Under the pieces are notes generated by a model. That model did not search any database. It saw only the letters and a list, made by a program, of their open reading frames with translations, and had not been told where the DNA came from. The translations under genes and the position numbers were made by a program. A stretch of 64,000 nucleotides of DNA. It comes from Phenylobacterium hankyongense. Its GTDB lineage: Bacteria > Pseudomonadota > Alphaproteobacteria > Caulobacterales > Caulobacteraceae. The DNA lies in NCBI RefSeq assembly GCF_003254505.1, contig NZ_QFYP01000001.1:728001-792000 (forward strand), in the 5' to 3' direction. This document shows, piece after piece, positions 1-64,000 of this stretch (position 1 is its first letter; each line of letters starts with the position of its first letter).

Positions 1-2
1 CC

Positions 3-1712
<1,710 letters not shown>

Positions 1713-1731
1713 AGCGCGCGGGCGGGGCCGC

Positions 1732-1935
1732 TCAGAGCTGGTTGAACTCGCCGCAGCGGCATTTCACGACCAGGTCCGACAGCACGGCGCGGTCCTTGGC
1801 GGTGAAGATCAGGTCGTCGCAAGCCCCGCAGACGAAGCGGATGGAGTCGGCGTCCTGCGGCGCGGCGGTGGGCGGAACGACGGTGCGGCGTCCCACGAAC
1901 AGGCCGGGAAAGGTGCGCATGGGGACCGACAGCAT
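1732..1935 (-). CDS. Small four-cysteine zinc-ribbon-like protein, unknown function
   Basis: A 67-aa protein whose second half carries two cysteine pairs, CGAC (about residues 36-39) and CRC (about 59-61), spaced like a rubredoxin-type or zinc-ribbon knuckle. I see no other domain, no signal peptide and no membrane segment. A clear Shine-Dalgarno (GAGGAG, about 8 bases before the ATG at 1935) supports it as a real gene. It converges on lepA. Function is not recognised; a metal-binding or nucleic-acid-binding role is only inferred from the cysteines. Confidence 0.6.
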   Translation of the reverse strand: MLSVPMRTFPGLFVGRRTVVPPTAAPQDADSIRFVCGACDDLIFTAKDRAVLSDLVVKCRCGEFNQL

Positions 1936-2086
1936 CTACGGAACTCCTCGATCAGCCGCCGACGGACCCGACGGCGCTTCGCATCTGCAAACCCTTGTCG
2001 CGCATATTTGTTGCGGCGCAATGGCAGAGATGTGTGAATAGCGCTCTTTCCCTTATCCGGTAAGGGAATTGCACTGCACCACGGCG

Positions 2087-2458
2087 TCAGCGCGCGGAGG
2101 GCGGCACGCGCCGCCAGAGCACCACCACATAGGCGAACACCGCCAGGTAGGCGGCGGCGAACGCCCAGATCGGCAGCGGCCAGTAGATGACGCCGTTCAC
2201 CCATCGCATGATCAGCGGCGGCTCGGCCCGGGCGCCCGCCAGCCGGTCCTGCCACAGCGTCAGGAAGCAGGCGCGGCCAAGCACGGCCTGCAGCGCCACC
2301 ACCGCCATCGACGCCAGGTGCAGCGCCCGCCACCAGCGGACCCGCACCCAGGCCCAGCCCCGCCACGCCCCCAGCGGAATCGCGGCCAGCCCGAAGACGT
2401 TGAAGGCGATGACGGCCAGGTGGATCGCAAGCACCGTCTGGGCGAGGACCGGACTCAT
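2087..2458 (-). CDS. DUF2784 integral membrane protein
   Basis: A 123-aa protein with three or four hydrophobic segments. The motif GRACFLTLWQDRL (around residues 61-73) corresponds to the conserved C-x-LT-x-W/E core of the DUF2784 family. These proteins are small inner-membrane proteins of unknown function. It stands alone on the minus strand; about 150 bases separate it from the divergent entericidin gene. No strong ribosome site precedes the ATG at 2458. Family assignment is fairly secure; no role can be given. Confidence 0.75.
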   Translation of the reverse strand: MSPVLAQTVLAIHLAVIAFNVFGLAAIPLGAWRGWAWVRVRWWRALHLASMAVVALQAVLGRACFLTLWQDRLAGARAEPPLIMRWVNGVIYWPLPIWAFAAAYLAVFAYVVVLWRRVPPSAR

Positions 2459-2608
2459 CGGGCGAGCTTAGGCGTCCTTTTCCCCGCGGTGGAGGAGGGA
2501 CATGCGCAGCCGATGAGCAACCGACTTCAGGCTCTCGCCCAAATCCTGCCGCAAGCTTGACTATCAAGCAGTCGCCCGGCATCGGGCATCTGCGACAAAG
2601 GGGAAGCC

Positions 2609-2746
2609 ATGCGCAAACTGATCGTCTTCGCCGCCGCCGCTGCGGCGCTCTGGGTTTCGGGCTGCAACACCGTCTCCGGCCTCGGCCGCGACATGCAGGC
2701 GGCGGGTCAGGCGGTCACCGGCACGGCCGAGGACGTCAAGCGCTAG
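2609..2746 (+). CDS. Entericidin A/B family small lipoprotein
   Basis: A 45-aa lipoprotein. The N-terminus is a basic start (MRK), a hydrophobic run and a lipobox ending WVSGC, so Cys19 would be lipidated. The mature part (NTVSGLGRDMQAAGQAVTG) has the entericidin signature of a Gly-x-Asp-x-x-x-x-Gly amphipathic stretch. Family members are stress-induced membrane lipoproteins, EcnA/EcnB being an antidote/toxin pair in enterobacteria; only one is present here, so toxin activity should not be assumed. An AAGGGGAA ribosome site lies just before the ATG. Confidence 0.85.
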   Translation: MRKLIVFAAAAAALWVSGCNTVSGLGRDMQAAGQAVTGTAEDVKR

Positions 2747-2910
2747 AGTATCGGAGCGCGGGCTGCGGGGCGCGGGTTCGGAAGCCTGAACGGCAACCCG
2801 AATCCGAGCCCGACGCCCGGCCCAAAACGGGTCGCCCGGTCCCGAAAAAATCGCTTTTTGGCTGCGACCTAAGCGCCGCAGCCCTTACGCTTTCAGGGCC
2901 GAAGGCGCAT

Positions 2911-3315
2911 ATGGCGCGCATGGCTGAAATCGCTCATCCGCTGCTTCCGTCCGTCTTCCGCGGTCTGAAGGGCCGTTGCCCTGCCTGCGGCGAGGGCAAG
3001 CTGTTCTGGAAATACCTCAAGGTCTCCGCCCGCTGCGAAAAGTGCGACCACGACCTGGCGCGCTATCCCGCCGACGACGGTCCGGCCTACCTGACCATCC
3101 TGGTGGTCGGCCACCTGATCGTGGCCCCGCTGCTGTTCTTCCCGATCGTCTGGCAGTCCTCGCCGGCCTATTCGCTGCCGCTGATCCTGATCCCGCTGGC
3201 TCTGATCACCCTGGCGCTGCTGCCGCGCATCAAGGGCGGCTGGATCGGGCTGATGTATGCGCTCGGCGTGAAGGACACCGACGCCCACCTCCACACCGCC
3301 GACGCCGCCGACTAG
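2911..3315 (+). CDS. DUF983 membrane protein with N-terminal zinc-ribbon cysteines
   Basis: A 134-aa protein of the DUF983 family. The N-terminal part has two CxxC pairs (CPAC near residue 26 and CEKC near 46) in the context RGLKGRCPACGEGKLF typical of the family. Two transmembrane helices follow (about residues 64-84 and 92-110), then a short cytoplasmic tail. The start at 2911 is chosen because GAAGG lies 5 bases upstream; a second in-frame ATG at 2920 is possible. DUF983 proteins are common in alphaproteobacteria; their function is unknown. Confidence 0.85.
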   Translation: MARMAEIAHPLLPSVFRGLKGRCPACGEGKLFWKYLKVSARCEKCDHDLARYPADDGPAYLTILVVGHLIVAPLLFFPIVWQSSPAYSLPLILIPLALITLALLPRIKGGWIGLMYALGVKDTDAHLHTADAAD

Positions 3316-3339
3316 GCGCCGTGCGCCCGCGCGCGCTCC

Positions 3340-3365
3340 GGAACCTGTGCTGTACCCCGCCCGTT
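3340..3365 (+). promoter_or_regulatory. EcfG-type general stress promoter for the DUF3309 gene
   Basis: GGAAC (3340-3344) and CGTT (3362-3365) are separated by exactly 17 bases, a perfect match to the alphaproteobacterial EcfG/SigT general stress consensus GGAAC-N16/17-CGTT. It sits 44 bases upstream of the DUF3309 start codon, which leaves room for a leader of about 35 bases. Confidence 0.75.
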
Positions 3366-3408
3366 TGGCCCGGCGGAGTGGGGGCACGGCTGAAGGAGAG
3401 AGACGCCC

Positions 3409-3567
3409 ATGGGCTTAGGCACCATACTTATCATCATCCTGATCCTGTTGTTGATCGGGGCGCTTCCGAGCTGGGGCTACAGCCGCAGCTGGGGCTATTT
3501 CCCGAGCGGCGGCCTGGGCCTGGTGCTGGTGATCATCATCATCCTGGTCCTGATGGGCCGAATATAG
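3409..3567 (+). CDS. DUF3309 small hydrophobic protein
   Basis: A 52-aa protein made of two very hydrophobic helices (residues 4-19 and 36-49) around a central ALPSWGYSRSWGYFPSGG motif that defines DUF3309. The ATG at 3409 has a good AAGGAGAG ribosome site about 8 bases upstream. The EcfG-type promoter just upstream suggests general stress control. It is followed by a perfect hairpin at 3604-3633. It probably sits in the inner membrane; its molecular role is unknown. Confidence 0.9.
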   Translation: MGLGTILIIILILLLIGALPSWGYSRSWGYFPSGGLGLVLVIIIILVLMGRI

Positions 3568-3603
3568 GCCCGAGGCCTCTGGCCTGAACGCACAAATCAC
3601 CTA

Positions 3604-3633
3604 GCATCCCCCCGGTTCGCGCCGGGGGGATGC
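3604..3633 (+). promoter_or_regulatory. Perfect 12-bp hairpin ending at the start codon of the next gene
   Basis: Arms 3604-3615 and 3622-3633 are perfectly complementary (GCATCCCCCCGG with CCGGGGGGATGC) with a 6-base TTCGCG loop. The stem ends directly at the ATG at 3634. There is no T-run, so it is not a classical terminator on either strand. It may end the DUF3309 transcript or occlude ribosomes on the symporter gene if that start is used. Confidence 0.6.
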
Positions 3634-4959
3634 ATGGCTGTTTCAGACGCTGAGGTCGGGACGCTGGCGGGCGGCGCGACGCCGATGTCGGCCTTCGCCC
3701 GCATCAAGGCCATCCTCGGCGGCTCGGCCGGCAACCTCGTCGAGTGGTACGACTGGTTCGCCTACACCTCGACCAGCCTGTATTTCGCCAAGCACTTCTT
3801 CCCGCACGGCGACAAGGTCGACCAGCAGCTGCAGACCGCCGCCATCTTCGCGGCCGGGTTCATCGCCCGGCCCCTGGGCGCCTGGCTGATGGGCGTCTAC
3901 GCCGACCGGGCGGGGCGGCGCGCCGCGCTCACCCTCTCGGTGGCGCTGATGAGCCTGGGCTCCTTCGCCATCGCCATCCTGCCCACCTATGCCCAGATCG
4001 GGGTCGCCGCGCAGTTCCTGCTGCTGGCGGCGCGGCTGGTGCAGGGCCTGTCGCTGGGCGGCGAATACGGGGCCAGCGCCACCTACATGGCCGAGATGGC
4101 CGGGCGCGAGCGCCGGGGCTTCTGGTCGTCGTTCCAGTACGTGACCCTGATCGGCGGCCAGCTCACCGCCCTGCTGGTGCTGGTGGTCGTGCAGCACCTG
4201 CTGTCGAAGGCGGCGCTGGAGGCCTGGGGCTGGCGCATCCCGTTCGCCATCGGCGGCCTCCTGGCCATCGTGGTGTTCTGGATCCGCACCGGTCTCGACG
4301 AGACCCGCGCCTACCTGAACGCCGCCAAGGAGACCCCGCGCCGCGGCCAGACCATGAGCCTGCTGCGGGAACATCCGCGGGAGACCGCGGCGATCCTGAC
4401 GCTCACGGCGGCCGGGTCGCTCTCCTTCTACGCCTACACCACCTACATGCAGAAGTTCCTGGTCAACACCTCGGGCTTCGACAAGGACACCGCCACGGCG
4501 ATCATGGCCGGGGTGCTTGTCGCCTACATGCTGATCCAGCCGCTGGTCGGCTGGGCCTCGGACCACGTGGGCCGCAAGACCACCATGGCGGTCGGGCTGG
4601 GAGCCGGGGCCCTGGCCACCTATCCGGTGATGAGCGCCATCGCCGGCGCCCACTCGGCGGGCCTGGCCTTCGGGCTGATTCTGCTGCTGGTCGCCTGCCA
4701 TTCCGGCTATTCGGCGGTGAACGCCGCGGTGAAGGCCGAGCTCTTCCCGGCGCACGTCCGCGCCCTCGGCGTCGCCCTGCCCTACGCGATCGCCAACGCC
4801 GTCTTCGGGGGCACGGCGGAATATGTCGCCGGCTGGCTGAAGAAGCTTCACGTGGAGAGCGGATTCTACCTCTATGTGGCGGTGGTGATGACGGTGGCGG
4901 CCGTGGTCGCCGTCCGGCTGCGCAACACCAATGTCACCAGCCTGATCGCCGAGGACTGA
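3634..4959 (+). CDS. MFS transporter, metabolite:H+ symporter (KgtP-like)
   Basis: A 441-aa, 12-helix secondary transporter of the MHS subfamily, which imports di- and tricarboxylates, betaines or related metabolites with protons. The first helix carries the family hallmark GNLVEWYDWFAY, followed by the loop 2-3 motif GVYADRAGRRAAL and the LVQGLSLGGEYGAS motif of helix 4. The substrate cannot be read from sequence; alpha-ketoglutarate permease is the nearest familiar relative. The ATG at 3634 abuts a perfect hairpin and has no free ribosome site; an internal ATG at 3685 (MSAFARIKAI) is also a plausible start. The DUF599 gene follows after 3 bases, so the two are probably co-transcribed. Confidence 0.9.
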   Translation: MAVSDAEVGTLAGGATPMSAFARIKAILGGSAGNLVEWYDWFAYTSTSLYFAKHFFPHGDKVDQQLQTAAIFAAGFIARPLGAWLMGVYADRAGRRAALTLSVALMSLGSFAIAILPTYAQIGVAAQFLLLAARLVQGLSLGGEYGASATYMAEMAGRERRGFWSSFQYVTLIGGQLTALLVLVVVQHLLSKAALEAWGWRIPFAIGGLLAIVVFWIRTGLDETRAYLNAAKETPRRGQTMSLLREHPRETAAILTLTAAGSLSFYAYTTYMQKFLVNTSGFDKDTATAIMAGVLVAYMLIQPLVGWASDHVGRKTTMAVGLGAGALATYPVMSAIAGAHSAGLAFGLILLLVACHSGYSAVNAAVKAELFPAHVRALGVALPYAIANAVFGGTAEYVAGWLKKLHVESGFYLYVAVVMTVAAVVAVRLRNTNVTSLIAED

Positions 4960-4962
4960 GAC

Positions 4963-5670
4963 GTGCGCATCCCCCTGCAGCCGATGGACGTCGCCGCCTT
5001 GGCCTTCTTCGCGCTGTGCTGGCTGTTCTACGAGCCGCTGCTGAAGGCCCTGGGCAAGCGGCGGGGCGGCGGCCTGATCAACACCGACCTGACCGTCATC
5101 CGCACCGCCTGGATGCGCAACATGGTCGGCCGCGAGAACCGGTTCATGGACGGCCAGCTGCTGGGCCAAGCGCTGAACTCGTCCTCCTTCTTCGCCTCGT
5201 CCAACCTGATCCTGATCGCCGCCATCGCCAGCGCCATGTTCGGCGGCGAGCGGACCTTCCGCTCGGCCTCCAGCCTGGTGGTGATCCAGACGTCCTCGCG
5301 GCTGTTGTTCGAGGCGCAGCTGTCGCTGGTGCTGATCACCCTGGCCCGCGGCCTGCTCGACCTGATCTGGGCGATCCGGCAGATGAACTACACCATCGCC
5401 GCCATCGGCGCCGTCCCGGTGCGGGTGGAGGACGAGAAGCGCCACGTGTTCGGCGACATCGTCGCGCGGCTGCTGAACCCGGCGCTGTCCTCGTTCAACG
5501 CCGGCGTGCGGGCCTATTATTTCGCCCTGGCGGCGGCGGCCTGGCTGTTCGGCCCCCTCGCCTTCATAGCGGCCACGGCGGGGGCCGTGAGCCTGCTCGT
5601 GTGGCGTCAGCGGCGATCGCCGGCGGCCGGAGCCATCGCCGACCTGCGCCGGCTTCTGGCCGACACCTAG
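4963..5670 (+). CDS. DUF599 family membrane protein
   Basis: A 235-aa protein with an N-terminal hydrophobic helix, a RTAWMRNMV region typical of DUF599, and further membrane segments (about residues 74-96, 110-130, 180-220). It starts with GTG three bases after the symporter stop and so is translationally linked to it. Its stop codon shares a CTAG tetranucleotide with the stop of the convergent mmcQ gene (4-base overlap). Family function is unknown. Confidence 0.85.
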   Translation: MRIPLQPMDVAALAFFALCWLFYEPLLKALGKRRGGGLINTDLTVIRTAWMRNMVGRENRFMDGQLLGQALNSSSFFASSNLILIAAIASAMFGGERTFRSASSLVVIQTSSRLLFEAQLSLVLITLARGLLDLIWAIRQMNYTIAAIGAVPVRVEDEKRHVFGDIVARLLNPALSSFNAGVRAYYFALAAAAWLFGPLAFIAATAGAVSLLVWRQRRSPAAGAIADLRRLLADT

Positions 5671-6005
5671 GCCAGCCCCAGCTCGCGTTTCTGGATGCGG
5701 GTGAGCTTGGCGGCGACGAGCGCGTGCGACGTCGCCAGCCAATCCGACACCTCCGCCGCGTCCACCTCGCCGAGTTCCACCGCGACCCAGTGGCCGCGGG
5801 CCAGATACGGCGCCTGCCGACCGGGGCCGCCCTCGGTCAGCGCCATGAAGCCGATCTCGGTCACCTTGAACGACAGGCCCCCGCCGAGGCCGCAGATGGC
5901 GAACACCTTGCCGCCGACCTTATAGACGTCCGACCCGCCCCACTGGACGATCCGCGTAACGGCAGGCAGAGCCAGGGCGGCGGCGTTCACGTCGTCCCGG
6001 GTCAT
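5667..6005 (-). CDS. MmcQ/YjbR family DNA-binding-like protein
   Basis: A 112-aa protein of the MmcQ/YjbR fold, a double-wing helix-turn-helix-like family. Typical parts are the start MTRDDVNAAALALPAV, the WGGSDVYKVGGKVFAI strand pair and YLARGHWVAVELGE in the middle. The family resembles DNA-binding proteins structurally, but no target is known. It lies 17 bases downstream of msrA on the same strand, so the two are probably one transcript. Confidence 0.85.
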   Translation of the reverse strand: MTRDDVNAAALALPAVTRIVQWGGSDVYKVGGKVFAICGLGGGLSFKVTEIGFMALTEGGPGRQAPYLARGHWVAVELGEVDAAEVSDWLATSHALVAAKLTRIQKRELGLA

Positions 6006-6022
6006 CCGGCCTCGCGACCGCT

Positions 6023-6676
6023 CTAGGCCTGGACGCCGACGCCGATCGGGCAGGTCACGCCGGTGCCGCCGATCCCGCAGTAGCCGTTGGGGTTCTTCGC
6101 CAGGTACTGCTGGTGGTAGTCCTCGGCGAAATAGAATGGGCCGGCCGGCTCGATCTCGGTGGTCACCTTGCCATAGCCCTGCGCGCCGAGCGCGGCCTGG
6201 TAGGCCTCCTTCGACGCCTCGGCGGCCCGCGCCTGAGCGTCGTTGATCGGATAGACGCCCGAGCGGTACTGGGTGCCGACGTCATTGCCCTGGCGCATGC
6301 CCTGGGTGGGGTCATGGCCCTCCCAGAAGGTCTTCAGCAGGTCGGTGTAGGTGATCGCCTTGGGGTCATAGACCACCAGCACCGCCTCGGTATGGCCGGT
6401 CTGCCCGCTGCAGACCTCCTCGTAGGTCGGGTTCGGCGTCAGGCCGTCCACGTAGCCGACCGCGGTCACATAGACCCCGGGCAGGTTCCAGAAGATCCGC
6501 TCCACGCCCCAGAAGCAGCCCATGGCGAACACCGCGGTCTCGTAGCCCTCCGGATAGGGGCCCTTCAGCGGATGGCCGTTGACGAAGTGGGTCTCGGCGG
6601 TGGGGATCGGATGCTGGCGGCCGCGCAATGCGGTCTCGGGTGTCGGCAGCTCGAGGGACTTCTTGCCGAAAAGCAT
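6023..6676 (-). CDS. msrA: Peptide-methionine (S)-S-oxide reductase
   Basis: MsrA repairs oxidised methionine (S-sulfoxide) in proteins using a reactive cysteine recycled by thioredoxin. The catalytic motif GCFWG is present with Cys54, together with the GYxxGxxxxPxYxxVCxGxTGHxExVxVxYDP core and a C-terminal [11 protein letters not shown] carrying a likely resolving cysteine. The protein is 217 aa. I start it at 6676 because AAGGAGG lies 8 bases upstream; the open frame continues further back only by reading through the antisense of the tRNA-Ser gene. Downstream is mmcQ. Confidence 0.96.
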
Positions 6677-6840
6677 GGTGCGGGCCTCCTTGCGCTGGCC
6701 CCGGAAGATAGGCGCTCGCCGGCGCGATTGCACGTTCGCGGGCGCCCCGAATGGCCGACGCGGCCAACCGCCGCTTGCCGGGACAGGGTCGCTCAGTATA
6801 TTCCCCGCCTTCCGCTGGGGGTCCGCCTCCTGTGGCGCGT

Positions 6841-6930
6841 GGTGAGGTGGCCGAGTGGCTGAAGGCGCACGCTTGGAAAGCGTGTTTACGGGAAACCGTA
6901 ACGAGGGTTCGAATCCCTCTCTCACCGCCA
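6841..6930 (+). tRNA. tRNA-Ser, anticodon GGA
   Basis: A 90-base class II tRNA. The 7-bp acceptor stem is GGTGAGG with TCTCACC (last pair G-T), followed by discriminator G and an encoded CCA at 6928-6930. The anticodon stem CACGC/GCGTG holds loop TTGGAAA with anticodon GGA. A long variable arm (TTTACGGGAAACCGTAA region) and the T-loop GGTTCGAATCC are clear. The long arm and the GGA anticodon define tRNA-Ser. Confidence 0.97.
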
Positions 6931-7012
6931 CTCTTCCTTCAGCTGGATCCTTGGGATCGAGACGCTCGGAACGGCGCGCGCGGGTTCAGCCCGTGCGGAC
7001 TGCGCTCGTACG

Positions 7013-8821
7013 TCAGGGCTCCAGGCGCGCCAGCGGATCGCCGGGCTCGGCGAGCAGGCGTGAGGCGTAGGGCGCCAGGTCGGTCGCCCCGCGCCCGGCC
7101 GGCTTTCCGCGGCTGTTGAACAGGTTGGTGACCGAGCTCCCGTCCGGCCGGGCGGACCGCTGGACGATCACGCCGTCGCGGTGGTGGGTGGCCATCTCGG
7201 GGAACTCGCAGGCCAGGCGCGGTTCGCGCAGCAGGGCGGCGAGCAGCTCGGCGCGGTCCGGGCGCAGCTCGTCGAGCTTGTCGCTGGTCATCAGCACCCC
7301 GCCGGCCAGGCCCGCGAACAGCGCCAGCGACCGGACCTGCTCGTCGCTGAGTTCGTGGAAACGATCGCGCAGCAGGACGCAGTCGGGGTCGGCCTGCCAG
7401 AGGATGCCGGAGGCGTGGTTGCGGGTGACCTGGTCGCGCAGCAGGCTCTCGGCGGAATAGTCGCCCCGCCAGCTCACGCCGACGTCGCGGCCGATACGCA
7501 TGGCGTCCACCAGCCCCACGGAAGCCCACAGCGGGCAGCCGCAGCCGAGCCACAGCGCGTCGCCGATCTCCTCGCGGATCAGCTCGGCCATCCGTCGCCA
7601 GATGGCGATGCGGGACAGCCCCTCCTCGCGCCAGACCGCGCGGTCGGGCCCGTACTCCGCGCCGAACAACATGAAGTCGGTCTTGAAGTAGCCGCAGCCC
7701 CAGCTCCGCCAGGTCCGGAAGACGGTGCGGATATAGGCCTCGGCGTCCGGATGGGTGATGTCGAGCGGGTAGTATTCCTCGCTGCGCTTGTGCCAGCGGA
7801 ACTCGCCATAGAACTTCATGTGCGCCAGCGGCTCGCCGCCGGCGCGTTCGCGGACCACCCAGTCGGGGTGCTCGCGGAACAGGCGGCTGCGGTTGCCGAC
7901 CATGAACGGCGCGATCCAGAGGCCCGGGACGAAGCCGGCCTGGGCGATATCCCGCACCAGCGGCGCCATTCCGCGCGGGAACTGCGGCTTGACGTCCAGC
8001 CAGTCGCCCATCTCCGGCGTGAAGCCGTCGTCGATCAGGAACACGTCGAGCGGAACCTGATGCCGGTCGCGGAACGCCGCGGCGGCGGCCAGGTGCTCGA
8101 GGATCGAGGGCTCGTCGATGGCGGCGTAGAGGTTGTACCAGGAGCACCAGCCGGTCAGCCGGCGCTCCAGGCGGCGCGGCGACAGGGGCGAGGCGGCGGC
8201 CACGGCGCGGGACCAGTCGCGCAAGCCGCCCTCCACTTCGTCGTGTCCGAACAGCAGCAGCGGCTCGGCGGCCAGCCGGCCCTGGTGCGGGACGCGGTCC
8301 CAGAGGGTCTCGACGTCGAGGCTGAACCGGGCCGGATCGGCGGAGAAGCGCAGGCGGCTCTGGAAGTGCTCGTGGCGGGTGAAGCCCAGCACCACCGCGC
8401 CGGCGCCGTCGCGCGGCAGCAGGGCGGTGAAGGCGAACCCCAGGCGCGGGGACCGCGCGGGGTTGTCGTCCGCCGCCGGCTCGCCGGGCGCAGCGAAATA
8501 GCTGCCGTCCCAGCTCTGGTAGCCGTTGCGCAGGTAGCGCTCGACGCCCTCCACCGCCAGGAACCGCACGCCGAGGCTGTCGACCGGGTGATCCGGCGAC
8601 AGGCCGGCCAGCGTCACCGTCAGCTCCAGGCCGTGGGCGCCGGGCGCGATCCCCAGGGTCATGCGCGCGCCGCCGAAGGCTCCGGCCAGCCGCCAGGCGA
8701 TCTGCCCCTCGGTCACGGTCCGCGAGGCCACCGGCGGCGAGGCCCCGTCGATCAGCGGCTCAATCCCGCCGAGCGTCAGGCCCCGGCCGTGGAAGGCCGC
8801 GCGGGCGGCGTCAAACTCCAT
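7013..8821 (-). CDS. GH36-type alpha-galactosidase
   Basis: A 602-aa glycoside hydrolase of clan GH-D, retaining, acting on alpha-galactosides. Residues 1-200 form the N-terminal beta-domain (LRNGYQSWDGSYF near 98-109), followed by a TIM barrel with GWCSWYNLY (224-232), DVFLIDDGF (259-267), the nucleophile motif FKTDF with Asp382 and the acid/base Asp446 in RIGRDV. There is no signal peptide, so it should act in the cytoplasm on imported sugars. It is the last gene of the minus-strand operon; the ATG at 8821 overlaps the preceding gene by 11 bases. A GTG at 8839 would add six residues. Alpha-N-acetylgalactosaminidase activity cannot be excluded. Confidence 0.88.
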   Translation of the reverse strand: MEFDAARAAFHGRGLTLGGIEPLIDGASPPVASRTVTEGQIAWRLAGAFGGARMTLGIAPGAHGLELTVTLAGLSPDHPVDSLGVRFLAVEGVERYLRNGYQSWDGSYFAAPGEPAADDNPARSPRLGFAFTALLPRDGAGAVVLGFTRHEHFQSRLRFSADPARFSLDVETLWDRVPHQGRLAAEPLLLFGHDEVEGGLRDWSRAVAAASPLSPRRLERRLTGWCSWYNLYAAIDEPSILEHLAAAAAFRDRHQVPLDVFLIDDGFTPEMGDWLDVKPQFPRGMAPLVRDIAQAGFVPGLWIAPFMVGNRSRLFREHPDWVVRERAGGEPLAHMKFYGEFRWHKRSEEYYPLDITHPDAEAYIRTVFRTWRSWGCGYFKTDFMLFGAEYGPDRAVWREEGLSRIAIWRRMAELIREEIGDALWLGCGCPLWASVGLVDAMRIGRDVGVSWRGDYSAESLLRDQVTRNHASGILWQADPDCVLLRDRFHELSDEQVRSLALFAGLAGGVLMTSDKLDELRPDRAELLAALLREPRLACEFPEMATHHRDGVIVQRSARPDGSSVTNLFNSRGKPAGRGATDLAPYASRLLAEPGDPLARLEP

Positions 8822-9809
8822 CGGAGAGCCGGATCTCACGGCGTTCGTCGGCGGACTGGCGGGCGGCGAGCGCCAGGCGCAGGCTCGCCTCGCCCTCGGC
8901 GAGCGGGACCATGGGCGGACGGCCCTCGCGGATGGCGGCGGCCAGGTCGGCCAGCTGGGCGACGAACGGATCGGTCACGCCCGCCACGTTCTCGTCGGCG
9001 ACGTCCGGCGCGGTGCGGGTGAGCACGGCGTTGTTCCAGTCCTCGAACCGGCCGGTGTGGCGTTCGGCCACCAGCCGCCATTCCTTCTGCCAGCGGCCGG
9101 GGATGGCGGCGTTGCTGGCGTTGAGGTTGGCGATGCGCCCGTCGTCCCAACCAAACACGATCGCCGACACGTCTTCGACGTCGTAGCCGGGCGTGTCGTG
9201 GTGGAAGAGGTTGGCGGCGCGCGCGTAGACGGTGTCCGGCTCGCCCATGAACAGGCGCACCAGGTCGATCAGGTGGATCACCTGCTCCAGCATCTGGCCG
9301 CCGGAGCGGGCCCGCTCGCGCCACCAGGGCGCATGCAGGGCGTTGCAGTGGTAGCTGCCGGCGAACAGGCCGACGGGACCGGTCTCGCCCGTCGCCTCCA
9401 GCGCGCGCCAGCGGGCGACCGCATCGCCGAACCGGTACATGAAGCCCACCGCCGCGCGGACGTTCGCGGCCTCCACCGCCTCGACCATGCGCCGCGCCGT
9501 GGGCAGGTCGAGGGCGATGGGCTTCTCCACCAGCAGGTGGACGCCGCGGGAAGCGGCCAGCTCCGCCTCGCCGGTGCGGGCGTAGGGCGGCGTGGCGACG
9601 ATCAGCAGGTCGAGCGTCGACTCGTCCAGCATGCGGACGACGTCGGTGTAGGGCGTCCCGCCGTGCTGGCGGGCGAAGGCGGCGGTCCGCTCCGGATCGC
9701 GCCCGCAACAGGCGACGACCTCCAGCTCGTCGGGCCGTTTCGCCGCCGCGCCGAGATGGCGTGCGCCGATCCCGCCGCACCCCAGGAGCCCCAAACGCAA
9801 CCGGCTCAT
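8811..9809 (-). CDS. Gfo/Idh/MocA family NAD(P)-dependent oxidoreductase
   Basis: A 332-aa sugar or cyclitol dehydrogenase. The Rossmann motif GLLGCGGIGARH (residues 7-18) and the EKPIALD motif (Glu95-Lys96-Pro97) are canonical, and HLIDLVRLFMG in the C-terminal half fits the substrate domain. Family members oxidise hydroxyl groups of hexoses, inositols or glycosides, often at C3. It overlaps the MDR gene by an ATGA tetranucleotide (9806-9809), so they are translationally coupled. In this operon it could oxidise a galactoside or the sugar released by the GH36 enzyme; that is inference. Confidence 0.9.
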   Translation of the reverse strand: MSRLRLGLLGCGGIGARHLGAAAKRPDELEVVACCGRDPERTAAFARQHGGTPYTDVVRMLDESTLDLLIVATPPYARTGEAELAASRGVHLLVEKPIALDLPTARRMVEAVEAANVRAAVGFMYRFGDAVARWRALEATGETGPVGLFAGSYHCNALHAPWWRERARSGGQMLEQVIHLIDLVRLFMGEPDTVYARAANLFHHDTPGYDVEDVSAIVFGWDDGRIANLNASNAAIPGRWQKEWRLVAERHTGRFEDWNNAVLTRTAPDVADENVAGVTDPFVAQLADLAAAIREGRPPMVPLAEGEASLRLALAARQSADERREIRLSDGV

Positions 9810-10858
9810 TCCGCGAACTCCAGCACCGCCTGCAACAGGCCCGGCTCACCCTTGTCGAGGCGCTCGAACAGGGCCGGCGCGGCCTCGAAGGCGGCCGTGT
9901 GGGTGATCAGCGGGGTCAGCGACAGCACGCCCTCGTGCTGCAGTTCCACGGCGGTCCGCCAGAGCCGGGGCTTGGACCAGCGGTAGCTGGCCTCCGGGGC
10001 GACGCCGGAGATCTGCGAGCAGACCAGCTGGACGCGGTTGTGGTGGAACTCCTCGCCGAGCCGCAGCCCCGGGACCTCGCCCTGGAAGAAGCCCATGGCC
10101 ACCACCCGCGCGGAATAGGCCACCGCCCGGATCGCCTCGGCGAGCGCGGGGGGCGCGCCCGACACCTCGATGCAGACGTCGGCGCCGCGCCCCTGCGTGG
10201 CGGCCTTGATGGCCTCGGCGGCGCTGCCTGCCGTCGGGTCCAGGGCCTCGGCCGCGCCGTGCGCCAGGGCGATGGCGCGGCGATGCGGATCGGGATCGAC
10301 GGCGATCACCCGCGCGCCCGACGCCCGCGCCGCCTGGACCACGATCTGGCCCGGCACGCCGAGGCCGAACACCGCCACCACGTCGCCGATGCGGATCTGG
10401 GCGTCGTGCACCCCGTTCAGCGCCACCGCGCCGATATGGGAGAAGACGCCGATGCGGGGATCGGCGCCTTCGGGCATCCGCCGGTCGCGCGCATAGTCCG
10501 CGGTCGCCAGGTGGTGGGTCCGGTGGCCCCAGGTCCCGAAGATCCGGTCGCCGACCGCCAGGTCGTCGACGCCGGCGCCCACCTCGACGATCTCCCCCAC
10601 CTCCTCGTAGCCGAGGTTGCGCACGGGATATGGCCAGCTGGGCGCCTCGGCGGCCAGGAACAGGCGGGAGGGCTCGTCGAACCGCCGGTGCATGAAGGGA
10701 TTGGTGCCGCGGAACTGGGAGAGCTCGGTGCCGGCGCTCACTCCCGAGAACAGGGTGCGGACGCGCACTTCGCCGGGGCCCGGCGGCGCGACCTCAAGAG
10801 GGTCGAAGGCCAGCTCGCGCGGCGCTTTCAGGAACAGGGCGGAGGGGGACTGGGTCAT
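9806..10858 (-). CDS. MDR-superfamily dehydrogenase lacking zinc ligands (BchC/sugar-DH-like)
   Basis: A 350-aa medium-chain dehydrogenase/reductase. The GroES-like half starts near residue 20 and the Rossmann half has VAVFGLGVPGQIVVQ (about 163-177). The usual catalytic-zinc cysteine position reads FSGVSAGTE (Ser38 instead of Cys) and the usual GHE reads GYE (Tyr84 instead of His). The four-Cys structural zinc loop is also missing. It resembles the zinc-independent branch that includes BchC-like proteins. It is coupled by ATGA overlaps to the MFS gene upstream and the Gfo/Idh/MocA gene downstream, suggesting the two dehydrogenases act in sequence. Confidence 0.85.
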   Translation of the reverse strand: MTQSPSALFLKAPRELAFDPLEVAPPGPGEVRVRTLFSGVSAGTELSQFRGTNPFMHRRFDEPSRLFLAAEAPSWPYPVRNLGYEEVGEIVEVGAGVDDLAVGDRIFGTWGHRTHHLATADYARDRRMPEGADPRIGVFSHIGAVALNGVHDAQIRIGDVVAVFGLGVPGQIVVQAARASGARVIAVDPDPHRRAIALAHGAAEALDPTAGSAAEAIKAATQGRGADVCIEVSGAPPALAEAIRAVAYSARVVAMGFFQGEVPGLRLGEEFHHNRVQLVCSQISGVAPEASYRWSKPRLWRTAVELQHEGVLSLTPLITHTAAFEAAPALFERLDKGEPGLLQAVLEFAE

Positions 10859-12114
10859 GCGGCGGCGGCCAGTTCAGCGTTGACGATGGAGCGACGGGTC
10901 AGGCCGCGGGTGGCGAGCAGCAGGATCACCGCCAGCAGGTAGAGGCCCGAGGCCGAGGTCATGGCCGCGGCCATGCCCAGCACCTCCCCCATCCGGGCCA
11001 CGAACAGCGGCGCGAGCCCCGCGCCCACGAACCCGGTCATGGTCATCAGCCCGACGGCGGTGGCGCGGGCCTGCGGCGGCACCACGTCGTGCATGGCGGC
11101 ATAGATGCAGCCGTCGAACAGCCCCTTGCCGGCGCTGGAGGCCAGCAGCACCAGGCCCACCATCATGGCGGAGTTGGCGACCAGCAGCGGCAGCAGCAGC
11201 ACCGCCGCCAGCGCCAGTCCGATGGCCAGGGTGTAGAACCGCCCGATCCGGCTGCGCGCGGCGAGCGTGTCCGCCAGGATCCCGCCCAGCGGCACGAAGA
11301 CGAAGCCGGCGATGTTGATGGTCGCCGAGCCCCAGAGCGCCGACTGCGCGAGGTTGATGCCCAGCAGGTCGTGGACGAAGGTCGGGGCCCACACCGTCAC
11401 CCCGTTCGAGGCGGCGTTGGCCAGGAAGAACACCCCGCACAGCACCAGCGCCGGGCGGATGGCGAGCACGGTCCGCAGCGGCTTGACCTCGGTGACGTGG
11501 GCCTGCTGCGCCTGCCGGCTCGGCGAGTCGCGCAGGAACCGCCACAGCAGCAGCGCCACCACGAACCCGGCGGCGGCGAAGATCAGGAACGGCGCGCGCC
11601 AGCCCATCCGGTCGGCGATCATGCCGGCCGCCAGCGAGCCCAGGCCGGCGCCGGCGAAGACGCCGGTCTGGTGGATCGACAGCGCCCGGCCGCGGGTGCG
11701 GTTCGGGTGCCAGTCGCTGATCAGCGCGGTGGCGCTCGGATAGTAGGTGGCCTCCCCGACCGACACGAGGGCGCGTACGCCGATCAGCATGGCGAAGCCG
11801 GTGGAGAACGACACCAGCCCGGTCGCCAGGCTCCAGAAGATGATGCCGCCGAGGATCACCTGGCTTCGCGGGACCCGGTCGCCCAGCAGGCTGGTGAGGA
11901 AGGCCGCCCCGGCATAGACCCAGAAGAACACCGAGGTGACCAGGGCCAGGCCCGTGGGGGTGAGATGGAACTCGTCGCGGATCTGCGGCATCACCGCGAC
12001 GAGGATCGAGCGGTCCGCGGAATTCAGCAGCGCGCAGAGCCAGAGCAGGCCGATGACGATCCACGGGTAGGCCGCCGAATACGCGCGGACGGACGGCGAC
12101 GTGGTGGCGGTCAT
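10855..12114 (-). CDS. MFS transporter, 12 TM, sugar-acid/phthalate-type
   Basis: A 419-aa major facilitator. It begins with a short cytoplasmic tail and the first helix WIVIGLLWLCALLNSADRS, with the loop motif LLGDRVPRSQVILGG and the helix-5 region SIHQTGVFAGAGLGS. The pattern (LNSADRSIL near residue 35) is that of the ACS/ExuT-like group that imports hexuronates and other organic anions. The start at 12114 is set by an ATGA overlap with the tannase gene; its stop overlaps the MDR start. It is the only inner-membrane importer of this operon. Confidence 0.88.
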   Translation of the reverse strand: MTATTSPSVRAYSAAYPWIVIGLLWLCALLNSADRSILVAVMPQIRDEFHLTPTGLALVTSVFFWVYAGAAFLTSLLGDRVPRSQVILGGIIFWSLATGLVSFSTGFAMLIGVRALVSVGEATYYPSATALISDWHPNRTRGRALSIHQTGVFAGAGLGSLAAGMIADRMGWRAPFLIFAAAGFVVALLLWRFLRDSPSRQAQQAHVTEVKPLRTVLAIRPALVLCGVFFLANAASNGVTVWAPTFVHDLLGINLAQSALWGSATINIAGFVFVPLGGILADTLAARSRIGRFYTLAIGLALAAVLLLPLLVANSAMMVGLVLLASSAGKGLFDGCIYAAMHDVVPPQARATAVGLMTMTGFVGAGLAPLFVARMGEVLGMAAAMTSASGLYLLAVILLLATRGLTRRSIVNAELAAAA

Positions 12115-13541
12115 GCTGCGTCCTGTGGTTTGCGGCCGCCGGCGGGCGGCGATCGGCGGGTGGGGTAGGCCTTGACCGTCCGGGTGGCGGCGACGCCCTT
12201 GGAGGGATCGTCGTCCACATATTTGACCGCGGTGATCCGTTCGGGCGCTCGGCCCTCCTCGACCCAGCGCTCCAAGGCCAGGCGGACGTCGTGCCGGGCG
12301 TCGGGCCGCAGCGCCGGGGCGACCGGGGCCTGGCCGAAGGCGTTCGGCTCGAGCCCGCCCTGGCAGTGGAGCATGCCGCCGATCACGAACAGGCGCGCGA
12401 AATCCTGCCGGCCCAGCCGCTGGTAGTAATCGATCACTGCGCGCGGCGAGATCACCGGATCGGCCCCGCCGACATAGATCACCAGCTTTCCGCCGCGCCT
12501 CCGGAAGCGGCCAAGGTCGGTGTTGGTGGCGTCGAGCACCGGGGAGAGCTTGCGGGCGCGCGCGAGGTCCTCGGGCGTCAGGTCCTCGACCCGCCAGTCC
12601 GGCCGGCCGAGCACGACGGCGCCGAAGAACTGTTCGGCGAAGGTGAGCTGCGACTGGGCCTGGCGGTCCGGGTTGACGATCCACTGGTCCCACCCGCCGG
12701 GGACGGCCGCGGTCGTCGCGCTGAAGTCGCGCAGGATCAGCCGCAGCGCCCGCATCTGGGCCGCCGTGAGGCAGGCGTCGGTCTCCGGCCCCGCGCAGCC
12801 CAGCCGCTCCGGATCGAAGGCGCAGCCGCCGCCGTCGTGACACGCCGCCGTCGCCGCCTTCTGGATCGCCGGCAGCTTGGCCGCCGGGATCATGGCGCCC
12901 GGCGTGCTGCGGAGCGCATGCTGGATCCTGGCGAAGCTGGACAGCTGGTCGGTCCAGCGCAGCGCCGGCGATCCAGCCAGGATCCCGTCCCAGTCCTCCG
13001 GATAGCGCTGCGCCGCCATCAGCGCCTGGCGCCCGCCGTTGGAGCAGCCGATGAAATAGCTGTGGCGGGGGGTGGCGCCATAGAAGGCCGCCACCAGCGC
13101 CTTGGCGGCGACCGCGGAGACCTTCAGCGAGCGGTAGCCGTAGTCGATCACCCTTTCCGACGCCCCCAGGGCCCAGCGGGCGTCGAAGCCGTCGGCGCCC
13201 TTGTGGCCGGTGTCGGTGACCGCCACCGCGTTGCCGCGGCGCACCTCGGCGGCCATGCCGGCGTCGGGAAAGGTCCCGGCGAACCCGCCGGTCCCCAGCT
13301 GCACATAGCGCCCGGTCCAGCCCTTCAGCGGCAGCCAGACCTCGGCGCCGATCCGCGAGGCCGCGGTCGGCCGCGATTCCAACACCACGCGACAGAAGGC
13401 CGGCGCGTCCGCCCGGCCGGTCACGGCCGCCGCGGAGAGCACCTGGGCGCCGCTCACCGCCCGCTGGGCCAGCGCCGTACAGTCCGCCGGCGCCGCCCCC
13501 CCGGCCATGACGGCCGCCAGGAGCGCACCGGCGATCACCAT
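12111..13541 (-). CDS. Secreted tannase/feruloyl esterase
   Basis: A 476-aa alpha/beta hydrolase that would cleave galloyl or feruloyl esters from sugars. It has a signal peptide (MVIAGALLAAVMAGGAAPA). The family CS-D-HC signature is complete: Cys166-Ser167 in GCSNGG, Asp361 in GGADPVISP and His392-Cys393 in LHCQGG. Length fits bacterial members (about 480-550). The ATG overlaps the PhyH stop (TGATG) and the stop overlaps the MFS start (ATGA). Export to the periplasm suggests de-esterification before the product enters through the MFS protein. Confidence 0.9.
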   Translation of the reverse strand: MVIAGALLAAVMAGGAAPADCTALAQRAVSGAQVLSAAAVTGRADAPAFCRVVLESRPTAASRIGAEVWLPLKGWTGRYVQLGTGGFAGTFPDAGMAAEVRRGNAVAVTDTGHKGADGFDARWALGASERVIDYGYRSLKVSAVAAKALVAAFYGATPRHSYFIGCSNGGRQALMAAQRYPEDWDGILAGSPALRWTDQLSSFARIQHALRSTPGAMIPAAKLPAIQKAATAACHDGGGCAFDPERLGCAGPETDACLTAAQMRALRLILRDFSATTAAVPGGWDQWIVNPDRQAQSQLTFAEQFFGAVVLGRPDWRVEDLTPEDLARARKLSPVLDATNTDLGRFRRRGGKLVIYVGGADPVISPRAVIDYYQRLGRQDFARLFVIGGMLHCQGGLEPNAFGQAPVAPALRPDARHDVRLALERWVEEGRAPERITAVKYVDDDPSKGVAATRTVKAYPTRRSPPAGGRKPQDAA

Positions 13542-14299
13542 CAGGCGCTCTTCGCCCAGGCGAACTCGAAGGCGCCGTGGGTGGGATCGACGCCGGCCAG
13601 CATCATGCCCTGGCCGCGGGAGCCGTGCTTCTCCACCAGCGGCCGATCGGCCGGGTCGCGCATCTGCACCAGGATGGTCGTGCGCGCCTCCTGCGAGCGG
13701 TTCACGCCTGAGCCGTGCACCAGCAGGTAGGACATGAAGATCGCGTCGCCCGCCTTGGCCGGCAGCGGCAGCGCCGCCTCGAGCGGGAACTGCGGCAGGT
13801 GGTGGTCCTCGCCGACCGGCTCCAGCGGGCCGAGCTTGTGGCTCCCCGGCGCCACGCGCAGGCATCCCTTGTCGTCCGGCGCGTCGTCGAAATGGATGAT
13901 CGCCGCAATCATCGAATTCCCCTCGTGCGGAAAGTACGGATAGTCCTGGTGCATGGGGAAGGGCGAGCCCTTCTCCGGCGGCTTGATGAACATCTTGGTG
14001 TGGTGGAGCTGCACGTTGGGGCCGATGAGGCTCGTCGCCACCCCGGTCAGCCGTTCGTCCACCAGCAACCGCGTGAAGGCCGCCGACTGGAACTGCACGT
14101 CGTGGCAGTGGGTGAGCCGCATGCCCTGGTCGCGCACGCTGGCCCAGGTGGCGTCGTTCTCGCCGATCCGCTCGACCAGGCTGTGGCACTCGGCGCGGTA
14201 GGCCGCGGCCTCCTGCGGCGTCAGCAGGCCGCGGATGTGGATATAGCCGTTCTCCTGGTAGAAACTCCGCTGCTCGTCGGTCAGGCCGTTGGCGGTCAT
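13541..14299 (-). CDS. Phytanoyl-CoA dioxygenase (PhyH) family oxygenase
   Basis: A 252-aa Fe(II)/2-oxoglutarate oxygenase. The iron facial triad is visible as His117 and Asp119 (MHQDY) and His195 (LVHGSG), with Arg206 placed to bind 2-oxoglutarate. PhyH relatives in bacteria hydroxylate small molecules and are not restricted to phytanoyl-CoA. First gene of the minus-strand operon, divergent from the AraC gene. I prefer the ATG at 14299 because GGAG lies 8 bases upstream; an ATG at 14311 would add four residues. The substrate is unknown; the context suggests a plant phenolic or sugar derivative. Confidence 0.85.
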   Translation of the reverse strand: MTANGLTDEQRSFYQENGYIHIRGLLTPQEAAAYRAECHSLVERIGENDATWASVRDQGMRLTHCHDVQFQSAAFTRLLVDERLTGVATSLIGPNVQLHHTKMFIKPPEKGSPFPMHQDYPYFPHEGNSMIAAIIHFDDAPDDKGCLRVAPGSHKLGPLEPVGEDHHLPQFPLEAALPLPAKAGDAIFMSYLLVHGSGVNRSQEARTTILVQMRDPADRPLVEKHGSRGQGMMLAGVDPTHGAFEFAWAKSA

Positions 14300-14327
14300 C
14301 GCTCGCTCCATCGTCGCTTTCCCGGCC

Positions 14328-14355
14328 AGAATAAGCCGGGCATGCTGAGCAGCAA
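14328..14355 (-). promoter_or_regulatory. Putative promoter of the PhyH operon
   Basis: On the minus strand TTGCTG (14355-14350) and TATTCT (14333-14328) are 16 bases apart, a reasonable sigma-70-type pair, about 29 bases before the PhyH start codon. The -35 hexamer directly abuts the -35 of the divergent araC promoter, so one bound AraC dimer could affect both directions. Assignment is by pattern only. Confidence 0.45.
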
Positions 14356-14384
14356 TTGGAGATCAGGTCCATTATTGGTATAAA
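14356..14384 (+). promoter_or_regulatory. Putative promoter of araC, predicting a leaderless mRNA
   Basis: TTGGAG (14356-14361) and TATAAA (14379-14384) are separated by exactly 17 bases. Transcription would then start about 7 bases after the -10 box, that is at or within a base or two of the ATG at 14392. No Shine-Dalgarno precedes this ATG, which agrees with leaderless translation. Confidence 0.55.
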
Positions 14385-14391
14385 TTCAACC

Positions 14392-15189
14392 ATGGACGCC
14401 CACCTGCCCTGGCCCGCCACCACGCCGCCGCGCCTGAAGCTCGCCAGCCAGTTTCCGCTCGCCGACAAGGGCTTCGGCACGCGCTACCTCGGTCCCACCC
14501 ACGCCCTGCACCTGCACGGCTACGCGGGCCGGATGCAGCTCGGCGCGGCCGAGTTCGAGCTGCAGCCGGGCGACCTGACGCTCAGTCCGGCCGGGGTGGC
14601 CAGCGCCTATGACCTGCCGGAACCGGGCCGCCACTGGTGCGTGCATTTCCATCCGGCGGAAGGCGCCGCGCCCACGGTCGCCCTGCCGCTGCACCTGCGG
14701 CTCGGCCCGGCCGCCGCCTACGTGGCCGAGCGGCTCTCGGCGATCAGCCGCCTGCAGGCCCGCGCCCCGGATGTCCTGGCGCAGGCCTCGGCCGCGGTGT
14801 CCTTCCAGGAGCTTCTGCTCTGGTGCGCGGCCCGCGCGCAGGACGAGGGCGATCCCGCCGACGCCGTGGCCGACCGGGTGAGCGCCATCGTCGACGCCCG
14901 CTTCGCCGAGCCCCTCACGGCCGCGCGGCTGGCGCGCGAGGTGGGACGTTCGCAGCATTACGTGGCGCGGGCGTTCCGGCGCCGCTTCGGGATGACCGTG
15001 CCCAGCTACAGCCTGCGCCGGCGCATGGCGCACGCGCACTACCTGCTGGAGTCGACCGAGCTCCCCGTGGGCGTGGTCGCCCAGCGGGTCGGCATCGACG
15101 ATCCGCACTATTTCAACAAGCTGGTCCGCCGCTTCCTGGGCGACAGCCCGACGGTCCTGCGGCGACGCGCCGCCGCGAAATCCTGGTAG
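14392..15189 (+). CDS. AraC family transcriptional regulator
   Basis: A 265-aa regulator with an N-terminal cupin-like sensing domain (residues ~35-110; LHLHGYAGRMQLG and LQPGDLTLSPAG) and a C-terminal double helix-turn-helix (about 170-262). The second HTH reads VAQRVGIDDPHYFNKLVRRFLGD with the usual P-hYF-x-K/R-F signature. The ATG at 14392 is preferred over an in-frame TTG at 14356 because the latter falls in the -35 box. It is divergent from the PhyH-GH36 operon and lies just upstream of the GH28 gene; it probably activates one or both in response to a sugar. Confidence 0.92.
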   Translation: MDAHLPWPATTPPRLKLASQFPLADKGFGTRYLGPTHALHLHGYAGRMQLGAAEFELQPGDLTLSPAGVASAYDLPEPGRHWCVHFHPAEGAAPTVALPLHLRLGPAAAYVAERLSAISRLQARAPDVLAQASAAVSFQELLLWCAARAQDEGDPADAVADRVSAIVDARFAEPLTAARLAREVGRSQHYVARAFRRRFGMTVPSYSLRRRMAHAHYLLESTELPVGVVAQRVGIDDPHYFNKLVRRFLGDSPTVLRRRAAAKSW

Positions 15190-15207
15190 ACGGAGAACCG
15201 ATAGCCC

Positions 15208-16620
15208 ATGCACGCCCTCGAAGCCGCCAGCCTCGCCGTGCTCGGACTCCTGCTGATCGTCCCGCCCGCGGCCGCGGCGCCGCCGCCGCGTGACGGCCTG
15301 TGCAACGCGCTCGCCTATGGCGCTCGCGGCGACGGCAAGACCTTGGACACCCGCGCCATCCAGAAGGCCGTCGACGTCTGTGCCGGCCACGGGGGCGGCG
15401 TGGTGGTGCTGCCGCAGGGCGTGTTTCTGAGCGGGACCATCGTGCTGCGCGACCGCATCACGTTGCGCATCATGCCGGGCGCCGTCCTGGCGGCCAGCCC
15501 GCGCATCGAGGACTTCCGCCCCTTCCCGCCCGAGGACGTGGCGAAGATCGCCATCGATGGCTCGACGCAGAACAAGGGCAACGGCCCCTACCACCTGATC
15601 CATGTCGAGGGCGCGCACGACGTGGCGATCGACGGCGGGGGCGAGATCCGCGGCAATGGCGCGGCCTACTGGGATCGGGCGGCCGACGGCGCCCTGGTCT
15701 CGCGCCGGCCCCGGCCGACGCCGCTGATCGAGACGGTGGCCTCGCGGGGGGTCCGCATCGAGAATGTGACCATCACCGGCGCCGCGGGCTGGACCGTCCA
15801 TCCCCTGGAGTCCGACGGCGTCGTCATCCGCGACGTGCGGATCTTCAACGATCCGCTGGGCCCAAACACCGACGGGATCGACATCGACTCCAGCCGCAAC
15901 GTCATCGTCTCCGACGTGCATGTGGAGGCCGGCGACGACTGCGTGGTGCTGAAGACCACCGGCCGTCGCGGCGGCAAGGTCGCGGCGACCGAGAACGTGC
16001 TGGTGAGCAACCTGGTCTGCTCCTCCGACGACCAGGGCTTCAAGATCGGCACCGAGAGCCTGGGGGATTTCCGCAACATCACCCTCAACGGCGCGACCAT
16101 CTTCCAGGCGCCCGGTTTCTACCGGCCACCGACCACGGGGATCGCCATGTCCATGGTCGACGGGGCGAGCTTCGAGAACGTGATCGTCTCCAATGTGGTG
16201 ATCCGCGACGCCCACACCCCGCTGTTCTTGCGGCTGGGCAACCGCGGCCGCGGCCAGCCGGTCCCGGTCGCCGGCCGATTGAGGCACGTGATCTTCTCCA
16301 ACATTGTCGCCACCGGCGGCGACCTCGCGTCCTCGATCACCGGGCTGCGCGACCATCCGGTGGAGGACGTGACCCTCAGCGACATCAGCATCACGATGAA
16401 GGGCGGGGAGCGGTCGGCACCGGCCGGTCCGCCGCCGCCGGAGGCCGACGGCGCTTATCCCCACGCTCCGATGTTCGGTCCGCTGCCGGCGCATGGTCTC
16501 TACGTCCGTCACGTCCGCGGCCTCACCCTGCGGAACGTCCGGCTGATGACCGAAGAGCCGGACGCGCGGCCGTCCCTGGTGACGGAGGACGTGGAGCGCG
16601 CCGACAATCCCACGCGGTGA
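15208..16620 (+). CDS. GH28 family pectin hydrolase (polygalacturonase-like)
   Basis: A 470-aa right-handed beta-helix enzyme with a signal peptide (residues 1-24), so periplasmic or exported. It should cleave alpha-galacturonide or rhamnogalacturonan linkages by inversion. The general GH28 motifs NTDGID (220-225) and GDDCVVLK (242-249) supply the three catalytic aspartates. The usual GHG motif is DQG (275-277) and is followed by KIGTES, a variant seen in exo-acting or rhamnogalacturonan-active branches. It lies 18 bases after araC and is probably regulated with it. Confidence 0.88.
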   Translation: MHALEAASLAVLGLLLIVPPAAAAPPPRDGLCNALAYGARGDGKTLDTRAIQKAVDVCAGHGGGVVVLPQGVFLSGTIVLRDRITLRIMPGAVLAASPRIEDFRPFPPEDVAKIAIDGSTQNKGNGPYHLIHVEGAHDVAIDGGGEIRGNGAAYWDRAADGALVSRRPRPTPLIETVASRGVRIENVTITGAAGWTVHPLESDGVVIRDVRIFNDPLGPNTDGIDIDSSRNVIVSDVHVEAGDDCVVLKTTGRRGGKVAATENVLVSNLVCSSDDQGFKIGTESLGDFRNITLNGATIFQAPGFYRPPTTGIAMSMVDGASFENVIVSNVVIRDAHTPLFLRLGNRGRGQPVPVAGRLRHVIFSNIVATGGDLASSITGLRDHPVEDVTLSDISITMKGGERSAPAGPPPPEADGAYPHAPMFGPLPAHGLYVRHVRGLTLRNVRLMTEEPDARPSLVTEDVERADNPTR

Positions 16621-16672
16621 GCCTCGGTTCTAAGGCGCGCGGTGCGGAGCGCCGGATACAGCGGTTCGCAGG

Positions 16673-16696
16673 CCCCGGCCGCCGCACCGGCCGGGG
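16673..16696. terminator. GC-rich hairpin between convergent genes
   Basis: An 8-bp perfect stem, CCCCGGCC (16673-16680) with GGCCGGGG (16689-16696), and an 8-base loop lies between the GH28 gene and the convergent TonB receptor. No T-run follows on either strand, so it is at best a weak or factor-assisted bidirectional terminator. Confidence 0.35.
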
Positions 16697-16711
16697 TGGA
16701 CGGGAGGTCCG

Positions 16712-19195
16712 CTAGAACTTGTACGACAGCTGCACCGTCACCCGGCGCGGGAGCACGGTCCGGCCCACGAAAAAGGCCTGGCCGGCGTTCTGCAAGGTGC
16801 CCAGGCGGGGCGAGCCTTCGGTGACGGCCTGGCTGTCGAAGAGATTGTAGACGCTCAGTCCGGCGCGCAGCTTGTCGCCCCCGCGGACGGTCAACGTGTA
16901 GCCGAGGTCCAGCCTGACGACGTGGAAGGCCGGCAACTCGATGTTGTTGAGGTCGGAGGTGAAGGTGCGCCCGGTATAGGTGTCGAACAGCGCCGCATCG
17001 ATGCCGTCCTTGTTGTAGTAGAACCCGGCGTTCGCCATCCAGTCCGGCTGCCGGACCAGGGTGTTGCCGACGCAGTTCGTGCAGGCCGCGATGGGCGTGT
17101 ACCGGGTGTAGCGGTCGTGCTCGTAGGTGACGTTGCCCTCGAAGGTCAGGCCCTCGACGATCCGCAGCCTCACGTCGCCTTCGACGCCGTAGGAGCGCGT
17201 GGCGACCTGGTTGACCAGTTCGAGGAGGCCGCCGCCGGCCGGGTTGTTGAGCAGCTGAACGTTCTGGCGGTCGGTCAGCGTCGAATAGAAGGCCGACATC
17301 GACCCTGAGATCGGGCCGCTGGCGTATTTGAACCCGCCCTCGACCTGCTTGATGATTTCCGGACGATAGGTCTGCACGCCGGCCGCGCTGATCTGGACGG
17401 TGTTGAGCTGCGGCATGAAGTAGCCGCGCGAGGCGTTGACGAAGACGCTCAGGTTGTCGCTGACGCGGTAGAGCGCGCTGGCGGCCAGGGCCCAGGCGGT
17501 GGTGCTGACCGAGCCGTCGAGGAACTGGCCGTTGCCCCACTGGACCGTCGAGAGCAGCGGCGAAAGGCCCGGCGTGGTGTCGGTGACGAAGGCCCTCGAC
17601 CCCTCTCGCCGCACCCGCCCGTCCAAGGTCTCGACCCGGCCGCCGACATCGAGCTCCCACTTGCCGACCGAGACCTGGTCGGCGCCGTAGACCGCGTAGC
17701 GTTTCGCCTCGGCCCAGTTGTTGGTGTACTGCAGCCCCGCCCGCAGCAGGCCGTTGCGCGACACGATGGTCTGCACGCCGGTGGCGGTGTTGGTGACCGT
17801 CGCGTTGATCAGTTGCGGCGCGTTGGCGAAGTCGCCCAGGAACGCATAGCCGTAGTTGATGTCGCTCGCCTCCGTGCGCGCGGCGAAGGCGCCCAGCGTC
17901 AGGTGGTGGTCCCAACCGCCGGCCTGGATCTCCTTGGTCAGGTTCAGCTCGCCGGAGGCGGTGTTCAGCGGCCGAATGCGGTCGATGACCCGATCCGCCC
18001 AGAGAAGGTTGCCGGCCGGCACCGGCTGGCCGCTGTTGGCGTAGGTGAACACCGCGGTGTTGGCGGCGGGGTTGTAGCCGTAGGCCTGCAGGAAGCCGGC
18101 CTGCGTGGTCGGCAGGTTCTGGACGTTGTCGCCGCCGGCGAAGAGCGCGAAGGAGGTCTTGTAGCTGCCGACGTTGCCGCGGCCGTTCACGCCCCAGCCG
18201 TCGCCGAAGTCCTTCTTGAACTCGATGCCGACCTGGCCGCCCTTGCTCGCCGCGCCGTCGCCCACCTTGGTGCGGTATACGCCGTCGGGGGTGAGGTAGG
18301 AGATGCCCTCCAGCGCCGACGTCATGGTGGTGTAGATCGTCTTGCCGTCGTTGCCGGTCGGCCGCTTGTGCGTGTCGCCCGTCAGCGGGTAGTCGGCGAA
18401 GAACTGCACCTTGTCGTCGATGTATTGCCCGAAGATCGTGACGTAGCCGCCGTCGAACTCCTTCTTGATGTTGCCGCGGACCTGGTAGCCGTCCGTGGGC
18501 ATGCCGGACTTCAGCGGGCCCTCGTCGTAACGGTAGAAGCCGGAGAAGGCGTAGTAGAGCCCCGCGTCGGCGTTGAGCGGCCCGTTGGCGGCGAAGTCGG
18601 TGCGGATGCGGCCCAGTTCGCCCAGCTCGAGCTTCGCCTGGCCGTGGGTCTCAGCGGTTCCGGTCCGGTCGATGTAGTTGATCAGGCCGCCGACCGAGCC
18701 GCCGCCGAACAGGTTCGACACGCCGCCGTGCACGAACTCCAGGCGCTCGACCCCCAGGTCCGACCGGTAATAAACGTCCGGCGCGGAGGAGTTGAGACCG
18801 ATGCTCCCGATCACCGGGATGCCGTTGAACTCCAGCGGGGTGAATTGGTACTGCCCGCCGGACGGCAGGCCGGCCACGAAGACGTTGGCGGCCACTTCGC
18901 CGCCGCCGCCCTCGGCCTTCAGCATGGGGATGGTGGTCAGGATGTCGGCGGCGCTGTTGGCCTGAAGCCGTTCGAGCCGGTCCGAGCCGATGCTGGTCGC
19001 CTGCATCGGCGTGGTGAGCGCCGTGCGCGCCGCGCTGGTGCCGGTGACGATGAGGGTTTCGACCGTCGTTTCGCCGGGCGGCGGGGGCGCCGACGGCGGC
19101 GGGGCGGCCTGAGCCGCCGCCGCGTTCGCGGTCAACAGAGCCGCCGCGGCGATGGCCACGGTCGCTACGCTTCCAAAGAGCCTGGATCTGCCCAC
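16712..19195 (-). CDS. TonB-dependent outer-membrane receptor for oligosaccharides
   Basis: An 827-aa active outer-membrane transporter. A signal peptide (GRSRLFGSVATVAIAAAAL, then ANAAAAQA) precedes a proline-rich linker and the TonB box/plug start VETLIVTGTSAARTAL. The plug follows (to about residue 230; NLFGGGSVGGLINYID) and the beta-barrel ends in the terminal aromatic signature VQLSYKF. The GTG start at 19195 is set by the signal peptide and a GGGGAGG site 7 bases upstream. Two LacI-type operators lie in the divergent promoter shared with the GH63-like gene. The neighbours suggest uptake of plant oligosaccharides. Confidence 0.92.
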   Translation of the reverse strand: MGRSRLFGSVATVAIAAAALLTANAAAAQAAPPPSAPPPPGETTVETLIVTGTSAARTALTTPMQATSIGSDRLERLQANSAADILTTIPMLKAEGGGGEVAANVFVAGLPSGGQYQFTPLEFNGIPVIGSIGLNSSAPDVYYRSDLGVERLEFVHGGVSNLFGGGSVGGLINYIDRTGTAETHGQAKLELGELGRIRTDFAANGPLNADAGLYYAFSGFYRYDEGPLKSGMPTDGYQVRGNIKKEFDGGYVTIFGQYIDDKVQFFADYPLTGDTHKRPTGNDGKTIYTTMTSALEGISYLTPDGVYRTKVGDGAASKGGQVGIEFKKDFGDGWGVNGRGNVGSYKTSFALFAGGDNVQNLPTTQAGFLQAYGYNPAANTAVFTYANSGQPVPAGNLLWADRVIDRIRPLNTASGELNLTKEIQAGGWDHHLTLGAFAARTEASDINYGYAFLGDFANAPQLINATVTNTATGVQTIVSRNGLLRAGLQYTNNWAEAKRYAVYGADQVSVGKWELDVGGRVETLDGRVRREGSRAFVTDTTPGLSPLLSTVQWGNGQFLDGSVSTTAWALAASALYRVSDNLSVFVNASRGYFMPQLNTVQISAAGVQTYRPEIIKQVEGGFKYASGPISGSMSAFYSTLTDRQNVQLLNNPAGGGLLELVNQVATRSYGVEGDVRLRIVEGLTFEGNVTYEHDRYTRYTPIAACTNCVGNTLVRQPDWMANAGFYYNKDGIDAALFDTYTGRTFTSDLNNIELPAFHVVRLDLGYTLTVRGGDKLRAGLSVYNLFDSQAVTEGSPRLGTLQNAGQAFFVGRTVLPRRVTVQLSYKF

Positions 19196-19272
19196 GTCCT
19201 GTCCTCCCCTTCGCGCCGAAGCGCGTCGCGCTGCTCTTACTGGCTGCGCACGAAATTCCGCCTTTACTGACG

Positions 19273-19284
19273 GTAATCGATTAC
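19273..19284. promoter_or_regulatory. LacI-family operator 1 (perfect palindrome)
   Basis: GTAATCGATTAC is a perfect 12-bp palindrome with the central CG flanked by T-rich and A-rich arms, typical of LacI/GalR-family sites. It lies about 78 bases upstream of the TonB receptor start and overlaps a possible -10 box TGTAAT on the minus strand (19285-19280). The LacI gene is 1.5 kb away. Confidence 0.65.
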
Positions 19285-19364
19285 ATATTTCGGAATCGAG
19301 ACGTGCGCAATCCCCCATTTTTAACCACGATCGGCCATCTTGCCGTCTCCGCAACTCTGTGAGA

Positions 19365-19378
19365 TGTAACCGTTTACA
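19365..19378. promoter_or_regulatory. LacI-family operator 2
   Basis: TGTAACCGTTTACA is a 14-bp near-perfect palindrome of the same type as the site at 19273-19284 (shared pattern GTAA-N-CG-N-TTAC). It lies 29 bases before the ATG of the GH63-like gene and overlaps a possible plus-strand -10 (TGTAAC). Two matching sites in one divergent intergenic region support control by the LacI protein encoded next door. Confidence 0.65.
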
Positions 19379-19407
19379 GACGAGAACGACCGAGTGAGGC
19401 GCGTACG

Positions 19408-20700
19408 ATGCAGGTGGATGAAACGGCTCGGCCAAGTGATCTGAAGATTTGGCGGTCGGCGGCGGTCGAGATCCTCAGGAAGAATGACCGCGGCGGGTAC
19501 ACCGTGCCGACGGACCATCTCTATCCGTTCCAGTGGAACTGGGACTCCGCCTTCTGCGCCATGGGCATCGCCACGTTCGACATTGATCGCGCCTGGGCCG
19601 AGCTCGAGTCTCTTTACCTGGGCCAGTGGAGCAACGGCCTGTTGCCGCACATCGTCTTCCACGACGTCGTCGACAGCTACTACCCCGGACCCGAGGTCTG
19701 GGGGGCGAACCACAGCCCGCAGACCTCGGGCATAAGCCAGCCGCCGGTGACGGCCACGTCCGCGCGGTTCATCCTCGACCGCGCCAAGGGCGACGAGCGG
19801 TCGGAGGCGCGCGCCGCGGCGCTTTACCCGAAGATCCTGGCGCTGCACGACTGGTGGGCCCGGGAGCGGGACCCCGACGGGACCGGCCTGGTGGGCGTCC
19901 TGCATCCCTGGGAGTCGGGGGCCGACAACTCGCCGGTGTGGGACGGCCCGCTGAACGGCACGCCGGCCACCCAAACGGTCTTCAATCGCCGCGACGTCGC
20001 CCTCGTGGACGCCACCATGCGGCCGCGGCAATGGGAGTACGAGCGCTACATCTACCTGGTGGAGCTCTATCGCAGCCTCGGCTGGGACGGCCCCAGGATG
20101 TGGGCGCAGACCCCCTTCAAGGTGGCGGACGTCGGGCTGAACGCGATCCTGATGCGCGACGAGCACGACCTGCGGTTCCTGGCCACCCGGTTCGGGACGG
20201 AGGCCGAGCGGCGGCGGCTGTCGGCGCGCGCGGCCCAGCGCCAGAAGGGGCTGGAGACGCTGTGGGACGCCAAGGCCGGCGCCTACTATTCGCGCGACCT
20301 GGTCAGCGGCGAGCCGATCCCGATCGCCTCCCATGCGGGCTTCCTGCCGCTGTGGGGCGGGCTCGACAGCCCCGACCGCGTCGCCCGGCTGGCGGCCGAG
20401 CTCCGGCGCTGGCTGGACCTCTGCCAGTTCGGCGCGCCGACCATGGCCCCGGACAGCCCGGAGTTCGACCAGCGGCGCTATTGGCGCGGCCCGGTGTGGG
20501 CCATCGTCAACTGGATGATCGGCGACGGCCTCGCCCGGCATGGCGTCGACGACCTGGCGCAGCGGCTGCGCGACGACACCCGCCGGCTGATGGAACAGGC
20601 CGGCTTCTGCGAATACTACGATCCCCTCACCGGCGAGGGCCTGGGCGGCGGCGTGTTCTCGTGGACCGCGGCGGTCGGCCTGGCCTGGGCCCTGGCCTGA
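19408..20700 (+). CDS. GH63/MGH1-like glycoside hydrolase ((alpha/alpha)6 barrel)
   Basis: A 430-aa cytoplasmic glycosidase without a signal peptide. It resembles the GH63 C-terminal/mannosylglycerate-hydrolase group: PFQWNWDSAF (40-49), HPWESGADNSPVWD (166-179) with likely acid Asp173, YWRGPVWAIVNW near 360, and YYDPLTGEGLGGGVFSW at the C-terminus with likely base Glu410. It would release a hexose from a short alpha-linked oligosaccharide or glycoside. It is transcribed divergently from the TonB receptor, and the LacI gene follows 66 bases later, so importer, hydrolase and regulator form one module. Confidence 0.8.
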   Translation: MQVDETARPSDLKIWRSAAVEILRKNDRGGYTVPTDHLYPFQWNWDSAFCAMGIATFDIDRAWAELESLYLGQWSNGLLPHIVFHDVVDSYYPGPEVWGANHSPQTSGISQPPVTATSARFILDRAKGDERSEARAAALYPKILALHDWWARERDPDGTGLVGVLHPWESGADNSPVWDGPLNGTPATQTVFNRRDVALVDATMRPRQWEYERYIYLVELYRSLGWDGPRMWAQTPFKVADVGLNAILMRDEHDLRFLATRFGTEAERRRLSARAAQRQKGLETLWDAKAGAYYSRDLVSGEPIPIASHAGFLPLWGGLDSPDRVARLAAELRRWLDLCQFGAPTMAPDSPEFDQRRYWRGPVWAIVNWMIGDGLARHGVDDLAQRLRDDTRRLMEQAGFCEYYDPLTGEGLGGGVFSWTAAVGLAWALA

Positions 20701-20766
20701 GGATTGCGTGAGGCCGACGGCCTCAACTATACCGGAGGCTCAACCTGGAGGGGTTGTGACACCGAC

Positions 20767-21780
20767 ATGGTAAGCATTCGCGATGTCTCGGCCGCGGCAG
20801 GCGTTTCCGTCGCGACGGTGTCGCGCGCGCTGACCATGCCGGATCGTGTCGCCAAGGCGACGCGGGACCGGGTGCTGAAGGTCACCGAGGAACTGGGGTA
20901 CCACCCCAATCTGGTCGCCCGCAGCCTCCGCTCTCAGCAGTCGCGCCTGATCGTGGTCCTGGTCACCAACATCGCCAATCCGATGCTGTCGCGGTGTATC
21001 CGCGGCATCGAGAAGCTGGCGCGGGAGCTCGGGTACTCCGTCCTGCTCGGCGACACCCAGAACGACAATCTGATCGAAGCCAGCTACATCCGCCTGCTGG
21101 CGGCGCGGCAGGTGGATGGGGTCATCCTGCTCAGCTCGCGCCTGCACGGCCGGGTCACCGACCTGATCCTGAAGGCCAACCCCCAGGCCGCCGTCGTCAA
21201 CGCCTGCGCCTGCCTCGATGTGACGCCCTGCTCCACCGTCGGCATCGACGACGTCGGCTCCGCCCGGGTCATGACCGAGCACCTGCTGTCGCTCGGCCAC
21301 CGGCGGATCGCGGTCCTGACCGGGCCGGAAGAGAGCCCGCATTCGCGCGACCGCATGTTCGGCTATCGCCTGCAGCTGCGGGCCGCCGGCGTGCAGTTCG
21401 ACGAAAGCCTGGTGGTCTCCGGGGAGTTCACCATGAAGTCGGGCGCGGATGCGGTGGATCGCGTGCTGGCCATCCCCACCCGGCCCACGGCCCTGTTCTG
21501 CTTCAACGACGAGATGGCCATCGGCGCCATCCAGCGGCTTACCGCCCTGGGCCACAGCGTCCCCGGCGACATATCGGTCGCGGGTTTCGACGACATCGAG
21601 TTCGCCGCCTTCACCAGCCCGGCGCTGACCACCATCCACCAGCCGACCGCCGACATGGGCACGACCGCCATGAACCTGCTGCATCGCCGCCTGAGCGGAG
21701 AAATGCAGGTGGAGACCGTCACCCTGCCCACCGAGCTGATGATCCGCCAGACGACCGCGCCGCCACGCGCCGAGCCGTGA
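20767..21780 (+). CDS. LacI family transcriptional repressor
   Basis: A 337-aa sugar-responsive repressor. The N-terminal helix-turn-helix (IRDVSAAAGVSVATVSRAL, residues 4-22) and the hinge helix region (NLVARSLRSQQ) are typical, followed by a periplasmic-binding-protein-like effector domain (DGVILLSS, GHRRIAVLTG, VAGFDDIEFA). The ATG at 20767 places the HTH at the usual distance; the GGAGGGG upstream is 13 bases away, a little far. Its likely targets are the two operators at 19273 and 19365. The effector is probably the product of the neighbouring glycosidase. Confidence 0.93.
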   Translation: MVSIRDVSAAAGVSVATVSRALTMPDRVAKATRDRVLKVTEELGYHPNLVARSLRSQQSRLIVVLVTNIANPMLSRCIRGIEKLARELGYSVLLGDTQNDNLIEASYIRLLAARQVDGVILLSSRLHGRVTDLILKANPQAAVVNACACLDVTPCSTVGIDDVGSARVMTEHLLSLGHRRIAVLTGPEESPHSRDRMFGYRLQLRAAGVQFDESLVVSGEFTMKSGADAVDRVLAIPTRPTALFCFNDEMAIGAIQRLTALGHSVPGDISVAGFDDIEFAAFTSPALTTIHQPTADMGTTAMNLLHRRLSGEMQVETVTLPTELMIRQTTAPPRAEP

Positions 21781-21898
21781 CCAGCCGGACGCGGCCGCAA
21801 GGTCGTTGTCATCCGACAGTTGCCGCGCCCTGCGGCCGCCGTACGATCGGGGCGAACCGCGCTCCTCGCGGCGCGTTCCGGCGTCGTGGAGCCTGACC

Positions 21899-22852
21899 CT
21901 GCCTGACCGAGACGACGCCGCCGCCGACAGCTCGCTCCGCGTCGTGCTCGCCGCGCTGGCCGGCAACATGGCGATCGCCATCACCAAGTTCGCCGCCTTC
22001 GGCTTCACCCGCTCCACGGCCATGCTCACCGAGGCGATCCACTCGCTGGTGGACAGCGCCGACCAGCTGTTGCTGCTGATCGGCCAGAAGCGCGCGGCCC
22101 GGCCGCCGGACGAGACCCATCCCTTCGGCTACGGGATGGAGATCTACTTCTGGTCGTTCACCGTCGCCCTGATGATCTTCCTGCTCGGCGGGACGGTGTC
22201 GGTCTGGCAGGGCGTCCACAAGCTCCTGCACCCGGCGCAGATCAGCCGCCCGTGGATCAACCTCGTGGTGCTGGCGGTGTCGGCGCTGTTCGAGGGCGCC
22301 TCGTTCGCCGTCGCCTATCGGGAGTACCGGCGGGTGGTGCAGGGCCGCGACGTGCGCATCCTGCGCTTCCTGCAGCTCAGCAAGGACCCCAACCTGTTCG
22401 CGACGCTGCTGGAGGACGGGGCGGCGCTGATCGGCCTCTCCATCGCCGCCCTCGGCGTGGTCGGCTCCGGCTGGCTGGGGCTGGCGTGGGCGGACGGCGC
22501 GGCCTCGGTGGGCATCGGCCTGCTGCTGGTGGCGGTGGCGGCGTTCATGGCCAACGAGACCCGCAGCCTGATCGCCGGCGAAGCTGCGGTTCCGCGGATC
22601 GTCGCCGCCGCGCGCGAGGCGCTTCGGGACCCGAGGGTGAGCGAGGTGATCGACGTCGCCAGCCTGCACCTCGGCCCGCGCTCCATCCTGGTGGTCGTCA
22701 CCCTGCGGTTCCGCAGCGGCCTCTCCGGCGACGAGGTGCAGCAGGCCGCGGCCGAGCTGGCGGCCAAGGTGCGCGCCGCGGACCCGCGGATCTGCGGCGT
22801 CTACCTGAGCCCGGGGGACATCGGGCCCGGTCAGCCGGCGAAGGCGGCGTAG
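21899..22852 (+). CDS. Cation diffusion facilitator (CDF) family metal exporter
   Basis: A six-helix divalent-metal/H+ antiporter with a C-terminal cytoplasmic domain, about 317 aa. The first helices carry FGFTRSTAMLTEAIHSLVDSAD, in which His and Asp of HSLVD are metal ligands, and helix 5 has LLEDGAALIG with the second ligand pair. The metal (Zn, Fe or Mn) cannot be told. No ATG or GTG start lies near the expected N-terminus. A CTG at 21899 has GGAG 7 bases upstream and matches the usual family start; a TTG at 21806 would add an arginine-rich, non-conserved tail. Its 3' end overlaps the convergent APC gene by 22 bases. Confidence 0.85.
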   Translation: MPDRDDAAADSSLRVVLAALAGNMAIAITKFAAFGFTRSTAMLTEAIHSLVDSADQLLLLIGQKRAARPPDETHPFGYGMEIYFWSFTVALMIFLLGGTVSVWQGVHKLLHPAQISRPWINLVVLAVSALFEGASFAVAYREYRRVVQGRDVRILRFLQLSKDPNLFATLLEDGAALIGLSIAALGVVGSGWLGLAWADGAASVGIGLLLVAVAAFMANETRSLIAGEAAVPRIVAAAREALRDPRVSEVIDVASLHLGPRSILVVVTLRFRSGLSGDEVQQAAAELAAKVRAADPRICGVYLSPGDIGPGQPAKAA

Positions 22853-24057
22853 CTGGTCCACACGCAGAAGGCCGCGGCCAGCACCGCCAGGGCGCGCGCC
22901 ATCAGCCGGCCCGCGGGCCGCTCCAGGGCGCCGGCGAACCGCAGCAGCGCCAGCGAGCACAGGAAATACATCGCCATGTTGGCCAGCACGGCGACGTTGA
23001 TCAGGGCGTTGAACTGCTTGGTCAGGGTGGGCGACAGGGTGACCAGGGCGACCATCGACATCAGGGCCCCGGTCAGCAGCACCCCGCGCACCGGCAGCCG
23101 GGCGTTCTCGGCCAGCAGGGCCTTGGGCAGGTAGCCGCTGGCCGCGCCGGAGCGCGCCGCCTCCGCCGTCACCAGGATCCAGCCGCCCAGGGTGCCCAGG
23201 GTCTTGGCGAGCGCGCACGCCGCCACCAGGCCGCCCGCCAGCGGCCCCACCAGCCGGGAAACCACGTCGGCGAAGGGCGCGGTGGAGCGGGCGAGCTCCA
23301 CCGCCGGGATGACGCCCATCACCGCCGCGGTCGCCGCCGCATAGACCACGGAGGCCAGGGCCACGCCGCCGACCGCGGCGATCGGCAGGTTGCGCTTGGG
23401 GTCGTCGAGCGCCTTGGCCGCGATGGTTGCGCTCTCCAGGCCGAGGTAGGCCCAGAAGATCAGCACCAGGGAGCCCGGGATCACCTGCGGCAGGGGCTTG
23501 CCGCTGACGTTCCAGGAGCCGAAGAACACCGCCGGATCGAAGGCCGCGAAGCCGAAGCCGATGGCCGCGGCGATCGGCACGAGGCCGATCAGCAGGGTCG
23601 AGCCGCTGAGCCAGGCCACCAGCCTTGGGCCACGCAGGTTGGCGAGCGCCATCAGCCAGACCACGCCGATGGCGCCGAGCGCCGTCGGCCACGGCCCGAT
23701 CAGCCCCGGCAGGAACACCGCCAGATAGCCCACCGCGGCGATGGCGATGGCCACGTTGCCGAACCAGCAGGAGGCCCAGTAGGCCGCCCAGGCCACGAAG
23801 CCGGCCGCCGGATGCAGGGCGTCGGCGGGATAGCGCACCAGGCCGTCCGGGTCCGGGCGCAGCACGCCGAGCATGGCGAACACCCCGGCCAGCGCCATGG
23901 CCCCGGTGGCCGAGATCGCCCAGCCGATCAGGCTGGCGCTGCCGATGGCCGCGAGCGAGGCCGGCAGCAGGAACAGGCCCGAGCCGATCATGTTGCCGGC
24001 GACCAGCAAGGTGGCGGTGAGCGGGCCCAGCCCCCGGCGGGCGGCCGCCTGGCTCAC
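22831..24057 (-). CDS. APC superfamily amino acid/amine permease
   Basis: A 408-aa inner-membrane permease with 12 predicted helices. Helix 1 has the APC signature VAGNMIGSGLFLLPASLA (GxG-type substrate site) and helix 6 has FWAYLGLESATI. The loop KALDDPKRNLPIA after helix 6 is a classic APC motif. AdiC/PotE-like antiporters and amino acid importers are the nearest relatives. The GTG start at 24057 overlaps the stop of the upstream oxidoreductase (GTGA), so it is coupled to it. With the Rieske gene upstream, an amine or amino acid derivative is a plausible substrate. Confidence 0.88.
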   Translation of the reverse strand: MSQAAARRGLGPLTATLLVAGNMIGSGLFLLPASLAAIGSASLIGWAISATGAMALAGVFAMLGVLRPDPDGLVRYPADALHPAAGFVAWAAYWASCWFGNVAIAIAAVGYLAVFLPGLIGPWPTALGAIGVVWLMALANLRGPRLVAWLSGSTLLIGLVPIAAAIGFGFAAFDPAVFFGSWNVSGKPLPQVIPGSLVLIFWAYLGLESATIAAKALDDPKRNLPIAAVGGVALASVVYAAATAAVMGVIPAVELARSTAPFADVVSRLVGPLAGGLVAACALAKTLGTLGGWILVTAEAARSGAASGYLPKALLAENARLPVRGVLLTGALMSMVALVTLSPTLTKQFNALINVAVLANMAMYFLCSLALLRFAGALERPAGRLMARALAVLAAAFCVWTSYAAFAG

Positions 24058-25655
24058 GCGGCGCGGAGCCGGCCGCGGCGGGCGTCGCGAACGATCTCCC
24101 GCGCGGCGTTGTGGCCCGGCGCGCCGGTGACCCCGCCGCCGGGATGGGTGCCGGCGCCGCACTGGTAGAGGCCGGCCAGCGGCGTGCGGTAGTCGCCCGC
24201 GCCCAGCACCGGCCGGGCGGAGAACATCTGATCCAGACTGAGGTTGCCGTGCATGATGTCCCCGCCGACCAGGCCGAAGGTGCGCTCAAGGTCCAGCGGC
24301 GACAAGACCTGGCGGCCGAGCACCGAGGCGGCGAAGCCGGGCGCCTGCTTGTCCACCGTGGCGATCATCAGGTCGGCGACCTCCTCGCGGTGGTCGTCCC
24401 AGGAGCGGCCGCCGGACAGCACCGGGGCCACGTGCTGGCAGAACAGGCTGGCCACGTGCCGGCCGGCCGGCGCCAGGCTGTCGTCGAGAGTGGACGGGAT
24501 CAGCATCTCGACGATCGGCTCGCGCGACCAGCCGAACTGGCGGGCGTCGTTGTAGGCCCGCTCCATGTAGGCGAGGCTGGGGGCGACGATGATCCCGGCG
24601 GTCAGGTGGTCGCCGGGACCCGGCAGGCAGCTGAAGTTCGGCAGCCCGGACAGCGCCACGTTCATCCGGAAGGTGCCCGAGCCGGAGCGGTAGTTGTCGA
24701 TGCGTTCGGCGAAGTCCGTGGGCTGGACGGCGCGGTCCACCAGCTTGCCGAACAACAGCTTCGGATTGAGGTTGGAGACCACGGCGCGGGCGCGGATCGT
24801 CTCGCCCCTGTCGGTCACCACGCCCACCGCGCGGCCCTTTTCAGTCAGCACCTCGGCGACGGCGACGCCGGTGCGGATCTCCACGCCGCGCTCGCGGCAG
24901 CAGGCGGCCATCGCCTGGGTGATCGCGCCCATGCCGCCGATGGCGTGGCCCCAGGCGCCCTTCTTGCCGTTCACCTCGCCGAACACGTGGTGCAGCAGCA
25001 CATAGGCCGAGCCCGGCGTGTAGGGGCTGGCGTAGTTGCCGACCACGCCGTCGAAGCCGAACACCGCCTTGATCGGATCGCTCTCGAACCAGCCGTCCAG
25101 CCAGTCGCCGGCCGACTGGGAGAACAGCGCCAAGAGGTCGCGCTTGCCAGTCATGTCGAGCTTGGAGAGCCGCCGGCCCAGGCTGGCGCTCTTCAGCAGT
25201 TCCGGGATCGCCTTGGCGAACCCGCCCTCGACCAGGTTCGGCGGGGTCTCCAGCACCAGTTCGCGCAGCACGTCGGCGATGGCGTCCAGCCGGTCGCCGT
25301 AGGCGTCCAGGCGCTCGGCGTCGCGGACCGAGAACCGCGCCACCTCCGACTTGGTGCGGCCCTCGCCGGTGGCCAGGTAGTCGCCGTCCAGGGGCAGGAA
25401 GTTGGCGACCTTGCGCCCCACCACCTTCAGCCCGTGGCGGTGCAGCTCCAGGTCGCGGATGACCTTGGGATTGAGCAGGGAGACCGTGTAGCTGGCCACC
25501 GAGTTGCGGAAGCCCGGGAAGAACTCCTCGGTGACGGCGGCGCCGCCGACCACGTCGCGGCGCTCCAGCACGGTGACCTTCAGGCCGGCGGCCGCGAGGT
25601 AGGCGGCGCAGGTCAGGCCGTTGTGGCCGCCGCCGATGATGACGATGTCGCTCAT
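24054..25655 (-). CDS. PYROXD2/CrtI-like FAD-dependent oxidoreductase
   Basis: A 533-aa flavoprotein. The dinucleotide-binding motif IIGGGHNGLTCAAYLAAAG (residues 5-23) with VLERRDVVGG and the C-terminal FAD motif GLYQCGAGTHPGGGVTGAPG are those of the phytoene-desaturase superfamily, in the PYROXD2-like branch. There are no other carotenoid genes, so a carotenoid role is unlikely. It starts 2 bases after the Rieske gene stop and overlaps the APC gene, so all three are one translation-coupled unit. Its substrate is unknown. Confidence 0.85.
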   Translation of the reverse strand: MSDIVIIGGGHNGLTCAAYLAAAGLKVTVLERRDVVGGAAVTEEFFPGFRNSVASYTVSLLNPKVIRDLELHRHGLKVVGRKVANFLPLDGDYLATGEGRTKSEVARFSVRDAERLDAYGDRLDAIADVLRELVLETPPNLVEGGFAKAIPELLKSASLGRRLSKLDMTGKRDLLALFSQSAGDWLDGWFESDPIKAVFGFDGVVGNYASPYTPGSAYVLLHHVFGEVNGKKGAWGHAIGGMGAITQAMAACCRERGVEIRTGVAVAEVLTEKGRAVGVVTDRGETIRARAVVSNLNPKLLFGKLVDRAVQPTDFAERIDNYRSGSGTFRMNVALSGLPNFSCLPGPGDHLTAGIIVAPSLAYMERAYNDARQFGWSREPIVEMLIPSTLDDSLAPAGRHVASLFCQHVAPVLSGGRSWDDHREEVADLMIATVDKQAPGFAASVLGRQVLSPLDLERTFGLVGGDIMHGNLSLDQMFSARPVLGAGDYRTPLAGLYQCGAGTHPGGGVTGAPGHNAAREIVRDARRGRLRAA

Positions 25656-25657
25656 GC

Positions 25658-26788
25658 TCAGGCCGCCACCAGCGCGGCGCGGTCGAGCGCGGCTTCGGGA
25701 ATCTGGTCCTTCAGCCGGCGCGCGAAGGCCCGCAGGCAGACCTCCGACGGGCCGAGCGGGCCGGAAACGTAGCCGGAGGTGGCCATGCCGTCCTGCACCC
25801 GCTGGATGAGCACGGTGTCCTCGGCGTTGACCTGGCGGTTGATCCGCCAATTCAGGTAGCGCGCCGCCTTCGCCTCGCGCCGCGCATCGGGCCGGACGTA
25901 GGCGATCTCGCGGATCACGGTCTCGGTGGGCGAAACGGGGATGAACTGCATGAAGTCGACCTGGTCCGGATAGACGTCGAAGGCGAGGTTCGGCCAGAGC
26001 TTGTAATAGCTCCAGCGGCGACGGGCGGCGGGCTCCAGGTGGTCGAACACCGGAAGGAGGCTCTGGTAGCCGCGCTCGGCCCAGTTGGACGACGGGGTCT
26101 CGACGATGTCGCCCCACAGCTTGTCGACCCACTCGGCGGCCTCCATGGCGTAGCTGGGGCCGAACAGGCGCGAGAGGCCCGGATGGGCGACCGGGATGTG
26201 CAGGCCGTCGCCGTAGTTGTCGCCGACGTTCTTCCAGTTCACCGACCGCGGCCGCAGCGTCACCCGGCCCTGCGGCACGAGGTCCTCGAAGCCGTGCGGA
26301 GAAAGCTCGGCGGCGTAGGGCGCCATCATCTCGGCGACGCTCGGCAGGCCCGGCGCGAAGCGGACGAAGACGAAGCCCAGGAAGATTTCCTGCTCGACCG
26401 GCTTCAGGCCATGCCCGGCCAGGTCCAGGCCCTCGAAGCCCTGCCAGCGGGGCACGGCCTTCAGCGACCCGTCCAGGCCGTAGCTCCAGGCGTGGTAGGG
26501 GCAGACCAGCCGATGGCCGCAATTGCCCTGGGTCCCGTCCGCCAGGCGCGCGGCGCGGTGGCGGCAGGCGTTGTGGAAGCTGCGCACCTGGCCGTCCTCG
26601 CCGCGCAGCACCAGCACCCGCTCGCCGAGGAAATCCAGGGTCTGGTAGTCGCCGGGATGGGGCACGTCGTTGAGGTGGCAGACCACCTGCCAGGCGGTTC
26701 GGAAGACGGTCTGGCGCTCCCGCTCGAAGAAGGCCTGGTCGGTGTAGATCCAGGCCGGCAGGCTGGTCTCGAAGGATGCGACGGTCAC
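25658..26788 (-). CDS. Rieske non-heme iron oxygenase, alpha subunit
   Basis: A 376-aa terminal oxygenase. The Rieske [2Fe-2S] ligands are Cys75/His77 (CRHRA) and Cys96/His99 (CPYHAW); the mononuclear iron site is in NYGDGLHIPVAHPG with His197 and His202. The sequence around it resembles the quaternary-amine group (choline, carnitine and glycine-betaine oxygenases) more than the aromatic dioxygenases. No beta subunit or dedicated reductase is nearby. I use the GTG at 26788 because GAGG lies 8 bases upstream; a GTG at 26800 is possible. A TetR operator lies directly upstream. Confidence 0.88.
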   Translation of the reverse strand: MTVASFETSLPAWIYTDQAFFERERQTVFRTAWQVVCHLNDVPHPGDYQTLDFLGERVLVLRGEDGQVRSFHNACRHRAARLADGTQGNCGHRLVCPYHAWSYGLDGSLKAVPRWQGFEGLDLAGHGLKPVEQEIFLGFVFVRFAPGLPSVAEMMAPYAAELSPHGFEDLVPQGRVTLRPRSVNWKNVGDNYGDGLHIPVAHPGLSRLFGPSYAMEAAEWVDKLWGDIVETPSSNWAERGYQSLLPVFDHLEPAARRRWSYYKLWPNLAFDVYPDQVDFMQFIPVSPTETVIREIAYVRPDARREAKAARYLNWRINRQVNAEDTVLIQRVQDGMATSGYVSGPLGPSEVCLRAFARRLKDQIPEAALDRAALVAA

Positions 26789-26805
26789 GCGGCGCCTCAC
26801 GTCTG

Positions 26806-26828
26806 AATTGCTATACGCTCGTATAACA
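26806..26828. promoter_or_regulatory. TetR-type operator upstream of the Rieske gene
   Basis: A perfect inverted repeat TATACG-CT-CGTATA (26812-26825) inside a 23-base block that recurs, with 18 of 23 bases identical, at 31796-31818 upstream of the first gene of the same cluster. It overlaps the last codons of the tetR gene and lies 24-37 bases before the Rieske start. Strong candidate binding site of the TetR protein encoded here. Confidence 0.7.
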
Positions 26829-27401
26829 AGCCACCCACTCCTGCGCCAGCTTCACCGCTTCGGCCGGCGTGAAGGTCGACGGATCCAGGCAGAGCTCCAG
26901 CCACAGGCCGTCCAGCAGGGCCGAGAGGCCGAGCGCGCCCATGCGCACGTCGGCGCTCGGCGACAGGTCGCGCAGCAGGTCCTCGATGCGCCCCCGGTAT
27001 TGGGCGAAGGTTTCGGCGTGGACGGCCGCCGCCGCCGGATCCGAGCGGACCAGGCCCCAGAAGCCCAGCCACGCCGACAAGAGGTCGCGGTCGACGATCG
27101 GCGGCGAGAAGCTGGCCTCCAGGAAGGCGTGCATGCGCGCCTTCGGATCCGGTCCGGCGACGGCGACCGCGGCCTCGATCTCCCCGTCGACCCTGGCCAC
27201 CACGTGGCGATAGGCCTCGATGAGCAGGGCGCCGAAGCTGCCGAAGTGGTGGCGGATCAGGCCTGGCGAGACGCCGGCGCGGGCGGCGACGTCACGCACC
27301 GACACCGCGCCCAGACCGCGCGCCGCCAGGCTCTGGAGCGCCGCCTCCAAAAGCGCCTGGCGGCGGACGTCCGCCTGCTCACGCGAGAACCGTGCGATCA
27401 G
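26811..27401 (-). CDS. TetR family regulator (BetI-like)
   Basis: A repressor of about 196 aa. The HTH region reads SVRDVAARAGVSPGLIRHHFGS (residues ~36-57), very like BetI, the choline-responsive TetR protein. A ligand domain follows with LSAWLGFWGLVRSDP. There is no ATG, GTG or TTG near the expected start. A CTG at 27401 and an ATC at 27398 overlap the TonB receptor stop, the latter as TGATC where TGATG would be usual. The nearest upstream ATG would lie about 30 codons inside the TonB gene. It probably binds the two repeated sites at 26806 and 31796. Confidence 0.88.
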   Translation of the reverse strand: MIARFSREQADVRRQALLEAALQSLAARGLGAVSVRDVAARAGVSPGLIRHHFGSFGALLIEAYRHVVARVDGEIEAAVAVAGPDPKARMHAFLEASFSPPIVDRDLLSAWLGFWGLVRSDPAAAAVHAETFAQYRGRIEDLLRDLSPSADVRMGALGLSALLDGLWLELCLDPSTFTPAEAVKLAQEWVACYTSV

Positions 27402-29749
27402 AAGTCCTGCCCGAAGCGCAGGCCCACCAGCATCGGCCTGATCGGCACGATATAGGTCTGCGGCCCGCAGACCTGGGTGGCGCATTCGGCGTAGCGGGTG
27501 ACCTCGCCCCGCTTGTCGAACGCGTTCTTGATGAAGGCCTCGAAAGTCAGCTTGCCGTGGCGCGCCCCGGCCGTGAAATCCGCGGTCGTATAGGCCGGCA
27601 GCGTGCCGATGATGCCGCTTTCGACGGTCCGCAGGTCCGCGGTGCTGGAGCCCTGGTAGACGATGGAGGTCTGCAGATGGGCGCGGTACTCGCCCACGTC
27701 CCACTCATAGCGCGCCGTGACGTTGCCTTTGAACTTGGGCGTGATCGGCAGGCGCGTGCCGGCCGGCGCGGCCACCGAGCCAGTGCAACTCGGGTTCGTG
27801 ATCAAGTCGGGACAGTAGGGCTTGGTCAGCTTGGCGTCGGTGTAGGAGGCCGAGCCGAAGATCGTCAGTCCCTGCGAGGCCCGCCAGTTGATGTCGGTCT
27901 CGACCCCCTTCATCTCGGCCTGGGCAGCGTTGCGGATCTCGGTCAGGCCGTTGGCGCCCAAGAACGAGAACTGGAAGTCCTTCCAGCTGTCGTAATAGAC
28001 CGCGCCGTTCCAGCGGACGGTTCCGTCCGCCCAGGTGGTCTTCCAGCCGAGCTCGTAGTTGGTGAGGAAGTCCGACTTGTACGGCGGCAGCGACCCGCGG
28101 CGGTTGATGCCGCCCGGCCGGAAGCCGGTGGAGACGGTCGCGTAGACCATCTTGTTGTCGGTCAGCTGGTAGGTGGCGTTCAGCTTGTAGGTGTGGCCGT
28201 TCTCCTTGGTGTTCTTGTCGAGGTTGGTGCAGGGGCCGCCGGAGACCACCGGCGGGCCGAAGCAGGCCGCTTCGCCGGTTGAGCTGCTGAACCCGGAGCC
28301 GAACCCGAAGAAGCCCTTCAGCGAGTTATCGGCCTTGAAGAACCGTATGCCGCTGGTCACCGCCAGCTTCGGGGTCACGTCGAACGTGGCCTCCCCGAAC
28401 GCCGCGTAGTCGATGTCGGTCCGCAGCTGCTTGGTAAGCCAGATGGTCCCCGGATGGCCCGACACCGAGAGCGCCGGGTCAAATCCGGCGATCATGTAGT
28501 TCTGCTCGATGTTGTGGGTCTGCCGCTCGTAGAACAGGCCGGTGACGAACCGCAGTCGTTGGTCGGCCGGCGACGCGACCCGGAACTCGTGGCTCTGCTT
28601 GGTGTAGCGGTCCTTGCCCCGGATGGTCTGCGACGGGTTGATCAGATGGCCGGCGGCGTCGGTGATGTAGCCGCCGTAGGCGGTGTCGTAGAAATAGGAA
28701 TAGTCCGAATAGTCCTGCTGGGTGTCGACGTTCCGCTTCAGGTAGGCGCCGGCGTAGGTGAGGTCGAGGTTGCCGAGCTTGCCCTCGATGGTCAGGGCCG
28801 CGTCGACCCATTTGTCCTTCGAGCCTTCCGGATAGAAGTGCGCGACCTTCAGGTCGCCGACCCGCGGGTCGTAGGCGAACAGGCCGTTGGTGTCCTGGCT
28901 CTGAGCCATCACCATCGGCGTGACCGTCCAGTTGTCGTCCAGGTCGATCTTCAGGGCCGCGCGGGCGCCGACCGTGTTGACGTCGTTGTAGTTGTTCTTG
29001 GCGCTGTTGAAGTTGTTGATCGTGATGCCGGAGGTCGGGTAGGTCCGCGTCCCCCGCACGTTGTCGATATAGCCGGCGTCGTGCTGGTACCAGCCCACCA
29101 GGCGCACCGCGGCGCGCTCCGACAGCGGCTGGTTGACGAAGCCTTCCGCGCCATAGCCCCAGTCGCCGTGATCGACGTGGTTGACCTCGACGTCGTAGGC
29201 GGCGTCGAAGCCCGCCGTCGATGGCTTGTTGGTGATGATGCGGATGGTGCCGGCCTGAGAACTCGCCCCGTAGAGGGTGCCCTGCGGACCGGCGAGCGAT
29301 TCCACCCGCGCGATGTCGTAGACGTGGACTTCCAGCGGGCCGGTGATGGTGGTGATCGGCTGCTCGTCCAGATAGACGCCGACGCTCGGCCGCGGGCCGG
29401 AGTGGTTGGCGTTCTCACCCGAGGCCACGCCACGCATGTAGATGTTGGTGAACCCCGGGCCCGCGGTCTTGAACGACACGCTGGGCAGGAACTTCACGTA
29501 GTCCGCGAAGTCGGAGACCTGTAGCTCCTGCAGCTTCTGCGCGCCCAGAGCCTGGATCGAAACCGGCACGCTCTGCAGGTTCTCCTCGCGCTTTTGGGCG
29601 GTGACCACCACCTCCTCCAGCTGCGGCCCCGCCGCGGCCGGCTGCGCCAGCGCCGGCGCGGCGCCCACCGCGGTGAACATGGTCGTGGCGAGCAGCCCAA
29701 CCGTCCAGCGCGACGCGCCTCTCAACTCCCGGTCCCGTTTGATCGTCAT
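27398..29749 (-). CDS. TonB-dependent outer-membrane receptor
   Basis: A 783-aa receptor with a signal peptide ending ...APALAQPA, the TonB box/plug entry EEVVVTAQKREENLQSVPVS common in sphingomonads and caulobacters, a plug (to about residue 180; GTLYGASSQAGTIRII), and a barrel ending VGLRFGQDF. GAGGGGG lies 8 bases before the ATG at 29749. It starts 26 bases after the TPR-sulfotransferase stop, and its stop overlaps the likely tetR start. The cargo is unknown; the Rieske/APC neighbours suggest a small amine or aromatic compound. Confidence 0.92.
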   Translation of the reverse strand: MTIKRDRELRGASRWTVGLLATTMFTAVGAAPALAQPAAAGPQLEEVVVTAQKREENLQSVPVSIQALGAQKLQELQVSDFADYVKFLPSVSFKTAGPGFTNIYMRGVASGENANHSGPRPSVGVYLDEQPITTITGPLEVHVYDIARVESLAGPQGTLYGASSQAGTIRIITNKPSTAGFDAAYDVEVNHVDHGDWGYGAEGFVNQPLSERAAVRLVGWYQHDAGYIDNVRGTRTYPTSGITINNFNSAKNNYNDVNTVGARAALKIDLDDNWTVTPMVMAQSQDTNGLFAYDPRVGDLKVAHFYPEGSKDKWVDAALTIEGKLGNLDLTYAGAYLKRNVDTQQDYSDYSYFYDTAYGGYITDAAGHLINPSQTIRGKDRYTKQSHEFRVASPADQRLRFVTGLFYERQTHNIEQNYMIAGFDPALSVSGHPGTIWLTKQLRTDIDYAAFGEATFDVTPKLAVTSGIRFFKADNSLKGFFGFGSGFSSSTGEAACFGPPVVSGGPCTNLDKNTKENGHTYKLNATYQLTDNKMVYATVSTGFRPGGINRRGSLPPYKSDFLTNYELGWKTTWADGTVRWNGAVYYDSWKDFQFSFLGANGLTEIRNAAQAEMKGVETDINWRASQGLTIFGSASYTDAKLTKPYCPDLITNPSCTGSVAAPAGTRLPITPKFKGNVTARYEWDVGEYRAHLQTSIVYQGSSTADLRTVESGIIGTLPAYTTADFTAGARHGKLTFEAFIKNAFDKRGEVTRYAECATQVCGPQTYIVPIRPMLVGLRFGQDF

Positions 29750-29775
29750 GTATGTGGCCCCCTCAAGCCGGCGTC

Positions 29776-31797
29776 TCAGGACGCCGGCGCCTCCGGATAC
29801 GTGTCCAGCACGGTGCCCAGGCTGGCCTTCAGCGGGCCAAGCCAGGGCTCGAAACGACGCCAATGGTCGGTGGCGTCGGTAAAGATCGGCTGACGGACCT
29901 GCTCGGAACTGGCGGTCCGCACGGCGCGGTCGTTCTCGTAGAATTTCAGGCAGGCCGCCTCGAACGGCAGGCCGCAATGGTCGAGCAGGCGGCGCACCTC
30001 GGCCTCCGGATCGGCGACCATCGCCTCGTAGTGCACGCGGTGGACGCGCGCCGGCAGCACCGCGTCGAAGTGGTCCATCAGCGCGACGTAGTCGGCGTAG
30101 TAGCGGCCGATATCGGCGAGGTCGTACGTGAAGGCCTGGCCCTGCGCGAAGTGCTGCTTGAAGCCGGAGAAGCAGCAGCCCAGCGGGTGGCGGCGCGCAT
30201 CGACGATCTTCGCGTTCGGCAGGATCAGTTGGATCAGGCCGATGTGGGCGAAGTTGTTCGGCATCTTGTCGATGAAGAAGCGCCGGCCGAGCTTGCGGTG
30301 CACCTGGGCGCGCGCCAGGTACTCAGCCCCGAGCGCGGCCAGGGCGTCGGCCGGCAGATCGGCCAGGGCCTCCGGATAGGCGCCCTTGCCGGCCTTGCGC
30401 GACTCGCGGCCGATGCGCCGGGCGATCGCGATAATGTCCGGCAGTTCCTGCGTGCCCTCGACCTGGGAGTGGCTCGACAGGATCTGTTCGATCAGGGTGG
30501 AGCCGGCGCGCGGCAGGCCGACGATGAAGATCGGGTCGGCGGCCGGATCGCCCTGCCCCGCCCGCTCCGCGAAGAAGGCGGCGCTGAACAGCGCCCGGGA
30601 CCGGCGCAGATGGTCGGTGGTCTCGTCGGCGTCGTAGGCCAGGGTCTGGCGCCGCAGCGCGTTGCCGGCCGCGTAGTGGGCGAAGGACCCGGCGTCGTCG
30701 CCGGCGTCCTCCAGCGCCTTGCCGAGTGCGAATTGCAGGTGGAAGCGGTCTTCGGGGGCGATGTCGGCGCGCGCGACCTGCGCCTCCATCGCCGCGACGT
30801 CCTCGGTCGTGAAGCGCACGGTCTTGAGGTTGGCCAGGCTCCACCAGGCCTCGCCCAGGCCCGGCATCAGCTCCAGGCTGCGGCGGTAGGCGGCGACCGC
30901 CTCGGCCTGGCGGCCGACTGTCTTCAGCCCGTGGCCGAGGCTCATCCAGACCTTCGGCTGGGCCGGAAATTCCTCCAGCACCGAGCGATAGGTGTCGATG
31001 GACTGCTCGTATTCGCCGATCTTGCCCAGCGCCGCGGCCCGCAGGTTGCGGTACCCGGGATTGCGCGGGTCGCCGGCCAGCAGGCCCTCCACTTCGGCGA
31101 TCGCCGCCGCGGCCTTGTTCTGGCGGTAGAGCACCGAAGCGTAGTTGTGCCGCGCGGCGGTGAAGCTGGGCGCCAGTTCCAGGCAGCGGGCCAGCAGGGC
31201 CTCGGCGTCGTCGTAGCGGCCCAGGCGCGCGCCGGCTTCGGCCAGCATGCGGATGGCGGCGACGTCGGTGGGGTGGCGCTTGAGGAAGTCGCGCAACCGC
31301 CGCTCGGCGGTCGGCAGGTCGTTGTCGCAGAGCGCGGTGGCGGCCTCCACCAGCTCGGGGTCGCTCACCGAGGCGCGGATGTGGCGGGCGTAGGCGTCGT
31401 CGGCGCCGGCCGTGTCGCCGGCCTGGGTCAGCTGGTCGCCCAGCGCGCGCCAGGCCTGGGCGTGGGCCGGCTCAAGCTCCGTGGCGCGGTGCAGGGCGGC
31501 CACCGCGGCCGGCCCCTCGCCAAGCGCGGCGCAGGCCAGCCCCGACTGGAACCAGGCTTGGGCCCAGCGCGGGTTGGCGGCGGTCAGCGGCTGCAGGATG
31601 TCCCGGGCGGCGGCGGCGGCGCCCTGGCTGCGCAGGGAGGCGGCCAGCAACAGCAGCGCCGGCGGATGCTCAGGGGCGACCTTGAGGATTTCGCGGGACT
31701 GGGCCTCGGCCGCCGAGGGATCCACAGGCAGCAGCCGGGCCGCGTGCGCCAACGCCGTGGCCAGCGTTCCAACGGGTTCTGTGGCGGCCCCTGGCAA
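29776..31797 (-). CDS. TPR-repeat sulfotransferase-like protein
   Basis: A 673-aa protein. Residues ~30-320 are tetratricopeptide repeats (for example EYEQSIDTYRSVLEEFP and AEAVAAYRRSLELMP). The C-terminal third is a sulfotransferase domain with the PAPS 5'-phosphosulfate loop VGLPRAGSTLIEQIL (426-440) and VDARRHPLGCCFSGF further on. Such fusions are often found beside TonB receptors in alphaproteobacteria; their acceptor is not known. The first codon appears to be TTG at 31797, which lies within the TetR-type operator; later TTG or GTG starts are possible. First gene of a six-gene minus-strand unit. Confidence 0.85.
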   Translation of the reverse strand: MPGAATEPVGTLATALAHAARLLPVDPSAAEAQSREILKVAPEHPPALLLLAASLRSQGAAAAARDILQPLTAANPRWAQAWFQSGLACAALGEGPAAVAALHRATELEPAHAQAWRALGDQLTQAGDTAGADDAYARHIRASVSDPELVEAATALCDNDLPTAERRLRDFLKRHPTDVAAIRMLAEAGARLGRYDDAEALLARCLELAPSFTAARHNYASVLYRQNKAAAAIAEVEGLLAGDPRNPGYRNLRAAALGKIGEYEQSIDTYRSVLEEFPAQPKVWMSLGHGLKTVGRQAEAVAAYRRSLELMPGLGEAWWSLANLKTVRFTTEDVAAMEAQVARADIAPEDRFHLQFALGKALEDAGDDAGSFAHYAAGNALRRQTLAYDADETTDHLRRSRALFSAAFFAERAGQGDPAADPIFIVGLPRAGSTLIEQILSSHSQVEGTQELPDIIAIARRIGRESRKAGKGAYPEALADLPADALAALGAEYLARAQVHRKLGRRFFIDKMPNNFAHIGLIQLILPNAKIVDARRHPLGCCFSGFKQHFAQGQAFTYDLADIGRYYADYVALMDHFDAVLPARVHRVHYEAMVADPEAEVRRLLDHCGLPFEAACLKFYENDRAVRTASSEQVRQPIFTDATDHWRRFEPWLGPLKASLGTVLDTYPEAPAS

Positions 31798-31818
31798 TTG
31801 CTATCCGATCGTACAGCA
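31796..31818. promoter_or_regulatory. Second copy of the TetR-type operator
   Basis: A 23-base block sharing AATTGCTAT, CG, TCGTA and CA with the site at 26806-26828; its half-sites here are TATCCG and CGTACA. It lies immediately downstream of the predicted transcription start (about 31820), where a bound repressor would block elongation or initiation. Confidence 0.65.
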
Positions 31819-31826
31819 GTCGGACG

Positions 31827-31855
31827 ATCAAGGAACGGCGCGCGGGGGCTGTCAA
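31827..31855 (-). promoter_or_regulatory. Putative promoter of the sulfotransferase-TonB-TetR-Rieske unit
   Basis: On the minus strand a perfect -35 TTGACA (31855-31850) is followed after 17 bases by CTTGAT (31832-31827, three of six). The predicted start near 31820 puts the TetR-type operator at about +2 to +24. Confidence 0.5.
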
Positions 31856-32046
31856 TCCACAGGGCCTGGCGCCGCGGCCCGGGCGGAGAAACTGGGGCAA
31901 TAATGCCATAGGCGTCGGTCAAACCGCAGGCGCCTGGCTCCCGCCAATTGGACAAAAGGACGCTGAACGGCCGCGATCACTTGCGGACACTTGCCTTCCG
32001 GCCGCGAGTCCTGGCGCGAATCGGCCGCCGCCGCCGCTCCGGCCGT

Positions 32047-32385
32047 TCAGCCTTCGACCAGCGCGCGCAACCGCGACAGCGCGTCGTCCCACTGGGCGGA
32101 GACGGCTTCCAGGTACGACCTGGCCTCGGCGATCGGCTCCGGCCGGTAGGCGAAGCGGCTTTCGCGGCCGACCCGCAGACTGCTCACCAGGCCGGCGTTT
32201 TCCAGCACGTGGAGGTGCTTGGTGATCGCCTGCCGCGTCAGGCTGGTCTCCGCCGACAGCCGGGCGATCGACTGGGCCTGGCCATCGCTCAGCCGCTTCA
32301 GCAGCGACAGCCGGGTCGGGTCGCCAAGCGCGGCGAAGACCGGGGCCGGACCGTCCTCGCGAACCGCGGCGCTAGCGTTCGACAT
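32047..32385 (-). CDS. ArsR family transcriptional regulator
   Basis: A 112-aa winged-helix repressor. The core ALGDPTRLSLLKRLSDG followed by the recognition region SLTRQAITKHLHVLENAGLV and the wing VGRESRFAYRP is the standard ArsR layout. No cysteine metal site is present, so it belongs to the non-metal (SdpR-like) branch that accompanies SRPBCC proteins. It overlaps the SRPBCC gene by 14 bases and would be translated from the same message. Likely autorepressor at the two GCAAC-N6-GTTGC sites upstream. Confidence 0.92.
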   Translation of the reverse strand: MSNASAAVREDGPAPVFAALGDPTRLSLLKRLSDGQAQSIARLSAETSLTRQAITKHLHVLENAGLVSSLRVGRESRFAYRPEPIAEARSYLEAVSAQWDDALSRLRALVEG

Positions 32386-32818
32386 GGGCCTTGATGTTCA
32401 GCGCCTGCTGCGCCCACCCGCCGTCGTTCATGCGCAGGGCCTCGGGCCGGCGATGGTCGGGCAAGGCGTCGAACCCGGACTCGACGATGACCAGCCGGGT
32501 TCCCGCCGGCGTCGGCTCCAGCCGGAACTCCACCAGGGTCGGGGGCTCCTGGCTGTAGTCCACCTGAGGATCGACGGCGTAGGGATGCCAGGTGAAGGAG
32601 AACAGCCGCAGGCTGTCCATGGCCACCACCCGCGCCTCCCAGACCACATGCTCGTAGCCCGGATGGGTGATCATGCCGCGCGCCAGCTGGCCGGGGACGA
32701 ACGGCCCCTCCAGCTTCACCGCGAACCACTGGCCGAACTCGTGGTGATCGGTGAGCGCGCGCCAGACCCGTTCGACGGGCGCCTTCAGTTCGACGGTCTT
32801 CTCGATACGGTCGGCCAT
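32372..32818 (-). CDS. SRPBCC (AHSA1-like) domain protein
   Basis: A 148-aa START-like hydrophobic-ligand-binding protein. It shows the family opening IEKTVELKAPVERVWRALTD, the strand GPFVPGQLARG and the C-terminal helix WAQQALNIKAHVE. Many such genes sit with an ArsR regulator; ligands are unknown. AGGAGG precedes the ATG at 32818 and lies inside the first operator, so repressor binding or mRNA folding there could also affect translation. Confidence 0.88.
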   Translation of the reverse strand: MADRIEKTVELKAPVERVWRALTDHHEFGQWFAVKLEGPFVPGQLARGMITHPGYEHVVWEARVVAMDSLRLFSFTWHPYAVDPQVDYSQEPPTLVEFRLEPTPAGTRLVIVESGFDALPDHRRPEALRMNDGGWAQQALNIKAHVER

Positions 32819-32822
32819 ATCC

Positions 32823-32838
32823 GCAACCTCCTGGTTGC
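32823..32838. promoter_or_regulatory. ArsR-type operator 1, GCAAC-N6-GTTGC
   Basis: The inverted repeat GCAACC-TCCT-GGTTGC (six-base arms, perfect) lies 5 bases before the SRPBCC start and contains its ribosome binding site. A matching site lies 45 bases further upstream. The adjoining bases 32837-32850 form a perfect 14-bp palindrome, GCCATTGCAATGGC. Confidence 0.6.
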
Positions 32839-32867
32839 CATTGCAATGGCCCAGGGTCGAGAGATAC

Positions 32868-32883
32868 GCAACCGATAAGTTGC
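32868..32883. promoter_or_regulatory. ArsR-type operator 2, GCAAC-N6-GTTGC
   Basis: Second copy of the same inverted repeat (GCAACCGATAAGTTGC) with identical five-base arms and identical spacing, 45 bases from the first. The pair upstream of an arsR-containing operon points to autoregulation. Confidence 0.6.
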
Positions 32884-32895
32884 GCTATCGGGCGT

Positions 32896-34575
32896 TCAGG
32901 AGCGGACCTGTTCGTCCTTGCGCGTGCGCCGGCGTGGCGTGGCAGGGGGATCCGGCATCCGGCCGGAGACGGCCGCCTGGATGGTCTCCAGCAGCACCTC
33001 GGCGCGGAACGGCTTGGTGACGTGGCGATCGGCGCCGGCGCTCAGCGACATCTCCACGTGCTCGGCCATGGCGTGGGCGGAAAGCGCCACGATCGGCGTG
33101 CGCGGCAGCTGGTGTTCGGCCTCCAGGCGGCGGATCGCGCGGATCGCGCTCAGCCCGTCGAGCACCGGCATCTGCACATCCATCAGGATGACGTCGAAGC
33201 GCTCGGCCGCCACCGCCGCCAGCGCCTGGGCGCCGTCGCCGACCAGGATCAGTTCGACGTCGAGCTGGGCCAGGATCAGCTCCAGCAGCCGGCGGTTGGT
33301 GGCGTGATCGTCGGCCACCAGCACCCGCGTCCGGGCGCCCGCCGCGACCCGCACGGCCGGCGCGGCCGCCGTCGGTTCGACGCTGACGGCTGCGACCGCC
33401 CGCAGCGGCAGATGCAGGGTGAAGACCGAGCCTTCGCCGGGCCGTGAGCTGGCCGTCAGGACGCCGCCCATCAGCTCGGCCAGGCCGCGGGAGATCGCCA
33501 GCCCCAGGCCCGAGCCGCCGAACCGCTCGACGATCGAGCCGTCGGCCTGCTGGAAGCGGCCGAACAGTTCTTCCGCCCGGGCCGGCTCGAAGCCGATGCC
33601 GGAATCGCGGACCTCGAAGCCGAAGCCTTGGCCGTCCGTCGCAGGCGAAACGCGGGTGACGATCGAGCCCGTGGAGGTGAACTTCACCGCGTTGCTGATC
33701 AGGTTGGTCAGGATCTGCTGCAGCCTGAGCGGATCGCCGGTGACCGCCTCCGGGACGCCGGGATCGATGTCGACCTCGAAGGCGAGGCCCTTGGCCAGGG
33801 CCGCCTGCCGGAACAGGCTCGCCGAGCGTTCGACGACGACGCCGAGATCGAAGGGCTCGCTGCGGATCTCCAGCTTGCCGGCCTCGACGCGGGACAGGTC
33901 GAGCGCATCGGCCAGCAGCTGCTCCAGCACCTCTGCGGAGTCGATGATGGTGCGGACGAGCCGTTGCTGGCCCTCGGTGGCGCAGCTCTCGGCCAGCACG
34001 CTGGCCATGCCGACGATGCCGTTCAGCGGCGTGCGGATCTCGTGGCTCATGTTCGCCAGGAAGTCGGACTTGGCGCGGGTTGCGGCCTCCGCCTGCTGCA
34101 CGGCCTGGCGCAGGTCGATCACCAGCCCTTCCAGGTGCGGCCGTTCGCGGACGGCGCGCTCCTGTTCCTGCTTGCGGGCGACGTGGACCTCGACTCGCGC
34201 CTGGGCGATGTCGAAATCGATGGGCTTGGTGACGTAATCGTTGGCCCCGAGCTTCAGCGCCCTGACCACGTCGACGCTGGCGTCGCGGACGGTGACCATG
34301 ATGACCGGCAGCTCGAGTTGGGCGTGCCGCTCGCGGATGCGCGCCAGCACCTCGAAGCCGTCCATCTGCGGCATGACGATGTCGAGCAGCACCAGGTCGA
34401 ACGTCTCGCGCGCGATGAGGTCGAGGGCCTGCGGGCCGCTCTCGGCCTGCACGACGTCGAAGCCGCGCCGCTGAAAACCACGGCCGATGATGATCCGGTT
34501 GTCCTCCAGATCATCGACGACCAGGAGCCGGGGCCGCGCGAGACGCGCGATGCGTCCTTGATCGGGGTCCACCAT
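32896..34575 (-). CDS. Hybrid sensor kinase REC-HisKA-HATPase-REC, cytoplasmic
   Basis: A 559-aa soluble hybrid kinase. The N-terminal receiver (16-135) has phospho-acceptor Asp65 (LVLLDIVMP) and TKP Lys; a coiled linker (132-170) leads to the HisKA box [12 protein letters not shown] with His178, then the HATPase (N-box [25 protein letters not shown]). A second receiver with [15 protein letters not shown] is at the C-terminus. Start is uncertain: ATG 34575 is used; GTG 34572 has the best-spaced AGGAGG, and ATGs at 34590 and 34638 also exist. It is divergent from a single-receiver gene. Its first receiver is a close paralog of the one at 41811-43061. Confidence 0.92.
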
Positions 34576-34719
34576 CGCCTCCTGGTCCATTTGTCGCACC
34601 CTAACGCCAGCTCCCTTAATCGGGAGTGCATGGGCCATGAACCAGTTGGTTACGCTCGGCGGCTAGGATCGCCGTAAATCGGTCGGACCAGGTCTGGCCC
34701 AGCGGGGGAAAACGCGAGC

Positions 34720-35157
34720 GTGACGACAGACACCGACATCGAGCGCCCGCTGCGGGTCCTGCTGGCCGACGACCACCCGACCAACCGGGCGGTGGTGGAG
34801 GTCATCCTCAGCCTGATCTCGGTCGAGCTGGTGGCGGTCGAGGACGGCGCCCAGGCCGTCGACGCCTTCAAGGCGTCGGATTTCGACGTCGTGCTCATGG
34901 ACCTGCAGATGCCGGTCATGGACGGGCTGACGGCGATCCGCGAGATCCGCAAGTACGAGGCCGAGACCGGGCGGCGGCGCACGCCGATCCTGGCGGTCAC
35001 CGCCAACGCCATGTCCGAGCACATCGCCGCCTCCCGCGCGGCCGGCGCCGACCACCACATCTCCAAGCCGGTGGTGCCCGACACCCTGCTCACCGCGATC
35101 GCCGAGAAGATCGATGCGCTCAGCGACGCCGAGTCGGCCGCTCGCGCGGTCGGCTAG
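34720..35157 (+). CDS. Single-domain response regulator
   Basis: A 145-aa receiver protein without an output domain. Acidic pocket LLADDHP, phospho-acceptor Asp61 in DVVLMDLQMPVMDG, and the ISKPVV lysine are all present. It closely resembles the C-terminal receiver of the divergent hybrid kinase ([15 protein letters not shown]), so it may compete for, or relay, the same phosphate. It starts with GTG behind GGGGGAA. A C-terminal helical tail (about 25 residues) is not conserved. Confidence 0.9.
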   Translation: MTTDTDIERPLRVLLADDHPTNRAVVEVILSLISVELVAVEDGAQAVDAFKASDFDVVLMDLQMPVMDGLTAIREIRKYEAETGRRRTPILAVTANAMSEHIAASRAAGADHHISKPVVPDTLLTAIAEKIDALSDAESAARAVG

Positions 35158-35171
35158 GTCCGGGGATTCCT

Positions 35172-35200
35172 AAAAAAGGTCCGGGGCCCGCAGGCCCCGG
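35172..35200 (-). terminator. Intrinsic terminator of the FadL-like gene
   Basis: An 8-bp perfect stem, CCGGGGCC (35181-35188) with GGCCCCGG (35193-35200), loop CGCA. On the minus strand the stem is followed by ACC and six T (plus-strand A 35172-35177), a classic terminator just beyond the FadL-like stop at 35213. Confidence 0.75.
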
Positions 35201-35212
35201 CGTCGGGCGGTC

Positions 35213-36520
35213 CTAGAACCGCCAGTCGACGCCGAGCGCCCCGGTCAGGGCGTGGCCGCTGAAGTCGCCGCGCAGGTTGGCGTTGGTCTGCGCCGCGGTC
35301 CCGGCATAGAAGCTCGTGTCGTCGAAGATCCGGGCCCCCTGGAAATCGGTGTAGGCGAAGGCCGCGTGCACGACGGCGCCGGCGGCCAGCTCATGGCTGG
35401 CGCCCACGGCGTAGACCCGGCGGTCGCTGTCGGCGACGCCCGGCTCGCGCAGGTTGTCCGGCGTCGGCGTCGGGTCGAACTGGACGCCGCCGCGCACGGT
35501 CCAGCCGGCCGCCACGACATAGTCCGCGCCGACGGCCACCGAGGTGGTGTCCTTGTAGTTCTGCGGGATCACCGCGGTCTGGCCGGCGAAGCCGACCTGG
35601 ATGGCGTCGTACTTGCTCCAGCCCGAACGGACGATCTGGGCGTCGAGGGTCAGCGCCGGCGTCGCCGCCCAGCGGGCGGCCAGCGTCGCGGTCCACGGCG
35701 TCGAGAAGGCGGTGGTCGCGGGCGCGCTGAAGTTCGCGCCGGCCAGCGGGCCGGTGAGGCCCGAAAGCGACAGGGCCCCGCTGATCTTGTGGTCGACGGC
35801 GGAGCGGTAGCTGGCGCCGAGCGTCAGCTGCTCCAGGTGCGCCTGCGCGCCGACCGTCCAGCCGTAGTCCCAGCCGTCGCCGTGCAGGCTTTGCAGGCCG
35901 TCCGGTTGGGTGGGATCGAGGTTCGGCGACGCGGTGTCGAGCGCGGCCTTCATGTACTGGCCGTCGATTCCGACGCCGAGGTCCAGCCAGTCGGTGGCGC
36001 GCATGGCCACGGTGGCCTGGACGTCGGTGATGTCGATGCGGTTGCGCACGGTGTCGTAGCGGCCCCAGCCCGTGGCGCCGTAGTCGCCCTTCAGGCGGAA
36101 CGGCTGCTCGACGGAGAGGCCGACGGCGAACCGGTCGCCGAGCGGCATGGCGATGGCGCCGTTCAAGGCGGTGAAGTCCGCCGAACCGTCGGAGACGTGG
36201 GCCTGGCCGCCCACCGGAGTGGTGTAGCCGCCGGGCGCGATCGGCCGGGTGATGGTCGAACCGGTGTCGTCGAGATGGCTCGACATGTTGCGTTGCTGCA
36301 CGCCCAGGGAGATCTCCCGCGGGCTGCGGGCGATGGCCGCCGGGTTCCACCACAGCTGGCTGGCGCCGACGTCGGCCGCCTCGCCGGCGTTCGCCCGGCC
36401 CATGCCCTTGACCGAGATCTCGGCGGCCGCAAAGCCGCCCGCGAGCGCGTGGCCGGCGCTGACCAGGACGAGGGCGGCGCTCAGGCCACCCAACTGAAAC
36501 TTCGTATTGGACGCAGGCAC
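35213..36520 (-). CDS. Outer-membrane transport protein, OMPP1/FadL/TodX family
   Basis: A 435-aa outer-membrane channel for hydrophobic compounds such as long-chain fatty acids. A signal peptide (to ...AGHALA) is followed by the family start GGFAAAEISVKGMGRANAGEAA, which forms the N-terminal hatch, and WWNPAAIA. The barrel ends in DWRF. The GTG at 36520 is chosen because it begins the signal peptide and a weak GGGA lies about 7 bases upstream. It is 88 bases downstream of a histidine kinase gene on the same strand and has its own terminator. Confidence 0.9.
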   Translation of the reverse strand: MPASNTKFQLGGLSAALVLVSAGHALAGGFAAAEISVKGMGRANAGEAADVGASQLWWNPAAIARSPREISLGVQQRNMSSHLDDTGSTITRPIAPGGYTTPVGGQAHVSDGSADFTALNGAIAMPLGDRFAVGLSVEQPFRLKGDYGATGWGRYDTVRNRIDITDVQATVAMRATDWLDLGVGIDGQYMKAALDTASPNLDPTQPDGLQSLHGDGWDYGWTVGAQAHLEQLTLGASYRSAVDHKISGALSLSGLTGPLAGANFSAPATTAFSTPWTATLAARWAATPALTLDAQIVRSGWSKYDAIQVGFAGQTAVIPQNYKDTTSVAVGADYVVAAGWTVRGGVQFDPTPTPDNLREPGVADSDRRVYAVGASHELAAGAVVHAAFAYTDFQGARIFDDTSFYAGTAAQTNANLRGDFSGHALTGALGVDWRF

Positions 36521-36608
36521 GTGAATCCCGCCGTGGCTATCCCGGCCCAAGCGACCGTCAGCGACCCGATTGCACCGGAAACGGTTAGCGGGCCGTTTAC
36601 GGTAGCGC

Positions 36609-38012
36609 CTATGCCGCAAGCGATTCCGGCTCGTCGACGCGGCTTTCCTCGATGGTCAGCACGGCCGGCAGCCGGACCAGGAAGGACGAGCCTCGGCCGA
36701 CCTCGCTGGTCACCGATATGCCGCCGCCCATCAGCGCGCACAGCTTCTGGCTGACCGCCAGGCCGAGGCCCGTGCCGCCGTACTGGCTGGAGGTCGTGGC
36801 GCTCACCTGCGCGAAGTCCTGGAACAGCTTGGGCAGGTCCTTCTCGGAGATGCCGATGCCGGTGTCGTCGACGCGGATCTCGACCCAATCGCCGCCCGGC
36901 CGCTCGTCGCGCCGCACGCTGAGGGTGATCTGGCCGCTGCTGGTGAACTTGGCGGCGTTGCTCAGCAGGTTCAGCACCACCTGGCGCAGCTTGGTCTGGT
37001 CGGTGGTGACCGCGCCCATCTCGCCGATCGGCGCGACCACCAGCCGGTTGGCGTTCTGGTCCATCAGCGGACCGGCGGTGGCGGCCACGTCGTCGACGAA
37101 CCGGGCCAGCTCGAAGGTCTCCGCGGACAGCTCCACCGCATTGGACTCGATGCGCGACAGGTCGAGCACGTCGGTGACCAGGGCCAGCAGGTGCTGCCCG
37201 GCGGCGTTGATGCGCTGCAGGTCGGTGAGCTTCTGTTCGTCGGCGCCGGTGTCCTGGCCGTGTTCGAGCAGCAGCTCGCTGTAGCCGATCACCGCGTTCA
37301 GCGGGGTGCGGAACTCGTGGCTCATCTTGGCCAGGAAGATCGAGCGCGAGAGGTTGGCCCGCTCGGCGAGGTCCTTGGCCTGGTGCAGGCGCACGGCGGT
37401 GACGCGGTGGCGCTCGGCCTCCCGCTCCAGGTCGGAGCGCAGGGCGATGGTGCTGACGTAATAGATGGCCATCCAGGACATGTAGATCGTCGCCGACAGG
37501 ATGGAGATCCAGCCGACGGTCGTCAGGTTGGCGATCGGCACCCGCTCGGCGAAGCCGCCGTGCAGGGCGTAGGCCCCGTAGAACGCCAGCAGGTCGCCGA
37601 CGAACATGCCGACCACCAGCAGCGGGCGTTCGCCCAGGTAGAAGAAGCCCAGCAGCAGGGCCACCAGCAGCCACGGCAGCAACGGCGAACTGACGCCGCC
37701 GTAATGGAACGAGCCGTAGAGCGAGGCGAAGGCCAGGGTCTGGACGGAGATCAGCGCCACCAGCTGCAGGTTGCGCGTCATCTTCAGGATGAACGGCAGC
37801 GCCCAGAACGACCAGATCGAGAAGATCATCGTCCAGACGACGATGCCCGGCTGCGGATCGGTGAGATAGAGGAAGACGCAGATCGACTGCGCCATCAGCG
37901 GGCCGAAGAGGTGGGTGAACACGAAGTTCCGCGCCAGGCCCAGTTCGGACCTTTCGCGCTTGGCCGCCTCAGGCACAAACCAGTCGATCAGCTTAAGGAC
38001 TGTGTTCCACAT
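36609..38012 (-). CDS. Six-TM membrane histidine kinase (paralog A)
   Basis: A 467-aa kinase. Six hydrophobic helices (about 35-55, 58-77, 83-100, 108-126, 130-150, 165-190) form a membrane-embedded sensor without a large periplasmic loop. HisKA follows with KMSHEFRTPLNAVIGYSE (His232), then the HATPase (N-box NLLSNAAKFTSSG, DDTGIGI, GGTGLGLAVS). The sensor is a clear paralog of the divergent kinase at 38236-39702: both share DWF(V/I)P, GPL/GPF, YLTDP/FLDP, YGGV(S/T)SP and LPW. No receiver is fused, so the nearby single receivers are likely partners. GGAG lies 7 bases before the ATG. Confidence 0.92.
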   Translation of the reverse strand: MWNTVLKLIDWFVPEAAKRERSELGLARNFVFTHLFGPLMAQSICVFLYLTDPQPGIVVWTMIFSIWSFWALPFILKMTRNLQLVALISVQTLAFASLYGSFHYGGVSSPLLPWLLVALLLGFFYLGERPLLVVGMFVGDLLAFYGAYALHGGFAERVPIANLTTVGWISILSATIYMSWMAIYYVSTIALRSDLEREAERHRVTAVRLHQAKDLAERANLSRSIFLAKMSHEFRTPLNAVIGYSELLLEHGQDTGADEQKLTDLQRINAAGQHLLALVTDVLDLSRIESNAVELSAETFELARFVDDVAATAGPLMDQNANRLVVAPIGEMGAVTTDQTKLRQVVLNLLSNAAKFTSSGQITLSVRRDERPGGDWVEIRVDDTGIGISEKDLPKLFQDFAQVSATTSSQYGGTGLGLAVSQKLCALMGGGISVTSEVGRGSSFLVRLPAVLTIEESRVDEPESLAA

Positions 38013-38235
38013 GCCCGCTCCGCCCCCGTCGAGAGGGCTCCCCCATGTTCGGGCGGGAAATGAACACGGCTCCGATTAAGAACTGGTGCATGCCGTCGTC
38101 CGGCGCGGATAACCCGATCTTAATTCGGCCAAGCGATCCTGCCCTGGGCTCGAGGTAGATCTCGCGGCCTGGCAAGTGGATCGGCGCGTTTGTTCCTTGC
38201 GATCCTTGCCGCAATTCACGGGGCGGGCTGGATAC

Positions 38236-39702
38236 ATGTCAACAGCAGGGCAGCAGGCGTCGAATCCGGTGGATCGACTGGTCGACTGGTTCATCCCCAA
38301 GGAATTGGCGGACCAGCGCGAGAAGCGCCAGCTGGCGCGGATGTTCCTGATCAGCCACCTCTGCGGGCCGTTCCTCGGCAACGTGGTGCCGGGCGCGCTC
38401 TACTTCCTCGATCCGACCCCGGGCTATCCGGTCGGCGTGCTCGCCGCCTCGATCACCGGGTTCTGGATCTTCCCGTTCCTGCTGAAGGCGACGGGCAAGT
38501 ACAACCTGCTGTCGTTCATCTCGGTGCAGAACCTGATCTTCTGCATCCTGTGGAGCTGCTTCTATTACGGCGGGGTGACCTCGCCGACCCTGCCGTGGGT
38601 GCTGACCATCCCGCTGCTGACCTTCTGCTACCTCGGCCCGTCGCCGAAGCTGCGGTTGCTGGCGCTCGGGCAGTTCGCGATCAACTTCACGGCCTTCATC
38701 GCCATCTACAACCTCGCGCCGACGCCGTTGAACGACACCCCGATCGAGGCGCTGCAGGGGCTGGGCATCGTCTCCACCCTGGCGGCGCTGGCCTATGTGG
38801 CGCTGATGGCCCTCTATTACCGGCGGATCCTGGACTCCGGCGCCGAGCTGGAGGTCGAGATGCGCGGCCACCTGGCCACCGCCGCCCAGCTGCGCCGCGC
38901 CACCGCGGAAGCCGAGCGGGCGAGCGCCGCCAAGGCCGAATTCGTCGCCAGCATGAGCCACGAGCTGCGCACGCCGCTGAACGCGGTGATCGGCTACAGC
39001 CAGATGCTGCTCGAGGACGCCGCCGACGAGCACGACGAGGAATCCGCCGCCGACCTGGAGAAGATCCACCGCGCCGGCCACCACCTGCTGCGGCTGGTCA
39101 ACGAGGTCCTCGACCTCTCCAAGATCGAAGCCGGCAAGATGGAGCTCGCGCCCGAAGACGTGGCGGTCGCCGAATTCCTCTCCGCCGTGGTCGAACACCA
39201 GCGCAGCAAGGCCGAGGCCAAGGGCGTCACCCTGGCGCTGGAACTGGAGGACGGCCTGGGCGCCGCGCTCTGGGACGGCCAGCGGGTGCGCCAGGCGCTC
39301 GGCCAGATCGTCGAGAACGCCGTCAAGTTCACCGAAAAGGGCAAGGTCACCGTCCTGGCGCACCGCAACGCCTGCCGGCCGCACGACGAGATCGTCGTCC
39401 AGGTCCGCGACACCGGCGTCGGCATCGCTCCGGAGATGCTGCCCCAGCTGTTCGAGAAGTTCACCGTCGCCCACGACGCCAGCGCCAGCAAATACGGCGA
39501 CACCGGCCTGGGCCTGGCGCTCAGCCGCGCGCTCACCGACCTGATGGGCGGCGAGATCTCCGCGCAGAGCAAGGTCGGCGAGGGCAGCTGCTTCACGCTC
39601 ACCCTGCCGGTCGCCCCGTCGGCCCGCCGCAAGCGGCGCGCCCGTGCGGCGCTGGGACCCGCCGACGACGCGGCCCAGACGCCTGAACTCACCGCCGCCT
39701 GA
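38236..39702 (+). CDS. Six-TM membrane histidine kinase (paralog B)
   Basis: A 488-aa kinase with the same design as the divergent paralog: six helices (about 36-58, 64-84, 92-111, 116-134, 138-160, 173-197), a coiled-coil linker (200-235), HisKA with SMSHELRTPLNAVIGYSQ (His242) and an HATPase (VENAVKFTEKG, DTGVGIA, GDTGLGLALS). A basic tail (SARRKRRARAA) follows the catalytic domain. The receiver gene at 39729 starts 26 bases downstream, so they form a two-gene operon. Sensors embedded in six helices often detect lipophilic small molecules; the ligand is unknown. Confidence 0.92.
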   Translation: MSTAGQQASNPVDRLVDWFIPKELADQREKRQLARMFLISHLCGPFLGNVVPGALYFLDPTPGYPVGVLAASITGFWIFPFLLKATGKYNLLSFISVQNLIFCILWSCFYYGGVTSPTLPWVLTIPLLTFCYLGPSPKLRLLALGQFAINFTAFIAIYNLAPTPLNDTPIEALQGLGIVSTLAALAYVALMALYYRRILDSGAELEVEMRGHLATAAQLRRATAEAERASAAKAEFVASMSHELRTPLNAVIGYSQMLLEDAADEHDEESAADLEKIHRAGHHLLRLVNEVLDLSKIEAGKMELAPEDVAVAEFLSAVVEHQRSKAEAKGVTLALELEDGLGAALWDGQRVRQALGQIVENAVKFTEKGKVTVLAHRNACRPHDEIVVQVRDTGVGIAPEMLPQLFEKFTVAHDASASKYGDTGLGLALSRALTDLMGGEISAQSKVGEGSCFTLTLPVAPSARRKRRARAALGPADDAAQTPELTAA

Positions 39703-39728
39703 GCCCGAGACTTCGGAAGCCACCCGCC

Positions 39729-40103
39729 ATGACCAAGATCCTGCTCGTCGAAGACAATGAGATGAACCGCGACATGCTCACCCGGCGGCTGACGCGGCAC
39801 GGGTTCGACGTGTGCTGCGCCCCCGACGGCCCCTCCGGGGTGCGGATGGCCGAGGACGAGCGGCCGGCGCTGATCCTCATGGACGTGGCGCTGGGCGAGA
39901 TGGACGGCTGGGAAGCCACCACCCTGATCAAGGAGCGCGCCTCCACCGCCGCCATCCCGATCATCGCGCTCACCGCCCACGCGCTGGCCAGCGATCGTCA
40001 GAAGAGCGTCGAGGTGGGCTGCGCCGACTTCGACACCAAGCCGGTGGACCTGCCGCGGCTCCTGTCCAAGATCAACGCCTGCCTGGAGGGGGCCGCCGCC
40101 TGA
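39729..40103 (+). CDS. Single-domain response regulator (DivK-like)
   Basis: A 124-aa stand-alone receiver. Acidic pocket VEDNE, phospho-acceptor Asp52 (LILMDVALGEMDG), the switch Thr in ALTAH and the lysine in DTKPVD are intact. Layout and length match DivK-type regulators that act through protein-protein contacts. It sits 26 bases after the six-TM kinase B gene and ahead of a strong terminator, so the kinase is its probable phosphodonor. The alpha-oxoamine synthase gene follows 238 bases later. Confidence 0.93.
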   Translation: MTKILLVEDNEMNRDMLTRRLTRHGFDVCCAPDGPSGVRMAEDERPALILMDVALGEMDGWEATTLIKERASTAAIPIIALTAHALASDRQKSVEVGCADFDTKPVDLPRLLSKINACLEGAAA

Positions 40104-40138
40104 GGCGGACGCCCTCCTCCGCCCGCTCCGGTCCGCAG

Positions 40139-40162
40139 CGCCCGCCCTCCGGCGGGCGTTTT
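40139..40162 (+). terminator. Intrinsic terminator after the kinase-receiver operon
   Basis: Stem CGCCCGCC (40139-40146) with GGCGGGCG (40151-40158), loop CTCC, followed by TTTT (40159-40162). A textbook terminator 35 bases after the receiver stop; it makes the next gene a separate transcription unit. Confidence 0.8.
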
Positions 40163-40214
40163 CGTGTCTGGCGCTTCGCGCGCGACCTCAGCGCCGGGCC
40201 AAGGTCATCGGTCA

Positions 40215-40309
40215 TTAACCGCAAGTCTCAAGCCGCGGTTAACTGCGAATTGAAACATTGCCTAAAGAGTATGTACACCGCAAAATAACATCTTCACCGT
40301 ACTTATAAC
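40215..40309 (+). promoter_or_regulatory. AT-rich regulatory region of the alpha-oxoamine synthase gene
   Basis: This is one of the few AT-rich stretches in the window. It holds a perfect inverted repeat TTAACCGC (40215-40222) and GCGGTTAA (40235-40242) 12 bases apart. A CtrA-like box TTAA-N7-TTGA (40239-40253) overlaps the second arm, with a -35-like TTGAAA at 40250-40255. A -10-like TATAAC lies at 40304-40309, about 33 bases before the ATG. The exact promoter is not clear, but several binding sites look likely. Confidence 0.5.
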
Positions 40310-40341
40310 TCCACAACCTGAGAAACAGGGTGGGGTTATTA

Positions 40342-41682
40342 ATGCTAAAAGCATCGTTCAACTACACGCCGCCAGATGCCTTGACCGGCAGCATGCGCGA
40401 CTACCGTTATCCGCGAGGTCCTGACCTTCAGTCGCGCATTGCGGGATTTTTCAAATGGCAGAACCTGCGCCGCCAGCACAGCCTGTGGCCATTCTCGCGC
40501 TCGACGGAAGAAGGCCCCGCCACCGTCTGCGCGGCGCGCGACGACGCCGGCGGCAAGATGCGCGGCGTGAACTTCGCCAGCCAGGACTACCTGAGCATGT
40601 CGACCAATCCGGCGATCAAGAAGGTCGCCCAGGATGTGATCGAGGAGTTCGGGGTCCATAGCGCCGGCTCCGCGGCGCTGGTCGGCAACACCTCCCACTC
40701 GGTGCTGCTGGAGCGCAAGATCGCCGACTTCCTCGGCATGGAGGAGGCGATCCTGTTCCCCACCGGCTGGGCGGCCGGCTACGGGGTGATCAAGGGCCTG
40801 GTGCGCTCCACCGACCACGTGGTCATGGATGCGCTGGCGCACACCTGCCTGCAGGAAGGCGCCGCCGCGGCCACCAAGAACATCTACCTGTTCCGCCACA
40901 ACATGGTCGGCGAATGCCGCAAGTGGCTGGAGAAGATCCGCGCCAAGGACACCGAGAACGGCATCATGGTGGTGACCGAGGGCCTGTTCTCGATGGACTC
41001 CGACACCCCGGACCTCGTGGGCCTGCAGGCGCTGTGCGACGAGTTCGAGGCCACCTTGATGGTCGACGTCGCCCACGACCTGGGCAACCTCGGCAAGGAC
41101 GGCAAGGGCTTCATCGGCGACCAGGGCATGCTGGGCAAGGTCGACCTGGTGATGGGCAGCTTCTCCAAGACCTTCGGCTCCAACGGCGGCTTCGTCGGCT
41201 GCCGCAGCCGCGAGGTGAAGGAGTACCTGCGCTTCTTCAGCCCGCCGTGCACCTTCTCCAACGCCCTGTCGCCGATGCAGGCGGCCACCGTGCTGAAGGC
41301 CTTCGAGATCATCGAAAGCCTCGAAGGCCAGGTGCTGCGCGACAAGCTGATGACCAACATCCTCAGCCTGCGCCGCCAGCTGGTCGACGCCGGCTTCGAG
41401 GTCTACGGCGACCCCTCGGCCATCGTCTGCGTGAAGATGGGCTCGGAAGGCCTGGCGCGGCTGGTCAGCCGCCGGCTCCCCACCGCCGGCCTGATCGCCA
41501 ACCTCGTCGAGTTCCCCGCCGTGCCCAAGGGCCAGGCGCGGTTCCGGATGCAGGTGATGGCCAACCACACCGAGCAGAACATCCGCGACGCGGTGGCCTC
41601 CCTGCGCGACGCCTTCGAGGCGGGCCGCGAGGAGTTCGACTGGATGAACAGCGAAGCCGAGCCGCTCAAGGCCACGGCGTAA
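40342..41682 (+). CDS. Alpha-oxoamine synthase family PLP enzyme (SPT/KBL/AONS/CqsA-like)
   Basis: A 446-aa fold-type I PLP enzyme that would join an amino acid to an acyl-CoA with loss of CO2, giving an aminoketone. Landmarks: HSAGSAALVGNTSHSVLLE (106-124), His167 that should stack on PLP, VDVAHDLGNLG with Asp242 and His245, and PLP lysine Lys276 in GSFSKTFGSNGG. An N-terminal extension of about 75 residues (SLWPFSRSTEEGPA) precedes the core. No biotin or sphingolipid gene is nearby; the neighbours are six-TM kinases and receivers, as in CqsA/LqsA autoinducer loci. Serine palmitoyltransferase-type activity is an alternative. GGTGGGG precedes the ATG at 40342. Confidence 0.85.
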   Translation: MLKASFNYTPPDALTGSMRDYRYPRGPDLQSRIAGFFKWQNLRRQHSLWPFSRSTEEGPATVCAARDDAGGKMRGVNFASQDYLSMSTNPAIKKVAQDVIEEFGVHSAGSAALVGNTSHSVLLERKIADFLGMEEAILFPTGWAAGYGVIKGLVRSTDHVVMDALAHTCLQEGAAAATKNIYLFRHNMVGECRKWLEKIRAKDTENGIMVVTEGLFSMDSDTPDLVGLQALCDEFEATLMVDVAHDLGNLGKDGKGFIGDQGMLGKVDLVMGSFSKTFGSNGGFVGCRSREVKEYLRFFSPPCTFSNALSPMQAATVLKAFEIIESLEGQVLRDKLMTNILSLRRQLVDAGFEVYGDPSAIVCVKMGSEGLARLVSRRLPTAGLIANLVEFPAVPKGQARFRMQVMANHTEQNIRDAVASLRDAFEAGREEFDWMNSEAEPLKATA

Positions 41683-41706
41683 GACAACGGAACCTGCCGC
41701 AAGGCG

Positions 41707-41740
41707 AAGGGCAGGCGCGGATCCCGCGCCTGCCCTTTTT
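41707..41740 (+). terminator. Strong intrinsic terminator after the synthase gene
   Basis: A perfect 12-bp stem GGGCAGGCGCGG (41709-41720) with CCGCGCCTGCCC (41724-41735), loop ATC, flanked by AA and TTTTT. It can end the synthase transcript from the left; the minus-strand hybrid kinase gene ends at 41811, so it may serve both directions. Confidence 0.85.
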
Positions 41741-41810
41741 GTTGCGTGAAATCCGGACGGATCGCCGGGCCGGCCGACGGGCCGAGGCTGGGACCGCGGA
41801 GCCGTCCGGC

Positions 41811-43061
41811 TCAGGCGGCGCGGGCGGCCTGGAGCGCCAGCGGCAGCTCGACGCGGAAGACGGCGCCGGCGCCGGGTCGGCCATCGGCGGTGATCGTCCC
41901 GCCCATCAGCTGCACCAGGCCATGGCAGATCGCCAGGCCCAGGCCGACGCCGCCGAACCGGCGGGTGAGCGAGCCGTCGGCCTGTTCGAAGGCCCGGAAC
42001 AGCCGCGGGCCGACCTCGGCCTCGAACCCGACGCCGGTGTCGCGCACCTCGATCGCCAGGCCCCCGGCGTCGGCGCGGGCGAGCGACAGCACGACCTCGC
42101 CGGCGTCGGTGAACTTCACCGCATTGTCGAGCAGCTTGGCGATGATCTGGCCGAGGCGCCGGGGATCGGCCTGCGCGACGCCCTGGGCGTCGGCGGCGAC
42201 CTTCACCTCGAACCCCAGCCCCTTCTCCGCGGCCTTCGCGCGGGCGGCGGCCGCGGCGGCGTGCGCCAGCGGCCCGATCTCGGTCGGCTCGGGGGCCAGC
42301 GTCAGCCCGCCGGCGGTCAGGTCCAGGGTGTCCAGCAGGTCGGCCACCACCCCGTGCAGCTGATCGGCGGAGGCATTGATGATGCCGGCCATGCGCTGCT
42401 GCTGCTCGCTGAGCTCGGTCTTGGTCAGCATCTGGCCCATGGCGATCATGCCGTTCAGCGGCGTGCGCAGCTCGTGGCTGACGATGACCAGGAATTCGTC
42501 CTTGGCCTTGTTGGCGGCCTGGGCCTCGCCCATGGCGACGCGCAGCTGTTCGTTGGTCTGGACGAGCTCGACGGTGCGCGCGGCGATCTTCTGCTCCAGC
42601 TCCTCGTTGGAGCGGCTCAGCGCCTCGTTCGCCCGCCGCACATGCTCCTCGGCCCGGCGGCGGCCGGCCTGGGTCGACACCCGGGCGAGCGCCACGGAGA
42701 AGTCCACCGGCTTGGTGATGTAGTCGTTCGCGCCCAGGGTCAGCGCCTCGACGATGTCCTGGCTCTCGGTCTTGCCGGTCACCATGATCACCGGCAGGGC
42801 GATGTCGGTGTGATGCTCGCGGATGCGCCGCAGGACCTCCAGCCCGTTCATGTCCGGCATCATCACGTCGAGCAGGACCACGTCGAAGGTCTGGCGCTCG
42901 ATCTCGGCCAGGGCGCCCAGGCCGCTGTCGGCCTCGGCGATCTCGAAGCCGCGGCGCTGGAAGCGCCGGCCGAGGATGGCGCGGTTGTCGGCGATGTCGT
43001 CGACGATCAGGATCCGCGTCGGCGTCTCGTCGCTGTTCGGGTAAGCGCTGTCGTCGAGCAT
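41811..43061 (-). CDS. Hybrid sensor kinase REC-HisKA-HATPase, cytoplasmic
   Basis: A 416-aa soluble kinase: receiver (15-130; Asp65 in VVLLDVMMPDMNG), coiled-coil linker (138-190; EELEQKIAARTVELVQTNEQ), HisKA with IVSHELRTPLNGMI (His196) and HATPase (KLLDNAVKFTDAG, DTGVGF, GVGLGLAIC). Its receiver and linker are paralogous to those of the kinase at 32896-34575 (shared DNR.I.GRRFQRRGF and GANDY.TKP.DF), but no C-terminal receiver is present. It converges on the alpha-oxoamine synthase gene. A kinase with an N-terminal receiver can take phosphate from the neighbouring kinases. Confidence 0.9.
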   Translation of the reverse strand: MLDDSAYPNSDETPTRILIVDDIADNRAILGRRFQRRGFEIAEADSGLGALAEIERQTFDVVLLDVMMPDMNGLEVLRRIREHHTDIALPVIMVTGKTESQDIVEALTLGANDYITKPVDFSVALARVSTQAGRRRAEEHVRRANEALSRSNEELEQKIAARTVELVQTNEQLRVAMGEAQAANKAKDEFLVIVSHELRTPLNGMIAMGQMLTKTELSEQQQRMAGIINASADQLHGVVADLLDTLDLTAGGLTLAPEPTEIGPLAHAAAAAARAKAAEKGLGFEVKVAADAQGVAQADPRRLGQIIAKLLDNAVKFTDAGEVVLSLARADAGGLAIEVRDTGVGFEAEVGPRLFRAFEQADGSLTRRFGGVGLGLAICHGLVQLMGGTITADGRPGAGAVFRVELPLALQAARAA

Positions 43062-43308
43062 CCGAAACCTGTCCCCCTGTCGCCCGGGCGAGAGAGTGGC
43101 AGGGCGCCTGTTAAGTAATCGTGCACGAACACCTGCAACGCGGACGCCGATTGCAGCAAAGAGTGGCGCCGAGGCGCGCCATACGGTCGCACATCGTCGG
43201 CGACACGTCATGCGTGTGTCGGATATCAGTGTTACCGCGCCTCAGTCTTTCTTAAGGTTTACGGCTCTATTGGTCAGCCGAAGATTCAAAACACTCAGGA
43301 CTTCGGTG

Positions 43309-43956
43309 ATGTCTGCAATCAAACAAGCGGCCCTGGCCGCACTGGCCGTCGCGGCGATCTCCACGACCGCCCACGCCCAAACCACGGACCAGTGGTTCGT
43401 GCACGCCGGCCCGGCCCTGGTGGCCCCCGACGAGAGCGCCACGATGACGGCGGGCGGCCAGGCGGTGCCCGGCGCCAACGTCTCCATCGACTCGCGCTGG
43501 ACGTTCGAGGGCGAGATCGGCCGCTATCTGACCCGCAACGTCGCCATCGCCGTGGCCGCCGGCTATCCGCCGACATTCACCGTGAAGACGGCCGGGTCGC
43601 TGAGCGGCCTCGGCACGGCCGGCCAGATGACCGGCGGCCCCGCCGGAATCCTGCTGCAGTACCACTTCAACCGCGAGGGCCGCATCCAGCCCTACGTCGG
43701 CGCCGGCGCCTCGTTCCTCGTGGTGTTCGGCACCAAGGACGGCGTGATGACCGACCTGAAGGCGAAGAGCGCCATGGGCACCGCCCTGCAGGTCGGCTCC
43801 GACTTCATGCTGAACGACCGCTGGGGCGCCTTCATCGACGTCAAGAAGGCCTGGGTCGGCACCCTGGCGACAGGCTCGATGGGTCCCAATCCGGTGCGCG
43901 CCAAGGTCAACGTCGACCCGCTGGTCACCAACATGGGCGTGACCTACCACTTCTGA
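43309..43956 (+). CDS. OmpW family outer-membrane protein
   Basis: A 215-aa protein with a signal peptide (MSAIKQAALAALAVAAISTTAHAQ) and an eight-stranded barrel pattern. RIQPYVGAGASFLVVFGT and the C-terminal VTNMGVTYHF are family hallmarks. OmpW proteins form narrow hydrophobic channels and are often induced by osmotic or nutrient stress. The start at 43309 is set by the signal peptide and an AGGA about 8 bases upstream; the longer open frame upstream is not gene-like. It is divergent from the hybrid kinase. Confidence 0.9.
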   Translation: MSAIKQAALAALAVAAISTTAHAQTTDQWFVHAGPALVAPDESATMTAGGQAVPGANVSIDSRWTFEGEIGRYLTRNVAIAVAAGYPPTFTVKTAGSLSGLGTAGQMTGGPAGILLQYHFNREGRIQPYVGAGASFLVVFGTKDGVMTDLKAKSAMGTALQVGSDFMLNDRWGAFIDVKKAWVGTLATGSMGPNPVRAKVNVDPLVTNMGVTYHF

Positions 43957-43986
43957 GGTCGAGCTCGGGACCGGCGCCTTCGGGCG

Positions 43987-44472
43987 TCAGTCCCTGTTGC
44001 GGCGCTCGGGCCCCGTGTAGTCGGGGTCCGCCCGGCGCCGGCGGTCCGGCCCGAAATAGTCGGCGGAGCGCACGAACGGCCGCGGCGCGTGGATCAGCGC
44101 GTCCATGCGGCGTAGCAGGCCGGTGATCGTGAACGGCTTCGACAGGAACTCGGTGACGCCGGCGTCGCGCGCAGCCTTTACGCGCCGCTGCTCGGTGTAG
44201 CCGGTGAGCATCAGGATCGGCACATAGGGATTGGGGCTCGACGGGTCGCTGCGGATGCGGCGGACCAGCTGGATGCCGTCGTCGCCCTGGCCGAGGTTCT
44301 GGTCGACCACGACCACGTCGAACGGCATCTCCTTCATCAGCTTGAAGGCCCGATCGGGCGTGGCGGCGTCGGCGATATCCTGCGCGCCCACGCTGGCGAG
44401 GATCGATTTCACGATCTCCGCCGCATGGCGATTGTCGTCGACGACGAGAAGGCGAAGAGCTTTTAGATCCAT
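43987..44472 (-). CDS. Single-domain response regulator with RR-rich C-terminal tail
   Basis: A 161-aa receiver. VVDDNRH forms the acidic pocket, Asp57 (FDVVVVDQNLGQGDDG) is the phospho-acceptor, and LSKPFT supplies the lysine. The tail has two copies of a GP(D/E)RR motif (YFGPDRRRR and YTGPERRNRD), seen in a number of alphaproteobacterial receivers and possibly a docking element. It converges on ompW with 30 bases between the stops. No kinase is fused, so it is one of several orphan receivers in this region. Confidence 0.9.
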   Translation of the reverse strand: MDLKALRLLVVDDNRHAAEIVKSILASVGAQDIADAATPDRAFKLMKEMPFDVVVVDQNLGQGDDGIQLVRRIRSDPSSPNPYVPILMLTGYTEQRRVKAARDAGVTEFLSKPFTITGLLRRMDALIHAPRPFVRSADYFGPDRRRRADPDYTGPERRNRD

Positions 44473-44811
44473 TCGTTCCTGGGCGACTGTCCCAAATCTA
44501 GTGCGCGGACCGCTCGACCAGGACCGCCGGATGCTCTTGGCCCGTGCTCCGGGCGTGAATTGCGACGACCGTCACCAGGTCATCCTGCCATTTCCAGCCG
44601 ACACTCGCCAAGGCCCAGCCGCTTTCTGGAACTTGCCCAGATGACGTCGGCTTCGCTAGCACCCATGGCGTGTGTAGCCCGCGAACGGGCGAAACCCTCG
44701 CGGCAAGCGCAGCCATGCCGCCGGTGGCTCCGGCAGAACCGCCAAACACAACCGCTAGTTGGATTTTACCCGTCAGCGGGAGATATCCGCAACCTCCGAG
44801 CTCGATCGCCC
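44473..44811. other. Intergenic stretch of 339 bases without a clear gene
   Basis: No convincing gene is seen. A minus-strand open frame (44498-44716 if started at its internal ATG; 72 aa) encodes a protein-like stretch (PESGWALASVGWKWQDDLV), but has no obvious ribosome site and matches no family I know. It could be a decayed gene or a leader region. No inverted repeat or promoter stands out. Confidence 0.35.
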
Positions 44812-46077
44812 TCACGCCGCGGCGGGCGACAGCAGACCCTCGAAGAACGCCCGCACATAGTGGGAGGCGGCTGTCGCGGCGGTGATGTCGGGCGCCCACA
44901 GGTGCAGTTCGGCGGCGGCGTTGATCATGGCGGTGACCATCTGGGCGGCGATGTTGACGTCCACCGGCCGCACCGAGCCGTCGGCGATCCCGTCGCAGAT
45001 GATCGAGGCGAAGCGGTGGGAGACGCGGTCGAACTGCGCCATCAGGTCCGGCTGGATGGCCTCAGGGACCGTGGTCAGGGCGGAGAGCCGCAGCAGCGGC
45101 AGGTCGCCGTCCAACTGGAAATGCACCAGGGCGGCGGAGGCCTGGGCCAGCACCTTCAGGCCCGAGCCGCCCTCGGCTTCGGCCGCGCGGATGGCGCGCC
45201 ACATGATCTGGCAGGTGCGCTCGAAGCAGGCCACCACCAGCTCATCCTTGGTCGCATTGTGGTGGTAGAACGCCCCCTTGCTGACCTGGAGCCTGGCGGA
45301 GATCCGCTCCACCGAGGCGCCGTGGTAGCCCTCCTGGTTGATCAGGTCGGTGGCGGCGCGCAGGAACAGTTCCGCCGAGGCCCCGGCGCTGGGATCGCCC
45401 TCGCGCGCCAGGCGGGGGATCTCGAAGCCTGGCCAGGCCGCGCCCGGCGCCGCCAGGCCGTCCTCCAGCACCGACAGCATGCGGCTGGCCAGGCGGTCGT
45501 AGTCGCCGGGCTCGCTGCGCGTGATCCAGACCACCGACCACAGCACCTCCGACAGCAGCAGGTGCGCGCGGGCGTTGCGGTCGGTCCGCGCCAGCGGGGC
45601 GGCGGCCGGGCCCTCAAGCAGGTCGCGCGCATGCCGGAACATATCGACAAAAGCCTCGCCGAGCGGCCGGGCGTTCAGTGCGCGGACGTCGTTGAACACC
45701 GCGATCTGCTCGGCCTCGCCGAGGGCGACGCGGCGCTTGAAGTCGAAATAGGCTCCGATGAAACCGCGCAGCCGGGCGCGGTCGTCCGCCCCGCTCGCCT
45801 GGCCGGCGGCGATCAGCGCGTCGAAACGGTCGATGGCCCGCTGCAGGCAGGCGACCGCCAGCTCCTCCTTGTTCCGGAAGTAGTAGACGACGGCGGTGGG
45901 CACGAGGTCGAGGCGGGCGGCGACCTCGCCCAGCGTCATGCCGCGCACGCCCTTGCGGTTCAGCACCTCCACCGCGGAGGCGACAATGGCGTTGCGGCGC
46001 GCTTCGTAGCGCCGCGTCGGCTTGCGCGCGGCCGGGCCGTCGGGGCTTGCGGCGGCGCCTTCGGAGTTTGCGGCCAT
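44812..46077 (-). CDS. Tandem TetR protein (two TetR domains in one chain)
   Basis: A 421-aa regulator made of two TetR units. The first HTH is at 25-72 (MTLGEVAARLDLVPTAVVYYF), with its own ligand domain to about 215. The second HTH is at 233-282 (SVERISARLQVSKGAFYHHN) followed by a second all-helical domain. TetR proteins usually have about 200 aa and act as dimers, so this chain could be a covalent pseudo-dimer or bind two different sites. It is followed on the other strand by a TonB-receptor operon starting 163 bases away; its ligand is unknown. Confidence 0.92.
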   Translation of the reverse strand: MAANSEGAAASPDGPAARKPTRRYEARRNAIVASAVEVLNRKGVRGMTLGEVAARLDLVPTAVVYYFRNKEELAVACLQRAIDRFDALIAAGQASGADDRARLRGFIGAYFDFKRRVALGEAEQIAVFNDVRALNARPLGEAFVDMFRHARDLLEGPAAAPLARTDRNARAHLLLSEVLWSVVWITRSEPGDYDRLASRMLSVLEDGLAAPGAAWPGFEIPRLAREGDPSAGASAELFLRAATDLINQEGYHGASVERISARLQVSKGAFYHHNATKDELVVACFERTCQIMWRAIRAAEAEGGSGLKVLAQASAALVHFQLDGDLPLLRLSALTTVPEAIQPDLMAQFDRVSHRFASIICDGIADGSVRPVDVNIAAQMVTAMINAAAELHLWAPDITAATAASHYVRAFFEGLLSPAAA

Positions 46078-46240
46078 CCCGGTTCATAGCCAGAAACGCC
46101 GGCGCCGACCATTGGGCCTTACGACGTACGCGGACTGGGCGACGGCGCCATGTGACCGGACCATGGCAAATCGGAAAAGCTATGCTATCGCCTTGCGGCC
46201 GGGGGGCGACGGACGTGTCTGAGTTGGCGTGTGGGGGGCC

Positions 46241-48190
46241 ATGACATTTCACCGGCGCGTGCTGGCTTGCGGATGCGGGAGCGGCGGACTGCGGCCCGCC
46301 CTGATCGTCCTGGCTTTGGCGGCTGGAGGCGTGGCGCGGGCCGACGAAGCGCCCCCTCCGCAATCGGGCTCAGGCGCGCTCGGCGCCCTCTCCCTGGACG
46401 AGCTTTCCGAGATCAAGGTCACCTCGGTGTCCAAGCGCGCCGAGCCGATCAGCCAGGCCCCCTCGTCCGTCTACGTCATCACTAACGACGCCATCCGCCG
46501 CTCCGGCGCGATCAGCATTCCCGAAGCCCTGCGCAATGCGCCGAACCTCGAGGTGATGCGGATCGACGCCCTGGATTATTCGATCACCGCGCGCGGCTTC
46601 GCCGGCTTCGAGGCGGCCAACAAGCTGCTGGTGCTGATCGACGGGCGCAGCGTCTACACCCCGCTGTTCTCCGGCGTGGACTGGGACCAGAACCAGGTCC
46701 TGCTCGACGATGTCGACCGGATCGAGGTGATCAGCGGTCCCGGCGGCACCCTGTGGGGGGCCAACGCGGTCAACGGCGTGGTCAACATCACCACCCGCAG
46801 CGCCTTCGACACGCAAGGCTCCCTGGCCGAGGTCAATCTCGGATCTCTCGATAGCGACGTCCGGCTTCGCTACGGCGGACAGCTCGGGGAGTCCGCCGCC
46901 GGCCGCATCTACTTCACGGCCTTCAGGCGCGGCGAGCTGCGCAAGGACGACGGCGCCCATGCCAACGACGGCTGGGACGGCGTGCAGGGCGGCTTCCGCA
47001 CCGACTGGGCCGGCGACCGGGACACCCTCACCCTGCAGGGCGACGCCCACGACGGCACGATCAGCGACTCCCTGGGTCTGCCCGGCTATGTGCGCGGCGG
47101 CAACGTCCTGGGCCGCTGGACGCGGCGGATGGAGAACGGCTCCACCGTCGAGCTGCAGGCCTACTACGACCAGTTCGCCCGCAACGCGCGGCTGATCCAC
47201 GACGGCCTGAAGACCTATGACATCCAGGCGCAGCACGCCTTCAGCTGGCTGGGCCGCCACCAGATCATCTGGGGCGGCGGCTACCGCATCACCGAGGACG
47301 ACTTCTACACGCTCACCGAACCGCAGCTGCTGACCCCGACCCACCGTCGCGTCGACATCGGCAACCTGTTCGCCCAGGACGAGTTCGCGGTGCGGACCGA
47401 CCTGACCCTCACGCTGGGGCTGAAGCTCGAGACCAACACCTATACCCGCGCCGAGCTGATGCCGAACGCCCGCCTGGGGTGGCGGGTGTCGGACCGGCAG
47501 TTCCTGTGGGCGGCGGTGTCGCGGGCGGTGCGCAATCCCTCGCGGATCGAGCGCGACTTCTCCCTCCCCGGGATCGTCGATCCGGGCCACATGGGCTCGG
47601 AGAAGCTGATCGCCTACGAACTGGGCTACCGCGGGCGGATGACGGACGCCGCCAACGTCTCCGTTTCGCTCTACTACAACGCCTACGATCAGCTGCGGAC
47701 CAACGACCTCAGCCCCGGCGGGGTGCTGCCGATCTATGTGGGCAACTCCATGGAGGGCGACACCTACGGGATCGAGGCCTGGGCCGACTACGACGTACGC
47801 TCCTGGTGGCGGCTCAGCGTCGGCGGATCGATCCTGGGCAAGGACTTCCGGCTGAAGCCCGGCAGCCTCGACATCGCCCAGTTCGAGGCCGCCGGGGTCG
47901 ATCCCGACTACTGGGTCAAGCTGCGCTCGCAGATGCGGCTTGGCGACCGGGTCACGCTGGACGCCGGCCTGCGCTACTACGACGCCATCCCGACCTCGCA
48001 GGCCTCCGGCTATGTCGGCGCAAAGGCCTATCTGGACGGCGACCTGCGGCTGGCTTGGCGGGTCACCGACGCCCTGGAGCTCTCTCTGGTCGGGCAGAAC
48101 CTGCTGCACGACCGGCACGCCGAAGCGAGCGAGTCCCGGCGCGACAAAATCCAGCGCAGCGTCCTCCTCGGCCTTCGCTGGGTCCACTGA
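46241..48190 (+). CDS. TonB-dependent receptor of the YfiR-associated type
   Basis: A 649-aa outer-membrane receptor with a signal peptide (to ...GGVARA). It has the entry motif LSLDELSEIKVTSVSKRAEPIS followed by a plug (SSVYVITNDAIRRSG, LLVLIDGRSVYTPLF, GPGGTLWGANAVNGVVNI) and a barrel ending LLGLRWVH. This plug type is typically found together with YfiR-like proteins and signalling enzymes, as here. The ATG at 46241 is used; a GTG at 46229 is in frame. It is the first gene of a three-gene operon with no gap to yfiR. Confidence 0.9.
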   Translation: MTFHRRVLACGCGSGGLRPALIVLALAAGGVARADEAPPPQSGSGALGALSLDELSEIKVTSVSKRAEPISQAPSSVYVITNDAIRRSGAISIPEALRNAPNLEVMRIDALDYSITARGFAGFEAANKLLVLIDGRSVYTPLFSGVDWDQNQVLLDDVDRIEVISGPGGTLWGANAVNGVVNITTRSAFDTQGSLAEVNLGSLDSDVRLRYGGQLGESAAGRIYFTAFRRGELRKDDGAHANDGWDGVQGGFRTDWAGDRDTLTLQGDAHDGTISDSLGLPGYVRGGNVLGRWTRRMENGSTVELQAYYDQFARNARLIHDGLKTYDIQAQHAFSWLGRHQIIWGGGYRITEDDFYTLTEPQLLTPTHRRVDIGNLFAQDEFAVRTDLTLTLGLKLETNTYTRAELMPNARLGWRVSDRQFLWAAVSRAVRNPSRIERDFSLPGIVDPGHMGSEKLIAYELGYRGRMTDAANVSVSLYYNAYDQLRTNDLSPGGVLPIYVGNSMEGDTYGIEAWADYDVRSWWRLSVGGSILGKDFRLKPGSLDIAQFEAAGVDPDYWVKLRSQMRLGDRVTLDAGLRYYDAIPTSQASGYVGAKAYLDGDLRLAWRVTDALELSLVGQNLLHDRHAEASESRRDKIQRSVLLGLRWVH

Positions 48191-48733
48191 ATGAGGGGCG
48201 TGCGCAGAGCCCTGGGTCTGCTGACGCTCGCCGCGCTGTGCGCCGCGGCGACGGTCGGCGGCGCGTGGGCGCAGCCGACCCTGGAGTTCTCCGTCAAGGC
48301 CGCCTTCCTGACCAAGTTCCCGGCCTTCGTGACCTGGCCGGAAAGCGCCATGACGCCGTCGGAGCCGCTGCGCATCTGCGTGGTGGGCGACGACCCCTTC
48401 GGCCCCGCCCTGGAGCAGAGCGCGCAGGGCCGGGCGCTGGAGGACCACCCGCTCGCGGTGCGCCGGCTGGCCGTCGTCGACCGCGCCAGCGGCTGCCACG
48501 TGCTCTACGCTCTCGGTTCTTCGCGGCAGTCCGCGGCCCAGGCGCTGCAGGCCGTGCGCGGCGCGCCCGTGCTCACAGTCACCGATGCGGCGCAGGGAGG
48601 CGCGCGCGGCATGATCCACTTCGTGGTGTTCCAGGATCGCGTCCGGTTCCAGATCGACGCCCTCCAGGCGGCGCAGAGCGGCCTGTCGATGAGCTCAAAG
48701 CTGCTGGCCCTGGCGCTGACGGTGAAGCGATGA
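48191..48733 (+). CDS. YfiR/DUF4154 family periplasmic protein
   Basis: A 180-aa exported protein (signal peptide to ...GGAWAQP). EFSVKAAFLTKFPAFVTWPE, LRICVVGDDPFG and the C-terminal MIHFVVFQDRVRFQIDALQAAQSGLSMSSKLLALA are the standard DUF4154 landmarks. In Pseudomonas, YfiR is a periplasmic inhibitor of a membrane diguanylate cyclase; here the following gene is a membrane histidine kinase, so YfiR may act on that sensor. Its ATG directly follows the TonB stop and its own stop overlaps the kinase start (ATGA), so the three are strictly coupled. Confidence 0.9.
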   Translation: MRGVRRALGLLTLAALCAAATVGGAWAQPTLEFSVKAAFLTKFPAFVTWPESAMTPSEPLRICVVGDDPFGPALEQSAQGRALEDHPLAVRRLAVVDRASGCHVLYALGSSRQSAAQALQAVRGAPVLTVTDAAQGGARGMIHFVVFQDRVRFQIDALQAAQSGLSMSSKLLALALTVKR

Positions 48734-50505
48734 TCCCGCCGGGCCTGCAAAGCGAGCGGAGACGGGTGAACCTGGCCTGGGCCAGCGTCGTCGGCCTGCT
48801 GATCGCCGGCGTCCTGCTGGGCTCGCGGGCGGAAATCGCCTACCGCCACCAGGCGCAACGGCAGGCGCAGGTGCAGGCGGAGATCCTGGCGGCCAGCGTC
48901 ACGGCCGCGCTCGCCTTCGACGACCGGCCCACCATCCGTGAATACGTCGACGCCCTGCGCGTCAATCCGCAGGTGGCGATCGCCGCGGTCTACGACGCCG
49001 CCGGCGACCCGGTGGTCACCTACGCCCGCAACGGCTCTCACGCCGCCCCGCCCCGCATCGGGCCGCCCGGGAGCCGCACGACGCAGGGCGTGGTGCGGGT
49101 GACCACGCCGGTCACCGAGCACGAGGTCCAGCTCGGCAAGGTCTATGTCGAAACCCTGCCGGAGCCGCTGTCCAGCGTGTTGGCCCGGCATTCCGGGCTC
49201 GGCCTGCTGCTGGTCATGGCCTTCCTGCTGCTGGGCCTGATCACCCGCGCCGCCGCCCAACTGCAGCGACGCGCCGAGCAGCTGGCCGACGCCAACGCCC
49301 GGCTGCAGGTGGAGATGGCCGAACGCGAGCGCGCCGAAGAGGCGCTGCGCCAGAGCCAGAAGATGGAGTCCCTGGGCCAGCTCACCGGCGGCGTGGCGCA
49401 CGACTTCAACAACCTGCTGACCGTCATCATGGGCGGGCTGGAAACCATCGGGCGGCATCTGGCGAAGCTGCCGTCGAACGCCGAGAACGCGCGCCTGCAC
49501 CGCGCCCGCGACATGGCCATGTACGGGGCGGAGCGGGCCGCCACCCTGACCGCGCGCCTGCTGGCCTTCTCGCGCCGCCAGCCCCTGCAGCCGCAGGCGA
49601 TCGACCCGAACAGGCTGGTCAACGGGATGAGCGAGCTGCTGCAGCGCACCCTGGGCGAGACCGTCACCCTGCAGATCGTGCTGGGCGCGGGCCTCTGGCG
49701 CACGCACGCCGACCCCGGCCAGCTGGAGAACGCCGTGCTGAACCTGGCGGTGAACGCCCGCGACGCCATGGAGGGCGGCGGCCGGCTGACCATCGAGACC
49801 GCCAACGCCTCGCTGGATTCCGGCTACGTCGAACAGCTGCCGGAAACCCTCGCGGCCGGCCAGTACGTGCTGATCGCGGTGACCGACACCGGGTCCGGCA
49901 TGGACGAGGAGACCGTGACCCGCGCCTTCGAGCCCTTCTTCACCACCAAGGACGTCGGCAAGGGCACGGGGCTGGGCCTCAGCCAGGTCTACGGCTTCGT
50001 CCGCCAGAGCGGCGGCGTCGTGCGGATCTACAGCGAGCCCGGCCAGGGCACGACGGTGAAGATCTACCTGCCGCGGTTCCTGGGGGCCGAACAGGAGATC
50101 GCCACGCCGCGGGCGCTCGACGCCTCCACCCTGCTCGGCGACGAGGTGGTGCTGCTGGTCGAGGACCACGACGAGCTGCGGGCCTATTCCAGCGGCATCC
50201 TGCGCGAGCTCGGCTATCAAGTGCACGAGGCCGCCGACGGGGCGAGCGCGCTGGAGGTCATGGCCAACATCCCCGACATCGTCCTGCTGTTCACCGACGT
50301 GGTGCTGCCGGGCGGCATGAACGGCCGCCAGCTGGCGGACAAGGTGCGCGAGGCGCGGCCGGAGCTGAAGGTGCTGTTCACCACCGGCTACACGCGCAAC
50401 GCCATCGTCCACAACGGGACCCTGGATCCGGGGGTCGAGCTGATCACCAAGCCGTTCAGCTTCGACGACCTGGCGGTGAAGCTCCGCCACGTGCTCGACG
50501 CCTGA
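48730..50505 (+). CDS. Membrane hybrid histidine kinase (CHASE8-like sensor-HisKA-HATPase-REC)
   Basis: A 591-aa kinase. TM1 (about 14-34) and TM2 (155-173) enclose a periplasmic sensor resembling CHASE8 (AALAFDDRPTIREYVDALR). A coiled-coil follows, then HisKA with GGVAHDFNNLLTVIMGG (His224), HATPase (NLAVNARDAM, DTGSGMDEET, GTGLGLSQVYGF) and a C-terminal receiver (VEDHDELR, FTDVVLPGGMNG, TKPFSF). The periplasmic domain is a natural contact point for the YfiR protein encoded just upstream. No separate output regulator is adjacent. Confidence 0.93.
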   Translation: MIPPGLQSERRRVNLAWASVVGLLIAGVLLGSRAEIAYRHQAQRQAQVQAEILAASVTAALAFDDRPTIREYVDALRVNPQVAIAAVYDAAGDPVVTYARNGSHAAPPRIGPPGSRTTQGVVRVTTPVTEHEVQLGKVYVETLPEPLSSVLARHSGLGLLLVMAFLLLGLITRAAAQLQRRAEQLADANARLQVEMAERERAEEALRQSQKMESLGQLTGGVAHDFNNLLTVIMGGLETIGRHLAKLPSNAENARLHRARDMAMYGAERAATLTARLLAFSRRQPLQPQAIDPNRLVNGMSELLQRTLGETVTLQIVLGAGLWRTHADPGQLENAVLNLAVNARDAMEGGGRLTIETANASLDSGYVEQLPETLAAGQYVLIAVTDTGSGMDEETVTRAFEPFFTTKDVGKGTGLGLSQVYGFVRQSGGVVRIYSEPGQGTTVKIYLPRFLGAEQEIATPRALDASTLLGDEVVLLVEDHDELRAYSSGILRELGYQVHEAADGASALEVMANIPDIVLLFTDVVLPGGMNGRQLADKVREARPELKVLFTTGYTRNAIVHNGTLDPGVELITKPFSFDDLAVKLRHVLDA

Positions 50506-50599
50506 TCGCAGCCCGGGCGGTTCGCACGCGCGGGGCCGGGCGCGCCGGAACCAAGCGGGGAGCTTTGCAATTTGTGCAGCGTCAGCGTGGAGGAAACCG

Positions 50600-50758
50600 A
50601 TGACAAGGCTGCACAAACCGGTCCGTCACAAGGTCCGGCCGGGCGCGTCCCGGGTCCGGCGACTTGATTCCCCGTCCCGCCTGCGCCCGCGCGCCAAGCT
50701 GGTGCAGGAGGACCCCCAACCCGACCTGAGCGGCCTCATCCTCTACGGCCAAGCCTGA
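50600..50758 (+). CDS. Small basic protein of 52 aa, probable
   Basis: An unrecognised 52-aa protein, rich in Arg and Lys in its first 33 residues (MTRLHKPVRHKVRPG) and ending in an acidic-then-hydrophobic tail (EDPQPDLSGLILYGQA). It has an excellent ribosome site, GGAGG 6 bases before the ATG. It fills most of the space between the hybrid kinase and the convergent DHA2 exporter and overlaps neither. No signal peptide or membrane segment. The charge suggests nucleic-acid or acidic-surface binding, but this is speculation. Confidence 0.55.
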   Translation: MTRLHKPVRHKVRPGASRVRRLDSPSRLRPRAKLVQEDPQPDLSGLILYGQA

Positions 50759-50765
50759 GTTCCGG

Positions 50766-52202
50766 CTAGGGGCCGGCCGCGACCTCGCCCAGCTGCTTGT
50801 CCTGGGCGGCGGGGGCCGGCGGCACGATCCGCAGGCGCAGCAGGCTGACCCCCGCGGCCAGCACCGCGACGACCGCCGCCGTGGACAGCGCCGCCGTGGT
50901 CGCGTGGGTCCCGGCCAGGTGGAAGAAGACCGCCGTGGCCAGCGCCCCCGCCGTCTGGCCCAGCAGCCGGGCGGTGGCCAGCATGCCGCCGGCCGCGCCG
51001 CTCCGGTGCAGGGGCGCAGACGCCACCAGCGCGCGGTTGTTGGGCGCCTGGAAGAAGCCGAAGCCGAGGCCGCAGACCGCCATCCGCCAGGCGATGTCCA
51101 GGTTCGACGCGCCCGGATGGATCAGCGACAACAGGGCCAGGCCCGCCCCGAACACCGCCAGCCCGATCCCGCCCAGCAGACCCGCCGGATAGCGGTCCGC
51201 CAGCCGCCCGGCGATCGGCGCGGCGACCCCTACGGCCAGCGGCCACGGCGTCATCAGCAAGCCGGTCTCCACTGCGCTGCGCCCGAGCGCGCCCTGGAAG
51301 TAGAAGGGCAGCGCCACATAGGCCAGCATCTGGGCGCCGAACGACACGATCGAGGTGGCGATCGACAGGCCGAAGATCGGGATCCTCAGCAGGTCGAACG
51401 GCACCAGGGGCGCAGGCCTGCGCAGTTCGCGCCGCGCCAGCAACGCGCCCGCCGCCACGCCCACCGCCAGCTTCGCCAGGCCGACGCCGACGCCGTCGCG
51501 CACCAGGCTCTCCGCCCCCAGGATCAGGAATCCGAAGGTCACGGCGTTGAGCACGGCGGAGATCACGTCGAAGCTGCGACCCGAGCCGACCGTGCGCGGC
51601 AGGGCCTGGCTGGCGATGGCGATGGTGACCACGCCGATCGGCACGTTGATGGCGAACAGCCACTCCCAGGAAGCCTTGGCCAGGATGGCGGAGGCGACGG
51701 TCGGCCCCAGCGCCGCGGAGATCGAGATCACCACCGCGTTCAGCCCGATGCCGCGGCCCAGCTGCCGGCTGGGATAGGTGAAGCGCACCAGCGCGCTGTT
51801 GATGCTCAGCACCCCGGCCGCGCCGAGGCCCTGCAGCACCCGCGCCGCGGTCAGCTCCGCCAGGGTGTGGGAGAGCGCGCAGCCGAGCGAACCGAGGGTG
51901 AAGACCGTCAGCCCGACCATGTAGACGCGGCGATAGCCCAGCCGGTCGCCCAGCGCCGCCAGCGGCAGCAGGCAGACGGTGATCGCCAGCTGGTAGGCGT
52001 TGACGATCCAGATCGAGGACGCGGCGCTGGCGTTGAGCTCGCGCGCGATGGTCGGCAGCGCCACATTGGCGATGGAGCCGTCCAGCACGGTCATCGATAT
52101 CGCCAGCCAGATGGTCAGCACCGACCAGTACCGGCGCGGCGCGGGCAGGCCGTCCGTCGGCTCCGCGCGCTTGGCGTCGGACTCGGTCAGGGATTTCTGC
52201 AT
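50766..52202 (-). CDS. MFS drug:H+ antiporter, DHA2 (14-TM) family
   Basis: A 478-aa exporter. The first helix motif LTIWLAISMTVLDGSIANVALPTIA and helix 4 region RVLQGLGAAGVLSINSALVR, with motif A LGDRLGYRRVYMVG, are those of EmrB/QacA-type pumps. Helix 5 has the antiporter motif GLNAVVISISAALGPTVAS. It would expel toxic hydrophobic compounds. No membrane-fusion partner (EmrA) is adjacent, so it may act alone at the inner membrane. The GST gene upstream is 75 bases away on the same strand, and the two could form a detoxification pair. Confidence 0.9.
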   Translation of the reverse strand: MQKSLTESDAKRAEPTDGLPAPRRYWSVLTIWLAISMTVLDGSIANVALPTIARELNASAASSIWIVNAYQLAITVCLLPLAALGDRLGYRRVYMVGLTVFTLGSLGCALSHTLAELTAARVLQGLGAAGVLSINSALVRFTYPSRQLGRGIGLNAVVISISAALGPTVASAILAKASWEWLFAINVPIGVVTIAIASQALPRTVGSGRSFDVISAVLNAVTFGFLILGAESLVRDGVGVGLAKLAVGVAAGALLARRELRRPAPLVPFDLLRIPIFGLSIATSIVSFGAQMLAYVALPFYFQGALGRSAVETGLLMTPWPLAVGVAAPIAGRLADRYPAGLLGGIGLAVFGAGLALLSLIHPGASNLDIAWRMAVCGLGFGFFQAPNNRALVASAPLHRSGAAGGMLATARLLGQTAGALATAVFFHLAGTHATTAALSTAAVVAVLAAGVSLLRLRIVPPAPAAQDKQLGEVAAGP

Positions 52203-52277
52203 GGCCGGAAAACACCTCAGGCGGCGTCCGTATCCCGCCCGGATGTCGCGAGGACAAGCCCGAACCGGGCTGCGAAG

Positions 52278-52892
52278 CTAGGCCGGCACGCTGATCGTCG
52301 GCCGGGCCTTCACGCGTCCGAACCAGGCCGTCAGCTTCTCGAACGAGGGGTCGAGCGGCTGGCCCACCACGGCCCCGAACTCCAGGAAGCTGAACAGCAG
52401 GATGTCGGCCAGGGTGTATCGCTCGCCGGCGATCCAGGGTCCCTGGAACTGCTCTTCCAGCCATTCCAGGCCGTCGCGGGCGATCGCCTTCAGCCCCGGC
52501 GCGGCCTCCGGCAGGCAGCGCATGCGGCCCTGGAACAGCGGCAGGCCCTCGGCGTAGCGGAAGCCGTTGGCCATCGGCTCGCAGACCTTGAGGTCGACGC
52601 GCCGGGCCCACATGCGCGCGGCGGCCCGCTCCTGCGGGGTCGACCCGATCAGCGGCGGGCTCGGGTGCAGTTCCTCCAGGTACTCGCAGATGGCGATGAT
52701 CTCGGTGATCCGCGCGCCATCATTGAGCTCCAGCGCCGGCAGTTGCCCGGCCGGATTGATCTTCAGGAAGGGCTCGCGCCGGTTCTCGCCGCCCCGCAGG
52801 TCGACCTCGACGGTGGGGATCTGGAGACCCTTTTCGGCGATGAACAGGGTCACCGTCCGCGGGTTGGGGCCGATCGAGGTGTAGAGCTTCAT
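52278..52892 (-). CDS. Glutathione S-transferase family protein
   Basis: A 204-aa GST. The thioredoxin-like N-terminal domain (KLYTSIGPNPRTVTLFIAEKG; NPAGQLPALEL with the cis-Pro; ARITEIIAICEYLEE binding gamma-glutamyl) is followed by the helical domain with the N-capping motif ERYTLADILLFSF. It conjugates glutathione to electrophiles or serves as a peroxidase; the substrate is not predictable. Good GGAAGG just before the ATG at 52892. It lies upstream of the DHA2 exporter on the same strand. Confidence 0.92.
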   Translation of the reverse strand: MKLYTSIGPNPRTVTLFIAEKGLQIPTVEVDLRGGENRREPFLKINPAGQLPALELNDGARITEIIAICEYLEELHPSPPLIGSTPQERAAARMWARRVDLKVCEPMANGFRYAEGLPLFQGRMRCLPEAAPGLKAIARDGLEWLEEQFQGPWIAGERYTLADILLFSFLEFGAVVGQPLDPSFEKLTAWFGRVKARPTISVPA

Positions 52893-53043
52893 GGCGGGCC
52901 TTCCTGTGCTTTTCGGAAGGCTAAGGCTCCGCCGTGCGAGGCGTCAACGAATCAGCGCGCTGGGGCGAAGTTCGTTAAAAATCCATTCGCATAGCCCGCC
53001 TGGGGGTGGCGTTTTGTCGCAGATCGGTATATAAGGCCGCGCC

Positions 53044-53277
53044 ATGATCGACCGACAGTTCAAGCCAGACCTGACAGGATCGGACGAGACCCTCGAGCAT
53101 CTGCTCGCGCGCCTCCGGTCCTTCAGCAAGCTGCGGCCCGTGCACCCGCGCGGCCGCGATCTGCCACCGGATTTCGGGTCGCTGGTGACCTCGCGCCGGC
53201 CTCCGGGCGGGGCCGGCGGAGCGGAAGCCCCGATCCCCGTCGAGCGCCCGATCGCGGACCTCTACGCCCCGACCTGA
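53044..53277 (+). CDS. Hypothetical protein of 77 aa
   Basis: Not recognised. The 77-aa product begins MIDRQFKPDLTGSDETLEHLL with one predicted amphipathic helix (residues 12-28), followed by a Pro/Gly/Arg-rich tail that looks disordered. TATATAAGG lies just upstream: TATATA (53028-53033) could be a -10 box giving a very short leader, while AAGG 7 bases before the ATG could be a ribosome site. It is divergent from the GST gene. Likely real but lineage-specific. Confidence 0.55.
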   Translation: MIDRQFKPDLTGSDETLEHLLARLRSFSKLRPVHPRGRDLPPDFGSLVTSRRPPGGAGGAEAPIPVERPIADLYAPT

Positions 53278-53292
53278 GGCGCGCCGCGTCAC

Positions 53293-53318
53293 GCAACCTG
53301 TACGCCAGCTTGGCCGTT
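53293..53318 (+). promoter_or_regulatory. EcfG-like promoter and ribosome-site hairpin of the PagL gene
   Basis: GCAAC (53293-53297) and CGTT (53315-53318) are 17 bases apart, one mismatch from the GGAAC-N16/17-CGTT stress consensus. The CGTT also begins a 7-bp inverted repeat CGTTCCC (53315-53321)/GGGAACG (53334-53340) that contains the AAGGGA ribosome site before the ATG at 53345. Confidence 0.5.
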
Positions 53319-53344
53319 CCCTGCCCGCCTTAAGGGAACGCCGC

Positions 53345-53932
53345 ATGAAGATCGCCGTCGCACTGAGCGCCGCCGCACTCGCCCTGCCCGCCCCGGCGCT
53401 GGCCGGCGAGGCCTTCCTGGGCGCCTACGCCCACGCCGTCGACCTGCACGTGGCCATCGACTACTCCGACGAGACCGGGGCGCAGATCGTCGGCGGCTAT
53501 CGCACCGATCCGGTGGCGGCGTTGCACCTGATCGGCCGCCCGCGCCTCTACGTGCTGGGCGCGGCGAACACCGCCGGCGGCATCGACTACGCCGCCGCCG
53601 GCCTGTCCTGGCGCTTCGACCTCGGCCGACGGTTCTATGTCGAGCCGGGCATCGGCGGCGCGATCCATTCCGGCGACGTCAACTTCCCCTCGCCCTTCGA
53701 TCCGGGCCTCTCCGCGGCCGAGCAGGCGCGGCGGCTCAACCACGTGCGGAACGACCTCGACCTAGGCTCCAGGGTGCTGTTCGAGCCGGAACTGTCGCTG
53801 GGGTGGCGGGCCACCGAGCGCCTGGCCTTCGAGGCCTCCTGGATCCACCTCAGCCACGCCCAGCTCGCCGGTCGGCAGAATCCCGGCCTGGACGACGTCG
53901 GCGTGCGCGCCGTCTACCGCTTCGGCCCCTAG
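53345..53932 (+). CDS. Lipid A 3-O-deacylase (PagL)-like acyloxyacyl hydrolase
   Basis: A 195-aa outer-membrane enzyme with a signal peptide (MKIAVALSAAALALPAPALA). It has eight-stranded barrel character. The C-terminal WIHLSHAQLAGRQNPGLDD carries the PagL-like catalytic His168 and Ser170; the third catalytic residue (Glu in PagL) may be Asp183 or Asp184 here. It would remove the 3-O-acyl chain of lipid A and so modify the outer surface under stress. It converges on the glycine-zipper gene with a 9-base gap. Confidence 0.8.
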   Translation: MKIAVALSAAALALPAPALAGEAFLGAYAHAVDLHVAIDYSDETGAQIVGGYRTDPVAALHLIGRPRLYVLGAANTAGGIDYAAAGLSWRFDLGRRFYVEPGIGGAIHSGDVNFPSPFDPGLSAAEQARRLNHVRNDLDLGSRVLFEPELSLGWRATERLAFEASWIHLSHAQLAGRQNPGLDDVGVRAVYRFGP

Positions 53933-53941
53933 GCCCGCCCG

Positions 53942-54172
53942 TCAGCGGCGGACGGGCGCCGGCTGGGCGCGCGCGGCCTTCACCGCCTTCTGGTGCGCCA
54001 TGTGGTGGCCGACCGCGCAGCCGCCGATCGCGCCGACGGTGGCGTGATGGCCCGCCAGATGGCCGGCCACTCCGCCGACCACCGCGCCCTTGAGGCAACC
54101 CTTGGCGTCGGCGGCTCCGAACCCGGCGAGGCTGATGACGACGGCGAGGCCGCCGGCGGCGATGATCTTCAT
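53942..54172 (-). CDS. Small exported glycine-zipper protein
   Basis: A 76-aa protein with a signal peptide (MKIIAAGGLAVVISLAGFGAADA). A glycine-rich segment with repeated small residues follows (GAVVGGVAGHLAGHHATVGA, then GGCAVGHHMAHQ), matching glycine-zipper membrane proteins. Two cysteines (CLKG, GGCAVG) and several histidines are notable. Family members insert in or span the envelope as small assemblies; precise roles are unknown. An EcfG-like promoter lies directly upstream. Confidence 0.75.
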   Translation of the reverse strand: MKIIAAGGLAVVISLAGFGAADAKGCLKGAVVGGVAGHLAGHHATVGAIGGCAVGHHMAHQKAVKAARAQPAPVRR

Positions 54173-54196
54173 GTGAGGTCTCCCTGTTGCGGGAGA

Positions 54197-54221
54197 TACG
54201 CCGCAGCGGGCGTTCCGTTCC
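54197..54221 (-). promoter_or_regulatory. EcfG-like promoter of the glycine-zipper gene
   Basis: On the minus strand GGAAC (54221-54217) is followed after 16 bases by CGTA (54200-54197), one mismatch from GGAAC-N16/17-CGTT. It is 24 bases before the start codon at 54172. A second GGAAC directly follows the first, so the exact -35 register is uncertain. Confidence 0.5.
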
Positions 54222-54223
54222 AG

Positions 54224-55003
54224 CTAACGACCCTCGAACGCCGGCGCCCGCTTGTCGTTGAAGGAGGCCACGCCCTCCCGCCGGTCGGCGGTCTTGAACA
54301 GCCGGTTGTAGGCGGTCAGCTCCATCTCCATCGCCGCCGCCAGGTCGAGGGAATGGCCTTCGCGGACCACGTGCTTCAGGGCCCGCACGGACAGCGGGGC
54401 GTTGGCCGCGATCCGGCCGCCCACTTCGCGGACGGTCGCCATCAGCGCCTCGGGCGCGGCGACGCCGTTGACGACCCCATAGTCCAGCGCCTCGGCGGCG
54501 GTGAACGGCCGGCCGGTGGTCAGCAGCTCCAGCGCCCGCCGCTCGCCGACCGCCCGGCGCAGCAGCTGCGTCCCGCCCAGGCCCGGCATGATCCCCAGGC
54601 CCGCCTCGGGCAGGCCGAAGCGGGCGGTGTCGGCGGCATAGGCGAAGTCGCAGGCCAGCGTCATCTCGCAGCCGCCGCCCATGGCCGCGCCGTTCACCGC
54701 GGCGATGACCGGGACCGGAACCGCGAGCTGGGCGCGGATCATCGCCTCGAAGATCCGGTGCTGGGCGGCCCAGGCCTCGTCGGTCATGCCGTTGCGTTCC
54801 TTGAGGTCCGCACCGGCGCAGAAGTGCCGCCCCTCGGCCGCCAGCACCACGCAGCGCAGGTCCGGCCGGGCGGCGATCTCGGTCCAGGCCAGCAGCAGCT
54901 CCTCGCCCATCCGCGTGTTCAGCGCGTTGGCCGCCGCCGGGCGGTCGAGGGTGACGATGACGAGGCCAGGCGCGGCCTCCGCGAGCTTGAGGGTTTCGGG
55001 CAT
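54224..55003 (-). CDS. Enoyl-CoA hydratase/isomerase family protein
   Basis: A 259-aa crotonase. The oxyanion-hole segments AEGRHFCAGADLKE (about 55-68) and NGAAMGGGCEMTLACDF (104-120), and PEAGLGIMPGLGGTQLL with the second acid region, are typical of hydratases. It would hydrate an enoyl-CoA made by the dehydrogenase encoded upstream. The ATG overlaps the dehydrogenase stop (TGATG), so the two are coupled. Methylglutaconyl-CoA hydratase is possible given the carboxylase genes nearby, but not provable from sequence. Confidence 0.9.
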   Translation of the reverse strand: MPETLKLAEAAPGLVIVTLDRPAAANALNTRMGEELLLAWTEIAARPDLRCVVLAAEGRHFCAGADLKERNGMTDEAWAAQHRIFEAMIRAQLAVPVPVIAAVNGAAMGGGCEMTLACDFAYAADTARFGLPEAGLGIMPGLGGTQLLRRAVGERRALELLTTGRPFTAAEALDYGVVNGVAAPEALMATVREVGGRIAANAPLSVRALKHVVREGHSLDLAAAMEMELTAYNRLFKTADRREGVASFNDKRAPAFEGR

Positions 55004-56154
55004 CAGAAGGACTTCGGCTGGCCCAGCACGTGGGTGGCCACATGGCTGAGGATGAGGTTCGTGGAGATCGGCGCGACCTGGTAGAGCCGGGTCTCGCGGA
55101 ACTTGCGCTCGATGTCGTACTCCTCGGCGAAGCCGAAGCCGCCGTGGGTCTGGACGCACATGTCGGCGGCGTACCAGGAGGCTTCGGAGGCCGTGAGCTT
55201 GGCCATGTTGGCCTCGGTCCCGCAGGGTTCGCCGGCCTCGAACAGGGCGGCGGCGCGATCGACCATCAGGCTCGCCGAGGTCATCTGGACATAGGCCCGG
55301 GCGATCGGGAACTGCACGCCCTGGTTCTCGCCGATCGCTCGGCCGAACACCTCGCGCTCCTTGGCGTAGGCGCTGGCCCGGTCGATGAAGAACCGCGCGT
55401 CGCCGATGCACTCGGCGGCGATCAGGATGCGCTCGGCGTTCATGCCGTCGAGGATGTAGCGGAAGCCCTTGCCCGCCTCGCCGACCAGGTTCTCCGCCGG
55501 CACCACGAGGTCCTCGAAGGCGAGCTCGGTGGTGGCGTGGTTGAGCATGGTCCGCACCGGGCGGATGGTCAGGCCGTTCCCGACCGCGGTGCGCATGTCC
55601 ACCAGCAGCACGCTCATGCCGTCGGACGGTTTGGCCGCCTGCTCGCGCGGCGTGGTGCGGCAGAGCAGGACCATCAGGTCGGAATGCTCGGCCCGCGAGA
55701 TCCACAGCTTGCGGCCGTTGACGACGTAGGTGTCGCCCTCCCGCCGCGCGGAGGTGGTGATGCGGGTGGTGTCGGTGCCGGCGTCCGGCTCGGTGACGCC
55801 GAACGCCTGCAGCCGCAGCTCGCCCGACGCCACCTTGGGCAGGTAGGCGTCCTTCTGGGCCGGGCTGCCGTGCCGCAGGATCGTGCCCATGGTGTACATC
55901 TGGGCGTGGCAGGCCGCGCCGTTGCAGCCGGAGCGGTGGACCTCCTCCAGGATGGCGACGGCCGCCCCCAGACCCAGGCCGGAGCCGCCGTATTCTTCCG
56001 GGATCAGCACCGACAGGAAGCCGGCCTCGGTCAGCGCCGCCACGAACTCGGTGGGATAGGCCCGCTCGCGGTCGAGCGCGCGCCAGTAGGGGCCGGGAAA
56101 GCGGGCGCAAAGCTTGCGCACCGCCTCACGGATTTCGGGGAAGCTCTCGCTCAT
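55003..56154 (-). CDS. Acyl-CoA dehydrogenase with isovaleryl/long-chain-type catalytic Glu
   Basis: A 383-aa FAD enzyme that introduces the alpha-beta double bond. Conserved segments are [34 protein letters not shown] (FAD/substrate), [15 protein letters not shown] and [20 protein letters not shown]. The medium-chain-type base (Glu in YEGT) is absent: the site reads YQVA. In its place Glu241 in MNAERILIA aligns with the base of isovaleryl- and long-chain-acyl-CoA dehydrogenases. It is first in a two-gene operon and divergent from the acyl-CoA ligase gene 79 bases away. Confidence 0.92.
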
Positions 56155-56233
56155 CGCCGCATCTGTGCCACGCTCGTGGCTGGAGATCGATCTTCAAAGG
56201 TGGTCATCTCTGCGCAACGGCGGGAGGAACGCC

Positions 56234-57922
56234 ATGAGCCAACTGAGCTATGTGCACGGCGCGAGCGCAAAGCCGCTGCTGGGCCAGACCATCGGCGCCT
56301 GCTTCGACGAGGTGGCCGACGCCCACGCCGAACGCCTGGCGCTGATCGTCCGTCACCAGGCGATCCGCTGGAGCTGGGGCGAGCTGAAGGACCGCGTGGA
56401 CGCCCTGGCCGCCGGCCTGCTGGCGCTGGGGCTGGCGCCCGGCGACCGGGTCGGCGTGTGGGCGCCCAACTGCGCGGAGTGGACGGTGACCCAGTTCGCC
56501 ACCGCCAAGGTCGGCCTGATCCTGGTCAACATCAACCCGGCCTACCGGCTGACCGAGGCCGAGTACGCGCTGAACAAGGTCGGCTGCAAGGCGCTGGTCA
56601 CCGCCGTGGCGCACAAGACCAGCGCGTACCTGGCGATGCTGCGCGCGCTGGCGCCGGAGCTCGCCACGACCCCGCCGGGACAGCTCGCCGCCGCGCGCCT
56701 GCCCGACCTGCGGCTGGTGATCACCCTGGGCGAGGACGCCCACGCCGGCTGCCTGCCGTTCGCGCAGGCGCTGGCCGCCGGCGGCGAGGCCGACCGCGCT
56801 CGCCTCATGGAGATCGGGCCGACCCTGCAGTTCGACGACGCCATCAACGTCCAGTTCACCAGCGGCACCACCGGCTTCCCGAAGGGCGCGACCCTGTCGC
56901 ACCACAACATCCTCAACAACGGCTACTTCGTCGGCGAGGCCATCGGCCTGCAGCCGGGCGAGAAGCTCTGCATCCCGGTGCCGCTCTACCACTGCTTCGG
57001 CATGGTGATGGGCAACCTGGCCTGCCTGACCCACGCCGCGACCATGGTCTATCCCAGCGAGGGCTTCGACCCGCTGGCGGCGCTGGAGGCGGTGGAGGCC
57101 GAGCGCTGCGACGGCCTCTTCGGCGTGCCGACCATGTTCATCGCCGAGCTGTCGCATCCGGAGTTCGCGCGGTTCGACCTGACCTCGCTGCGCACCGGGA
57201 TCATGGCCGGCTCGCCCTGCCCGATCGAGGTCATGCGCCAGGTGATCGACCGCATGCACATGCCGCAGGTGACGATCGCCTACGGCATGACTGAGACCTC
57301 GCCGGTGAGCTTCCAGTCGGGCGTGGACGACGCCCTGGACGTTCGCGTCTCGACGGTCGGCCGCATCCAGCCGCACCTGGAGGTGAAGATCGTCGACGCC
57401 GAGGGCCGCATCACGCCACGTGGCGAGCCCGGCGAGCTGTGCACGCGGGGCTATTCGGTGATGCTCGGCTACTGGGACGACGACGCCAAGACCCGCGAGT
57501 CCATCGACCCGGCCGGCTGGATGCACACCGGCGACCTGGCGACCCTCGACGCCGACGGCAACTGCAACATCGTCGGCCGGATCAAGGACATGGTCATCCG
57601 CGGCGGCGAGAACGTCTATCCGCGCGAGATCGAGGAGTTCCTCTACCGCCACCCGGCGATCCAGGACGTGCAGGTGATCGGCGTGCCGGACGCCCGGTAC
57701 GGCGAGGAGCTCTGCGCCTGGATCGTGCTGAAGCCCGGCCAGCCGCTGGAGGCCGAGGCCGTGCGGGACTTCTGCCGCGGCCAGATCGCCCACTACAAGA
57801 TTCCAAGGCACATCCGTTTCGTGGAAGCCTTTCCCACCACCGTCACCGGCAAGGTGCAAAAGTTCGCCATGCGCGAGGCGATGATTGCAGAACTTGACCT
57901 TGTGCTGGAAAAGACGGCCTAG
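56234..57922 (+). CDS. AMP-binding acyl-CoA synthetase
   Basis: A 562-aa adenylate-forming ligase that activates a carboxylic acid to its CoA thioester. Motifs: P-loop [18 protein letters not shown] (about 213-230), [43 protein letters not shown] (hinge) and the C-terminal catalytic Lys in TVTGKVQKF. The ATG at 56234 has GGAGG 6 bases upstream. It starts a plus-strand operon with the two carboxylase subunit genes and is divergent from the dehydrogenase/hydratase pair, so one acid is probably activated, oxidised, carboxylated and hydrated by this cluster. Confidence 0.93.
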
Positions 57923-57954
57923 GCGTTCGCCACAACCTGCGAGACCCGTCCCGG

Positions 57955-59562
57955 ATGAGGAAGCTCCCCACCGCCGTCGATCCTGCGTCGCAGGCCTTCG
58001 CCGCCAATGCCGAGGTGAACCGAGGGCTGGCCCAGGAGCTGCGCGAGCGCGCCGCCAAGGCCGCGCTGGGCGGACCCGAGGAGTCGCGCAAGCGCCACGC
58101 CGGCCGCGGCAAGCTCCTGCCGCGCGAGCGGGTCATGCGGCTGCTCGACGCCGGGGCGCCGTTCCTGGAGGTCGGCGCGCTCGCCGCCTACGGCCTCTAT
58201 GACGACGAGGCGCCGGCCGCCGGCGTGATCACCGGCATCGGCCGGGTCTGCGGCCGCGAGGTGATGATCGTCGCCAACGACGCCACCGTGAAGGGCGGCG
58301 CCTATTTCCCGCTGACCGTGAAGAAGCATCTCCGCGCCCAGGAGATCGCCCTCCAGAACCGGCTGCCCTGCGTCTACCTGGTGGACTCGGGCGGCGCGAA
58401 CCTGCCGCACCAGGCCGAGGTCTTCCCCGATCGCGACCACTTCGGCCGCATCTTCTTCAACCAGGCGCGGATGAGCGCCGAGGGCATCGCCCAGATCGCC
58501 TGCGTGATGGGCTCCTGCACCGCCGGCGGCGCCTATGTGCCGGCGATGAGCGACGAGACGGTCATCGTGCGGGGTCAGGGGACGATCTTCCTCGGCGGCC
58601 CGCCGCTGGTGAAGGCCGCCACCGGCGAGGTGATCTCGGCGGAGGAGCTGGGCGGCGCGGACACCCACGGCCGCCGCTCCGGCGTGGTCGACTACGTGGC
58701 CGACGACGACGAGCACGCCCTGGCCATCGTCCGCAACATCGTCGCCAACCTGAACACCCCCCGGCCCGTCGGCCCGGAGATGGCCGAGCCGCGGCCGCCG
58801 GCCTATGACCCGCAGGAGCTCTACGGCATCGTTCCCACCGACGTGCGCGCGCCCTACGACGTTCATGAGGTGATCGCCCGCATCGTCGACGGCTCGGCCT
58901 TCGACGAGTTCAAGGCGCTGTACGGCGCGACCCTGGTCTGCGGCTTCGCCCGCATCTGGGGCTATCCGGTCGCCATCCTCGCCAACAACGGCGTGCTGTT
59001 CTCGGAGAGCGCGCTGAAGGGCGCGCACTTCATCGAGCTGGCCTGCAAACGGAAGATCCCGCTGGTGTTCCTGCAGAACATCTCCGGCTTCATGGTCGGC
59101 GGGAAGTACGAGGCCGGCGGCATCGCCAAGGACGGCGCCAAGCTGGTCACCGCCGTCGCCTCCGCCGAGGTCCCGAAGTTCACCGTGCTGATCGGCGGTT
59201 CGTTCGGGGCCGGCAACTACGGCATGGCCGGCCGAGCCTTCTCGCCGCGCTTCCTGTGGACCTGGCCCAACAGCCGCATCTCGGTGATGGGCGGCGAGCA
59301 GGCCGCCAGCGTGCTGGCCACCGTCAGGCGCGACGGCATGGAGGCCAAGGGCCAGAGCTGGTCGGCCAAGGCCGAAGCCGCCTTCAAGGCCCCGATCCGC
59401 GAGCGCTACGAGACCGAGGGCGATCCCTACTTCGCCACCGGCCGGCTGTGGGACGACGGGATCATCGACCCGGTCCAGACCCGCGACGTGCTCGGCCTGT
59501 CCATCGCCGCGTCCCTCAACGCCCCGATCCCCGAGACGCGCTTCGGCGTGTTCCGGATGTGA
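57955..59562 (+). CDS. Acyl-CoA carboxylase, carboxyltransferase (beta) subunit, MccB-like
   Basis: A 535-aa carboxyltransferase. Its two crotonase-like halves carry the acyl-CoA site ([47 protein letters not shown]) and the biotin site ([39 protein letters not shown]). Length and motifs fit the methylcrotonoyl-CoA carboxylase beta group; geranyl-CoA carboxylase is the main alternative. It begins 32 bases after the ligase gene; the matching biotin subunit follows after a 157-base gap that holds an inverted repeat. Confidence 0.93.
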
Positions 59563-59616
59563 GGCTGCGCACGATGGCGACATCGATGGCGCGCCAGCGC
59601 CGCCCGGTCCGACACC

Positions 59617-59667
59617 AAGACCACCAAGGCCACGAAGCCGGGGGCGCCGGACAGCCTTGGTGGTCTT
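59617..59667. repeat. Perfect 14-bp inverted repeat in the carboxylase operon
   Basis: AAGACCACCAAGGC (59617-59630) and GCCTTGGTGGTCTT (59654-59667) are perfect complements around a 23-base loop. The flanks add CACGAAG (left loop side) and CTTCGTG (59674-59680). The simple GTGGTCTTGG-type wording suggests a dispersed intergenic element rather than a terminator; there is no T-run. Confidence 0.7.
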
Positions 59668-59719
59668 GCTGGTCTTCGTGTTTGCGAATAGCGGCGCCTG
59701 CGGCGCGAGGGCTTGTCTG

Positions 59720-61612
59720 ATGTTCCGTTCCGTCCTGGTCGCCAACCGCGGCGAGATCGCCCGCCGGGTGTTCGCCACCGCCCGCCGCATGGGCCTGGAG
59801 ACGGTCGCCGTCTTCTCCGACGCCGACGCCGACGCCCCGCACGTACACGACGCCGACGCGGCCGTCCGGATCGGCCCCGCGCCGGCCCGCGACAGCTACC
59901 TCGTGCCCGAGAAGATCATCGCCGCCGCCCGCGCGTCGGGCGCCGAGGCCATCCACCCCGGCTACGGCTTCCTCTCCGAGAACGCCGCCTTCGCCGAGGC
60001 GGTGATCAAGGCCGGCCTGGTCTGGGTGGGCCCGCCGCCCTCGGCGATCCGCGCCATGGGGCTGAAGGACGCCGCCAAGGCGATCATGGACAAGGCCGGC
60101 GTGCCGGTGACCCCCGGCTACATGGGCGCCGACCAGGCCGAGGCCCGGCTGCAGAAGGAGGCCGACCGCATCGGCTATCCGGTGCTGATCAAGGCCGTGG
60201 CCGGCGGCGGCGGCAAGGGCATGCGCCGCGTCGATCGCGCCGAGGAGTTCGCCGCCGCCCTGGGCGCCGCCAGGCGCGAGGCCAAGGCCGCGTTCGGCGA
60301 CGATCGGGTGCTGCTGGAGACCTATGTCACCCGCCCGCGGCACATCGAGGTGCAGGTGTTCGCCGACAGCCACGGCAATGTGGTCCACCTCTATGAGCGC
60401 GACTGCTCCCTGCAGCGCCGCCACCAGAAAGTGATCGAGGAGGCCCCTGCCCCCGGCATGGACGCGGCCACCCGCGCCGCCGTCACCGAGGCTGCGGTCA
60501 AAGCCGCCCGCGCGGTCGGCTACCAGGGCGCCGGCACCGTGGAGTTCATCGCCGACGCGAGCGCAGGCCTGCGCGCCGACCGCATCTGGTTCATGGAGAT
60601 GAACACCCGCCTGCAGGTAGAGCACCCGGTCACCGAGATGGTCACCGGCCTCGACCTGGTGGAGTGGCAACTGCGGGTCGCGGCCGGCGAGCCGCTGCCG
60701 CTGGCGCAGGACGAGATCACCCTCAGCGGCCACGCCGTGGAGGCCCGGCTCTACGCGGAGAACCCGGCGAGCGGCTTCCTGCCCTCCACCGGCAGGCTGG
60801 AGCATTTCCGCCTGCCGCTGGGCGTGCGCGCCGACTCCGGCGTCGTCGAGGGTGGCGAGGTCACCCCCTTCTACGACCCGATGATCGCCAAGCTGATCGC
60901 CTACGCCCCGACCCGCGACGAGGCGATCGCCGACCTGGCCGCGGCCTGCGACGAGGTCGAGGTCTGGCCGGTGAAGACCAACGCCGGCTTCCTGGCCCGC
61001 TGCCTGGAGGAGCCGGACTTCATCGTCGGCGACGTCGACACCGGCTTCATCGAGCGGCGTCTCGAGGAGTTGATCGAGCCCTGGCCGCCCTCGCCCGCGG
61101 CGCTCTCCGCCGCCGCCAGCGCAGCGATGCTTGCGGAGGAGGACGGCCTTTCCGGAGCCGCGCCGTCGCCGTGGCGCGAGCTCGCCGGCTTCCGGCTGAA
61201 CGCCGAGCCGGAGACCGCGGTCCGCCTGTTCCTGGACGGCAAGCCGGTGCTGGCCGGCCCCTCGGAAAGCGCGCCCGCCGCCCGCTCGGTGATGCTCGGC
61301 GACGAGGGCGAGGTCGTCGTCTTCGAGCACGGCGAGGCCTACGTCTTCCTCAGCCACCCTCCGGCCGGCCGCGGGGCCGACGCCGCCAGCGACGGCCAGG
61401 TCCGCTCGCCGATGCCCGGCAAGGTGACCGGCCTGTCGGTCAAGCCCGGCGACGCCGTCGCCAAGGGCCAGCCGCTGCTGACCCTGGAAGCCATGAAGAT
61501 GGAGCACGCCCTGACCGCCCCCTTCGACGGCACGGTGGCCGAGGTGGCGGTCGAGGTCGGCTCCCAGGTCGCCGAAGGCGCCGTGCTCGTGAAGCTGACG
61601 GCCGCCGAGTAA
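59720..61612 (+). CDS. Acyl-CoA carboxylase, biotin carboxylase/BCCP (alpha) subunit, MccA-like
   Basis: A 630-aa protein with biotin carboxylase (1-445) and a C-terminal biotinyl domain. ATP-grasp and carboxylase motifs are GGGGKGMRRV, ERDCSLQRRHQKVIEEAPAP and MEMNTRLQVEHPVTE; the biotinylated lysine is in LEAMKMEH about 36 residues from the end. Length fits methylcrotonoyl- rather than acetyl-CoA carboxylase subunits. The ATG at 59720 gives the standard start MFRSVLVANRGEIARR; the extended frame upstream is non-coding. It would carboxylate biotin for transfer by the beta subunit. Confidence 0.95.
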   Translation: MFRSVLVANRGEIARRVFATARRMGLETVAVFSDADADAPHVHDADAAVRIGPAPARDSYLVPEKIIAAARASGAEAIHPGYGFLSENAAFAEAVIKAGLVWVGPPPSAIRAMGLKDAAKAIMDKAGVPVTPGYMGADQAEARLQKEADRIGYPVLIKAVAGGGGKGMRRVDRAEEFAAALGAARREAKAAFGDDRVLLETYVTRPRHIEVQVFADSHGNVVHLYERDCSLQRRHQKVIEEAPAPGMDAATRAAVTEAAVKAARAVGYQGAGTVEFIADASAGLRADRIWFMEMNTRLQVEHPVTEMVTGLDLVEWQLRVAAGEPLPLAQDEITLSGHAVEARLYAENPASGFLPSTGRLEHFRLPLGVRADSGVVEGGEVTPFYDPMIAKLIAYAPTRDEAIADLAAACDEVEVWPVKTNAGFLARCLEEPDFIVGDVDTGFIERRLEELIEPWPPSPAALSAAASAAMLAEEDGLSGAAPSPWRELAGFRLNAEPETAVRLFLDGKPVLAGPSESAPAARSVMLGDEGEVVVFEHGEAYVFLSHPPAGRGADAASDGQVRSPMPGKVTGLSVKPGDAVAKGQPLLTLEAMKMEHALTAPFDGTVAEVAVEVGSQVAEGAVLVKLTAAE

Positions 61613-61636
61613 GCGCCCTTAGACCGACCCACACAC

Positions 61637-61752
61637 CCGGTCATCCCCGCGAAAGCGGGGACCCAGGTGTTTTGGTGTTTCGGACGCGCGGCTGCCGATC
61701 CAAGCCCGGCCATGGAAAAAGCCTGGGTCCCCGCTTTCGCGGGGATGACCGG
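61637..61752. repeat. Long dispersed inverted repeat with perfect 31-bp arms
   Basis: Arms 61637-61667 and 61722-61752 are perfectly complementary over 31 bases. Each arm contains its own mini-hairpin CCCCGC-GAAA-GCGGGG with a GNRA-type tetraloop. A related element lies at 63037-63157. Read in frame these repeats give the spurious peptide WVPAFAGM, common in alphaproteobacterial intergenic ORFs. It lies between convergent genes and may also limit transcript read-through. Confidence 0.85.
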
Positions 61753-61816
61753 AGTAGTTCCTGAGCAGCGCCACCTTGCCCTCACCGCCGTTGGCGCGGA
61801 TGCCGGCGAGGCCTGG

Positions 61817-63025
61817 CTAGGCGACCACGCCGGCGTCGTGCAGGGCGGCGATCTCGCCCGAGGGCATTCCGAGCAGCTCGGCCAGCACCTCGTCGGTGTG
61901 CTGCCCCAGGCGGGGCGCCGGGCGGGCCGACGCGCGCGCGTCCTGCGGGATGGTGGCGGCGAAGCCGGGCGCGGGGTAGCGCTCGCCGCTCGGGTGGGCC
62001 AGGTCGCTGAACACCGGATTGCCGGCGAAGAGGCGCGGGTCCTGAAGCGCCTGTTCCAGCGGCTGGTAGGGGCCCCAGCAGACCCCGTCGGCCTCGAAGG
62101 CGGGCGTCAGCTCCGCCAGGTCCTTGGCGGCGAAGGCCCTTTCGAACAGCGGGAACAGCCGGTCGCGGTGGGCGAAGCGCAGGCCCTCGTCGGCGGCGAA
62201 GGAGACGCCGATCTCGGCCTCCAGCGCGGCGACCGCATCGGCGATCCCCAGCACGCCGAGGACGCCCTTCCACTGCCGCGGCGTGATCGCCACCAGCATG
62301 ATCCGCCGCCCGTCGCGGCTGGTGAAGTCGCGGCCGAAGGCGCCGTAGAGGTCGTTGCCCATCCGCGGCCGCTGATGGCCCGACAGCATCGCCTCGGCGG
62401 TCATGCCCATGTTGGCCAGCGTCGAGGCGGCCATGTCGGAGAGCGGGATGCGGATCTCGCGGCCCTGGCCGGCGGCGCGCCGGGCCATCAGCGCCGAGAC
62501 CAGGGTGAAGGCCGCATAGGCGCCGGTCAGCAGGTCCCAGGCCGGCAGCACGTGGTTCACCGGCCGCGCATCGTCCGCCGGTCCGGTCATCAGCGGCACG
62601 CCCACGGCGGCGTTGACCGTGTAGTCGACCGCCGGCCCGCCATCGGCCCAGCCCATCACGCGCACGCAGATCAGGTCGTCGCGCAGCGCCTTCAGCGTCT
62701 CGTAGGCGAGGAAGCCGTCCACCGGGAAGTTGGTGACGAACAGGCCGCCGTCCTCCCCCGGCGCCGCCGCCAGCCGCTGGGCGAGCTCCCGGCCCTGCGG
62801 CCGCGAGAGGTCCAGGGCCACCGACTTCTTGGCCTTGTTCAGCCCCTCCCAGTAGAGGCTCGATCCGTCGCGGCTGAGCGGCCAGCGGCGGAAGTCCGGG
62901 CCGCCGGCGATGTTGTCGAACCGGATCACCTCCGCGCCAAGCTGCGCCAGGTAGAGGCCGCAGGTGGGCCCGGCGATGAAGGCCGAGCCCTCGACCACCC
63001 GCAGGCCCTTCAGGAGGTCGTACAT
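61817..63025 (-). CDS. CaiB/BaiF family CoA-transferase (class III)
   Basis: A 402-aa type III CoA-transferase. It shows the family start LLKGLRVVEGSAFIAGPTCG, the LDLSRPQGRELAQRL segment, and the catalytic aspartate region VLPAWDLLTGAYA. The N-terminus resembles 2-methylfumaryl-CoA isomerase (mesaconyl-CoA C1-C4 transferase) but that activity is not established here. I start it at 63025, because the frame further upstream is only the translated repeat. It converges on the carboxylase operon and could move CoA between acids of the same pathway. Confidence 0.9.
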   Translation of the reverse strand: MYDLLKGLRVVEGSAFIAGPTCGLYLAQLGAEVIRFDNIAGGPDFRRWPLSRDGSSLYWEGLNKAKKSVALDLSRPQGRELAQRLAAAPGEDGGLFVTNFPVDGFLAYETLKALRDDLICVRVMGWADGGPAVDYTVNAAVGVPLMTGPADDARPVNHVLPAWDLLTGAYAAFTLVSALMARRAAGQGREIRIPLSDMAASTLANMGMTAEAMLSGHQRPRMGNDLYGAFGRDFTSRDGRRIMLVAITPRQWKGVLGVLGIADAVAALEAEIGVSFAADEGLRFAHRDRLFPLFERAFAAKDLAELTPAFEADGVCWGPYQPLEQALQDPRLFAGNPVFSDLAHPSGERYPAPGFAATIPQDARASARPAPRLGQHTDEVLAELLGMPSGEIAALHDAGVVA

Positions 63026-63036
63026 CTCACCCCATT

Positions 63037-63157
63037 CGCTCTTCCCGGCGAAGGCCGGGACCCAGGTCCAGCCGCTGAATAATATGGCTCGCTTCGGCGC
63101 GCATGGCCTCCATCTCATCGCCCGCCATCTGGGTCCCGGCCTTCGCCGGGAAGAGCG
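63037..63157. repeat. Second dispersed inverted repeat with perfect 29-bp arms
   Basis: Arms 63037-63065 and 63129-63157 are perfect complements. The arm core CCCGGCGAAGGCCGGGACCC is a GC-shifted relative of the repeat at 61637-61752 (TTCCCGG-CGAA-GGCCGGG against TCCCCGC-GAAA-GCGGGG). It lies in the short gap between the aldo/keto reductase and CaiB genes, 11 bases upstream of the CaiB start. Confidence 0.85.
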
Positions 63158-63172
63158 GGGGAACGGCAGCCT

Positions 63173-64000
63173 TTACTTCACCAGCTCGGCCACCTCTTTG
63201 ACCTCGTCCGGCGTCAGCTTCCACTCCGCCGTGGCCGCGTTGCCGCGCACCTGTTCGGGGCTGGTGGCGCCGGCGATCACCGAGGAGACCACCGGGTGGC
63301 CGAGCAGCCAGGCGAAGGCCAGCTCCAGGATGGTGTGGCCGCGCTCGCCGGCCCAGGTCTCGAGCTTCTCCACCTTGTCGAAGTTGCGGTCGCTCAGCGC
63401 CTGCGCCCCGCGCGGGCCCCAGGCTGCCAGCCGCGTGCCCTCCGGCGGCTTCTGACCACGGTGGTACTTGCCGGTCAGCAGGCCCGAGGCCAGCGGGAAG
63501 AATGGCAGGAAGCCGAGGCCGAAACGCTCGCAGGCCGGCAGCACCTCGTGCTCCACCTTGCGCTCCAGCAGCGAGTACTGGTTCTGCGCCGAGACGAAGC
63601 GGGTGCGGTCCTGGGTCCGGGCCGTCCAGCCGGCGTCGGCGATCTGCCAGCCGGAGAAGTTGGAATTGCCGAGGTAGCGGACCTTGCCCTGGGTCACCAG
63701 GTCGTCCAGCGCCCGCAGGGTCTCATCGATCGGAGTGTCCGGGTCCGGCTGGTGGAACTGGTAGAGGTCGATGTAGTCGGTCCCCAGCCGGGCGAGGCTG
63801 TCCTCCACCGCGCGCATGATCCAGCGCCGCGAGCCACCCTTCTTGCGGTTGTCGTCGCCGATCTGCATGCCGAACTTGGTGGCCACCACCACCTCGTGAC
63901 GCCGCTTGCCCAGCGCCTTGCCGAGGAAGACTTCCGACTGCGTGGCGCCATAGATGTCGGCGGTGTCGAACAGGGTGATCCCCGCCTCGATGGCGGCGTC
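63173..64000 (-). CDS. Aldo/keto reductase, N-terminus outside window
   Basis: NADP-dependent aldo/keto reductase of the YhdN/general-stress-69-like type. The frame is open to the right edge, so the first ~45 residues are missing. The catalytic tetrad is visible: Asp and Tyr in FDTADIYG (near the edge), Lys in VVATKFG and His in QFHQPD. Further family segments are LGNSNFSGWQI, QNQYSLLER, PLASGLLTGKY and the cofactor motif VIAGATSPEQVRGN. About 276 residues are present of the usual ~325. Confidence 0.93.
   Translation of the reverse strand, partial: DAAIEAGITLFDTADIYGATQSEVFLGKALGKRRHEVVVATKFGMQIGDDNRKKGGSRRWIMRAVEDSLARLGTDYIDLYQFHQPDPDTPIDETLRALDDLVTQGKVRYLGNSNFSGWQIADAGWTARTQDRTRFVSAQNQYSLLERKVEHEVLPACERFGLGFLPFFPLASGLLTGKYHRGQKPPEGTRLAAWGPRGAQALSDRNFDKVEKLETWAGERGHTILELAFAWLLGHPVVSSVIAGATSPEQVRGNAATAEWKLTPDEVKEVAELVK

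What the first reader, a model, noticed from the sequence alone, without database searches (positions are those of the whole stretch)
36609..43061. Possible small-molecule quorum-sensing locus: alpha-oxoamine synthase among paralogous six-TM kinases and receivers
A PLP-dependent alpha-oxoamine synthase gene (40342-41682) with its own elaborate promoter and strong terminator lies between a six-TM kinase/receiver operon (with a divergent six-TM kinase paralog) and a REC-HK hybrid. No biotin, threonine or sphingolipid genes surround it. In Vibrio (cqsA/cqsS) and Legionella (lqsA/lqsR/lqsS) the same three parts, an alpha-oxoamine synthase, a six-TM kinase and a receiver, make and sense alpha-hydroxyketones. 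The kinases' sensor (YGGV(S/T)SP...LPW) has no extracellular loop of size, which fits a lipophilic ligand. Seen: gene families and order. Known: lqs/cqs architecture. Inferred: that the synthase makes the ligand of the kinases.
Basis: partly seen in the sequence, partly recalled or inferred. Interest (0 to 1): 0.78.

Follow-up and report, generated by a model that had tools for sequence, protein, structure and literature searches.

The report
Lipid-signal synthase with twin membrane receptors
A soil and water bacterium carries an enzyme that probably makes a small oily signal, next to two membrane sensors that probably detect it; the same set recurs in many other bacteria, which suggests a cell-to-cell signalling system that I did not find described.

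The parts
40342..41682 (+). alpha-oxoamine synthase, 446 aa (PLP lysine K276; H167, D242, H245 conserved); proposed signal synthase
36609..38012 (-). HK1: six-TM sensor (residues 1-205) + HisKA (H232) + HATPase; 467 aa
38176..39702 (+). HK2: six-TM sensor + HisKA + HATPase, divergent from HK1; probable start 38236
39729..40103 (+). REC_b: lone receiver domain, 124 aa, 26 bases after HK2; a copy at 55% identity or more in 48 of 80 related loci
35213..36619 (-). FadL/TodX-type outer-membrane protein (family known for hydrophobic compounds, recalled); open frame overlaps the end of HK1 on the same strand
   Evidence: FadL-like genes in 5 of 80 loci
43096..43956 (+). OmpW-family barrel (open frame; signal-peptide-like start at the ATG at 43309)
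   Evidence: OmpW in 31 of 80 related loci
41811..43211 (-). REC-HK hybrid between synthase and OmpW; an HK+REC gene lies in the same place in L013-L017
32896..34638 (-). REC-HK-REC hybrid kinase; a kinase with two receivers lies in 9 of 80 related loci
34720..35157 (+). lone receiver REC_a; possible further output, membership uncertain
43987..44472 (-). lone receiver REC_c; membership uncertain
40139..40158 (+). terminator-like hairpin after REC_b; hairpins after the receiver also in L012 and L013
40215..40242 (.). inverted repeat TTAACCGC-N12-GCGGTTAA upstream of the synthase, possible operator; not reported in L012, L013 or L016
41698..41746 (.). 23-nt stem (83% complementary) with T-run after the synthase: terminator-like

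Best explanation
A self-contained lipophilic-signal system. The synthase condenses an acyl thioester with an amino acid to an alpha-aminoketone-type molecule (or a derivative). The molecule leaves the cell and re-enters neighbours through an outer-membrane barrel (FadL or OmpW here). It then binds within the membrane bundles of two paralogous six-TM kinases, HK1 and HK2, and changes their phosphorylation of the lone receiver and of further receivers; in many relatives these include a REC-GGDEF-EAL protein that would set c-di-GMP. Shown: gene families, order, recurrence, co-occurrence, and the sensor fold by prediction. Inferred: ligand identity, transport route, direction of signalling, phosphotransfer partners.
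Confidence: 0.62

Rival explanations
1. The synthase is an output rather than the source of the ligand: HK1/HK2 sense some other membrane or hydrophobic cue, and the receivers control production of a special amino-lipid or sulfonolipid-like compound that changes the envelope.
For: Adjacent genes can be regulated targets as well as ligand makers. Structure nearest to SPT/KBL. Outer-membrane barrels recur. Mycobacterium keeps the enzyme without the kinases. Among the neighbour clusters examined, an AMP-ligase family recurs in 10 loci (6 mycobacterial) and an SDR family in 9, which would fit either a lipid or a signal pathway.
Against: In the window, L012 and L013 a hairpin separates receiver and synthase, and the co-inherited lone receiver shows no DNA-binding domain, so control of the synthase by it is not obvious. 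The sensor fold is the one that CqsS can replace in a chimera.
Confidence: 0.25
2. The synthase is a stand-in for a housekeeping SPT, KBL, BioF or HemA and lies here by chance.
For: Same fold; the best general model is bioF at 279 bits. The own genome has no hit to one SPT model at E<=1e-100.
Against: All 14 models matched are below their curated cut-offs. Own clade 100/100. The own genome has BioF and HemA elsewhere, and the related genome G011 has an SPT over its cut-off as well as this synthase. Accessory: 5 of 101 genus genomes. Linkage in 63 of 80 loci.
Confidence: 0.05
3. A true cqs/lqs system: a divergent CqsA/LqsA making an alpha-hydroxyketone such as a CAI-1 or LAI-1 relative for a CqsS/LqsS-type receptor.
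For: Same part list, and Legionella too has two homologous kinases, LqsS and LqsT (PMC10692735, passages). S273 and W143 of the synthase agree with CqsA/LqsA (11 of 11 and 8 of 11) and not with the other AOS rows. The AU test does not reject one clade with CqsA/LqsA (p 0.37).
Against: 190 bits against a cut-off of 428 for the AHK-synthase model, no more than SPTs score (207, 213). Sensor profile unrelated by sequence, with a working positive control. Kinase cores score only 16-49 bits against CqsS/LqsS-type kinases.
Confidence: 0.08

Closest known systems
cqsA/cqsS (Vibrio), lqsA/lqsS/lqsT/lqsR (Legionella), jqsA/jqsS/jqsR (Janthinobacterium)
   Same: An AOS-fold enzyme encoded with a six-TM histidine kinase and receiver; two homologous kinases as in LqsS/LqsT; a link to c-di-GMP (in Legionella by print, here by the REC-GGDEF-EAL genes of relatives)
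   Different: Synthase outside the CqsA/LqsA clade and model; sensor without detectable sequence relation to CqsS/LqsS; kinase pair; outer-membrane barrels and REC-GGDEF-EAL; mainly Alphaproteobacteria
Rv1625c/Cya-type six-TM domain of class III adenylyl cyclases
   Different: Drives a histidine kinase, not a cyclase; 11% identity; no PDB chain found by the sensor profile
Serine palmitoyltransferase / KBL
   Different: Below curated scores; own clade; Q81 and G146 instead of asparagines; conserved N-terminal part of about 70 residues; linked to kinases

Membership tests
CqsA/LqsA alpha-hydroxyketone synthase | Reaches the curated score of NCBIfam NF005526 (428 bits) | tested here: not met
   189.8 bits; two SPTs score 207 and 213
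CqsA/LqsA alpha-hydroxyketone synthase | Falls in the CqsA/LqsA clade | tested here: inconclusive
   Both groups are separate clades at 100/100; joining them as sisters is not rejected, p-AU 0.37
CqsA/LqsA alpha-hydroxyketone synthase | PLP-binding lysine and PLP contacts (roles recalled) | tested here: met
   K276, D242, H245, H167 in 24 of 24 family rows; shared by all AOS rows
CqsA/LqsA alpha-hydroxyketone synthase | Uses SAM or 2-aminobutyrate with an acyl-CoA | not testable with these tools
   needs enzyme assay
CqsS/LqsS receptor kinase | N-terminal six-TM sensor followed by histidine kinase | tested here: met
   Model of the HK2 sensor, Pfam
CqsS/LqsS receptor kinase | Sensor profile homologous to CqsS/LqsS | tested here: not met
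   hhalign 0.3%, 0.1%, 1.9%; control CqsS against LqsS 99.9%, E 2e-32. CqsS/LqsS alignments were shallow, 11 and 5 rows
CqsS/LqsS receptor kinase | Binds CAI-1/LAI-1-type ligand | not testable with these tools
   needs binding or reporter assay
Adenylyl-cyclase-type six-TM membrane domain (fold) | Structural match to a solved member over most of the domain | tested here: met
Serine palmitoyltransferase | Reaches the curated scores of NF047599, NF047600 or NF047603 | tested here: not met
   239 of 500, 228 of 640, 187 of 670 bits; relatives' SPTs reach 661 and 668 on NF047599
KBL / BioF / HemA | Reaches curated equivalog scores | tested here: not met
   TIGR01822 216 of 493; TIGR00858 279 of 426; TIGR01821 176 of 339
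Synthase-receptor signalling cassette (as a type of system) | Synthase and receptor co-inherited | tested here: met
   Same 5 of 101 genus genomes; 63 of 80 loci linked; exceptions: 8 Mycobacterium genomes and G347
Synthase-receptor signalling cassette (as a type of system) | Product is released and acts on the receptor | not testable with these tools
   needs mutants and extracts

The most novel reading that the evidence does not exclude
A signalling system independent of cqs/lqs, spread across Alphaproteobacteria and reaching other phyla, in which a new AOS subfamily with an altered pocket (Q81, G146) makes a new lipophilic signal for a receptor family with the adenylyl-cyclase six-TM fold. 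It would be a second natural kind of synthase-receptor pair for a six-TM receptor design whose cyclase members are still called orphan receptors. The same enzyme in mycobacteria, which lack these kinases, would then raise the question of which receptor reads its product there.
Probability: 0.4. Interest if true: 0.88.

Novelty: new variant of a known kind. Interest (0 to 1): 0.74.

Why it matters
Alpha-hydroxyketone signalling was reviewed as apparently restricted to a group of aquatic gammaproteobacteria, with lqs-like clusters in a few other environmental proteobacteria (PMC3376566, passages). A separate synthase-receptor set in Caulobacterales, Rhizobiales, Sphingomonadales and Rhodobacterales would add a signal class in soil- and plant-associated bacteria and tie it to c-di-GMP. 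It would also give a cognate synthase for a receptor with the cyclase six-TM fold, which makes the question of what such domains sense directly testable.

Tried and rejected
Rejected: housekeeping enzyme (scores, tree, paralogues elsewhere); chance neighbourhood (co-occurrence, also where unlinked). Looked promising and was dropped: an apparent receiver-synthase fusion in L083 (616 aa). The DNA shows a ribosome-binding-like AAAGGAG and an ATG directly before the synthase, so the open frame is more likely a read-through frame or an assembly effect; I do not count it as a fusion. Alignment A4, meant for a model of it, misplaced the receivers and was not used further. Plasmid-borne homologues were too distant to show chemistry. 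Sensor profile against PDB sequences: none at E<=1. Deep position of the family in the AOS tree: unresolved (family+SPT support 31/7; family+CqsA not rejected), with long reference branches and only one KBL, one HemA and two BioF rows. The sensor fold of CqsS itself was not modelled here. Print: the rows listed by seven searches (each listing shows 10 to 25 papers of up to 2,081) hold no paper on this clade; the library lacks most subscription journals.

Limits: the 80 loci are the best 80 of 280, found with an alignment seeded by the window's relatives; near relatives inflate counts. Sensor hits were judged by an HMM built from these same loci. A second gene map after overlap removal counts 53 loci with two or more six-TM genes instead of 55. 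For the tree 23 of the 80 family loci plus the window were used, and 7 of 10 SPT loci plus one PDB sequence; two of the seven were checked against NCBIfam and pass an SPT cut-off. Of the 27 neighbour clusters other than synthase and kinases listed (each in 4 loci or more), 10 were scanned with Pfam, and OmpW and FadL through other members. The barrel control used 11 cqs/lqs-type and 2 own loci of 8 to 14 kb, against up to 19 kb for the family loci. A bioD beside the own bioF passed no NCBIfam model at E<=1e-40 and is not claimed.

Full report
What is there. The window lies in a 3.84-Mb genome, most likely a Phenylobacterium: the HK2 sensor is 99% identical to a protein labelled Phenylobacterium sp.. 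The genes are FadL (35213-36619, -), HK1 (36609-38012, -), HK2 (38176-39702, +), a lone receiver REC_b (39729-40103, +), the alpha-oxoamine synthase (40342-41682, +), a REC-HK hybrid (41811-43211, -) and OmpW (43096-43956, +). A REC-HK-REC hybrid and further receivers flank the set. BioF with BioB and BioA, and HemA, lie elsewhere in the same genome and pass their curated cut-offs.

Synthase and kinases travel together. A scan of named genomes gave 280 encoding stretches, of which the best 80 were fetched: Caulobacterales, Rhizobiales, Sphingomonadales, Rhodobacterales and Rhodospirillales, Mycobacterium, and MAGs labelled Burkholderiaceae, Acidobacteria and Desulfonatronospira. 63 of 80 have a six-TM kinase of this sensor family within the fetched flanks, 55 have two or more, 48 a REC_b-like receiver. 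Of the 17 without, 3 are on short contigs (L029, L031, L058) and 14 have full flanks: 8 Mycobacterium, 4 Methylobacterium, L021 (Beijerinckiaceae) and L051 (Sphingomonas parva). The 4 Methylobacterium genomes and the L021 genome carry a divergent kinase pair and REC_b outside those flanks (for L036, L037 and L021 at positions beyond the length of the synthase contig, so on another contig), and the S. parva genome has two pairs. The 8 Mycobacterium genomes gave neither. 53 of the 63 loci hold exactly one HK1-type and one HK2-type sensor. In L061, L071 and L091 the synthase frame overlaps the next kinase frame by 4 bases.

Co-occurrence in unselected genomes. In 101 genomes of the genus the synthase occurs in 5, the own included, and the sensor in the same 5. 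In 337 class genomes the synthase (E<=1e-90) occurs in 6 including the own, the sensor at E<=1e-6 in 13; 5 genomes have both. The 5 genomes with a sensor at E<1e-40 all have the synthase; G347 has the synthase alone, and 8 genomes have weaker sensor hits alone. In G500 the two genes lie about 786 kb apart, in G575 on different contigs; both genomes have one sensor inside a longer frame rather than a pair. The four non-own positives are two pairs of one genus each, so the Fisher values overstate independence; the genus result and the unlinked cases carry more weight.

Other recurrent parts. Outer-membrane barrels lie in 52 of 80 loci (OmpW 31, another OMP_b-brl family 29, FadL 5; 49 of the 63 sensor loci). 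None of 13 control AOS loci (11 cqs/lqs-type, 2 own housekeeping; shorter stretches) gave a barrel or GGDEF-EAL hit with the same queries. FadL and OmpW families are known for hydrophobic compounds (recalled). REC-GGDEF-EAL proteins lie in 28 of the 63 sensor loci and kinases with two receivers in 9, in no locus both; 4 of 4 tested are REC+GGDEF+EAL by Pfam. The window belongs to the second type.

How it most likely works. The synthase makes a lipophilic aminoketone-type signal; a barrel lets it cross the outer membrane; the two kinases bind it inside the membrane and pass or withdraw phosphate to receivers that set c-di-GMP or a hybrid relay. Two homologous kinases for one signal have a parallel in LqsS/LqsT (PMC10692735, passages). 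The main rival is that the synthase is a regulated output that makes an envelope lipid; only chemistry and mutants can decide.

What is known. The review PMC3376566 (passages) calls AHKs apparently restricted to aquatic gammaproteobacteria and lists lqsA/lqsS-like clusters in Ralstonia, Nitrococcus, Burkholderia and Polaromonas; PMC3566124 (passages) adds jqsA in Janthinobacterium. The word alphaproteobacteria does not occur in either, nor in PMC8895600 on two-component quorum sensing. The rows listed by seven literature searches hold nothing on this clade.

Changes made on checking: the housekeeping and SPT labels were verified with NCBIfam, claims on neighbour enzymes and on searches of print were narrowed, and the contrary note from the Cya paper was added.

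Noticed in passing
L052, L065, L066, L070, L078, L079, L081, L085 (about 9001-10300): Eight Mycobacterium genomes carry this synthase (62-66% identical) in a shared neighbourhood with patatin-like, cysteine-dioxygenase-like and amidotransferase genes (in six of them also an AMP-ligase), but gave no sensor kinase and no REC_b hit.
   Followed up: partly
window 44812-46077 (-): One protein with two TetR DNA-binding domains in tandem; a 61% identical copy lies close to the synthase in Phenylobacterium sp. J367 (L012).
   Followed up: no
L083 1206-3056: Receiver and synthase in one open frame, but with a ribosome-binding-like site and ATG before the synthase: probably not a real fusion.
   Followed up: yes
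window 40215-40242: Inverted repeat TTAACCGC-N12-GCGGTTAA between REC_b and synthase, not reported in L012, L013 or L016; possible operator.
   Followed up: partly
L047 and L051 (Sphingomonas parva): Two synthase copies in one genome and two sensor pairs, one of the pairs beside the L047 synthase.
   Followed up: no
L174 8001-9215 (Salipiger plasmid), L175 8001-9275 (Streptomyces clavuligerus plasmid): More distant relatives (49% and 41%) on plasmids; in Salipiger no kinase gene is annotated within 8 kb, the S. clavuligerus record has no annotation there.
   Followed up: partly
window 47479-50505 (+): CHASE8-HisKA-HATPase-REC hybrid kinase right after a TonB-dependent receptor (46229-48190).
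   Followed up: no
P0079: A 76% identical synthase is labelled Corallococcus terminator (a myxobacterium): transfer or a contaminated assembly.
   Followed up: no
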